Assembly: GCF_022614595.1 (NCBI RefSeq)
Contig: NZ_JAJFAU010000023.1
Span: 1 to 42,407 of the forward strand
Length of the DNA: 42,407 bases
Source: Streptomyces sp. CNQ085
GTDB lineage: Bacteria; Actinomycetota; Actinomycetes; Streptomycetales; Streptomycetaceae
Reading direction: 5' to 3'
This document shows positions 1-42,407 of this stretch, one piece after another. The notes below the pieces were generated by a model. That model ran no database searches. It saw nothing but the letters and a program-made list of their open reading frames with translations, and had not been told where the DNA came from. How positions within the stretch are numbered: position 1 is the first letter of the stretch; each line of letters opens with the position of its first letter. The position numbers and the translations under genes were made by a program.

Positions 1-104
1 TCCTCTCCCATCTGCCACAGCATCCAGCATGTACTCGCCTGGTCCCTATGGCGAAGAAAAAGCCAAGCCCGAACCCGCATCAGTCACTACAGACGCAGGC
101 AACG

Positions 105-632
105 TCACGGAGTGTCGTTGCAGTAGTAGGACATGTTGGCCTGGAGCGCCAGGTACCACATCAGGGCGTCCTTGACCTGCGGACTGTTCGACAGCCGGGC
201 CAGGCCGGTGACCGCCTGCACCTGTGTGGCGACCTGGTCCGAGCCGTCCGTGCCGTAGCGGTGACGGGCCTGCAGGAGCGTGGTGGTGGCCCCGAGGTAG
301 AGGTTGCCCGCGGCCCGCCACTTGCCGTTCCCCGGCATGAGCATTCCCAGGCTGCAGGCCACGCGCGTCGCGTGCAGGGCCAGAGTGGTCCGCCTGCCGC
401 TCACGGCGCTGGTGAGCTTCTGGACGGCGGGAATCCTGCTCTCCGGGGTCTGCTTCATGATCTCCCAGTCGTTGAGACCACCCGGACCCAGATTCCGATG
501 CTGGTGAAGATATTCCAGGGAGGAGGAGAGACTGGAAAGGGCGGCGAGACGCTCTGATACGCCTATCGCGCGGTCCCTGGAAATCGGAATCGGTGAGAAC
601 AGCGAAGAAGAGATCTTCTTTAGCATCTTCAT
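105..632 (-). CDS. Short or truncated HTTM/SdpB-like membrane protein
   Basis: The 175-residue product begins with a basic amphipathic stretch and then resembles the N-terminal part of horizontally transferred transmembrane (HTTM)/SdpB-type proteins. The cues are a SLEYLHQHR segment, a GGLNDWE segment, a hydrophobic stretch around residues 88-115, and RYGTDGSDQV, which matches the loop usually written as GxDGxDQ in this family. The family is normally about 300 residues or more and has several membrane segments. This one stops just after a second hydrophobic stretch ending in MSYYCNDTP. The other two frames downstream show no obvious continuation, so it may be a truncated gene or a short variant. 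A GAGGAAA ribosome site precedes the ATG at 632; a second ATG lies two codons in. It is the third leftward gene after two small peptides. SdpB proteins help mature the SdpC toxin in Bacillus, so a peptide-maturation or immunity role is possible. The family call is by eye. Confidence 0.5.
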   Translation of the reverse strand: MKMLKKISSSLFSPIPISRDRAIGVSERLAALSSLSSSLEYLHQHRNLGPGGLNDWEIMKQTPESRIPAVQKLTSAVSGRRTTLALHATRVACSLGMLMPGNGKWRAAGNLYLGATTTLLQARHRYGTDGSDQVATQVQAVTGLARLSNSPQVKDALMWYLALQANMSYYCNDTP

Positions 633-680
633 GCCGAGGCTTTCCTCTGCGTCGAGCCGGCCGAGGGTAGGATCGCGAGG

Positions 681-715
681 GCTGCCGGGCCGCGATTCCG
701 CCGCGGCCCGACAGC
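681..715 (-). terminator. Strong hairpin between peptide genes and membrane gene
   Basis: A 9-bp perfect GC stem (686-694 with 702-710) with a 7-nt loop is extended by GCTG/CAGC across one mismatch. It lies between the stop of the second small peptide (788) and the start of the membrane gene (632). In RiPP and bacteriocin operons such a structure often reduces read-through, so that precursor is made in excess of processing proteins. There is no U-tract, which is usual for Streptomyces. Confidence 0.5.
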
Positions 716-787
716 TCTCTCAGCTCCCGGGGAACGGCCCCCGGAAGTATCCTTCAGAAGCCCGTGGGGCCTCCGAACAGATGGTGC

Positions 788-997
788 TCAGCGGCAGAGC
801 GGGTCAGCCCGCGGTCGGCCGGCCTCGTACGCCTGGACGGTGACCCACGCGGCGCCGGCGCCGCTGGCGAACCCGACGCCGAAGGCGACCAGGCCCGGGG
901 TGGCCTGGATGGGCATCATCGCGCCGAACTCACCGTGGGTCTCGTCCGTCAGCTCCTCGGGGGTGACGGCGACGACGCTCTCAACGATCTTGCTCAT
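788..997 (-). CDS. Small Gly/Ala-rich peptide, bacteriocin- or RiPP-like (peptide B)
   Basis: A 69-residue product begins MSKIVESVVAVTPEEL at the ATG at 997, with GAAGGAG 7 nt upstream. An acidic leader-like N-terminus (about residues 1-24, with EEL and DET) is followed by a hydrophobic Gly/Ala-rich half (about 31-60) containing ATPG, GVGFASGAGAAW and AYEAGR, and a short polar tail ending CR. Peptide A next door has the same layout: P-x-x-ATPG-x-VA, a GAG triplet, and AY-x-x-GR near the end. The pair therefore looks like two related precursors or a two-component bacteriocin. No modifying enzyme is visible except the membrane protein downstream, and the locus continues past the window edge. 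I recognise no named family. An ordinary small membrane peptide is the alternative. Confidence 0.6.
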   Translation of the reverse strand: MSKIVESVVAVTPEELTDETHGEFGAMMPIQATPGLVAFGVGFASGAGAAWVTVQAYEAGRPRADPLCR

Positions 998-1034
998 TGC
1001 GTTCTCCTTCGGGAATCGACTGTCGTACGACAGG

Positions 1035-1226
1035 TCAGCCGACGACGCGGCCGGTGACGTAGGCGCCCACCACGGAGCCGGCGCCGAAGACGGCACCGCC
1101 GACGTACCAGCAGGTGGCGACGGCGCCGGGGGTGGCCAGCACCGGGGCCGGGGTGTCGTCCTGGTAGCCCTGCTCCAGCGGACCGAAGTCCTGCTCGTTC
1201 ATGAAGGCGGCGACCTTCTGCTCCAT
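1035..1226 (-). CDS. Small Gly/Val-rich peptide, bacteriocin- or RiPP-like (peptide A)
   Basis: A 63-residue product begins MEQKVAAFMNEQDF. The ATG at 1226 has a near-perfect AGGAGG site 6 nt upstream. The N-terminal 27 residues are polar and acidic (EQDF, EQGYQDD). The C-terminal half is hydrophobic with repeated small residues (ATPGAVATCWYVGGAVFGAG, then VVGAYVTGR), fitting a membrane-active helix with G-x-x-x-G spacing. The single Cys at residue 39 lies within it. It is the first gene of the leftward set, 37 nt ahead of peptide B, and shares that peptide's ATPG and GAG...AY..GR pattern. Cleavage may occur near the ATPG motif, but this is inference. No lanthionine, sactipeptide or YcaO enzyme is seen inside the window. 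Confidence 0.6.
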   Translation of the reverse strand: MEQKVAAFMNEQDFGPLEQGYQDDTPAPVLATPGAVATCWYVGGAVFGAGSVVGAYVTGRVVG

Positions 1227-2278
1227 TTCTTTCCTCCTGTTTCTCAGACTTACGTGGAATACACTCGGGATGTTGCACGGTGGTGCTTCCGGACCGATGA
1301 ACGGGTCCGGTCGTGCCCGGCGGAAAACACCGGGCAGATCATGGAGGGAGACACGACTCCCGATATCCGGCGGAAAGTATCCGAGCAGCACCGCACCCCG
1401 GACGCTACGCGCGTCACACACGGGAAAGAGAAAATTCCACCCATGCGTTCGCAACCCAGGCAGCGGATGAAGCGGAAATTGATCCCGTCTCTGCCGCGGG
1501 CGAATCACATCGCCGCCGGAAATGGAATACCCTGCGAAATGCCCGCAAGGCGCGCAGCCGGCACCGGCCCTCGGCGGCAGGGGCCGCGCACGCGTGCGGC
1601 ACCCCAGGGACCGTGAGGCCGGTCGAACGGGCAGGACGGAACTCGGCGCAGACCGGGGTGGCGCTCGCCCGCCACCGGGGGAACCGGTGGCTCACAGAAG
1701 GGCAGGACCGCCCGGCAGCACGGCCGAGGGACTCGGAAAGAGGCTCTCGTTCACTTCCGGCCGGGCGGTCGGGCCCGTCCGGTGGAACCAACATCGGCAC
1801 AGAAGGACCTCTGTCGCCGGTACTTACTTCTCGCATGCTTCCCCCTGGCCGGTTTCCATATGCCTGCTTTACGGTTCCGAGGATTATCCACTGCTCCCTG
1901 CCGGTCGCGCAGGGACCGCAACATGCTTGCCTTTCGGGATATACACACGCGTCACAGAATAACCAGGGGAAAGGAAAGGAATGTTCGATTCCTCTTCTCG
2001 GTCGAAAAGGTCATGACGCCTCCGGCGGAGGCCGGCCACCCGAGGCAAAAATTTGGCCACTCCACACCGAAGACGATTACCTGAGACACCGTCCGCCATC
2101 TTCGACCGAAACCCTCAAATACGAATCGAAGACATTTTGCCACTATGCCCGTCTTGTCGATTTCCGGTGCCCGTCCGCGGCATTCCCTCCCCCGGCCCGT
2201 GGATCCCGGGCCCACGGGCGCCCGCGGGTGACGGGCGTCATGTCGCAGGTCACGGCCGCCTTCCGGGAGGATGACCGG
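1227..2278. other. About 1 kb of lower-GC DNA without a convincing gene
   Basis: The stretch is clearly poorer in GC than its flanks and lacks the third-position GC pattern of the neighbouring genes. A long frame runs into the SGNH gene from the left, but its composition before about 2240 is not protein-like. It should hold the promoter of the peptide genes on its left side. Small hairpins occur at 1672-1690 (7-bp stem), about 1883-1901 and 2018-2032. The arms at 1709-1719 and 1763-1773 could form an 11-bp stem. A strong AAAGGA site at about 1970 precedes an 11-codon frame starting at 1981, which may be chance. The low GC may mark a junction between the peptide locus and the clavam cluster. 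Confidence 0.5.
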
Positions 2279-3034
2279 ATGCGCGTGCTCTTCGTCGGCG
2301 ACTCCATGACCATCGGCAGCGCCGGTGAGCACACCTGGCGCCACCGCATGTGGCGGCATCTGGAGCGCGCCCGCGGGCCCCACGGCGCCGCGTACGAGAT
2401 CGTCGGCCCGCGCGAGGCGCTGTACGACAAGGCCGTCGGCGCCCCTCTCTCCCACGACTACGCCGACCCCGCCTTCCCCGCCGCCGCCCGCCGTCATCTC
2501 GCCGGCTGGGGCGAGGGCTGGCTGCACATGGCGCCGGTGATAGCCGGCGCGGTGCGCGAGCACCGCGCCGACACCCTGCTGGTCTTCCTGGGCCTGATCG
2601 ACCTCGGCTTCTACACCGGCTCCGACGCCACCGCCGCCAGCGTCCGCCACTTCGTCGCCGAGGCACGCTCCGCCGAACCGCGGGTGCGGATGGTGCTGCT
2701 GCCGGTGATCCCCAACACGAGGGCGCGGCACGACATATTCTTCGCCGCCGAGTGCGAACGCTTCAACGAACTGCTGACCGAGGCCGTGGCCGAGCTGTCC
2801 ACCCCCGCCTCGCCCCTGCTGACGGCCACCCCGCCGCACGACTGGGACCTGGCCCACGACACCTACGACGGCACCCACCCCACCGCCCGTGGCGAGCACC
2901 GCATCGCCGCGGCCTTCGCCGACGCGATGCACCGGGCCTGGGACGTGGGCGGCCCGTACGCCGCGGGCGTGGTGGGGGCTCAGCCGGGCACGCTCCGCGC
3001 CCGCCGCCCGGCCGGGCGGGCCGCCGCGGGGTGA
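2279..3034 (+). CDS. SGNH/GDSL-family hydrolase
   Basis: A 251-residue SGNH-fold hydrolase, probably an esterase or lipase acting on an ester or acyl group. The block I motif is VGDSMTIG (nucleophile Ser9), and the Asp/His pair appears near the C-terminus in YDGTHPTARGEH. The block III position reads LGLIDLGF instead of the usual GxND, so the Asn that helps form the oxyanion hole may be absent or moved. The ATG at 2279 has GGGAGG 8 nt upstream; an ATG at 2240 is in frame but lacks a good site. There is no signal peptide, so it is probably cytoplasmic. It converges on oat with a 40-nt gap, so membership of the clavam cluster is uncertain. The C-terminal 30 residues are Ala/Arg/Gly-rich and probably disordered. 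Confidence 0.82.
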   Translation: MRVLFVGDSMTIGSAGEHTWRHRMWRHLERARGPHGAAYEIVGPREALYDKAVGAPLSHDYADPAFPAAARRHLAGWGEGWLHMAPVIAGAVREHRADTLLVFLGLIDLGFYTGSDATAASVRHFVAEARSAEPRVRMVLLPVIPNTRARHDIFFAAECERFNELLTEAVAELSTPASPLLTATPPHDWDLAHDTYDGTHPTARGEHRIAAAFADAMHRAWDVGGPYAAGVVGAQPGTLRARRPAGRAAAG

Positions 3035-3074
3035 CGGGGCACGCTGCCGCCCCCGCCGCTCCCCCGCCCCCGGC

Positions 3075-4244
3075 TCAGGTCGTGTACTGGGAGTTCAGGC
3101 GCACGTATCCCTCGGTGAGGTCGCAGCCGTAGACGGTGAAGCGGCCTTCCCCGATGCCGAGGTCGATGCCGATCACGACCTCCTCGCTGCCCTTCAGGTA
3201 GGCGGCCACCGACTCGCGGCGCCGGTCCTCGTCCGGCCCGGGCGGGTAGACGCCGATGTCACCGAACCGCACGGTGACATGCTCCGGGGCGATGTCCAGG
3301 TCCTCCTGGCACTTCCCGATGGCCATCACGACCCGTCCCCAGTTCGGGTCGGCTCCGTGGACGGCCGTCTTGACCAGCGGGGAGTTGACCACCGTCTTCC
3401 CGACGCGCTTGGCCTGCGCCGTGTCGCGGGCGCCCTGCACCTCGACCTGGATCAGGGTGGAGGCCCCTTCGCCGTCGGAGGCGATCATCTTCACCAGTCC
3501 CAGTGCGACCGTGTGGAGAGCCTGTTCGAAGGCCTCGGGATCGACCGGACCGGCGAGCCCGTTCGCGAAGAGGGCGGCGGAGTCGGAGGTGGAGGTGTCG
3601 GTGTCGATGGACACGGCGTTGAACGTGGTGTCCATGACCCGCTTGAAGACCGCCTTCAGTGTCTCCCCGTCCAGCTCGGCGTCGGTGACGAAGAAGGTCA
3701 GCAGGGTCGCCATGTCGGGCTCCAGCATGCCGACGCCCTTGGCGATGCCGGTCAGGGTCGCGTCGCCGATCCGTGCGGTCAGGCACTTCGGGTGGGTGTC
3801 CGTGGTCATGATCGCCCGCGCGGCCGCCTCCATGTCCCGCGATCCGGTCGGCGGCGGCCACGTGAGCCCGTCCAGGTGACCGACGATCCGCTCCATGGGG
3901 TACTGGCGCCCGATGACCCCGGTGGAGGCGATCAGCAGTTCGTCGGGGGCGATCCCGAGGGCGCGTGCGGTGGTGTCCCGCACCACGGCGGCGTTCCGCG
4001 CCCCCTGCGCGCCCGTGGCGACATTGGCGTTGCGGGCGATGACGACCACACCGCGCGCCACGCCGTCCTCCACCGCGGCACGCGAGAGGGCCACGGACGG
4101 ACCGGCGAACCTGGACCGGGTGAAGACCGCCGCGGTGCGGGCCGGGACGTGCGAGGCGATGACGCACAGGTCGTCACGCCCGTCGTCGTCGATTCCGACG
4201 GGAGCGGTGTGGATGTTGAATCCGCGGGGTACGGCGCCGTGCAT
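3075..4244 (-). CDS. oat: Ornithine acetyltransferase of clavam type (OAT2-like)
   Basis: A 389-residue member of the ArgJ family of N-terminal-nucleophile enzymes, which move an acetyl group between N-acetylornithine and glutamate. It self-cleaves before the Thr of EPDMATLLTFF (Thr180 here). The oxyanion STGVIG motif is at residues 107-112. The C-terminus (DLTEGYVRLNSQYTT) and long internal blocks match the remembered OAT2 of the S. clavuligerus clavulanic acid cluster closely. Its role there is thought to be arginine supply for CEAS, or acetylation chemistry. The ATG at 4244 starts MHGAVPRGFN after AGGCGGA; upstream residues are composition noise. A 204-nt gap separates it from oppA1, so it may have its own promoter as well as read-through. 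Confidence 0.93.
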   Translation of the reverse strand: MHGAVPRGFNIHTAPVGIDDDGRDDLCVIASHVPARTAAVFTRSRFAGPSVALSRAAVEDGVARGVVVIARNANVATGAQGARNAAVVRDTTARALGIAPDELLIASTGVIGRQYPMERIVGHLDGLTWPPPTGSRDMEAAARAIMTTDTHPKCLTARIGDATLTGIAKGVGMLEPDMATLLTFFVTDAELDGETLKAVFKRVMDTTFNAVSIDTDTSTSDSAALFANGLAGPVDPEAFEQALHTVALGLVKMIASDGEGASTLIQVEVQGARDTAQAKRVGKTVVNSPLVKTAVHGADPNWGRVVMAIGKCQEDLDIAPEHVTVRFGDIGVYPPGPDEDRRRESVAAYLKGSEEVVIGIDLGIGEGRFTVYGCDLTEGYVRLNSQYTT

Positions 4245-4448
4245 GGCGAGATCCGCCTTTCGATATCGGTTCGGGCACCCGAGTGGTGTGCGACGACGGG
4301 GCGGGCAGGAGGCCCGCGGCCCGTCGTCCCATGCCCTTGGTACCAGACGACGCGTGCGTCGCACTCCCGGAAACGTGCGCCGTGTGGCAGGTATGCGCCC
4401 CTCCCCGCCGCGCCGGGGGCGGCCCCGACGGGCGCGCCCTCCCGCCCG

Positions 4449-6074
4449 CTACACGGAGCCCTCGTCCACGACCGACAGCACCGCGTAGTCGTACATCCCG
4501 TATGCCGGGGACATCCTGACGTTCGCGGCCCTCCGCCCCCGGAACACGACCGATTTGACGTACATGTAGGGGCACATGACGGCCTCGTCCATGGCGGCAC
4601 GGTCCACGGCGGCCCAGATCCGGGCCCGCTCCTTGTCGTCGCGCGTCGCCGCGCCGGCGTCGAGGAGCGCGTCGATCCGCGGTGAGGCGAGCTCTCCGAG
4701 GTTCTGGTTCCCCCTCTCCTTGATCGCCCGCGAGTCGGCGATCTGCTGGAGGAAGCCGTAGCCGTCGGGGAAGTCGGCGGCCCAGCCGAACATCACGATC
4801 CCGATCCCGTGTTCCCGCACGTACTCGGGGACGCCGACCGCCTTGGTGAAGTAGTCACCGGAGGAGAACGGGATCACCTCGGCACGGATGCCGGCGCGCG
4901 CCAGCCCGCGTGACAGGGCGAGCGCGGCGTTCCACTCCTTGGTGCGGTCCTCACGGGCGGCGATCCTGGTGGTGAAGCCGTCCGGGAGGCCGGCACGTGC
5001 CAGCTCGCGCCGGGCCGCCTCCAGGTCCCCCGTGCCGTCGGGGCCGACCGGGTAGCGGTCGAAGGGGTCGTACCCCACCACGGAGGCGGGCAGGAGGGTG
5101 GTGGCGATCTCCCCCGCGGCGTCGCCCCCGTAGGCGGCGAGCATCGCCGCCTTGTCAGTGGCGTACTGCACGGCGCGCCGGGCGTGCACGTTCTTCAGCG
5201 GGCCGATGTTCTGGTTGAGGCAGTAGAGCCAGACGAAGCCCGTCCGCGGATTGTCCACCCGCTGCCGCAGCTCCGGATCGGACAGGATCAGCGCCTGGGT
5301 CTCGGGCTGCACTCCGACGCCGGCGAGGTCGATGTCCGCCTCTCCGTCGAGCAGGACGCGGTCGACCTCCGGGCCGCTCATGCCGAGCCGGACCGTGATC
5401 CGGTCCGGCAGGCCCGTCCGTACGGGATCGGTCGCGGCCTCCCAGTGCGGGTTGCGGTGGAGCGTGAGCCGGGCGCCAGGTGTGTAGGTGTCGATGCGGT
5501 ACGGGCCCGAGGACACCGGGTGGCGGTGGTACTCGGGGAAGCTGTCGCGCTCACGCGGCACCGCTATCGTGGTGGGCAGCGCGGCGAGGTAGTCGAAGGC
5601 CGCGAAGGGCTCGCGCAGCCTGAAGACGATGGTGCGGTCGTCCGGGCACTCCATCCCCCCGGGACCGGTGAGGTACTGGCGGAAGTACGCGGGGCCCCCG
5701 CGCGTGGCCGGCGCGCCGTAGACCTCCTCGGGGTAGGCGGCCCGCAGCACCGCGTACCTCACGTCCTCCGACGTGACGGGCGTGCCGTCCTCGAACCGGA
5801 TCCCCTCCCGCAGCCGGTAGGTCCAGGTGCGTGAGTCCTCGGACGCCTCGCCGAGTGCCTCCGCCAGGTCCGGCACGAGGCGCGGGCCGCCCTCCGCGTC
5901 GGTCGTGTAGCCGACGAGCGGACGCCCGATGAGCCGGATGAAGTTCCAGGTGTACGCGTAGTACGTGTCGGCGGGATCGAGCGAGTCGAAGTCGTCGGTG
6001 CGGACGTATCTGAGCGTCCCGCCCCGGTGGTCGGACGGGTTCACGGTGTCGTGGGCTTTCGCGTTCGGTGCCAC
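4449..6074 (-). CDS. oppA1: Oligopeptide-binding protein, OppA1-like, no signal peptide
   Basis: A 541-residue family-5 extracellular solute-binding protein (DppA/OppA fold), resembling the two Opp-type proteins needed for clavulanic acid formation in S. clavuligerus. The family pattern is clear: GGTLRYV near the start, the DSLDPADTYY block, LREGIRFEDGTPVTSEDV, SSGPYRI, and the GPLKNVHARRAVQYATDK block. It is named oppA1 because it lies next to oat, as in known clusters. It starts at a GTG (6074) with a poor ribosome site. An in-frame stop at 6132-6134 (the upstream gene's own stop) limits any extension, so no Sec, Tat or lipobox leader can be present. A cytosolic peptide- or intermediate-binding role is therefore possible. 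No Opp permease or ATPase genes accompany it. Confidence 0.9.
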   Translation of the reverse strand: MAPNAKAHDTVNPSDHRGGTLRYVRTDDFDSLDPADTYYAYTWNFIRLIGRPLVGYTTDAEGGPRLVPDLAEALGEASEDSRTWTYRLREGIRFEDGTPVTSEDVRYAVLRAAYPEEVYGAPATRGGPAYFRQYLTGPGGMECPDDRTIVFRLREPFAAFDYLAALPTTIAVPRERDSFPEYHRHPVSSGPYRIDTYTPGARLTLHRNPHWEAATDPVRTGLPDRITVRLGMSGPEVDRVLLDGEADIDLAGVGVQPETQALILSDPELRQRVDNPRTGFVWLYCLNQNIGPLKNVHARRAVQYATDKAAMLAAYGGDAAGEIATTLLPASVVGYDPFDRYPVGPDGTGDLEAARRELARAGLPDGFTTRIAAREDRTKEWNAALALSRGLARAGIRAEVIPFSSGDYFTKAVGVPEYVREHGIGIVMFGWAADFPDGYGFLQQIADSRAIKERGNQNLGELASPRIDALLDAGAATRDDKERARIWAAVDRAAMDEAVMCPYMYVKSVVFRGRRAANVRMSPAYGMYDYAVLSVVDEGSV

Positions 6075-6131
6075 GGGGGTCCCAGCGCCTCTCTCGTCGT
6101 ACGGGTGGTGTGGAAGGCTCGTGCGCCCGGC

Positions 6132-7154
6132 CTAGCTCTCCCCGTCCGCGTCCGGCGGCCGGCGGATGCTCAGTTCCCACATGCTCCGCGTGCCGGCGTG
6201 GGCGAACCCGAAACCGGCGTTGATGCGGAGCATGTGCGCGTTGTCCGACGCGTTCCAGGTGTCCACCTGGGCCAGCCGGGGCTCGGCGGCCCTGCACACG
6301 GCCAGGTTGTGCGCCTTGACCAGCAGTCCCAGGCCCCGTCCCCGGTAGGCGGGGTCGACCACGGTGACGGCCTGGAGTGCGTTGTCCGGGTTGCTCCGCG
6401 TCATGGACAACGCGGTCCAGGCGGCCATCTGCCCCGTACGGGTGTCGATGATGCCGCACTGGTAGGCGCGTCGGCCGCGGGCGATGCGCATCCGCTCGAA
6501 GTCACGGATACGGCTCACCGCGCTCGGCTGGGGTTCCCAGCCGAGCTGTCCGGTGGGGGCGTCGGAGGAGAGTGTGGCCTCCAGCCGGGCGGCCTGCACC
6601 ACCAGGTCATCGGGAACCGTCGATCCCCAGAAGCGGAGACTCAGGGGTTCGGGGAGCGGGGCGGGGGCGGGTGCGGCGTCGACATGGAGCCGCAGATGCT
6701 GGAAGGAGGCGAGGTGCCGGGCTCCCAGGCCGGTGGCGAAGCGGTGCCCGGGGGTCGCCGCGGGGTCGCCCGGCCCGGCGTCCCCGACCAGCAGGATGCG
6801 CGAGCGGCCGTGAGCGGTGGCGCGCTCCCGGACGAGCTCCGCGACCCGTGCCCCCACGCCCTGTCCGCGGAAGGCGGGATGGACGAGGAGGACGCTCGCG
6901 GTGACGGTTCCGGAGTTCTCCTCCAGCGGGAACTCCAGGCGCAGGGACGCGACGCAGTGCCCGTCCGCGTCGTAGGCCGCCCACTCCTCGATCCCGGTGG
7001 CCGGGGGGGCGACGGAGAGGGAGCCCTCCAGGTCGGCCGGGCAGGGAGGAGGCAGATGGGGGAGGTCGGCGGCGTGTCCGGCCAGGCGCAGGCCGTGCAC
7101 GTCACCGACCGCGCGGCGGTCGGCGGGGTCGACGGCTGTGAGGGATATCTTCAT
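6132..7154 (-). CDS. Tandem GNAT acetyltransferase (ORF14-like)
   Basis: A 340-residue protein with two GNAT folds. The first (about residues 1-170) carries the acetyl-CoA loop HPAFRGQGVGARV, the second (about 180-335) carries DPAYRGRGLGLLVK. This arrangement, next to oppA2, matches ORF14 of the clavulanic acid cluster. ORF14 is known as a tandem GNAT that binds acetyl-CoA in its N-terminal half but has no settled substrate. The ATG at 7154 overlaps the oppA2 stop as ATGA, so it is translationally coupled to oppA2. It may acetylate or otherwise acylate a clavam amino group or a pathway amino acid (inference). Confidence 0.9.
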   Translation of the reverse strand: MKISLTAVDPADRRAVGDVHGLRLAGHAADLPHLPPPCPADLEGSLSVAPPATGIEEWAAYDADGHCVASLRLEFPLEENSGTVTASVLLVHPAFRGQGVGARVAELVRERATAHGRSRILLVGDAGPGDPAATPGHRFATGLGARHLASFQHLRLHVDAAPAPAPLPEPLSLRFWGSTVPDDLVVQAARLEATLSSDAPTGQLGWEPQPSAVSRIRDFERMRIARGRRAYQCGIIDTRTGQMAAWTALSMTRSNPDNALQAVTVVDPAYRGRGLGLLVKAHNLAVCRAAEPRLAQVDTWNASDNAHMLRINAGFGFAHAGTRSMWELSIRRPPDADGES

Positions 7155-8778
7155 CGGGCCACTCCCATTGCCTGGACGTCGTACAGACCGAACGCGGGAT
7201 GCACGTAGGCATCGGTGACGTCGGGGTGCCGGTAGTGCAGTGTGCGGTCGTGGGCCATCGGGAGGATGACGGCCCGCTCCATGACCGTCTCCTCGACGCG
7301 TTGCCAGAGCCGGCTCCGGGCGACGGGGTCGGCGAGGGCCTGGGCCTCGTCGATGAGGCGCCGGACGAGCGGGTCGTCGAGTTCGGCGAAGTTGAAGTTG
7401 CCGCCGCCGTGCTTGATCTGGCGTCCGTCCACCAGGGGGGCCAGGAAGCCGTACTCGGTGGGGTAGTCGGCTCCCCAGTCGGTGACGCCGAGGCCGAGAC
7501 CGAGAGCACGCACGGTCTCGGGGTGGCCCAGGCCGGAGCGGTAGTACGAGGCGGTGTCCAGGACTTCGACGTGGGCGCGGATGCCCACCCGGGCGACGGC
7601 GTCGGCGAGGGTCCGGGCGACGAGCTCGAACTTGCCCGGCTGGGTGGCGATCCTGGTCTCGAAGCCGTCGGGAAGTCCCGCGGCGGCCAGTTCGGCGCGG
7701 GCGGCGGCCAGGTCGCCGGTGGAGTCCGCACCGCAGGGGTAGCGGTCGTGGCCGGTGTGGGAGGGCAGGGTGGGGGGGATCAGGCTGGTGGCGAGCGACC
7801 CGCCCACCCCGTCCCCGCCGCGTGCCTCCAGGAGTGCGGCCTTGTCGGCGGCGTAGAACACGGCGCGTCTGGCGTGGACGTCGCCGAAGGGGGGCACGCA
7901 CGTCTGCACGGTGATGTACTGGAGGAAGCCGGTGGCGGGGTTGTCGGCCCGGGCCCGCAGCACGGGGTCGGCGAGGATCATGTCGCGTGCGGCGTGCTGG
8001 ATGCCGCGGCCCTCGACGTCGATGTGGAACTCGCCGGCGATGAGGCGGCGGTCCATCTCGTCGACGTCCACTCCGAAGGTGACGGTCATGTCGTCCGGCA
8101 GTGCGGGGCGGACGGGGTCGGTGGCGCGGTCCCACACCGGGTTGCGTACGAGGTGGAGGAAGTCTCCGGCGCGGTAGTGGCCGATGCGGTACGGCCCGGA
8201 GCACACCGGCGCCTTCTCGTAGTCTTCCCGGGTGTCGTGACGGGCCGCCACCGGTGCCGTGTTGGGCTGCGCCATCACGTAGTCGAAGTCGGCGAACGGC
8301 CGCTTGAGGCGGAAGCGGAGAGTGCGGTCGTCCGGGACCTCGACGGCCCGGCAGCGCTGCCCGTCGTAGGGGCCCCGGTAGCCGCCGTGGTCGAGCAGGT
8401 CGAGGAGGTAGGTGGGGCCGCCGGGGAGGGTGTCCTGCGCGAAGACCCGCTCCACGGCGTGGGCGATGTCACGGGCGCGGACGAGCTCACCGGTCTCGAA
8501 CCGGACGCCGTCGCGTATCCGGTACGTCCACGTCAGACCGGCGTCCGACACCTCGCCCGGGCCGGTCGCCAGGTCCGGTACGACCCCGGGGGTGACCGGA
8601 TCGGTGCCGAAGGCCATGAGGGTGCGGTGCATGGTCCGCTGCAGCAGCCAGGACCACACGTAGTAGGTGCGGGCGGGATCGAGCGAGTCGACGTCGGCCG
8701 AGGCCACCATGGCCAGCCGGCCTCCGGGCTTGCCTCCGGGGTTCGCCACGGCCCTGACGGCGCCGTTCCAGCCGGACA

Positions 8779-8779
<1 letters not shown>
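7151..8779 (-). CDS. oppA2: Oligopeptide-binding protein, OppA2-like, no signal peptide
   Basis: A 542-residue family-5 solute-binding protein, paralogous to the oppA1-like gene in this cluster. Shared blocks are DSLDPARTYYVWSW, IRDGVRFETGELV, CSGPYRIG and FGDVHARRAVFYAADK. Called oppA2 from its place between the orf14-like and orf16-like genes. The ATG at 8779 has a perfect GAAGGAG site lying inside the end of the preceding gene and shares one base with that gene's stop (TGATG). The N-terminus (MSGWNGAVRAVANPGGKPGG) has no hydrophobic stretch and no lipobox Cys. Like its partner it seems to lack an export signal, which is odd for the family. Confidence 0.9.
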
Positions 8780-11719
<2,940 letters not shown>

Positions 11720-11720
11720 C

Positions 11721-13250
11721 ATGACCCAGACCGACCTTCCCGCAGCCTTCGGTTTTCTGGCCTCCGCCCACACCGGCGGAGGCCCGATCCCCACGGCGGT
11801 GTTCGCCACGCGCGGCCGGCACACCCGGTTGTCCGAGCGGTTGCGCGCGCAGACCGTGGACGCCGTTCTGGTCCATCCCGACGCCGGTCCGCGCGGGGCG
11901 CACGCTTCCGACGGGGACATCCTGGTGCTGTTCGCCGGGGAGATCTACAACCGTGACGAGATCGACGGGACTCTGAGCTCCTCCTCGAACGCCTCGGAGG
12001 TCTCGGACGCCGAGCTGGTCTCCGCCCTGTTCGAGAAGTACGGTCCCCACGCGTTCCGGATGATCAACGGCCGGTACGCCGCGCTGCTCGTCGCGGGCAC
12101 CCGCGTGCTGGCGGCCACGGACCACGCGGGATCGGTCCCGCTGTACGTACGCCCCGAACCGGGGCACGTGCTGGCCGCCACCGAGGTGAAGGTGCTGGCT
12201 TCGGCCGGTGCGGCGGTCCGCGGTGCCCCGGTCCCGGGGGCGCGCCGCATCCGGGGGCTTCCGGGGCTCCACCAGGTTCCCGCCGGGGCGGTGTTCGACA
12301 TCCGTGCGGACACCGGTGAGGTGACGGTGCACCGGACCTGGACACCCCCGGTGCACCGGCTCCTGGCCGAGGAGGGCGAGGCCGTCAACAGTGTCCGCGC
12401 GGCGCTGGAGAAGGCCGTGGTCCGGCGCCTCCGCGGCGGCAGGCCGCTGGTGGTCCTGTCGGGAGGAATCGATTCCTCCGCCGTGGCCGCGCTGTCCGCC
12501 GGCGCGGCCACGGCGGGGATCGACACCCTGTCGATGGGGACGGACGTCTCGGACGAGTTCCCCCAGGCCCGGGTGGTCGCGGAGCATCTGGGCTCACGGC
12601 ACCGGGAGATCACCGTCGGCTCCGGGGACCTGCTGGCCCTGCTTCCGCACACCGTTCACGCCGCCGAGTCCCTGGACCCGGAGGTCATCGAGTACCTTCT
12701 GCCGCTGACCGCGCTGTACCGCCGGATCCACGGATCACCGCGGAGAGTGCTCACCGGGTACGGAGCCGACATCCCTCTGGGCGGCATGCACCGGGAGGAC
12801 CGGCTGCCGGACCTGGACACCGCGGTGGCGGTCGACATGGACACCTTCGACGGGCTCAACGAGATGAGCCCGGTGCTGTCGGCGACGGCCGGCCACTGGT
12901 CCACCCATCCTTACTGGGACCGCGAGGTACTGGAGTTGCTGACCGTGCTGGAGGCCGGTCTGAAACGCAGGTACGGGCGGGACAAGTGGGTGCTGCGCAC
13001 CGCCATGTCCGACCTGTTGCCCGCCGAGACCGTCAACCGTCCCAAGCTCGGTGTGCACGAGGGCTCCGGGACGACCACGTCCTTCTCCCTGCTGGTCCGC
13101 CGGGCGGGCGCGGCTGAGGACGAGGTCGCGGCCGTCAAGGCGCGGGTCGTCCAGCGGTTGTTCGACCTGACCGTGGTGGGCCGTGTGCACCCGGACGATG
13201 TCGAGGTCGAGCAGATCATCGGGAAGATTCTGGCCGAGGGCGGACGATGA
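11721..13250 (+). CDS. bls: Beta-lactam synthetase
   Basis: A 509-residue homologue of asparagine synthetase class B that adenylates N2-carboxyethylarginine and closes the beta-lactam ring, giving deoxyguanidinoproclavaminate. The N-terminal glutaminase-like domain has no catalytic Cys2, as expected for BLS. The PP-loop SGGIDSS is at 247-253. The residues that distinguish BLS from asparagine synthetase are present with a shift of one: Tyr347 (TGYGADIP), Glu381 (NEMSPVLS) and Lys442 (RPKLGVHEGSG), matching Tyr348, Glu382 and Lys443 of the S. clavuligerus enzyme. It starts one base after ceaS and its stop overlaps the next gene as ATGA. Catalytically intact by inspection. Confidence 0.97.
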   Translation: MTQTDLPAAFGFLASAHTGGGPIPTAVFATRGRHTRLSERLRAQTVDAVLVHPDAGPRGAHASDGDILVLFAGEIYNRDEIDGTLSSSSNASEVSDAELVSALFEKYGPHAFRMINGRYAALLVAGTRVLAATDHAGSVPLYVRPEPGHVLAATEVKVLASAGAAVRGAPVPGARRIRGLPGLHQVPAGAVFDIRADTGEVTVHRTWTPPVHRLLAEEGEAVNSVRAALEKAVVRRLRGGRPLVVLSGGIDSSAVAALSAGAATAGIDTLSMGTDVSDEFPQARVVAEHLGSRHREITVGSGDLLALLPHTVHAAESLDPEVIEYLLPLTALYRRIHGSPRRVLTGYGADIPLGGMHREDRLPDLDTAVAVDMDTFDGLNEMSPVLSATAGHWSTHPYWDREVLELLTVLEAGLKRRYGRDKWVLRTAMSDLLPAETVNRPKLGVHEGSGTTTSFSLLVRRAGAAEDEVAAVKARVVQRLFDLTVVGRVHPDDVEVEQIIGKILAEGGR

Positions 13251-14526
13251 CCACATACGAGCGGTTCCGGGGCAAGCGGCTCGCCGTCGTCGAGTCGATG
13301 CTGCACGACGCCTTCTACTCCGGCATCCACCGCGCACGGGACTTCGGCTGCGAGGTGTGGCTGCTGGTACAGGGAGAGGAGTGGTACACCGGGGGCACGC
13401 GGCCGTTGGCCGAGCATCCGCTGGGCCGGGTCGACCGCGTGCTGCACGTCGACACGCACGACTGGCGTGCCGTGACCGATGCCCTCACCGACGAGGAGGG
13501 CAAGCCCCTGGTGGACGGGGTGCTGTCGTTCTCCGACTACCACACGGAGGTGACCGCCCGCGCGGCCGAGGCCCTGGGGCTGCCCTCCCAGGGGCTGGAG
13601 GCGGTGCGCGCGGCCAACCACAAGCACCTGCTGCGGGCCGCACTGGACGGGGACCCGGCCAATGTGCGGTGGCGGCTGGTGACCCGCGCCGGGGAACTGG
13701 ACGAGGCGATGGCCCATGTCGGGTTGCCCCTGATCGCGAAACCCCCCTCCGAGGCCATCTCCTACGGGGTCCGCAAGTGCGCGACCCGCGAGGAGGCGGT
13801 CGAGGCGTGGCGGGAGCTGTCGGGCATCCGGCAGTCCCTGCGGGGGCAGCCGCGCCCCGGGCACGTGCTCCTGGAGGAGTACGTGCGGGGCACCGAGATC
13901 AGTGTCGAGTCGATGACCGTGGGCGGAGTCACCCACTTCTTCGGCGCCACGTCCAAGTACCTGCACGGACGGACCATGCTGGAGGAGGCCCACTCCTTTC
14001 CGCTCGCCCTCGAAACCGGTGTCTGGGACGGGATCCGGTCCTGCGTGGACCGGGCCCTGCGGGCGATCTCCTACCGGCAGGGCCCGGCCCACACCGAAGT
14101 GATGATCACCGAGGACGGGCCGCGCGTCATCGAGGTGAACCCGCGTCTGCCGGCCCACATGATCTCCACGATGGTCACCGACGTCTGCGGGACCAACCCC
14201 CACCTGGACGCGAAGCTGCTCGCCCTCGGTCTGGAGTGCGTGCCCAAGGGCGCTCCCGGCCGGGGTGTGGCGGGGGGCGCCGCCGTGGTGGTGCTCTTTC
14301 CCGACGAGAGCGGCGAGTTCACCCGTATCGACGGCCTGGACGAGGCCGAACGGCTCGGTGCTTCGGTCCGCCTCCACCACGAGCCGGGCGATCTGGTCGC
14401 CGAGAGGCTGGACAACTCGGCCTCCGTGGGCTTCGTCTACGCGCACGGCCGCACCGCCGAGGACGCACTGGCCAGGGCCCGGCACGCGGCAGGACGCATC
14501 CGCATCCACACCCGGAGGGCTGCACC

Positions 14527-14530
<4 letters not shown>
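13247..14530 (+). CDS. ATP-grasp carboxylate-amine ligase inserted between bls and pah
   Basis: A 427-residue ATP-grasp protein of the carbamoyl-phosphate-synthase/L-amino-acid-ligase type. A pre-ATP-grasp domain (about 1-110) is followed by the ATP-binding lysine region LPLIAKPPSEAISYGVRK (about 163-180), EEYVRGTEISVES, and the metal-binding IEVNPRLPAHMI (about 292-303). Such enzymes form an amide bond via an acyl phosphate. It starts by ATGA overlap with bls and ends by GTGA overlap with pah, so it is locked into the core operon. The classic clavulanic acid order I know is ceaS-bls-pah-cas with nothing between bls and pah. The known cluster does contain an ATP-grasp N-glycyl-clavaminate synthetase (orf17/gcaS), but elsewhere. 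Likely role: aminoacylation of clavaminic acid or of an intermediate (inference). Substrate unknown. Confidence 0.85.
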
Positions 14531-16462
<1,932 letters not shown>

Positions 16463-16634
16463 GTCCGCCGTGAGGACGTCCCGTCCGCTGCGGGCCGGGC
16501 CTGCGGCGGACGGGACCACCGGCATCGCCCCGGTTCGCGTCGCGGCGAAACACCACCGCACGCGGCCGGAAGCCTGTGATTCTCGGATCTCCCGTCCTGA
16601 AGGGACGCCAAGGGGCCGAGCGGAGGGGCGGGGG

Positions 16635-16669
16635 GCATGACGCACCGGGCACCGCCCGGTGCGTCATGC
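16635..16669. terminator. Perfect 16-bp bidirectional terminator hairpin
   Basis: Arms 16635-16650 and 16654-16669 are perfect complements around a 3-nt loop (ACC). It lies between the convergent ends of cas (+) and the SARP gene (-), so it can stop both. There is no U-run on either side. The right arm runs directly into a 17-bp tandem repeat. The remaining 16463-16634 shows no gene. Confidence 0.8.
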
Positions 16670-16732
16670 CCTCACGACCGCCATGCCCTCACGACCGCCA
16701 TGCCCTCACGACCGCCATGCCCTCACGACCGG
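16665..16732. repeat. Four tandem copies of a 17-bp repeat
   Basis: The unit CATGCCCTCACGACCGC occurs four times head to tail; only the last base of the fourth copy differs. The first five bases belong to the right arm of the terminator hairpin. The unit is not palindromic and has no spacers, so it is not a CRISPR. It looks like recent replication slippage and could vary in number between strains. Confidence 0.9.
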
Positions 16733-16773
16733 CTCCGGGGCCGTGAACGGACGGCCGGGGAACGGGAACCCGC

Positions 16774-17619
16774 TCAGGAACGGGGTGCGGACAACGCCGT
16801 GTGCGGGGGCGGCTGGTTCGTCGCCGGCCGGGGTGCCAGCCTGCTGTCCTGGCGGAGGATCGCCTGGGCCAGGGTGCGCAGTCCGGGCCCCGGGTCGATG
16901 CCGAGCTCCTCGGCGAGGGCCTGCCGCACGTCGTGGAAGACCTTCAGGGCGTCCGCCTGACGGCCCGAGCGGTAGAGCGCGAGCATGAGATCGGCGTGGA
17001 GACTCTCCCGCATGGGGTAGTGGTCGACGAGTTCGAGCAGGTCGGGGATGACCTCCTCGTGCCGCCCGAGCTGTAGTTCGAGGGAAGCCCGGTACTGCAG
17101 CGCGACGGCGTGTTCCTCCTCGAGCCGGGCGGCCCAGCCACGCAGACCCCGATGTGTGATGTCCACGAGGGCGGGGCCGCGCCACAGCTCGTGGGCCGAT
17201 CGCACGAGCCGCACCGCCTCGTCGAGCCGGCCTCGTCGCTGCATGGCGCGGGCGTCCGCGATCTTCGTGCGGTAACTCGTCACGTCGACCGAACACAGCT
17301 CACTGTTCAGCCGGTATCCGGTGGCACACGACTGAACCGCCTCCGCCGGGCCTCCGGCGTTGACGAGGGCCGTCCGGAGCATCCAGATGCCGGTCTGCAC
17401 CTGGCCCATCGCGGTTCGGGGAGGCTTGTCGTACCAAACGGCTTCGATCAGGTGGTCGGTGGCGACGATGCGCCCCGGCTGAAGCGCCAGAGTGGCTAAG
17501 ATCCCCCGCTGACGGTGGCCCGGCACGGTCACGGGTTTCGGACCGACTCCGACCTCGAGCGGGCCCAACACAGCGATGCGGACGGGTCGAGATGTGTCAT
17601 CTCTGTCATCTGTGAACAT
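16774..17619 (-). CDS. SARP-family pathway activator with a TTA codon
   Basis: A 281-residue Streptomyces antibiotic regulatory protein. An OmpR-type winged-helix domain (about residues 15-100, with VRIAVLGPLEVGVG and QVQTGIWMLRTAL) is followed by a bacterial transcriptional activation domain (about 105-265, with DHYPMRESLHADLMLALYRSGRQADALKVFHDVR and ELGIDPGP). SARPs bind direct heptamer repeats near -35 boxes and recruit RNA polymerase. The ATG at 17619 is preceded by AAGGA at 7 nt; a GTG at 17634 adds five residues. CcaR, the SARP controlling clavulanic acid, lies in the neighbouring cephamycin cluster in S. clavuligerus; here a SARP sits inside the clavam cluster. No claR-like LysR gene is seen. 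It converges on cas. Confidence 0.9.
   Translation of the reverse strand: MFTDDRDDTSRPVRIAVLGPLEVGVGPKPVTVPGHRQRGILATLALQPGRIVATDHLIEAVWYDKPPRTAMGQVQTGIWMLRTALVNAGGPAEAVQSCATGYRLNSELCSVDVTSYRTKIADARAMQRRGRLDEAVRLVRSAHELWRGPALVDITHRGLRGWAARLEEEHAVALQYRASLELQLGRHEEVIPDLLELVDHYPMRESLHADLMLALYRSGRQADALKVFHDVRQALAEELGIDPGPGLRTLAQAILRQDSRLAPRPATNQPPPHTALSAPRS
17497..17499 (-). promoter_or_regulatory. In-frame TTA codon in the SARP gene (bldA-dependence)
   Basis: The Leu of RGILATLALQ is coded TTA, in frame with the SARP start. In Streptomyces the only tRNA for UUA is the bldA product, so translation of this activator should be delayed until differentiation. I saw no TTA codon in the other cluster genes by eye. 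ccaR is also a TTA-containing SARP gene. Confidence 0.85.
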
Positions 17620-18310
17620 CCTGGGATCCTTCACGTGGTGACGCGCGTCGACTTTTGGTCGGACTGTGCGTCAGAAGTAGACGGAAGGCGTAAGGGTTGT
17701 GTCAATGGAGGCCTCAGCCTGCGGGTTGATTGGCTGGTTTCACTCAGAACTTCACGTTCGCCCCCGCGGCACCGGATGGCGGACACCGCTCACACAGGAG
17801 CGGACGCCCGGCACGGGACGCGGCGTTCGCCGGCCGGCGTCGCGGAGCCGGCGGGCGACCGCGCGGAGCGACACGCATGGAGCGCGGATACGGTTCGCGT
17901 CCGGAAACGGCCACGGAAGACACCCCGAGTCCCCCACCGCGGGCCGCGCGCCGGCGCCGGACGGACCGCGGCAGCCCTCTCTCCCCGAGGACGGCCGGAG
18001 CGAAGGCCAGTACTTTTTCGGACATTCGACGGCCCGAGTCGCAACCAAAGGTGCGCTTCCCGCGCACCACCCCGGCACATACACCGCACCCCACGCCGAT
18101 TCCTGTTCGAACCCCGGGCTTCGAATCGGGTCGCGAGCGCGTCTCTTCGCCCGTGGACCAGCGAGAAAACCGGGCCGCGTGGATGTATTTCATGTTTTAT
18201 GAGGAGGTGGTGTGTCTCTCTCACCCTGCGACGCGTATGACCGGAAACCACAGCCTCCCACCGCACTCTGTGTACCTTCTCGGTTTCAGGTTGTCATCAA
18301 GGGAGGGTGT
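17620..18310. promoter_or_regulatory. 690-bp divergent intergenic region (SARP and MBL promoters)
   Basis: This holds the upstream regions of the leftward SARP and the rightward metallo-beta-lactamase-fold gene. No frame has coding-like composition. An AT-rich patch at 18181-18200 followed by GAGGAGGTG (18201-18209) looks like a promoter end plus a strong ribosome site. It could serve a longer form of the MBL gene (GTG 18212) or a 13-codon frame at 18199. The rest shows nothing I can name. Confidence 0.5.
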
Positions 18311-19330
18311 GTGCAGCGGCGACGGCGGATGCTCCTCGGGAGCGCGGTGGCGATCGGCTCGTCGGGGCTGATGGGGCGAAGCGAGCCGAAACACGTCGGC
18401 GCCCGCGCCCGGCGCCCCTCCCTGGAGGGGCTGTTCCTCCAGTGGCTCGGGGTGGCCGGCTGGGAACTCGGTTTCGGGGACATCAGGTTGCTCTTCGACC
18501 CCTACCTGAGCCGTATGCCCTTCCAGGCGTCCGACGGGTCCCTCGACCCGTCGCTCCCCCTGCGGCGGGACCCGAGGACCGTCGCGGCCGTGGCGGATCG
18601 TAACCTATCGGGTCCTCCGGCCCTGATCCTGGTCAGCCACGGACACTTCGACCACCTGGCGGACGTGCCGCAGCTGCTGGCCCACCGGGGGTGGGACGGG
18701 CACCGGATCCGCACCCTGTGTGACGAGACGTCCCACCACCTGCTCGCCGCCATGGGCACCCCGGACCGCAGGCTGGCCGATGTGATCCGGGTCCGGGGCG
18801 GGGAGTACCTGAGGTTTCCAGGCTTCACCGTCGAGGTGCTGCGCAGTCTGCACAGCCAGTCCGGCGACCACGGCTACTTCGCGCCCGGAACGCACACCGG
18901 CCCGCCCCGGACACCGCGGACGATCGGGGATCTGGTCGAGGGCCTGACCCTGGCCTACGTGGTGTCCTTCGACGACGGGCCGTCGGTCTACCTCTCCGGC
19001 ACCAGCAACCTCGCCGAACGGGAACTCACCGGCCTGCGACCGGACGTCGCCATCGTGGGCATGACCTCGCACAGCGCCGTCCACCGGTACCTGGACCGGC
19101 TGCAGAACGCGCTGGGCGAACCGGCGGTACTGTTGCCGAGCCACCACGACGACATGGTCTCCCCGCTCCTCGGGGCGGGCGCCGCGCAGCGGACGGGTGA
19201 AAGCACCGGCCGTTCGGCGGCCGCCGTCACACTGGAGAACGCGGCAGCGGCGCGCGGGGCGCGGGGGACGAGGGTCGTCGACCCCGCCCCGCTGCGTCCC
19301 TTCGACCTGGCCGCCCCGGCCGGGGGCTGA
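18311..19330 (+). CDS. Tat-exported metallo-beta-lactamase-fold hydrolase
   Basis: A 339-residue protein starting at GTG 18311 after GGGAGGG. The N-terminus (VQRRRRMLLGSAVAIGSSG) is a twin-arginine-like export signal. The MBL zinc motif HGHFDH is clear (His110, His112, Asp114, His115), with further candidate ligands His181 (LHSQSGDHG) and His278/His279 (PSHHDD). The usual bridging Asp (as in xGDT) is missing; the strand reads YLSGTSNLAEREL. So it is a UlaG-like variant that may bind one metal or use other ligands. Placed in a beta-lactam cluster and exported, it could hydrolyse a clavam or process its side chain outside the cell, or protect the producer (inference). The longer start at 18212 would add 33 residues ahead of the arginines. 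Confidence 0.8.
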   Translation: MQRRRRMLLGSAVAIGSSGLMGRSEPKHVGARARRPSLEGLFLQWLGVAGWELGFGDIRLLFDPYLSRMPFQASDGSLDPSLPLRRDPRTVAAVADRNLSGPPALILVSHGHFDHLADVPQLLAHRGWDGHRIRTLCDETSHHLLAAMGTPDRRLADVIRVRGGEYLRFPGFTVEVLRSLHSQSGDHGYFAPGTHTGPPRTPRTIGDLVEGLTLAYVVSFDDGPSVYLSGTSNLAERELTGLRPDVAIVGMTSHSAVHRYLDRLQNALGEPAVLLPSHHDDMVSPLLGAGAAQRTGESTGRSAAAVTLENAAAARGARGTRVVDPAPLRPFDLAAPAGG

Positions 19331-19334
19331 CGGA

Positions 19335-19352
19335 CGGGCCGCGCCCGGCCCG
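19335..19352 (+). terminator. Short GC hairpin just after the MBL gene
   Basis: A 7-bp perfect stem (19335-19341 with 19346-19352) and 4-nt loop begin four bases after the stop. The rest of the 370-bp gap to the MFS gene shows no gene. It holds two direct copies of a 14-bp sequence, TCGCTTCGCCGGGC (19437-19450 and 19512-19525, 75 bp apart), and presumably the MFS promoter. Confidence 0.45.
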
Positions 19353-19700
19353 CTGTGACCGGCGGGCCCCGCGAGGAGCCGGCGGATTCACCCGCCCCCG
19401 CCGGGCACACCACCGGATTGGTCCCCTCCCCTTCCGTCGCTTCGCCGGGCGACAGTGCCCCGGACACGGAGGTGCTCGCGGGCAGGCTCTTGCCGAACTC
19501 TCCGTCGGCTCTCGCTTCGCCGGGCTCACGGCGCCGCACGACACTCGCTCCAGGGCGATGACCTGCGTGAACGCTGGGAACAGCTCAGCGCACCGCCTCG
19601 CGGGAACGTTGCGGGGCAGGCGCGGGACGCATAACTTCTGCACGTCCCGACGCCTCCCCCTCCGCGGTGCCCGACCCCCACACGACTTCACGGCGGTGCC

Positions 19701-21005
19701 ATGCAGTTCAGCAAGTTCCGCAGCGGTGTGCCCCGAACGGCCCGGCCGCCCGGGCGGTTCCCGGGTCTCCGTCAGCTGCTGTTCGCACACTCGCTGAGCC
19801 AGGCCGGATTCGTGGTGCTGAACCTCGCGATGCCACTGCTCGCGGCGACCAGCCTGCGGGCCACGCCCTTTCAGGTGAGTCTGGTGTCCGCCTCGCAGAC
19901 GGTCGCCTTCCTCCTGATCGGACTGCCCGTCGGCGTCTGGGTCGACCGGATGCGCAAGCGTCCGACCATGATCGTGGCCGACCTCGTCCGGGCCGCGGTG
20001 CTCACCGCGGTGCCCGTCCTGTGGATGCTGGACGCGCTCACCGTCACCCATGTGTGCGCGGTCGCGTTCGTGGTGGGCCTCGCCACCGTCTTCTTCGATG
20101 TCGCGGATCAGAGCTACCTTCCCCATCTGGTCGGCTCCAAGGGGCTGGTGACGGCCAACTCGCGCCTGGTCGTCGTGGACCAGACGGCCGCGGTGGCCGG
20201 GCCCGGCGTCGCGGGCCTGATCGTGCAGGCCATCACGGCGCCGCTGGCCGTGGTGGTGTCGGCGTTCGCCTATGTGGGCTCGGCCCTCTGCGTGGCACGC
20301 ATCGAGGACCGGCGGCCCGAGGCGGTCGACCGCGGGCCGCGTGAGCCCCTCGGCCGCTCGGTCCTGCGGGGCGTCCGGTATCTGTGGGACCACCCGGTAC
20401 TCCGCTGGCTGGTGGCGTGTTCCACGACCATGACGTTCTGCTGGAGCATGGGCTACGGCATGCTCCTGGTCCTGCTGGCCCAGGACCTGGGAGTGTCCGC
20501 CGTCACCATCGGGCTCCTGTTCACGGCAGGGGGCGTGGGGGGCCTGTGCGCGACCATGCTGGTGCGGCCCATCGTCGAACGGCTCGGCGACGGACGTGCC
20601 GTCGTCCTGAGCGTGACCCTGACCGCCCCGTGCACCCTGCTGGCGGGGCTGGCGGAGTCCGGGGCACGGCTCGCGTTCGTGGTGTGCGCGCAGTTCGCCT
20701 TCGCGGCGGGGCTGGTCGTCTACAACGTCGCACAGGTGAGTTACCGCCAGCGAACGGTGCCCACGAACCTGCTGGGCCGGGTGAACGCGACGGTTCGCTT
20801 CTTCGCCTGGGGGGCACGCCCGCTGGGCATGCTCCTGGGAGGTGTCCTCGCGGAGTTCCACGGCGCCCGGTCCGCCGTCTGGGCGGGAGCCGTCGGGACG
20901 GCCCTCGCCTCCCTCTGGCTCCTCTGCTCCCCGCTGCGCGGCATGCGCGTGCTCGCGCGGCCCTCGTCCGACTCCGACTCCTCCGTCACCAAGGAAGTCC
21001 TGTGA
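19701..21005 (+). CDS. MFS exporter of the clavam cluster
   Basis: A 434-residue major facilitator of the MFS_3/enterobactin-exporter-like type, with about 12 membrane segments. The N-half has GLPVGVWVDRMRKRP (the loop 2-3 signature), and the C-half has QRTVPTNLLGRVNATVRFFAWGARPLGMLLGG, typical of MFS_3. It is followed by an ATP-grasp gene overlapping by GTGA, which suggests that exporter and ligase act on the same compound: conjugate, then export. It could secrete the clavam product and confer self-protection (inference). The start at 19701 has only a weak ribosome site. Confidence 0.88.
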   Translation: MQFSKFRSGVPRTARPPGRFPGLRQLLFAHSLSQAGFVVLNLAMPLLAATSLRATPFQVSLVSASQTVAFLLIGLPVGVWVDRMRKRPTMIVADLVRAAVLTAVPVLWMLDALTVTHVCAVAFVVGLATVFFDVADQSYLPHLVGSKGLVTANSRLVVVDQTAAVAGPGVAGLIVQAITAPLAVVVSAFAYVGSALCVARIEDRRPEAVDRGPREPLGRSVLRGVRYLWDHPVLRWLVACSTTMTFCWSMGYGMLLVLLAQDLGVSAVTIGLLFTAGGVGGLCATMLVRPIVERLGDGRAVVLSVTLTAPCTLLAGLAESGARLAFVVCAQFAFAAGLVVYNVAQVSYRQRTVPTNLLGRVNATVRFFAWGARPLGMLLGGVLAEFHGARSAVWAGAVGTALASLWLLCSPLRGMRVLARPSSDSDSSVTKEVL

Positions 21006-21982
21006 ACGACAACCTCGCCGAACCCTCCGTGCCGCCGAAGCTGGTGTGGATCACCACCCCCGACAACTACGACCCGCACCTGCAGGAGCGGCTGCGGCGC
21101 AAGGGCTCCGAGCGCGTCGACACGCTGCGCGCGGCGGGCTTCGACGTGCGCATCGCCCACTCCTGCGACATCGTCCCGGTCTGGAACGGCTCCCCGCGCC
21201 TGCTGTGGGAGAAGGAGGACCTGCTCGCCGAGTACGCGGGGTTCCTGGTCACCTCCTGGTCCTGGGATCCGGCCATCATCCGGCACATCGAGGCCATCAC
21301 ACGGACCATCAGGGCCTCCGACTGCGTCCTCCTCACCGACGGGACCCGGGATCCCGAAGTCCTCGGCCTCGACAAGCTGGCGATGTACCACCACGCGGCC
21401 GCGCAGGGCGTCCCCGTGCCGCCCACCGTCTCGGTTCCCTTCGGACGCTACGCCCGGCGTGCTCTGGAGGCCGTGCGCACGGAGCTGCCGGCCGGGCCGT
21501 ACGTGGTGAAGCCGCGCTCCATGGCCATGGGTTTCGGAGTGCTCAAGGCCGACACCTCCCAGCACCTCTCCTCCACGATCGACCTGCTGACGCCCGGCGG
21601 GCTGGGCTGCCTGATCCAGCCCCACGTGCCCAACGACGGCGACGTGCGGGTCTACGTGCACGAGGGCAAGGTGATCGCCGCACTGCTGCGCGAGCCGGCC
21701 GGGAAGTCGTACCTGGCCAACGTGAGCCGGGGCGGAAGCGGTTCCGGCTACGAGCCACCGGCCGACGTGGTCGAGTCGAGTGAGCGGCTGGCCCGGAGTC
21801 TGGAATCGGACTACCTGTGCGTGGACTGGCTGCTCACCGGGGACGGCCACGTGTTCAACGAGTGGATGACCGTCTCGGCCGCCTACGAGGACCTGCCCGA
21901 ACCGGACCGGCGGCGTGTCGCGGACGCCCTGGTTCAGTACATACGCGGTCGTCTCGACGAGGGGGCGCGCCGTCCGCTGTGA
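21002..21982 (+). CDS. RimK-like ATP-grasp ligase coupled to the exporter
   Basis: A 326-residue ATP-grasp protein of RimK/GshB type, unlike the one at 13247. Seen in order: an N-terminal domain with WITTPDNYDPH; the ATP lysine in YVVKPRSMAMGFGV; QPHVPNDGDVRVYVHEGKVIAALLR; and the RimK-like LANVSRGGSGSGYEPP loop. The metal-binding block, usually ExN near the end of the fold, reads HVFNEWMTVS, so Asn and Glu seem to have changed order. GTG at 21002 overlaps the MFS stop and has AAGGA upstream. RimK-type enzymes ligate amino acids to free carboxylates. Candidate for N-acylation or aminoacylation of clavaminic acid, analogous to the N-glycyl-clavaminate synthetase of S. clavuligerus. Substrate unknown. 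Confidence 0.82.
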   Translation: MNDNLAEPSVPPKLVWITTPDNYDPHLQERLRRKGSERVDTLRAAGFDVRIAHSCDIVPVWNGSPRLLWEKEDLLAEYAGFLVTSWSWDPAIIRHIEAITRTIRASDCVLLTDGTRDPEVLGLDKLAMYHHAAAQGVPVPPTVSVPFGRYARRALEAVRTELPAGPYVVKPRSMAMGFGVLKADTSQHLSSTIDLLTPGGLGCLIQPHVPNDGDVRVYVHEGKVIAALLREPAGKSYLANVSRGGSGSGYEPPADVVESSERLARSLESDYLCVDWLLTGDGHVFNEWMTVSAAYEDLPEPDRRRVADALVQYIRGRLDEGARRPL

Positions 21983-22047
21983 CGCGCGGAGCGCCGCTCC
22001 CGGCGCTGCTCGGCAGCCGCCCCGGGCCGGGGCGGAAACGGCGGGGG

Positions 22048-22089
22048 CGTCGCCTCCCGCTCGCCTCGGAAGCCGAGCGGAAGGCGACG
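22048..22089. terminator. Bidirectional terminator at the right end of the cluster
   Basis: A 16-bp stem with one mismatch (22048-22063 with 22074-22089) and a 10-nt loop lies between the convergent ends of the RimK-like ligase and the aldo/keto reductase. It is a natural right boundary for the clavam cluster. Confidence 0.7.
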
Positions 22090-22112
22090 GCCCGGGGCAC
22101 AGGTCCGTCACC

Positions 22113-23099
22113 TCACCACGCGAAGGCCTCGGGAGACGGTCCGGGACCGGGGAAGATCTCGTCCAGCGAGGCCAGCAGCTCCTCGCCCAGCTCCAGCTCC
22201 ACCGCGCGCAGCGCCGAGTCGAGCTGCTCACGCGTGCGCGGGCCGATGATCGGGCCGGTGACGCCGGGCTGGGCCAGGTGCCAGGCCAGGGCCACCTCGC
22301 CGGGCTCCAGACCGTGCTTGTCCAGCAGGTCCTCGTACGCCTGGACCTGGTCGCGCAGTCCGGGGTTGTTCGCCAGCGCCCGCGACGAACGCCGCTCGGG
22401 GTTCTCCCGCTCCTTGCGGAGCACGCCGCCCAGCAGCCCCCCGCCCAGCGGGGACCACGGGATGACGCCGAGTCCGTAGCCGCGCGCCGCCGGGATGACC
22501 TCCATCTCGGCGCGGCGCTCGACGAGGCTGTACTTGCACTGCTCGCTGACCAGACCGAGGCGGCCGGTGCGGGCGGCGGCCTCGTTGGCCCGGGCGATGT
22601 GCCAGCCGGCGAAGTTGGACGACCCGACGTACAGGATCTTGCCCTGCTGGACCAGGACGTCCATCGCCTGCCAGATCTCCTCCCACGGCGTGTTCCGGTC
22701 GACGTGGTGGAACTGGTACAGATCGATGTGGTCGGTGCGCAGCCGCTTCAGGCTGGCGTCGACGGCGCGGCGGATGTTCACCGCGGAGAGCTTGTCGTGG
22801 TTGGGCCAGACGTCGCCGTTCGTGGCCGCCATGTTGCCGTAGACCTTGGTGGCGAGGACCACCTTGTCGCGGCGGTCGCCGCCCTTGGCGAACCAGTTGC
22901 CGATAATCTCCTCGGTGCGGCCCTTGCTCTCGCCCCAGCCGTAGACGTTGGCCGTGTCGAAGAAGTTGACGCCCGCGTCGAGCGCGGCGTCCATGATGTC
23001 GTGGCCGGCGGGTTCGTCTGTCTGCGGACCGAAGTTCATCGTGCCGAGAACCAGGCGGCTGACCTTGAGTCCGGTGCGTCCGAGCTGCGTGTACCTCAT
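22113..23099 (-). CDS. Aldo/keto reductase
   Basis: A 328-residue NADPH-dependent aldo/keto reductase. The signature GVNFFDTANVYGWG is near residue 43 and carries the catalytic Asp and Tyr. The catalytic Lys is in VVLATKVYG and the His in YQFHHVD. The NADP-binding block VTGPIIGPRTREQLDSAL is near the end. It starts at ATG 23099 and resembles general Streptomyces AKRs. It is divided from the clavam genes by a terminator, so I treat it as backbone. One could ask whether it reduces a clavam aldehyde in place of the missing clavulanate dehydrogenase (a short-chain dehydrogenase), but nothing shows this. Confidence 0.9.
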   Translation of the reverse strand: MRYTQLGRTGLKVSRLVLGTMNFGPQTDEPAGHDIMDAALDAGVNFFDTANVYGWGESKGRTEEIIGNWFAKGGDRRDKVVLATKVYGNMAATNGDVWPNHDKLSAVNIRRAVDASLKRLRTDHIDLYQFHHVDRNTPWEEIWQAMDVLVQQGKILYVGSSNFAGWHIARANEAAARTGRLGLVSEQCKYSLVERRAEMEVIPAARGYGLGVIPWSPLGGGLLGGVLRKERENPERRSSRALANNPGLRDQVQAYEDLLDKHGLEPGEVALAWHLAQPGVTGPIIGPRTREQLDSALRAVELELGEELLASLDEIFPGPGPSPEAFAW

Positions 23100-23231
23100 G
23101 AGTCACAAGCCAACTGCCTCGAGCCCGCTTCGGGCAAGCGCGAAACGGCTCGCGCCGGCCTCCGGCCCCGCGTCTCACCGTCCGGCCGCCGGTCACCGCG
23201 GGCCGTCAGGCCCCGTGCGGTCCTGTGGGCC

Positions 23232-23267
23232 CGCTCCGCCACCGGGCCGGAACCCGGTGGCGGAGCG
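23232..23267 (-). terminator. Perfect 15-bp hairpin after the lectin gene
   Basis: Arms 23232-23246 and 23253-23267 pair perfectly around a 6-nt loop. It starts 16 nt past the lectin stop (23283) on the leftward strand and would end that transcript before the aldo/keto reductase gene. Confidence 0.8.
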
Positions 23268-23282
23268 AACCGACCCGGTGGC

Positions 23283-23765
23283 TCAGTCCCCGGTGTTCGT
23301 CGCCCACACCGGGGCGCCGTTGCCGTCGTAGACGACGACATTGCCGTCGTCCTGGACCGCGAGGGTCTCGCCCCGGCTCCAGGTGTTGGAGTGCCACAGC
23401 GGCCTGCCGCTGATGTCGTAGAGCACGAAGTTGCCGTCCTCCTGGAAGACGGCGCAGTTGCCGTTGGGCCAGGCGTTCGGCGCCTGCCACACCGGGCGGC
23501 CGTCCTTGTACAGAACGAAGTTGCCGTCCTCCTGCACCCGCAGCACGGCCCTTCCGTTGCCCGAGGTCAGTGCCTGGTTCCTGCAGAACTCCGTGCCCTT
23601 GCCGAAGTGTGCGTCGGCCATCGTCCCGGACTCGCCGGGCACCTGAGCCGTCCGCGACTGCTGCTGCGCGGCGGGTGCGGGGGCCGCGACGGCGGCGGTG
23701 GTTCCGCCGACCATCAGCGTGGCCGCTGTGAAGGCGATGGCCAGACGGCTGAAGCTCTTACTCAC
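23283..23765 (-). CDS. Secreted bulb-type (GNA-like) mannose-binding lectin domain protein
   Basis: A 160-residue protein with a Sec signal (MSKSFSRLAIAFTAATLMVGG, cleavage likely after AAVA near residue 28). A single beta-prism II lectin domain follows. Three copies of the mannose-pocket pattern QxDxNxVxY are visible: QEDGNFVLY twice and QDDGNVVVY once, all complete. Two Cys (EFCRNQ and GNCAVF) may form the usual disulphide. GTG start at 23765 with GAGGAGG 6 nt upstream. Similar stand-alone lectins occur in Streptomyces and some act as lectin-like bacteriocins (pyocin L/putidacin L type, which carry two domains). One domain alone suggests glycan binding. It is followed by a strong terminator, so it is monocistronic. 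Confidence 0.88.
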   Translation of the reverse strand: MSKSFSRLAIAFTAATLMVGGTTAAVAAPAPAAQQQSRTAQVPGESGTMADAHFGKGTEFCRNQALTSGNGRAVLRVQEDGNFVLYKDGRPVWQAPNAWPNGNCAVFQEDGNFVLYDISGRPLWHSNTWSRGETLAVQDDGNVVVYDGNGAPVWATNTGD

Positions 23766-24321
23766 GAAAACCTCCTCGGTACGGTCAGCACTTCGGAGTG
23801 AAGCGCCCGAGAACCAAACTTCCCAGGAGCCGGAGAGCAGAATCCGCCGCCCTTTTCAGGAGAAAAGAACAAGACATCGGAAAATTTTCAGGAGAAATGT
23901 TTTCCCTCGGTCGACACCGCGAGAAAAGTCACTCCACCCCCGAGAATAATGGCGGATTATCGCCCGACGAGAAAGATTTAAATCATTTTATCGCAATCTT
24001 CTGAGGCCCCACCCTTAAGAGTTCTCCTATTTTCCGATCTGCCGACGAAATCGGGGACAGCCCGGGAGCACACCGGGAAGACACCGGCGGGAAGACACCG
24101 GCGGGAAGGGGCCCGGCCCGTGGTGTCCGGCGGGCGACGGCCGACCGCAGGGCGCGGGAGAACGTTCCGCCGGACATCCCCGATGTCGCGGCCGCCACGG
24201 TCCCGTCGGCACTCTCCGCTTCTCTCCTCCTCGCCGTGGCCGGGCACGCACCGCCGGAAGGCCCCGCAGGGCGCTCGCCTGTCCCGGGGAGGAAACCGGC
24301 GGCGGGCCCGGCGCGGCCCGC
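23766..24321. other. AT-rich intergenic region upstream of the lectin gene
   Basis: About 550 bp with the lowest GC in the window around 23830-24030. No coding-like frame was found. The lectin promoter must lie in its left part. Two direct copies of a short GACACCGGCGGGAA segment occur at about 24080-24105. Nothing else can be named. Confidence 0.4.
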
Positions 24322-24408
24322 TCAGCCGATGAGGGCCGCCAGCATCACCACGACGAGCATGAGCACCAGGGCCCCGCTGACGATGCGGGTACGGGTCTTC
24401 GGGTCCAC
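24322..24408 (-). CDS. Tiny single-pass membrane peptide
   Basis: A 28-codon frame starting at GTG 24408 reads VDPKTRTRIVSGALVLMLVV and continues with small hydrophobic residues to LIG. A basic N-terminus is followed by one membrane helix, a layout common in small conserved actinobacterial proteins. Codons show strong G/C third positions. No clear ribosome site is seen, so it could be leaderless or chance. It lies ahead of thpR's 3' end on the same strand. Confidence 0.4.
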   Translation of the reverse strand: MDPKTRTRIVSGALVLMLVVVMLAALIG

Positions 24409-24474
24409 GCCCCAACGGTAGCCCGCCCGGCCGGCGGCCCGTCGGCGGGTTGCCGGCCGGATGCCGGCAGCTCG

Positions 24475-25044
24475 TCAGCGGCCCAGCGACCAGGCCGCCG
24501 ACGTCTCGTAGCGGGGGTGCTCCCCCGGCGTCCCGGAGCGGGGCAGCCGGCTGCGTACGAGGGCCAGCTCCTCGGCCCTCCAGAGGCTTCCCTCGAAGCT
24601 CTCCAGGGCCGACGCCAGGGGACGCAGGCCGGGACCCGGTCCGCGGCGGCCGGCGCGGGCCAGGGTCAGATGCGGCTTGTAGGGGCGGTCATCGGTCGGC
24701 ACCCCGGCCCGGTCGATGCCCGCCGTGACAGAGGCGGCCAGCCGCCGCAACGGCTCGCGGCCGTCGTCCACCCCGGCCCACAGCACCCGGTCGCCGAACC
24801 GGCCGCCCCCGGCCAGCCGCACCTCGAAGGGGTGGTGGCGGTGGGCGGCGCGCTCCAGGCGCTCGCACAGCGCGGGCAGGAGGTGGTCGTCCACCTCGCC
24901 CAGGAAGGCGAGCGTGAAGTGCCAGCCCTCGGGGAGGGCCCAGCGCAGCCGGTCCGCGCCGGGCAGCCCCCGCAGCCGCTCCACCTCCTCGCCGAGTTCC
25001 GCGACGGCGGCGGGCGGCGGCAGCACGGCGGTGAAAAGCCTCAT
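24475..25044 (-). CDS. thpR: RNA 2',3'-cyclic phosphodiesterase
   Basis: A 189-residue member of the 2H phosphoesterase (LigT) family, which opens 2',3'-cyclic phosphates on RNA ends. Both catalytic HxT/S motifs are present: HFTLAFLGEVDD (about residue 42) and HLTLARAG (about 125). The PYKP lead into the second motif is typical. ATG at 25044 begins MRLFTAVLPP, the standard family N-terminus. It follows the MFS gene by 27 nt on the same strand and may be cotranscribed. Housekeeping function likely. Confidence 0.93.
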   Translation of the reverse strand: MRLFTAVLPPPAAVAELGEEVERLRGLPGADRLRWALPEGWHFTLAFLGEVDDHLLPALCERLERAAHRHHPFEVRLAGGGRFGDRVLWAGVDDGREPLRRLAASVTAGIDRAGVPTDDRPYKPHLTLARAGRRGPGPGLRPLASALESFEGSLWRAEELALVRSRLPRSGTPGEHPRYETSAAWSLGR

Positions 25045-25071
25045 GGGGAGAGTCTCACGCGAGCGGGCCCC

Positions 25072-26664
25072 TCACGCGAGCACGTCCCTGCGGTGGTTCC
25101 GCTCCTCGCCCGGCGCGGAGGCCGGGGCGCTGGGGGGCGCGGTGGCCGGGGCGGCGGCGGGGACGGTCCGGCGCGGGGAGACCGGGGTGCGGTCCTGCGG
25201 GGCCGGGCCGTCCCCGGCTATGCCCTCCGGCCCCTCCGTGCCCGCCGCTCCGGCCGCCCGTACGCCCCGCGCCACCGGGACGAGCGTCAGGCCCCGGCGT
25301 CCACGGCGCAGGCCCACCCTCGGCCGCAGCCCGCCGATCCGGGCCAGCACCAGGGCGGTGGCGACGGCGGCCGCGGCCGAGACCAGGCCGCCGGCCAGGA
25401 AGCCGACGCGGGCGCCGTGGGTGTCGGTGATCCAGCCCATCAGCGGAGCGCCGAACGGGGTGCCGCCCATGAACACCATCATGTACAGGCTCATCACCCG
25501 GCCGCGCATCGCCGGATCGGAGGCGAGCTGGACGGTGGAGTTGGCTGTGACGTTGAAGGTCAGGCCCACCGCGCCGATGGGCGCCATCAGCAGGGCGAAG
25601 ACCCAGAACGACGGGGAGAGAGCCGCGGTCATCTCCAGCACGCCGAAGAGCAGCGCGGCGCCGACCATCACCCGCATCCGGCTCACGCCGCGCCGGGCGG
25701 CCAGCAGCGCGCCGGCGACCGAGCCGACGGCGATCAGGCTGTTGAGCAGGCCGTAGGTGCCCGCGCCCTCGTCGAAGACCTTGTCGGTGAAGGCGGTGAG
25801 CCAGATGGGGAAGTTGTAGGCGAAGGTGCCGACGAAGCCGACGAGCGTGATCGGCCAGATCAGCTCCGGCCGGCTCGCGACGTACCGCAGGCCCTCGCGG
25901 AGCTGGCCCCTGGCGCGCGGGGCGCGGTCGATGACGTGCAGCTCGGCGGTGCGCATCATCAGCAGACCGGTGATCGGCGCGATGAACGACAGCCCGTTGA
26001 GCAGGAACGCCCAGCCGCTTCCCACGGCCGTGATCAGCACACCGGCGACGGCCGGGCCGACCAGGCGGGCGGACTGGAAGTTGGCGCCGTTGAGGGAGAC
26101 GGCGTTGGTGAGCTGCTCGGGGCCGACCATCTCCGAGACGAAGGTCTGCCGGGCGGGGTTGTCCACGACCGTCGCCAGTCCCAGGACGAGGGCGAGGGCG
26201 TAGACGTGCCAGACGTGGACGTGCCCGCTGAGGGTCAGCGCGGCGAGCGCGAGCCCGGTCAGGCCCATCGCCGTCTGGGTGATCAGCAGCAGCCTGCGTT
26301 TGGGGTAGCGGTCGGCGATGACGCCGCCGTACAGCCCCAGCAGCATCATGGGGAGGAACTGCAGCGCCGTGGTGATGCCGACGGCCGTCGCGGATCCGGT
26401 GAGGCTGAGGACCAGCCAGTCCTGGGCGATGCGCTGCATCCAGGTGCCGGTGTTGGAGACGAGCTGCCCCGCGGCGAACAGCCGGTAGTTGCGGATGCGC
26501 AGTGAGCTGAACGTCGAGGGCTTCGCGTTCTTCGCCGGCTTCCCGTTCCTCGCGGGCTTCGTGCTCTCCGCGCTGTCGGCGGGCTCCCCGGCCTCGGCGG
26601 GGTCGTTCGGGTTCTCGTCGGGTGCGGGTGCGGGTGCGGAGTGTGCTCCGGGTCCCGGACTCAA
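25072..26664 (-). CDS. MFS transporter (MFS_3 family) paired with MarR
   Basis: A 530-residue transporter with a disordered N-terminal tail (about residues 1-50, rich in Pro/Ala/Lys), about 12 membrane segments, and a disordered Ala/Pro C-tail. Family marks are GTWMQRIAQDWLVLSLTGSA, ADRYPKRRLL and NPARQTFVSEMVG. The start is probably TTG 26664 (LSPGPGAHSAPAPAP), with GAGGAGG 9 nt upstream; longer reading frames lack a site. It follows the MarR gene by 29 nt, so a MarR-controlled multidrug efflux operon is likely. Substrate unknown. Confidence 0.9.
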   Translation of the reverse strand: MSPGPGAHSAPAPAPDENPNDPAEAGEPADSAESTKPARNGKPAKNAKPSTFSSLRIRNYRLFAAGQLVSNTGTWMQRIAQDWLVLSLTGSATAVGITTALQFLPMMLLGLYGGVIADRYPKRRLLLITQTAMGLTGLALAALTLSGHVHVWHVYALALVLGLATVVDNPARQTFVSEMVGPEQLTNAVSLNGANFQSARLVGPAVAGVLITAVGSGWAFLLNGLSFIAPITGLLMMRTAELHVIDRAPRARGQLREGLRYVASRPELIWPITLVGFVGTFAYNFPIWLTAFTDKVFDEGAGTYGLLNSLIAVGSVAGALLAARRGVSRMRVMVGAALLFGVLEMTAALSPSFWVFALLMAPIGAVGLTFNVTANSTVQLASDPAMRGRVMSLYMMVFMGGTPFGAPLMGWITDTHGARVGFLAGGLVSAAAAVATALVLARIGGLRPRVGLRRGRRGLTLVPVARGVRAAGAAGTEGPEGIAGDGPAPQDRTPVSPRRTVPAAAPATAPPSAPASAPGEERNHRRDVLA

Positions 26665-26693
26665 TCGGTTTCGCCTCCTCGTGGCACTGCTCC

Positions 26694-27137
26694 TTACAGT
26701 TGCGCGAGCTTCTCCAGGACGGGGGCCGCCGCGCGCAGCCGCGCCCATTCGTCCTCGTCGAGCCGTCCGGCGAGTTCGGCGAGCCAGGCGTCGCGCTTGG
26801 TGCGGCTCGCGGCGAACATCGCCTCGGCCTGCTCGGTCTGGGTGACCACCTTCTGGCGGCGGTCGTCCCTGTGCGGTTCCAGCCGGACGAGTCCCTTGGC
26901 CTCCAGCATCGCCACGATGCGGGTCATCGACGGCGGCTGCACGTGTTCCTTACGCGCCAGCTCGCCGGGCGTGGCGGAGCCGCAGCGCGCGAGGGTGCCC
27001 AGGACCGACATCTCGGCCGGGCTCAGCGACTCGTCGACGCGCTGGTGCTTGAGGCGGCGCGCCAGGCGCATCGTGGCGGAGCGGAGGGCGCTGACGGCTT
27101 CGGCGTCCTCGCCCTGGGTCAGATCCGGCATATTCAT
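26694..27137 (-). CDS. MarR-family transcriptional regulator
   Basis: A 147-residue winged-helix regulator: SPAEMSVLGTLARCGSATPGELARKEHVQPPSMTRIVAMLEAKGLVRLEPHRDDRRQKVV holds the recognition helix and the DxRxxxV wing. It probably represses the MFS gene that follows at 29 nt and itself. The ATG at 27137 lacks a well-placed ribosome site. The only strong one (AGGAG) serves a two-codon frame just upstream, so translation may depend on re-initiation. A second ATG lies two codons in. Confidence 0.93.
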   Translation of the reverse strand: MNMPDLTQGEDAEAVSALRSATMRLARRLKHQRVDESLSPAEMSVLGTLARCGSATPGELARKEHVQPPSMTRIVAMLEAKGLVRLEPHRDDRRQKVVTQTEQAEAMFAASRTKRDAWLAELAGRLDEDEWARLRAAAPVLEKLAQL

Positions 27138-27160
27138 TAGCCTAACTCATTACTTCTCCT
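27137..27160 (-). promoter_or_regulatory. marR leader: minimal ATG-AGT-TAG frame and TTAG/CTAA repeat
   Basis: On the leftward strand AGGAG is followed at 5 nt by ATG AGT TAG (27150-27142), then the marR ATG at 27137. The stop overlaps a 9-nt inverted repeat TTAGGCTAA (27145-27137) that touches the start codon. The repeat could be an autoregulatory MarR site; the minimal frame could couple or restrain translation. Confidence 0.4.
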
Positions 27161-27197
27161 AAGGAGCGGTTCACAAGGGTGCGGAGGACGTGTCCTT

Positions 27198-27217
27198 GCT
27201 CACCCGTACGGGTGAGC
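27198..27217. promoter_or_regulatory. Perfect 20-bp palindrome upstream of marR
   Basis: An exact palindrome (half site GCTCACCCGT) lies 61 bp upstream of the marR start, flanked by CCTT and AAGG. It could be an operator for a dimeric regulator or the terminator of the upstream transcript. The rest of 27138-27478 shows no gene. Confidence 0.5.
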
Positions 27218-27365
27218 CGGCAAGGAAAGCCGACGCGCTCCTCCGCCTGCCCTGCCACCGCGTCCCCGTGGAGACCGCGGAGACCGCGGGGACGGGGGCT
27301 CTGAGCCCGCGGGTGGACGGTGCGCCGCTCGAACGGCTCCGCCGCCGTGCCGCGGAACGCGGAGC

Positions 27366-27397
27366 GGGCGTCCGGGACCGCATGGTCCCGGACGCCC
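27366..27397 (-). terminator. Perfect 14-bp terminator after the purine permease gene
   Basis: Arms 27366-27379 and 27384-27397 pair exactly around a 4-nt loop, 82 nt past the permease stop on the leftward strand. It separates the permease transcript from marR. Confidence 0.75.
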
Positions 27398-27478
27398 GTC
27401 CGTGTCGGCTTCGACGAGCGCCCCACCCCGTCCGCGGACGGGACGGAACGCCTCCGCGCGGGCGGAGCCCCGGTCCCG

Positions 27479-28969
27479 TCACCCGATCCCGAGCACCTGC
27501 TGGATCGGGTCCAGCAGGAAGTAGACCAGGAAGCAGGCGCCGACGGCGTTCAGCAGCCACGGGATCTCGCGGAAGCGCCCGGTGGCGGTGCGCAGCAGGA
27601 TGTAGGAGAGCACGCCGATGCCGATGCCGTTGGTGATGCTGTAGGTGAACGGCATGGAGATCAGCGTCAGGAACGCCGGGACGGCGACGGTCTGGTCGCT
27701 CCAGTCGATCTCCCGCACGTTCGAGGCCATGATCAGGAAGCCGACCACGACCAGCGCCGGGGTCGCCGCGTGCGAGGGCACCACGGTGGCCAGCGGCGTG
27801 AAGACCAGGGCCAGCAGGAACAGCGCACCGGTCATGATGTTCGCCAGGCCGGTACGGGCCCCCTCGCCGACACCGGCGGTGGACTCCACGAAGCAGGTGT
27901 TGGCCGAGCAGGAGCCGAAGCCGCCGCCCGCCACCGCGACGCCGTCCGTCATCAGGATGCGGCCCATGCCGGGCAGCCGGCCCTGCTCGTCGGTCAGCCT
28001 CGCCTCGTGGCCGACGCCGATGATGGTGCCCATCGCGTCGAAGAAGCCGGACAGCAGCACGGTGAAGACGAACAGCGAGCCGGTCAGCACACCGACCTCC
28101 GCGAAGCCGCCGAAGAGGCTGACCTCACCGATCAGGCCGAAGTCCGGGGTGCTCACGATACTCCCGGGCATGTCCGGCACGGCCAGGCCCCAGGCAGCGT
28201 CGGGCACGTCGGCGACCACGTTGATCACCACGGCGACCACGGTCATCACGACGATGCTGATCAGGATCGCGCCCTTGGTCCTCCTGGTGACCAGGACGAA
28301 GGTCAGGGCCAGGCCGAGGACGAAGACGAGCACCGGCCAGCCGGCCAGGTGGCCGCCCTGCCCGAGGCCGAGCGGCACGGTGGTGTGCGCGGAGTCGGGG
28401 TTGCGGGTGACGAATCCGGAGTCCACCAGGCCGATGAGGGTGATGAACAGGCCGATGCCGATCGCGATGGCCCGGCGCAGCCCGCCGGGGATGGCGTCCA
28501 TGACGCGTTCGCGCAGTCCGGAGGCGACCAGCAGCATCAGCACCAGCCCGGCCAGGACCACCATGCCCATGGCGTCGGGCCAGCTCATCCGCGGTGCGAG
28601 CTGGAGGGAGACCACGGCGTTGATGCCGAGCCCGGCGGCCAGCGCGATGGGCACGTTGCCGATGACGCCCATCAGGATGGTGGTGAGACCGGCCATCAGC
28701 GCGGTGGCGGTGACGAGCTGGGCGTTGTCGAGCTGCTGGCCGAACTTGTCCGTGCCCGCGCCCAGGATGATCGGGTTCAGCACGATGATGTAGGCCATCG
28801 CGAAGAAGGTGGCGAGTCCGCCGCGCAGTTCGCGGCCCACGCTCGAGCCCCGCTCGGAGATCCTGAAGAAGCGGTCGAGGCCGCCCCCGGGCGCCCGGGT
28901 CCCGGTTTCACTGCCGGGGGTGCCGGGGGTGTCTGGCGTGGCCGGGGTGTCGGTGGCCGGAGTGGGCAT
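27479..28969 (-). CDS. NCS2-family purine permease, AzgA type
   Basis: A 496-residue proton-linked nucleobase importer of the AzgA subfamily (adenine, guanine and hypoxanthine in known members). Marks are an N-terminal FRISERGSSVGRELRGGLATFFAMAYII block, GLGINAVVSL in segment 3, and SANTCFVESTAGVGEGARTG, where AzgA proteins carry their signature motif. About 14 membrane segments. A Thr/Pro-rich tail of about 28 residues precedes the domain. ATG at 28969. A DUF2530 gene lies divergently, a pairing I recall in Streptomyces. The 285 bp between them show no riboswitch-like fold that I can see. Confidence 0.92.
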   Translation of the reverse strand: MPTPATDTPATPDTPGTPGSETGTRAPGGGLDRFFRISERGSSVGRELRGGLATFFAMAYIIVLNPIILGAGTDKFGQQLDNAQLVTATALMAGLTTILMGVIGNVPIALAAGLGINAVVSLQLAPRMSWPDAMGMVVLAGLVLMLLVASGLRERVMDAIPGGLRRAIAIGIGLFITLIGLVDSGFVTRNPDSAHTTVPLGLGQGGHLAGWPVLVFVLGLALTFVLVTRRTKGAILISIVVMTVVAVVINVVADVPDAAWGLAVPDMPGSIVSTPDFGLIGEVSLFGGFAEVGVLTGSLFVFTVLLSGFFDAMGTIIGVGHEARLTDEQGRLPGMGRILMTDGVAVAGGGFGSCSANTCFVESTAGVGEGARTGLANIMTGALFLLALVFTPLATVVPSHAATPALVVVGFLIMASNVREIDWSDQTVAVPAFLTLISMPFTYSITNGIGIGVLSYILLRTATGRFREIPWLLNAVGACFLVYFLLDPIQQVLGIG

Positions 28970-29254
28970 GCGTGACCTTCACTGGGCGGTTCGGGGACGG
29001 TTTCGGAGGTTCCTCCAACAGGAACCAGCCAATCCAGGATGCTTTCAGTATGAACGCACCACTGTGGAAAAGGCCATTCGCGGGCGGGGGCATTCCCCGG
29101 GCACGGCCGTGACGCTTCCCACACGCCGTCCCCCGCACCGCCGCCACCCGGACGCCGCTCCCGGGCCGACCCCGTTCCCCCTCCTCGTTACGCTGGTGCG
29201 GAACGCCGCGGCACGGGCGGGCGACGGGGTGACGGGAAACGAGAGGGCCAGGCC

Positions 29255-29596
29255 ATGGGCTGGAGCAGGTGGACGAGCGGCGAGCGTGAGGCACCCGAAC
29301 CCCTGGAGGGCAACGTCGTCGCCACCGTCGTGGGCGGCACGGTCATCTGGTTCACGCTCTTCCTGGTCCAGCTCCCCTTCTACGGCTGGTTCGACGAACA
29401 CGACCGCACCTGGTGGCTGTGGACGTGTCTGGCCGGCGGCGTCCTGGGCCTCTACGGCATCTGGTTCGTCCGCCGTCGCGAGGCGGCGCTGCGCCGCGAA
29501 CGCCTCGTACGGGAGACCGGGGCGGACTCCGGACCCGGCACGGAATCCGGCGCAGGCGCAGGCCCCGCCCCGGAGGGCCCCGCCCCCGCCGAGTGA
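29255..29596 (+). CDS. DUF2530 small membrane protein
   Basis: A 113-residue protein with two predicted membrane segments (about residues 22-45, VVATVVGGTVIWFTLFLVQLP; and 54-70, WLWTCLAGGVLGLYGIW). A basic RRREAALRRERLVRET stretch and a Gly/Pro/Ala-rich tail follow. It fits DUF2530, an actinobacterial family of unknown role often beside a purine permease gene. ATG at 29255 with GAGAGG upstream. Confidence 0.85.
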   Translation: MGWSRWTSGEREAPEPLEGNVVATVVGGTVIWFTLFLVQLPFYGWFDEHDRTWWLWTCLAGGVLGLYGIWFVRRREAALRRERLVRETGADSGPGTESGAGAGPAPEGPAPAE

Positions 29597-29731
29597 CCCT
29601 CGGCCGGGTGCTCCTCCACCTCGGCGGAAGCCGTACAGCTTTCCCTGACTTCTCCCTCATCACGTCTGCATCCGTGCCACGGACCGCGCGCGAAGGCGCG
29701 TTCGCCTCGTAGCGCCTGGGGCATGACGGAA

Positions 29732-29967
29732 CGTACTGAGGCAGTACGGGGCGAGCGGGGTGAACCCCGGCTTATGCGGCACTGGCTTGTCGATCTCGTT
29801 GGCCAGGCCCCCGGAGGTGTCGCGAGCACCTGTCGGGGGCCGTTGCTTGTACGGGACGCGACACCGCATCGCCACGCCGAAGCGTGGCGCTCCGGTCACC
29901 AAAAGTCGACTCGCCTGTTCACGGCCTCACTCGCGGAGGGAGGGCGGGTGGGTCCGCGACCCACCCG
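29732..29967. ncRNA. Candidate structured RNA or control region with five hairpins
   Basis: No frame here is convincingly coding. Five separate hairpins occur in 236 nt: 29732-29748 (7-bp stem, 3-nt loop), 29756-29769 (6 bp, 2-nt loop), 29806-29841 (GGCCCCC/GGGGGCC enclosing AGGTG/CACCT), 29870-29889 (8 bp, CGAA loop), and 29945-29967 (10 bp, 3-nt loop). They lie within the 450-bp gap between the DUF2530 gene and the NUDIX gene. This may be a small RNA, a long 5' leader, or stacked terminators. It does not match tmRNA, RNase P, 6S or tRNA patterns I know. Strand is undetermined. Confidence 0.35.
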
Positions 29968-29989
29968 TTCCACCCGTTCCACCCGTTCC
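29963..29989. repeat. Three tandem copies of a 9-bp repeat
   Basis: ACCCGTTCC occurs three times without gaps, starting inside the right arm of the hairpin at 29945-29967. It lies about 60 bp upstream of the NUDIX start and could be slippage or an iterated binding site. Confidence 0.8.
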
Positions 29990-30047
29990 AATGAGAGAGC
30001 GCTCGAATCCCGCATTCCGGAACCCGAGATCCGGTAGGAGTGAGGGC

Positions 30048-30587
30048 ATGACCTCCACCAGTGACGAGCCCGCCGGGCTGCCGTTCCCGATGCCGCAGGC
30101 CGAGTACCTGGCCACCCTGCCCAAGGCCACCGTCTATGCCTGCGTGTACTTCACCGACGAGCGCGGGTGGCCGGTGCAGCTGCGTTCGGTGTACGGCAGA
30201 CGGGTGTGGCAGCTCCCGGGCGGCAACATGGATCCGGGCGAGGACCCGTTCCAGGCGGCGGTGCGGGAGACGTACGAGGAGACCGGGCTGCGGATCGAGG
30301 GCCCGCGCCCGCTGATGCTGGCGCACTACATCCGCTCCGACCCGGCCGAGGCCCCGCTGGCGAAGGTCGGCTTCTGCTTCGACGGCGGCACGCTCGGCCA
30401 CGAGGAGATCGCCTCCATCCGGCTGGACCCGGAGGAGCACGACCGCTGGGCGGTGGAGGACTGGCCCGTCTGGGAGCGGCTGATGACGCCCGAGGGCTAC
30501 CGGCGGCTGGCCGCCCTCGCCGATGCCCGCCGCACCGGCCGCGCGGCCCTGCTGGTGGACGACCCGATCCTCGGGGGGCGTGCGTGA
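30048..30587 (+). CDS. NUDIX hydrolase
   Basis: A 179-residue NUDIX protein. The box GX5EX7REUXEEXGU is complete in GGNMDPGEDPFQAAVRETYEETG (residues about 62-84), carrying the Mg-binding glutamates. It hydrolyses a nucleoside diphosphate linked to another group; the exact substrate cannot be told. The C-terminal part (DPEEHDRWAVEDWPVWERLM) is typical of 8-oxo-dGTP-diphosphatase-like members. ATG at 30048 with TAGGAG 9 nt upstream. Confidence 0.92.
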   Translation: MTSTSDEPAGLPFPMPQAEYLATLPKATVYACVYFTDERGWPVQLRSVYGRRVWQLPGGNMDPGEDPFQAAVRETYEETGLRIEGPRPLMLAHYIRSDPAEAPLAKVGFCFDGGTLGHEEIASIRLDPEEHDRWAVEDWPVWERLMTPEGYRRLAALADARRTGRAALLVDDPILGGRA

Positions 30588-30614
30588 CGGTCCCGTCCGG
30601 GCCGGCGGCCCGAG

Positions 30615-30646
30615 TGACGGCGTGACGGCTTGACGGCGTGACGGCG
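30615..30646. repeat. Four tandem copies of an 8-bp repeat
   Basis: TGACGGCG occurs four times in a row (second copy ends in T) in the 73-bp gap between the convergent ends of the NUDIX and sacsin-like genes. It is likely slippage DNA; no terminator-grade hairpin is obvious beside it. Confidence 0.8.
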
Positions 30647-30660
30647 TCGGCCGCCGGGGG

Positions 30661-33600
30661 TCAGTCGAACCAGCGGTCGCGGGCCAGTTCGGCGACCCGG
30701 GAGGGGTCCTCCAGCAGGGCGGCGGCCTCGAAGCGGCGCGGCCACTGGCCTGCCGCCCAGGCCAGGCCCGCCGCGACGCCCTCGACGGTGGCGGCGTGGA
30801 GGGTGCCGTCGGGGGTGAGCCGCCAGTCCAGCTCCACGCCGGCGAGGACGAGTTCGTCGTGCTCGACGTAAGTGGCCGGGGCGCCGGGGAGCAGGACGCG
30901 TACCGCGTCGGGTACCTCTCCCACCTCGCCCGCTCCGGCCCCGGGGGCGGGCAGACCCGCGCCGACGGCCTCGCTCAGGCGGCGGACGTCGAGGACGGCG
31001 GCCAGGGACGCGGACAGGGCCGGGCGTACCGGCAGCAGCGGGCGGCCGGTGGCCAGGGGCAGCAGGTCGGGGGCGTCGGCGACCAGCGCGTCGGCGGCGT
31101 CCACCAGGTGTACCCCGCCGTCGGTCACGGCGCGCAGTTCGTCCGGCAGCGTGACCTCGTCCGGGTCCAGCTCCGCCAGCAGGCTGTACAGGCCGTGGAG
31201 CTGGGCGGGGGTGACGGGCAGGCCGGGGTCGGCGAGGCGGCCCAGGAGTTCGGAGGCGCCGCCGGGTTCGTCCAGCAGGGCGGCGGCGGAGGTGCGGATG
31301 CCCAGGGCGCGCAGCACCTGCTCGTCCAGGCCCGAGGTGGCGGCGGGCGCCTCCTCGTACAGGCCCGCCAGCAGCGGGTCGCCGCCGGCCGCGCGCAGTC
31401 CGGCGGGGCGGCGGCCGTCCAGGACGGGGTGGTCGCGCAGCCACCAGGCGGTGTAGGGGCGGACGGTCCGCACCGTGCCGTCCGGCAGCAGGACGCGCAC
31501 CGGGGTGGTGAGCGCGTCACGGAGCGGGGGGCGGGAGAGCATACGCAGGGCCTGCGGCCAGTGGTCGTCGTCGACGAGGTCCAGGTCGCGTACGGCGATC
31601 AGTTCGGAGACCACCGGCGGGACGGCCGTTTCGGGCAGGGTGTCGAGGACCTCCTCGCACCACACGTCGACGGCGTCCAGCAGGCCCGCGTCGTCGGGTT
31701 CGGGGAAGTCGGTGTCACGGGGCTCGAGTTCGTCCGGGTCCAGGACGACGTCGGTGGCGCGCACCAGAGTGAAGTCGGCGAGCACGCCGACCGCGGCGAG
31801 GGTCTCCTCGCCCCACCGCTCGGCCAGTTCGGCGTCGCAGGCGGGCAGTTCGCCCTCGCGGACGACGCGCTCGAAGGCGCTGCCGGGGAAGACGAGTTCG
31901 GCGGCCGGGGCGAGTTCGCCGTCCTCGTCGGGGAGGGCGAGGGCGCCCAGCCAGGGCTCGTCGCCGGGTGAGAGGCGTGCGTCGCGGACGAGGGCGAGGA
32001 CGGTGTCGGCCAGTTCCTCGGCGTCCGGGGGACCGCCGTCCTCGTCCTCGTCGCCGTACCAGCTCTCCTCGGCCTCCAGCGAGGCGGCGACGGCCGCCCG
32101 TACCTGCGGGGTGGTGAGCACCGCGCGGGGTGTGGCAGGGGTGGCGCCCAGCCTCTCCAGCAGGGGGTGGGCGGCATCGGGGTGGGCGACCTTCAGGCCG
32201 AGGCGGGTCAGCGAGCCGGCGCCCGTGGTGTCGGGCAGGGGCAGCAGCACTCGGCGCGGTCCGATGGTGGTGCGGCCGTCGGCGAGGGGGACGGGCAGGC
32301 CGGTGAGCCGGTCGGGGTCGGTGCCGGCGAGGGCGTCGTACAGCCTGCGCCACCAGGACGGTTCCCGTTCCACGCCGGCCAGCCGGTCGATCAGCTCGCC
32401 CAGCGGCGCCCGGGGGACGCCGAGGGTGCGCAGTCCGGTGCGGCGTTCCAGTCCGGCGGGCAGCAGGGCGGGGAACAGCTCGGCCAGGACGGCGACCGTC
32501 TCGGCCCCGGCGCCCTCGGCGATCTCGGCGTCGGCGGGGCGCAGTGCGTGGGGCTCGCCGCCTTCGTCGGTGGCGGCGCTCGCCAGGAAGGGGGTGCGCC
32601 GCAGGCGCTCCAGGACCAGGCGGCGCAGTTCCCCGTCGAGCTCGGCCCTGCCCAGCGGGCCGGGTACGAGGCCGGTGGTGGCGGTGGCGACCGGCCGCCA
32701 GTCGCGCAGCAGGGTGGAGTAGGCGTCGGCGGCGCGCTCCAGCAGGAAGTCGGCCAGCGGTCCGGGGGCGATGCGGCGGCGGGAGGGATCCAGCGGGAAG
32801 GAGGCGATGAGCAGGGCGGGCAGGCCGACCGGCTCGTCGGTGGGGGTGGGGGCGTGGACGACGGGCACGGTGCGGAGGGGGGCGGGGGCGCCGTCGGCGT
32901 CGACGGGGACGGCCCAGGTGACCGACCAGTACGGCCGCCGCCGCTCCTCGACGGGGCGGTCGGCGAGCAGAGCGGGGTCGGTGCGTCCGGCGTCGGCGGC
33001 CACGCGCCAGCGGGTGGCGCCCTCACCCCCGGCACCGGCCGTGCCGCTGTCCTCGACCACGACGTAGGCGCCGTCCTGGCGGCGGGTGAGCGTACGCACC
33101 CCGCCGTCGGTCTCGGTCACGACCTCGGTCAGGCCGGGGAGGGTGAGCAGCAGGGCGTCGTCGACCGCGGTGAGCAGCCGGACGGCCAGTTCCTCGGCGG
33201 CGCCGTCGCGCAGCGGCAGCACGACGGCCGTGTCGTAGCCCTGGGGTGCGGTGCCCTGGGCGGGCATCGGCAGGCGCAGCAGGGGGACGTGGCCCTCGCG
33301 GCGGCGCAGCTCGTCGGCGAGGCCGGGGTTGCGGGCGGCGGCCTCGGCGGCCGTCTCGCGGGCCTCGGCCAGCGACCAGCGGGCCCCGCCGGTACGGCAG
33401 ACGATCGCGGGTTCGTCGCTGACGGCCAGGACGGCGGCGAAGCCGACGCCGAAGCGGCCGACGGGGCCCGCCTGAGGACCGTCCCCCGTCTCCTCGTCGC
33501 GTTTGGCGGAGGCGCGCAGGGTGGACAGGGACTCCACGCCGGCCGCGTCCAGGGGTGCTCCGGTGTTGGCGGCCACCAGCACCTTGCCTCGCAGGGTGAG

Positions 33601-33834
33601 CCGCAGCCGTCCGGGGACGCCCGCGCGGGCGGCGGCGTCGGCGGCGTTCTGCGCCAGCTCGACCACCAGCCGGTCGCGGTAGCCGCCCAGGGCCAGGTCC
33701 TCCTCCGCGTTGGCGTCCTCGCGGAAGCGCGCGGGGGAGGCCGTCCAGGCGTCGAGTACGCCGCGGCGCAGCCGGGCGGTGTCGAAGGGGTCCGCTCCGT
33801 CGTCCGTGCCCTGTACCAGCACCGTGCCGCTCAC
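30661..33834 (-). CDS. Sacsin-like protein with Hsp90-type ATPase domain
   Basis: A 1057-residue protein. The N-terminal 230 residues carry a GHKL/Hsp90-type ATP site: RLVVELAQNAADAAAR (Bergerat N-box), LVAANTGAPLDAAGVESL (G1-like) and GPVGRFGVGFAAVLAVSD (the lid). This is the layout of sacsin N-terminal repeats. The remaining 800 residues are acidic and Leu/Ala-rich, without a motif I can name. GTG start at 33834 with GGAGGAG 8 nt upstream. Actinobacterial members are annotated as molecular chaperone Hsp90-like, but their role is unproven. It is divergent from htpX, a membrane quality-control protease, so a protein-quality function is an attractive guess. Confidence 0.85.
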   Translation of the reverse strand: MSGTVLVQGTDDGADPFDTARLRRGVLDAWTASPARFREDANAEEDLALGGYRDRLVVELAQNAADAAARAGVPGRLRLTLRGKVLVAANTGAPLDAAGVESLSTLRASAKRDEETGDGPQAGPVGRFGVGFAAVLAVSDEPAIVCRTGGARWSLAEARETAAEAAARNPGLADELRRREGHVPLLRLPMPAQGTAPQGYDTAVVLPLRDGAAEELAVRLLTAVDDALLLTLPGLTEVVTETDGGVRTLTRRQDGAYVVVEDSGTAGAGGEGATRWRVAADAGRTDPALLADRPVEERRRPYWSVTWAVPVDADGAPAPLRTVPVVHAPTPTDEPVGLPALLIASFPLDPSRRRIAPGPLADFLLERAADAYSTLLRDWRPVATATTGLVPGPLGRAELDGELRRLVLERLRRTPFLASAATDEGGEPHALRPADAEIAEGAGAETVAVLAELFPALLPAGLERRTGLRTLGVPRAPLGELIDRLAGVEREPSWWRRLYDALAGTDPDRLTGLPVPLADGRTTIGPRRVLLPLPDTTGAGSLTRLGLKVAHPDAAHPLLERLGATPATPRAVLTTPQVRAAVAASLEAEESWYGDEDEDGGPPDAEELADTVLALVRDARLSPGDEPWLGALALPDEDGELAPAAELVFPGSAFERVVREGELPACDAELAERWGEETLAAVGVLADFTLVRATDVVLDPDELEPRDTDFPEPDDAGLLDAVDVWCEEVLDTLPETAVPPVVSELIAVRDLDLVDDDHWPQALRMLSRPPLRDALTTPVRVLLPDGTVRTVRPYTAWWLRDHPVLDGRRPAGLRAAGGDPLLAGLYEEAPAATSGLDEQVLRALGIRTSAAALLDEPGGASELLGRLADPGLPVTPAQLHGLYSLLAELDPDEVTLPDELRAVTDGGVHLVDAADALVADAPDLLPLATGRPLLPVRPALSASLAAVLDVRRLSEAVGAGLPAPGAGAGEVGEVPDAVRVLLPGAPATYVEHDELVLAGVELDWRLTPDGTLHAATVEGVAAGLAWAAGQWPRRFEAAALLEDPSRVAELARDRWFD

Positions 33835-34137
33835 GTGTCCGTCTCCTCCGCCACGTCCAGTCACGGGACGAGCCCGATTGCCTGTCTGCGGGCGACGGTA
33901 CTGCGTCCGGCGCGCCCGGCGCGCGCCGGGCCGCCCGTGGCGCGGGTCGGCCGCCCGCCCGTGACCAGAGAAGGGGCGATTCCGGACATTAGGGTATACA
34001 GGGAGGAAAGGGGATCGCGTCTCGGTCCACGGTCCCGTCCGGCGGGAGCGTGGCGGACAGGAGGGCCCGATGAGTACGAGGGTCACGACCGCTGTACGGG
34101 CTTCTGGCGGCAGCCCGGGTCCCGGGGCGGGTGCGTG

Positions 34138-35043
34138 ATGCGCAGCCGTTTCGAGCCCGACCGGCGGCTCACCGGGCGCATGGTGCTCACGATGTTCCTG
34201 CTGGGGCTGCTGTACGTGGGATTCGTCGCCGCGCTGATCGTGCTGCTGGACTCCCTCGTGCTGGTCGTCGTCATCGCCGCCGTCCTGCTGGGCGCGCAGT
34301 TCTGGTTCTCCGACCGGATCGCCCTGTACGCCATGCGCGGCCGCCTGGTCACCCCGGAGGAGGAGCCGCGGCTGCACGGGGTGGTCGACCGGCTGTGCGC
34401 CACCGCGGACATGCCGAAGCCGCGGGTCGCCGTCTCCAGCATGGACCTGCCCAACGCGTTCGCCACCGGGCGCGACGCCGACCACGCCGTGGTCTGCGTG
34501 ACCACCGGGCTGACGCGGCGCCTGGAGACCGAGGAGCTGGAGGGCGTACTCGCCCACGAGCTGTCCCATGTCGCCCACCGCGACGTGGCGGTGATCACCA
34601 TCGCCTCGTTCCTGGGGGTGCTGGCCGGGCTGGTCGTCCGCTTCGCCTTCTACTCCCAGCTGTTCGGCGGAGGCCGCCGCGACCAGAACACCGCCGCCGT
34701 GTTCGCGATGGTCATGCTGGTCTCCGCGGTCGTGTACGCCCTCAGCTTCCTGCTCATCCGGGCACTGTCGCGCTACCGCGAACTGGCCGCGGACCGCGCG
34801 GCGGCCATGCTCACCGGGAAGCCCTCCGCCCTGGCCTCGGCGCTGACCAAGGTCAGCGGGGACATCGCCCGGATCCCCACCCGGGACCTGCGCACGGCTC
34901 AGGCGTTCAACGCGTTCTTCTTCACCCCCGCCCTGGGGGCCGGCAGCGCGGTGGCCGGGCTGTTCTCCACCCACCCCAGCCTGGAGAGCCGTCTGGAGGC
35001 ACTGGCGGAGATCTCCGAGCGGCTGGGCGGCGAGGCACCCTGA
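34138..35043 (+). CDS. htpX: M48-family zinc metalloprotease, HtpX-like
   Basis: A 301-residue membrane protease. Two helices at the N-terminus (about residues 14-36 and 38-55) are followed by the catalytic HELSH at 140-144. A further hydrophobic pair (about 150-168 and 188-206) comes next, then RYRELAADRAA, which supplies the third zinc ligand Glu. HtpX degrades damaged membrane proteins. ATG at 34138 lies after a GTG in frame; no strong ribosome site. The next gene, pspAB, begins 26 nt after the stop, a conserved pair. Confidence 0.92.
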   Translation: MRSRFEPDRRLTGRMVLTMFLLGLLYVGFVAALIVLLDSLVLVVVIAAVLLGAQFWFSDRIALYAMRGRLVTPEEEPRLHGVVDRLCATADMPKPRVAVSSMDLPNAFATGRDADHAVVCVTTGLTRRLETEELEGVLAHELSHVAHRDVAVITIASFLGVLAGLVVRFAFYSQLFGGGRRDQNTAAVFAMVMLVSAVVYALSFLLIRALSRYRELAADRAAAMLTGKPSALASALTKVSGDIARIPTRDLRTAQAFNAFFFTPALGAGSAVAGLFSTHPSLESRLEALAEISERLGGEAP

Positions 35044-35068
35044 GGACCGGATCCGGGAAGGAGTCGCC

Positions 35069-35647
35069 GTGGGTCTGCTGGACATCCTGTTCGGCCGGAG
35101 CGAACCGGCCCGACCCGATCTCGACCGGCTCTTCGGCCTGCCCTCGGCCGCGATCACACTCCAGGCCGCCGCGGGCCTGACCCCCACCGGGGCGGGCTCG
35201 GTGTGCTTCGCGAGCGTCGAGGGCGGCGCCTTCACCCGGATCCGGCAGGAGGTGGAGGCTCTGCTGGGCGCGGACTCCGGGCGCGGGAGCGGGACGGTGG
35301 AGTTCAGTGAGGACGGCTACGGGTACTCCTGGCTGCTCTCACGCCGCGCCCCCGAGGAAGTGCCCTCCCTGGTCAACGACCTGCACGCGGTGAACACCAC
35401 GCTGCAGGGCAGCGGTTTCGGCCCGCAGCTGCTGTGCTCGCTGGTCGCCTTCCGCGCTCCCGACCGGCACCCCCTGGCGCTGGTCTACCTCTACAAGCGC
35501 GGCACCTTCTACCCCTTCGCCCCGCTGCCCGGCCAGAAGCGCGACAACCCGCTGGAGCTCCAGGTCAGGGCGGCTCTCCAGGACGACCTGAACATCGAGC
35601 CGGAGCTGGGCCGCTGGTTCCCGCTCTGGGGCGCCCCGGGTCTGTGA
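35069..35647 (+). CDS. pspAB: PspA-associated protein PspAB
   Basis: A 192-residue soluble protein beginning MGLLDILFGRSEPARPDLDRLFGLPSA, the recognisable N-terminus of the actinobacterial PspAB family, which is linked to PspA envelope-stress proteins and encoded next to HtpX. The rest has an alpha/beta look with LVYLYKRGTFYPFAPLPGQKRDN near the end. GTG start at 35069 with GGAAGGAG upstream. It is probably cotranscribed with htpX. Molecular activity unknown. The following 270 bp up to the DUF3027 stop show no gene. Confidence 0.88.
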   Translation: MGLLDILFGRSEPARPDLDRLFGLPSAAITLQAAAGLTPTGAGSVCFASVEGGAFTRIRQEVEALLGADSGRGSGTVEFSEDGYGYSWLLSRRAPEEVPSLVNDLHAVNTTLQGSGFGPQLLCSLVAFRAPDRHPLALVYLYKRGTFYPFAPLPGQKRDNPLELQVRAALQDDLNIEPELGRWFPLWGAPGL

Positions 35648-35919
35648 GCCTACGACGACGGCCGGAGCCACCCCCGGCCCGGTTCGTGTACGGCCCGGAT
35701 ATCACCTAGCTCACGTGGAAAGCCCGGCCCGCGACCTGAGCCGGCGGGACGCCGGCCGGGTGAGGGGGGTGTCGTTCCAGCGGGTGTCGCAGTCGCTCGG
35801 TTCGGCATCCGCGGCCCACCGGACGAGCCGGAGGGAGAGCCCGCACCGGACTCCGGGTCCAGCGCTGACCGGGCCCCGGCGGGGCCGGGACAATCAGCCT
35901 CGCGGCGGTCCGGAACCCG

Positions 35920-36819
35920 CTACGCCTCCGGGTCGCCCGCGCCGCCGTCCAGGGGCATCTCGTCCACCCGCGTCTCGTCGATCACCGGCGCCGGCGGGCG
36001 CGGTGTCTTCGGCATGACGGCCGCCTCCGAGTGGCCGCCGCAGCCGAAGGCGAGGGAGACCACACGGCCGTCGGCGGGGGAGAACTCGTTGGCGCACACC
36101 CCGAAGGCCTGGCGCAGCGAGCCCGCCATCGGCACCAGGAAACCACAGCTCACGCAGGAGGCGGGGGCTGCCTGCGCCACGGGCGTCCGGGGGCCGAACT
36201 CCTCCTCCCAGCGGTCCGCGGCCTCGTGCAGGCCCTGGCGGGACAGGACCCGGGGGCGGCCCATTCCGATCTCCTCGGCGACCGCCGCGATGCTGCCGCG
36301 CGCCGGGGCGCCGGGGAGTTCGCCGGGCTCGCTGGTGACGACGTCGGCGTCCTCGGCCTCGGCCGGGCCCTCGGCGCCGGCGTCCTCCCAGGCCGACCCC
36401 ACGACCGCCGCGTGCGGGGAGGGTTCGCCGCCGCCGGTGTGGCCGGGCTCCAGGCGCGGGTCGTCGGCCTCGGTGGGCAGCAGGTCGCCGGGGCCGAGGT
36501 CGCCGGGGCGCAGGCGTTCGCTCCAGGGCACCCACTCGGGGGCGAGCAGCGCGTCGGGGCCGGGCAGCAGCACCGCCTCGTCGACGGTCACCGCCCGCGC
36601 CCGCGAGGCCCGCGCGACGGTGGCGGCCCAGCGCCAGCCGCGGTAGCCCGGCTCCAGGCACTCGAAGAAGTGCGTGACGACGCGGTCCCCGTCGGCGACG
36701 GCACCCAGATGGTCGCCGACCCGGCCGGGGAAAGCGGCCTCCCGAGCCGCCTCCCGAGCCAGTTCAACCGCCTCGGCGCACAGGCGATCAGGGGTACGGC
36801 CTCGCATCGCAGCACTCAC
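35920..36819 (-). CDS. DUF3027 protein with putative zinc-binding C-terminus
   Basis: A 299-residue actinobacterial protein of the DUF3027 family. The N-half (about 1-110) has HFFECLEPGYRGWRWAATVARASR and VLLPGPDALLAPEWVPW, its family marks. A low-complexity acidic middle (about 115-165) follows. The C-half carries SCVSCGFLVPMAGSLRQAFGVCANEFSPADG and FGCGGHSE, whose Cys/His could bind zinc. GTG start at 36819; GGAGAG lies 11 nt upstream. Function unknown. It is divergent from the MFS gene. Confidence 0.9.
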   Translation of the reverse strand: MSAAMRGRTPDRLCAEAVELAREAAREAAFPGRVGDHLGAVADGDRVVTHFFECLEPGYRGWRWAATVARASRARAVTVDEAVLLPGPDALLAPEWVPWSERLRPGDLGPGDLLPTEADDPRLEPGHTGGGEPSPHAAVVGSAWEDAGAEGPAEAEDADVVTSEPGELPGAPARGSIAAVAEEIGMGRPRVLSRQGLHEAADRWEEEFGPRTPVAQAAPASCVSCGFLVPMAGSLRQAFGVCANEFSPADGRVVSLAFGCGGHSEAAVMPKTPRPPAPVIDETRVDEMPLDGGAGDPEA

Positions 36820-37062
36820 AAGAATCGATTCTCTCCTACGCCGTTTCGCGAGTGCGCCTACCGTACGCCCAGGTCAGACAGGTGAGGACGGAGCGGACCG
36901 GGGGACCGCTGCGACGTCCGGACCCGAGCTTTCCCGCCGGGCGGAGCGCACCATCCCTCCACGCTACCCCACGCACGCGCACCACCGGCCGTCGCACCTT
37001 CGACCACAACGTTCAACCGAAGGAGCCGGGCTAGGCGACGGGCGGTGGGGCAGACTGACGAC

Positions 37063-38562
37063 GTGGCTGCCTTGAGGACGCCCCAGCACGGCGAGGGGCG
37101 ATTCCGACGTACGGCGCGGGCGATCGCCCGCGCCGTACACACGCCTCCCCGCGCGCTGGGCAGGCGCATCCGGAAGGCCACCCACGCCCAGGGGGCTGGC
37201 GAGTCCGGGCTGGGCAAGCTCATCGAACTGCACGCGGTGAACTCCGCGGGCGACATGATGATCACCGTCGCCCTGGCCTCCACGATCTTCTTCTCCGTGC
37301 CCACCGGCGAGGCGCGCGGGCGCGTCGCGCTCTACCTGGCCGTCACCCTCGCCCCCTTCGCCCTGCTGGCGCCGGTCATCGGGCCACTGCTGGACCGCGT
37401 CCCGCACGGGCGCCGCGCCGCGATGGCCGGGTCGATGCTGGGCCGGGCGCTGCTGGCGCTGAGCATGGCCGGGGCGGTGGCCACCGGCAGTCTGGAGCTG
37501 TATCCGGCGGCGCTGGGGGTGCTGGTGGCCTCCAAGGCGTACGGGGTGGTGAGATCGGCGGTCGTGCCCCGGCTGCTGCCGCACCGGATCTCGCTGGTGA
37601 AGGCGAACTCGCGGGTGACGCTCGCCGGGCTGCTGGCCACCGGGGCCGCGGCCCCGGTGGGAGCCGCGCTGCACAGCCTGGGGCCGTCCTGGCCGCTGTA
37701 CGGGGCCTTCACCGTCTTCGTCATCGGCACGTTCCTGTCCTTCTCGCTGCCTCACAAGGTGGACTCGGCCAAGGGCGAACGGCGGGCCCTGCTGACCGCC
37801 TACGAGGCCGCGCACAGCCAGGACGCCGTCGGCGGTGGCACCGACAACGGCGGAGACGCGACCGGGAACGCGACCGGCGACGCCGCTGGGAAGGGCGGCG
37901 GTGGCGACGGAGGTGGCGGCAAGGACGGGAGTGGGAACGGGAACGGCGGCGGCAAACCCCGGCGGCCCGGTCTGCGCACCGTCGGCACCTCCGTGTTCAA
38001 CGCCCTGCTCGCCAACTCCTCCCTGCGCGCCCTGTCCGGCTTCCTCACCTTCTTCCTCGCCTTCATGCTGCGCGAGCACCCCCTGGCCGGCCTGGACCCC
38101 GTGGTCTCGCTGGGGGTGGTGGCCGTGGCGGCGGGCGGCGGCAACGCGCTGGGCACGGCGCTGGGCGCCTGGCTGCGCGACCGCGTGCCGGAGGCGATCA
38201 TCGCGTCGGTGCTGGCGCTGGCCCTGGCCGCCACCGCGGTGGCGGCGGTGTTCTACGGCACGGTCACCGTGCCCGTCGTCGCGGCCGTCGCCGGGCTGGC
38301 GCAGGCGCTGGGCAAGCTGTCGCTGGACGCGCTGATCCAGCGGGACGTGCCGGAGCTGGTGCGCACCTCCGCCTTCGCCCGCTCCGAGACCCTGATGCAG
38401 ATGTCGTGGGTGGCCGGCGGCGCCGTCGGGATCGCGCTGCCGCTGATCGGGCCGGTCGGCATGGGGGTGGCCGGGGTGATCGTGGCGGTGGGCGCGCTCG
38501 CCACCGTCAGGCCCCTGTTGTCGGCCGCACGGCACGGCACGCCCCACCCGCGCGTCGTCTGA
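37063..38562 (+). CDS. MFS-like membrane protein with Gly-rich linker
   Basis: A 499-residue membrane protein with about 11-12 helices in two halves. They are joined by a Gly/Asn/Asp/Lys-rich, apparently disordered linker of about 55 residues (about 247-302). GPLLDRVPHGRRAAMAGSM matches the loop 2-3 motif of MFS carriers. It is common next to the DUF2771/mqn genes in Streptomyces, as I recall. I chose GTG 37063 (VAALRTPQHGEG), because CAGACT ends 6 nt before it and no ribosome site exists, which fits a leaderless mRNA. GTG 37045 would add six residues. Substrate unknown. Confidence 0.85.
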   Translation: MAALRTPQHGEGRFRRTARAIARAVHTPPRALGRRIRKATHAQGAGESGLGKLIELHAVNSAGDMMITVALASTIFFSVPTGEARGRVALYLAVTLAPFALLAPVIGPLLDRVPHGRRAAMAGSMLGRALLALSMAGAVATGSLELYPAALGVLVASKAYGVVRSAVVPRLLPHRISLVKANSRVTLAGLLATGAAAPVGAALHSLGPSWPLYGAFTVFVIGTFLSFSLPHKVDSAKGERRALLTAYEAAHSQDAVGGGTDNGGDATGNATGDAAGKGGGGDGGGGKDGSGNGNGGGKPRRPGLRTVGTSVFNALLANSSLRALSGFLTFFLAFMLREHPLAGLDPVVSLGVVAVAAGGGNALGTALGAWLRDRVPEAIIASVLALALAATAVAAVFYGTVTVPVVAAVAGLAQALGKLSLDALIQRDVPELVRTSAFARSETLMQMSWVAGGAVGIALPLIGPVGMGVAGVIVAVGALATVRPLLSAARHGTPHPRVV

Positions 38563-38589
38563 GTGGAACCGCCGGGTAGCCTGCCTGCT

Positions 38590-39093
38590 ATGACCCACAC
38601 GATCTCCCGGGGCAAGGGCAGCCGCACCATCCGCACTGCCGTAGCCATCGGTGCGGCCTCCCTCGGGCTCGTCGCCCTCTCCGCCTGCGGAGAGAAGCCG
38701 ACTCCCCGAGCGACCGTGACCGTCGGTTCCGACAGCGTGTCCACGGAAGCCGCCTGCTACGAGGACAACGGCAAGATCTCGCAGGAGCGGGTGCTCTCCT
38801 GCGCCGAGGAGGACACCGACACCTCCATCAGCGTCGACCAGGGCGACCTGCTGCGCATCGGCGTGGACCCCGAGATCGCCGAGGACGGCTGGGTGCTGTT
38901 CCTCAACGGCCAGCCCGCGGTCACGGACCGGATCACCAAGACCTACCGCAGCTTCTCCGGTGACGCCTTCTTCCAGAACGGCGGCGAGCAGGGCGGCGAG
39001 GCGCGGTCGGTGCATCTGAGCATCGTCGAGTACGACGGCGGCGACTACCGGGGCGTGTGGAACTTCGAACTCGAGCGGGAGAGCGAGGGCTGA
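38590..39093 (+). CDS. Lipoprotein, DUF2771-like
   Basis: A 167-residue predicted lipoprotein. A basic start (MTHTISRGKGSRTIRT), a hydrophobic helix, and the lipobox LSAC with the lipid-carrying Cys at about residue 33 are visible. The exported part is acidic with two further Cys. Its place between the MFS gene and mqnB and its sequence style fit DUF2771, a family of unknown function. TAGCCT ends 7 nt before the ATG and no ribosome site is present, so the gene is probably leaderless. The 3' end overlaps the annotated mqnB start. Confidence 0.85.
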   Translation: MTHTISRGKGSRTIRTAVAIGAASLGLVALSACGEKPTPRATVTVGSDSVSTEAACYEDNGKISQERVLSCAEEDTDTSISVDQGDLLRIGVDPEIAEDGWVLFLNGQPAVTDRITKTYRSFSGDAFFQNGGEQGGEARSVHLSIVEYDGGDYRGVWNFELERESEG

Positions 39094-39818
39094 GCACCGC
39101 ACCGGCCCGCCGTCCCGCCGCGTCCGCCGTACGGACCGCGCCGGTCCTGGTCGTCACGGCCGTGCCCGCCGAGCGTGACGCGGTGGCGGTCGCCTGCGCG
39201 CCCGCGGGCATCGACGTGCTGGTCGCGGGCGCCGGACCCGCCGCTGCGGCGGCCCGTACCGCCGCGGCGCTGGAGCGGGGTTCGGCGCGGGGACGCCCGT
39301 ACGGCCTGGTGGTCTCGGCGGGCGTCGGCGGCGGCTTCGCCCCGTCCGCTCCGGTCGGCTCGGTGGCCGTCGCCTCCGAGATCGTCGCCGCGGACCTGGG
39401 CGCCGAGACCCCGGCCGGACCCGAGCCCTTCGCCTCGGTGGCCGAGCTGGGCTTCGGCACCACCGCCCGTCTGCCGCCCGAGGCGCTGTCGCGGGCCGTC
39501 GCCGAGGCGGCTGGCGCGGCGCTGGGCCCGGTGCTGACGGTCTCCACGGCCACCGGCACCGCCGAGCGGGCCGCGCTGCTGGCCCGCCGGCACCCGGGCG
39601 CGCTGGCCGAGGCGATGGAGGGCTTCGGGGTCGCGGAGGCCGCGGCGGCCTGCGGCGGGGTACCCGTACTGGAGGTTCGCGCCGTCTCCAACGCGGTGGG
39701 CCCGCGCGACCGCGCAGCCTGGCGGTTCGCGGAGGCGCTGGACGCCCTGACCGCGGCCTTCGGCGAAATCGTTCCCGTACTCGACGGTTGGAGGGACCTT
39801 GACCGGCGCCAGGACTGA
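39057..39818 (+). CDS. mqnB: Futalosine hydrolase
   Basis: A 253-residue nucleoside-phosphorylase-fold enzyme that cleaves futalosine to dehypoxanthinylfutalosine and hypoxanthine in the futalosine menaquinone route. VLVVTAVPAERDAV opens the fold. VVSAGVGGGFAP and the late EAMEGFGVAEAAAACGVP-like block (catalytic Glu and substrate Glu/Met-Glu) are typical of MqnB. The start is uncertain. GTG 39057 overlaps the lipoprotein gene by 37 nt. A CTG at 39090, overlapping its stop as CTGA, would leave a tidier N-terminus. The end overlaps mqnD by 20 nt, so the two are coupled. Confidence 0.92.
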   Translation: MELRTRAGERGLSTAPARRPAASAVRTAPVLVVTAVPAERDAVAVACAPAGIDVLVAGAGPAAAAARTAAALERGSARGRPYGLVVSAGVGGGFAPSAPVGSVAVASEIVAADLGAETPAGPEPFASVAELGFGTTARLPPEALSRAVAEAAGAALGPVLTVSTATGTAERAALLARRHPGALAEAMEGFGVAEAAAACGGVPVLEVRAVSNAVGPRDRAAWRFAEALDALTAAFGEIVPVLDGWRDLDRRQD

Positions 39819-40665
39819 GCCGCCGCTGCGGATCGCCCACTCCCCCTGTCCCAACGACACCTTCGTCTTCCACGCCTGGTCGCACGGCCTGGTGCCGGGC
39901 GCGCCGGAGCTGGAGGTGACGTTCGCGGACATCGACGTCACCAACGGCATGGCCGAGCGCGGCGAGCTGGACGTGCTGAAGGTCTCCTACGCCGTTCTGC
40001 CGTGGGTGCTGGAGGAGTACGCGCTGCTGCCGTGCGGCGGCGCGCTGGGACGCGGCTGCGGTCCGCTGGTGCTCACCCGCGGGCCGGGCACGGAAGCGGA
40101 TCTGCGCGGCGCGACGGTCGCGGTGCCCGGAGAACGCTCGACGGCGTACCTGCTGTTCCGGCTGTGGGCGGCCGAGCGGGTGCCGGGCGGGGTCGGGGAG
40201 ATCGCCGTGCTGCCCTTCCACGAGATCATGCCCGCCGTGCGCGCCGGCCGGGTGGATGCCGGGCTGGTCATCCACGAGGCCCGCTTCACCTACCAGGACT
40301 ACGGTCTGCACCGGCTCGCCGACATGGGCGAGTACTGGGAGGGCACGACCGGGCTGCCGATCCCGCTGGGCGCGGTCGTCGCCAGACGCTCGCTGGGCGC
40401 GCCTGTGCTGCGGGGGCTCGCCGCGGCGGCCCGTGCCTCGGTGCGGATGGCCTGGGACGACCCCGCGGCCTCACGGCCCTACGTGCTGGAGCATGCCCAG
40501 GAGATGGACCCGTCTGTCGCGGACCGGCACATCGGGCTGTACGTAAACGAGTTCACCGCCGACCTCGGCGAGAGCGGATACGCGGCGGTGCGCGGGCTGC
40601 TCACGCGCGCCGCGGCCGAGGAACTGGTGCCGCCCCTGGGCCCCGGCGCGCTGGACTTCGTGTAG
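39799..40665 (+). CDS. mqnD: 1,4-dihydroxy-6-naphthoate synthase
   Basis: A 288-residue enzyme with a periplasmic-binding-protein-like fold that converts cyclic dehypoxanthinylfutalosine to 1,4-dihydroxy-6-naphthoate. Family marks are IAHSPCPNDTFVFHAW at the start, ELDVLKVSYAVLP, VPGERSTAYLLFRLW and VIHEARFTYQDYGL. TTG start at 39799 with GGAGGG 6 nt before it, inside the mqnB coding end. It confirms the futalosine pathway, as expected of Streptomyces. Confidence 0.96.
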   Translation: MTGARTEPPLRIAHSPCPNDTFVFHAWSHGLVPGAPELEVTFADIDVTNGMAERGELDVLKVSYAVLPWVLEEYALLPCGGALGRGCGPLVLTRGPGTEADLRGATVAVPGERSTAYLLFRLWAAERVPGGVGEIAVLPFHEIMPAVRAGRVDAGLVIHEARFTYQDYGLHRLADMGEYWEGTTGLPIPLGAVVARRSLGAPVLRGLAAAARASVRMAWDDPAASRPYVLEHAQEMDPSVADRHIGLYVNEFTADLGESGYAAVRGLLTRAAAEELVPPLGPGALDFV

Positions 40666-40684
40666 AGACGGGCCGGGCGCCCGG

Positions 40685-41068
40685 TCAGACGTCGAGCTGG
40701 TCGGCCACGACGCGGAGCATGTCCGCGATCTTGTGGCCGTGCTGGCGGTCGGGGTAGCGGCCCCGTTCCAGCTGCTGGGCGACCCCGTCCAGCAGGGTGG
40801 TGAGGTCCTGCACGATCGACGCCAGCTCGTCCGGCTTGCGGCGCTGGGCGGCGGCCACGGAGGGCGCCGGGTCCAGCAGGGTGACCGAGAGCGCCTGGTC
40901 GCCGCGCTGGCCCGCGACGACCCCGAACTCGACGCGCTGGCCGGGCCGCAGCGCGGTCACCCCGGACGGGAGCACCGACGAGTGCACGAAGACGTCGCCG
41001 CCGTCGTCGCGGGAGAGGAAACCGAAGCCCTTCTCACTGTTGAACCACTTGACCTTGCCGGTAGGCAC
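40685..41068 (-). CDS. Cold-shock-domain protein with C-terminal extension
   Basis: A 127-residue protein. Residues 1-67 form a CspA-type OB fold with RNP1 KGFGFL and RNP2 VFVHSS. The start VPTGKVKWFNSEKGFG at GTG 41068 matches the family. Residues 70-127 form an extra, probably helical region (DELASIVQDLTTLLDGVAQQLERG) of a kind seen in the longer Streptomyces cold-shock proteins. It binds single-stranded RNA or DNA and may act as an RNA chaperone. A repetitive GAGGAC stretch ahead of the start may serve as ribosome site. Confidence 0.93.
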   Translation of the reverse strand: MPTGKVKWFNSEKGFGFLSRDDGGDVFVHSSVLPSGVTALRPGQRVEFGVVAGQRGDQALSVTLLDPAPSVAAAQRRKPDELASIVQDLTTLLDGVAQQLERGRYPDRQHGHKIADMLRVVADQLDV

Positions 41069-41291
41069 GTCCGTCCTCGTCCTCGTCCTCGTAATTCGTC
41101 CGGATGACCGGGCTACGACCTGCTGGGAAAACCACGACCGTTTGAAAAAGGCAACGATTCCGCACAAGACCGCGGCGGGCCGAATGACCCGCCGTCACCA
41201 AGACTAATGATCCGCTCCCCGGTGACAAGGCGCCCCCCGGCCGCCTCCCCCATGTCCCGCGCATGTCTTCACACGGAACTACCCTGTCCTG

Positions 41292-41534
41292 GTGACCAGT
41301 GAAACGTCCCGCGCGGGAGATCTGCTCGTCCGTACCGGCGCCGTCGTCTTCGTCGTCGGCGCGGTGGCCACTCTCGCGACCATCACTCCCCTGTTCCTGG
41401 GCTCCGACCCGCTGCCCACGGCCGCGTACCTCATCAGCATGCTGATGGGCGTCGGCTTCGCCGTCGCCGGCGCGGGGGTGCTGCGGTCGATCGCCGTGCA
41501 GCGCCGCGAGGCGCGTTCGGCGGCCCGCCGTTAG
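41292..41534 (+). CDS. Small two-helix membrane protein
   Basis: An 80-residue protein with two membrane helices (about residues 13-33 and 43-64) and a basic C-tail (RREARSAARR). No family recognised, though such proteins are conserved in Streptomyces. GTG 41292 lies 6 nt after TACCCT with no ribosome site, which fits a leaderless mRNA. Confidence 0.75.
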   Translation: MTSETSRAGDLLVRTGAVVFVVGAVATLATITPLFLGSDPLPTAAYLISMLMGVGFAVAGAGVLRSIAVQRREARSAARR

Positions 41535-41555
41535 CGCCTGAGCGGCCCGGGCCGC

Positions 41556-42179
41556 TCAGACCGCGCGGGCCGCGTACTCCTCCAGCCAGGCGGGGAAGGC
41601 CGTCAGGTCCTCCAGCACCACATCGGCCCCCGCCTCCCGCAGCTCCGCCGCGCCGCACGGTCCCGTCGGCACCGCCACCGACAGGGCCCCGGCCGCCCGC
41701 GCCCCCCGCACGTCGCCCAGGTGGTCCCCGACGTAGACGCCCGCGCCGTGCTCGACCAGCGCCTGTGCCTTGGCCTCCGCCCACAGCCAGCCGACCACCG
41801 CGTCCGGCGCGATGCCCAGGTGGTCGAGGTGGAGCTTGGCGTTGGGCTCGTGCTTCGCGGTGACCACGACCGCCGCGCCGCCCGCCCGCCGGACCGTCTC
41901 CACCGCCTCCCGGGCGCCGGGCATGGGCAGGGTCGGCTCGATGGCGTGGCTCATGTACAGCTCGCGGTAGCGGGCGCCGACCTCGTCGATCTCCTCCTCG
42001 GGAAACCAGTGCGCCAGCTCGGCCTCCAGCGGCGGCCCGAGGCGGGTGACGGCCAGATCGGCGTCGATGTACACGCCGGTCTCGGCGGCCAGGGCCAGAT
42101 AGGTCGCCCGGATGCCGGGGCGTGAGTCGATCAGCGTCATGTCCAGGTCGAAGCCGACCGTCACAGCACGAGAAGCCAT
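41556..42179 (-). CDS. HAD-superfamily hydrolase
   Basis: A 207-residue phosphatase-type HAD protein. Motif I is GFDLDMTLIDSRPG (Asp10 and Asp12), motif II/III includes VVVTAKHEPNAKLHLDHLG with the catalytic Lys, and motif IV is VGDHLGDVRGARAAGA. A helical cap lies between motifs I and II (about 18-95), as in phosphoglycolate phosphatase-like members. Substrate unknown. ATG at 42179 has CACAAT ending 7 nt upstream and no ribosome site, so it may be leaderless. It is divergent from the gene at the right edge. Confidence 0.9.
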   Translation of the reverse strand: MASRAVTVGFDLDMTLIDSRPGIRATYLALAAETGVYIDADLAVTRLGPPLEAELAHWFPEEEIDEVGARYRELYMSHAIEPTLPMPGAREAVETVRRAGGAAVVVTAKHEPNAKLHLDHLGIAPDAVVGWLWAEAKAQALVEHGAGVYVGDHLGDVRGARAAGALSVAVPTGPCGAAELREAGADVVLEDLTAFPAWLEEYAARAV

Positions 42180-42206
42180 GCCCCACATTGTGCACTCCGC
42201 GGCATA

Positions 42207-42225
42207 GATGATTAGGCTCACCTAA
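42207..42225 (+). promoter_or_regulatory. Iron box (DmdR/IdeR-type operator)
   Basis: The 19-mer ending in TTAGGCTCACCTAA matches the actinobacterial iron-box consensus (TTAGGTTAGSCTMACCTAA) at 15 of 19 positions by my count; the weaker half is the left one. It lies about 97 bp upstream of the gene leaving the window and 28 bp upstream of the HAD start, so either could be iron-controlled. Confidence 0.7.
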
Positions 42226-42321
42226 CCCGAGTCGGCCGGTTCTGTGGCTTCCGTGGCGCGGAGCCAGTCCTGTCCTGCCATGCCCTGCCCCTGTCAGCCC
42301 GCACACCCTTCGAGGTCGCAG

Positions 42322-42407
42322 ATGCCCGCCGCCCCAGCACCCGCCGTGCCCGGCCGGCCGGCGGCCGGTCCGCGCCGCGCGCGTACGGCCCGCCGGCTGG
42401 GCGCGGT
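42322..42407 (+). CDS. Partial CDS at window edge, possible iron-uptake membrane protein
   Basis: Starts MPAAPAPAVPGRP and continues Arg/Ala-rich to RTARRLGAV, open at the edge (28 codons). A basic, Pro/Ala-rich head followed by RRLG is what one sees ahead of the first helix in FecCD-type siderophore permeases, and an iron box lies upstream. The family cannot be proved from this fragment. Confidence 0.5.
   Translation, partial: MPAAPAPAVPGRPAAGPRRARTARRLGA

Follow-up and report, generated by a model that had tools for sequence, protein, structure and literature searches.

A clavam gene cluster occupies positions 3075-21982 of the window, the 42,407-nt stretch of Streptomyces sp. CNQ085 DNA analyzed here (NZ_JAJFAU010000023.1). 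The window is an entire contig (C136), and its left end lies only about 3 kb past oat; the genome as a whole comprises 225 contigs and is 94.6% complete. Genes were called from Pfam, NCBIfam and PDB sequence searches, with 40 window ORFs scanned with Pfam and small ORFs left out. No internal stop interrupts any of the cluster's reading frames.

Early and accessory genes

The forward strand encodes the enzymes leading to clavaminic acid, from which the drug clavulanic acid is made. The carboxyethylarginine synthase gene ceaS (9998-11719) encodes a protein that matches PDB 1upa end to end (573/573 residues aligned, 1041.7 bits), and is followed by the β-lactam synthetase gene bls (11721-13250; PDB 1jgt, E = 2.2e-180), pah (14527-15483), encoding a proclavaminate amidinohydrolase of the Arginase family (PF00491, E = 8.1e-86; 77% to S. 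jumonjinensis Pah2), and the clavaminate synthase gene cas (15485-16462; NCBIfam ClavSyn_CS1; PDB 1drt, E = 4.7e-157). Cas scores 560 bits against the NCBIfam clavaminate synthase equivalog, which has a cut-off of 450. Residues that we take to be catalytic are all in place, namely Glu57, His120 and Gln121 of CeaS, Tyr347 and Lys442 of Bls (Tyr348 and Lys443 of 1jgt), the GGDHS, HLDAHSD and SVDIDVFDP motifs of Pah, and His144, Glu146 and His279 of Cas. The claim of a sequence-only reading of this DNA, that the enzymes to clavaminic acid are present with intact catalytic residues, is thus borne out, as is its listing of the accessory genes common to clavulanic acid clusters, which follow.

These accessory genes lie on the reverse strand. 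They begin with oat (3075-4244), an Oat2-like ornithine acetyltransferase of the ArgJ family (PF01960, E = 1.1e-123; 69% to S. jumonjinensis Oat2), and continue with two genes for family-5 solute-binding, oligopeptide-binding proteins: oppA1 (4449-6074; PF00496; 59% to S. jumonjinensis OppA1), whose product has no obvious signal peptide as judged by eye, and oppA2 (7151-8779; 62% to S. jumonjinensis OppA2), which matches PDB 2wok, the clavulanic acid biosynthesis oligopeptide binding protein 2, with E = 4.2e-216. Between them, orf14 (6132-7154) encodes a tandem GNAT acetyltransferase (PDB 2wpw, ORF14, E = 2.9e-45; 35% to S. jumonjinensis Orf14).

The last of the group, orf16 (8779-9846, reverse strand; 42% to S. 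jumonjinensis Orf16), is a gene for which we know of no established role in the clavulanic acid pathway. Its product matches PF04339 (FemAB_like), as do all nine Orf16 proteins scanned, and its predicted structure (pLDDT 93.8) has Sba18/Sbb17 and FemX as nearest folds among the top PDB matches. The model therefore predicts for Orf16 the double-GNAT fold of Fem-type aminoacyl-tRNA-dependent transferases. Lys337, near the C-terminus, is invariant in 16/16 sequences and may correspond to the catalytic lysine of FemX, which is Lys305 of FemXWv (PMC12945691). The natural-product transferases VlmA, PacB, DhpH-C and Sba18 share with Orf16 the predicted fold and perhaps this lysine, but Orf16 is only 13-14% identical to Sba18/Sbb17, and its use of tRNA is a prediction from the model. 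No description of Orf16 as aminoacyl-tRNA-dependent was found in the literature searched, a scope that excluded most subscription papers.

The ATP-grasp ligases, exporter and regulator

The sequence-only reading had placed two ATP-grasp ligases, an exporter, an MBL-fold protein and a SARP in the position of the late clavulanic acid genes. This holds for the exporter and the second ligase, but fails for the other three. The first ligase (13247-14530, forward strand), whose gene overlaps both bls and pah by 4 nt, has the LAL_C2 (PF18603) ATP-grasp architecture and full-length homology to GcaS, being, over 421 columns, 49% identical to S. jumonjinensis GcaS and 50% identical to protein P0210 of S. 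clavuligerus. It is itself a homologue of gcaS (orf17), a core gene of clavulanic acid clusters, which rules out that it substitutes for clavulanic acid genes and indicates instead that the peptide stage of the pathway has been kept. A plasmid search with this protein returned 299 records, all below 60% identity, with 29-33% in the eight matches listed.

GcaS of clavulanic acid clusters is N-glycyl-clavaminate synthetase, and uses glycine. After the ExNPR motif, however, the window-type enzymes carry EVNPRLPAHMISTMV, where those of clavulanic acid (CA)-type clusters carry EANPRTPSSCMTMLV, a difference that holds against all six CA-type clusters compared and against S. clavuligerus. Because the CA-type motif is lacking, the ligase is designated here only as a GcaS-like, predicted aminoacyl-clavaminate ligase, and its substrate is likely to be an amino acid other than glycine, although the fixed differences may also reflect lineage drift.

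An MFS exporter (predicted; 19701-21005, forward strand; PF07690, E = 5.8e-42) and a RimK-like ATP-grasp carboxylate-amine ligase (predicted; 21002-21982, forward strand), whose genes overlap by 4 nt, are the only cluster members without a counterpart in or near clavulanic acid clusters. The predicted model of the RimK-like protein has the ATP-grasp fold of RimK/LysX. Yet Glu287, Trp288 and Thr290 are invariant across 31 family sequences, giving E-W-x-T in place of the E-x-N metal motif of RimK, and identity to the RimK, LysX-ArgX and DcsG ligases is 17-20% among the best matches listed. As a consequence of this substitution, catalysis by the RimK-like protein is not assured. Apparent internal stops in the RimK-like genes of three genomes (G258, G002 and G408) proved to be the natural terminal TGA. 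More distant RimK-like genes, at 40-44% identity, were rejected as clavam markers, since none of the five genomes carrying them has a Cas match above 34%.

The SARP gene (16774-17634, start codon uncertain, reverse strand; BTAD, E = 3e-43) is CcaR-like, with 42% identity over 188 residues to a S. jumonjinensis SARP that is taken as CcaR from its position. The MBL-fold gene (18329-19330, forward strand) encodes an HxHxDH motif (HGHFDH) and is 63% identical to a S. jumonjinensis gene (L021:989-1867) that lies beside the SARP gene there and is possibly orf11. Neither gene is therefore peculiar to the window cluster, as had been supposed, for S. jumonjinensis has a counterpart of each next to its own cluster. 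No clear operator was found by repeats and alignment. Beyond the cluster boundaries, an SGNH/GDSL gene (1313-3034) was rejected as a cluster nocE, having no counterpart in 42 Cas loci or the flanks fetched, and an aldo-keto reductase gene (22113-23099) was likewise set aside: next to the clusters of A3M-1-3 and WZ.A104 it has no match, and in S. wedmorensis a family match of 28% lies about 3 kb beyond the cluster.

Late genes and recurrence of the cluster

The genes claR, cad, cyp, orf12 and orf13 have no match in the window, to which the search for claR and orf13 was confined, and neither a penicillin-binding protein nor a ferredoxin domain occurs among the 40 ORFs scanned, small ORFs lying outside that scan. 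Genome-wide, orf12 has no match, nor does it in four other genomes (G003, G005, G008 and G009), while five control genomes gave strong matches, two of which span an in-frame TGA. The best cad match (45%) is comparable to S. jumonjinensis's own SDR paralogues (43%), in contrast to the 56-100% of cluster-borne cad in five other genomes, and among the P450s the highest identity to S. jumonjinensis Cyp is 42%, a value without a paralogue baseline. Isopenicillin N synthase (IPNS) is also absent from the genome, with matches of 83-100% in three control genomes. These searches agree with the earlier statements that the late genes are missing and, as far as the contig extends, that no cephamycin or penicillin-binding-protein genes flank the cluster, and they support a pathway stopping short of clavulanic acid.

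It is nevertheless conceivable that late enzymes which have diverged, or whose genes lie apart from the cluster, complete clavulanic acid or another 5R clavam, given the other P450s and SDRs of the genome, its fragmented and incomplete assembly, and the nearby contig end. We consider this quite unlikely: orf12 is missing, the SDR matches fall within paralogue background, and the five other genomes that share this cluster likewise have no late genes near it. The gene content thus supports the view that the cluster comprises the clavulanic acid genes of the early and peptide stages, without the oxidation- and inversion-stage genes searched for.

In those five genomes, which include a Micromonosporaceae MAG, eleven cluster genes recur without the late genes, which brings the window-type cluster to six genomes from two families. 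The MFS and RimK-like genes mark all six, orf16 is likewise retained in 6/6, and the MBL-fold gene is absent from three. The Streptomyces window-type cores and GcaS proteins form lineages separate from the CA-type; the core genes of the MAG fall apart from these cores, its GcaS is unresolved between the two GcaS clades, and the Orf16 proteins of window-type clusters do not form a single group. No description of a clavam cluster of this type was found in the literature searched, which excluded most subscription papers and the supplementary figures of PMC12482188 on cluster variants.

A decayed clavulanic acid cluster, making only clavaminic acid or monocyclic precursors as β-lactamase inhibitors, would have a parallel in S. 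pratensis-type non-producers, whose β-lactamase inhibition is attributed to predicted monocyclic precursors in PMC12482188. This appears very improbable here, since the genes are uninterrupted, the architecture recurs across two families, and the separate Streptomyces lineages of cores and GcaS are not those of CA-type clusters with late genes deleted.

With the clavulanic acid cluster of S. clavuligerus and S. jumonjinensis, the window cluster shares homologues of ceaS, bls, pah, cas, oat, oppA1, oppA2, orf14, orf16 and gcaS, and differs in the missing late genes and IPNS, the location of gcaS inside the bls-pah-cas operon, and the added MFS and RimK-like genes. Non-producers (S. pratensis, M41 and S. 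viridis types), described in PMC6856088 as lacking cephamycin clusters, have clavulanic-acid-like clusters with the same early and peptide-stage genes, but among clusters of this kind those of M41 and S. papulosa carry cad, cyp, orf12 and orf13. Four genomes that contain a clavulanic-acid-like cluster have the MFS, RimK-like and Orf16-like genes together, unlinked to the cluster; of the 11 Streptomyces-type genomes in which such clusters occur, three (M41, SM10 and S. clavifer) carry an unlinked RimK-like gene. Other cluster types account for 24 of the 42 Cas loci, and their flanks, up to 10 kb, contain no oppA, MFS or RimK-like gene and no gcaS match above 34%; two of the 24 (L032 and L040) have an orf16 homologue.

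Proposed product and its significance

With three predicted enzymes of amide-bond formation in the cluster, the fate of clavaminic acid that has the best support is conversion to an amide, and this part of the earlier proposal stands, though not its appeal to two replacement ATP-grasp ligases, one being the gcaS homologue. The 3S,5S configuration would follow from the pathway, as in the 5S clavam clusters (alanylclavam, valclavam, clavamycins), whose products are likewise derived from clavaminic acid. Some known 5S clavams are peptidyl clavams. We favor, with some reserve, an N-acylated peptidyl (3S,5S)-clavaminic acid, exported by the in-cluster MFS transporter. By strong homology, CeaS, Bls, Cas, Pah and then Cas again would produce clavaminic acid, to whose amine the GcaS-like ligase would join an amino acid. 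Orf16 may then add a residue from aminoacyl-tRNA, Orf14 may acetylate the N-terminus, and the RimK-like ligase could make another amide bond, either at the carboxylate of the clavam or on the peptide. Within the cell the peptidyl clavam would be bound by OppA1 and OppA2; the MFS transporter would export it, and the CcaR-like SARP likely activates the cluster.

Genomes with CA-type clusters also contain orf16 and gcaS, and these two genes alone therefore do not predict a peptidyl product. Furthermore, S. clavuligerus orf15 and orf16 mutants accumulate glycyl-clavaminates, which places Orf16 and OppA2 after GcaS in that organism; the two proteins might remove or rearrange groups, not add them. 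The product could also be simply N-glycyl- or N-acetylglycyl-clavaminic acid, with the RimK-like protein and Orf16 adding nothing to the scaffold. The gcaS-like, orf14 and oppA genes and the missing E-x-N motif are consistent with this, and both compounds are known from S. clavuligerus mutants (PMC6478378 and PMC7830376). However, the distinct GcaS motif and the retention of orf16 and the RimK-like gene in every window-type cluster make it unlikely, and the acylated peptidyl clavam remains preferred.

Although (3R,5R)-clavulanic acid is a major drug, it is still a puzzle how (3S,5S)-clavaminic acid is converted to it by way of N-glycyl and N-acetylglycyl forms, and why. In a natural cluster with gcaS-like, orf14, orf16 and both oppA genes, but without orf12, cyp, cad and orf13, the peptide stage stands apart from the inversion stage, so that one can test directly whether the peptide-stage genes are needed to form peptidyl clavams or to invert the ring. 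The Fem-type prediction likewise offers a concrete, assayable candidate function for Orf16. If a peptide-capped clavam is the product, the poorly understood peptide stage would be a separate, portable unit, and the cluster points to an unexplored group of β-lactam natural products. More tentatively, and on balance doubtfully, a non-glycine-pocket GcaS-type ligase, a Fem-type Orf16 and the RimK-like protein may form a hybrid peptide assembly line on a β-lactam, yielding an exported peptidyl clavam, with clavulanic acid having arisen by the addition of a P450, a ferredoxin, Orf12 and Cad. If so, the unlinked MFS-RimK-Orf16 genes of some "silent" clavulanic-acid-like strains (M41, S. clavifer and SM10) would allow these strains to finish a peptidyl clavam, and the peptide stage of clavulanic acid biosynthesis would be an inherited peptidyl-clavam module.

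Gene content of the window and the gcaS homologue

The genome of Streptomyces sp. CNQ085 (4.9 Mb, 225 contigs, 94.6% complete) contributes the window as one whole contig (C136), which was annotated from gene calls and Pfam, NCBIfam and PDB sequence searches. The minus-strand genes oat (3075-4244), oppA1 (4449-6074), orf14 (6132-7154), oppA2 (7151-8779) and orf16 (8779-9846) are followed by ceaS (9998-11719), bls (11721-13250), a gcaS-like gene (13247-14530), pah (14527-15483), cas (15485-16462), a minus-strand SARP gene (16774-17634), and MBL (18329-19330), MFS (19701-21005) and RimK-like (21002-21982) genes. Overlaps of 4 nt join bls to the gcaS-like gene, the latter to pah, and the MFS to the RimK-like gene. 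The sequence-only reading that the clavaminic acid enzymes are present with their catalytic residues was borne out, as ceaS, bls, pah and cas were found and inspection showed their catalytic residues intact. Tandem 17-bp repeats (register CGCCATGCCCTCACGAC) lie between cas and the SARP gene, at 16645-16729. By eye, the N-termini of both OppA proteins are devoid of an obvious signal peptide, which suggests a role inside the cell.

Scanning named genomes with a Cas alignment yielded 42 loci. The cluster of S. jumonjinensis, a known clavulanic acid producer, was read from the DNA loci L021 and L070. Its gene names were assigned here from Pfam and the published order (PMC6856088, in the part available). 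By blastp, 12 of the 16 window genes compared have a match at this cluster: oat (69% identity), oppA1 (59%), oppA2 (62%), orf14 (35%), orf16 (42%), ceaS (81%), bls (61%), pah (77%), cas (74%), the first ATP-grasp gene, the SARP gene (42% to the neighboring SARP, which is taken as CcaR) and the MBL gene (63% to that adjoining the same SARP). The MFS, RimK-like, SGNH and aldo-keto reductase genes have no match in that cluster. The first ATP-grasp ligase is, by similarity, a gcaS homologue, because it is 49% identical to S. jumonjinensis GcaS and 50% identical to the S. clavuligerus protein P0210, itself 91% identical to the former. Its position is within the bls-pah-cas operon, and the same arrangement occurs in Kibdelosporangium, Phycicoccus, Actinocrispum and one metagenome-assembled genome of the Micromonosporaceae (MAG). 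Early and peptide-stage homologues are therefore common to both clusters, whereas the window adds the MFS and RimK-like genes. Of the genes once read as standing in place of the clavulanic acid branch, only these two are additions; the first ligase, MBL and SARP genes have counterparts in or beside the S. jumonjinensis cluster.

Absence of the late genes and a recurring cluster type

No match to claR, cad, cyp, orf12 or orf13 was found within the window, in agreement with the earlier claim that it lacks a clavulanate dehydrogenase, P450, orf12-like gene and claR. Whole-genome searches for orf12 and cad pointed the same way. Among 11 whole genomes, orf12 matched at E <= 4.7e-83 in five (in two cases across a TGA) and over 97 residues (1e-9) in genome G004, and had no match in five, including the window genome. 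Cad identity was 56-100% in the five orf12-positive genomes and at best 40-45% in the remaining six, for which the 43% reached by S. jumonjinensis's own SDR paralogues provides the baseline; the best P450 of the window genome is 42% identical to Cyp, a raw identity without such a baseline. Isopenicillin N synthase was not found in the window genome by a search that detected three positive controls.

Thirteen clusters were compared gene by gene. Six (the window, A3M-1-3, WZ.A104, S. wedmorensis, G285 and the MAG) carry MFS and RimK-like genes and no claR, orf12 or orf13, with flank matches of 31% to the cad family in S. wedmorensis and 32% to a P450 in WZ.A104. In another six (S. jumonjinensis, M41, S. 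papulosa, Kibdelosporangium, Phycicoccus and G221) the late genes cad, cyp, orf12 and orf13 are all present and neither an MFS nor a RimK-like gene is linked; Actinocrispum has gcaS and neither set. The six window-type clusters share eleven genes (ceaS, bls, gcaS-like, pah, cas, oppA1, oppA2, orf14, orf16, MFS and RimK-like). Three of the six lack MBL, two lack oat, and only the MAG cluster, on a contig that stops shortly after the RimK-like gene, lacks SARP. Judged by this gene content, the window cluster is a conserved type. No description of such a clavam cluster was found in the literature searched; PMC12482188 reports many clavulanic-acid-like variants in its supplementary figures, which may already picture it.

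Two flanking candidates were rejected as members: the SGNH/GDSL hydrolase gene left of oat (1313-3034), of the domain type reported for nocE of clavulanic-acid-like clusters, has no match beside the cluster in relatives, and for the aldo-keto reductase gene on the right the sole match is at family level (28%), in S. wedmorensis. The cluster of G285, a more divergent one from a 5.3-Mb single-contig genome of the same genus, additionally encodes a second MFS protein and one that is PcbR-like (60%). In the MAG, Orf16 and Orf14 homologues are fused in one 707-aa frame (L083, 7001-9121). Six clavam loci (L037, L039/L081, L040, L041, L042, L044/L085), Phycicoccus and Actinocrispum among them, show an apparent Pah-Cas fusion in an unbroken 651-671-aa frame; window pah and cas are separate genes. 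Actinocrispum wychmicini (L044, L084, L085, L147, L148) combines a clavulanic-acid-type gcaS (76%) with both oppA genes, a third arrangement, and nothing near its cluster matches cad, orf12, MFS or RimK-like genes.

Lineages of GcaS and the RimK-like ligase

A four-gene core tree of 30 rows separates the cores of the five Streptomyces window-type clusters (99.9/100) and places the MAG core elsewhere with weak support. Similarly, a GcaS tree of 18 rows unites the clavulanic-acid-type and Actinocrispum proteins (93/91) and separates the five Streptomyces window-type proteins (100/100), with the MAG protein outside both clades, its placement unsettled. Because the Streptomyces window-type cores and GcaS form separate lineages, the trees argue against recent late-gene loss in the Streptomyces type.

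Sixteen GcaS positions are fixed for different residues between six window-type and seven clavulanic-acid-type rows, seven of them within 23 residues after ExNPR. Among 79 database homologues, 35, including that of S. clavuligerus, have at least 11 clavulanic-acid-type residues, 17 have at least 14 window-type residues, and 27 are intermediate or other; TPSSCMT follows ExNPR or ExNTR in 33 of the 35, again including S. clavuligerus. This motif may set the choice of amino acid. Matching of longest contigs by length, the only contigs comparable, paired four homologues with a RimK-like protein, none of clavulanic acid type and one being that of the window. Streptomyces sp. NPDC046197 (proteins P0186, P0198) has two GcaS homologues, one of clavulanic acid type and one of another motif; the longest contig of the latter matches that of a RimK-like protein in length.

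The RimK-like family is discrete, with at least 32 proteins, the window's included, at 40% identity or more before a drop to E 7e-8. The structure model (pLDDT 87.1) has RimK, LysX and DcsG as nearest folds. In place of the E-x-N of RimK, however, the family has an invariant E-W-x-T, and the protein is thus a predicted ATP-grasp ligase whose catalysis is not assured.

The gene occurs in nine of 392 genomes of the genus, including the window's: in three others it is 60-62% identical and accompanied by a Cas of 74-78%, and in five it is 40-44% identical and no Cas match exceeds 34%. Among 38 Cas-bearing genomes (L029 lying outside the search), seven carry it, four in linked window-type clusters and three (M41, S. 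clavifer and, apparently, SM10, whose clavam contig is only 18 kb) away from the clavam locus, adjoining MFS and orf16-like genes. G221, found via the ligase, is a fourth genome with this unlinked set. The sets lie at L112/L113 (G221), L110/L111 (S. clavifer), L145 (M41) and L146 (SM10). All four genomes carry clavulanic-acid-like clusters, and their unlinked Orf16 proteins form one clade (100/100), nearest to the MAG Orf16 (82/83). The M41 and S. pratensis types are described as clavulanic-acid-like clusters of non-producers (PMC6856088, in the part available). Of 11 Streptomyces-type genomes with clavulanic-acid-type or S. pratensis-type clusters (L010-L017, L021, L022, L024), three have the RimK-like gene; it was not found in the other eight (S. 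jumonjinensis among them), Kibdelosporangium or Phycicoccus.

A proposed peptide-stage pathway

In S. clavuligerus, orf15 (oppA2) and orf16 mutants accumulate N-glycyl- and N-acetylglycyl-clavaminic acid (PMC6478378, in the part available), and the steps between clavaminic acid and clavaldehyde have yet to be resolved (PMC7830376, likewise). Unlike that pathway, the window retains the peptide stage without what comes after. The weak point of our proposal is that Orf16 and OppA2 could remove or rearrange residues rather than extend, because both act after glycylation in S. clavuligerus. In the proposed pathway, which leaves the order of the steps and the residues free, clavaminic acid would be formed first and aminoacylated by the GcaS-like ligase; Orf16 would extend the product, Orf14 would N-acetylate it, the RimK-like ligase would add a further amide, and the MFS protein would export it.
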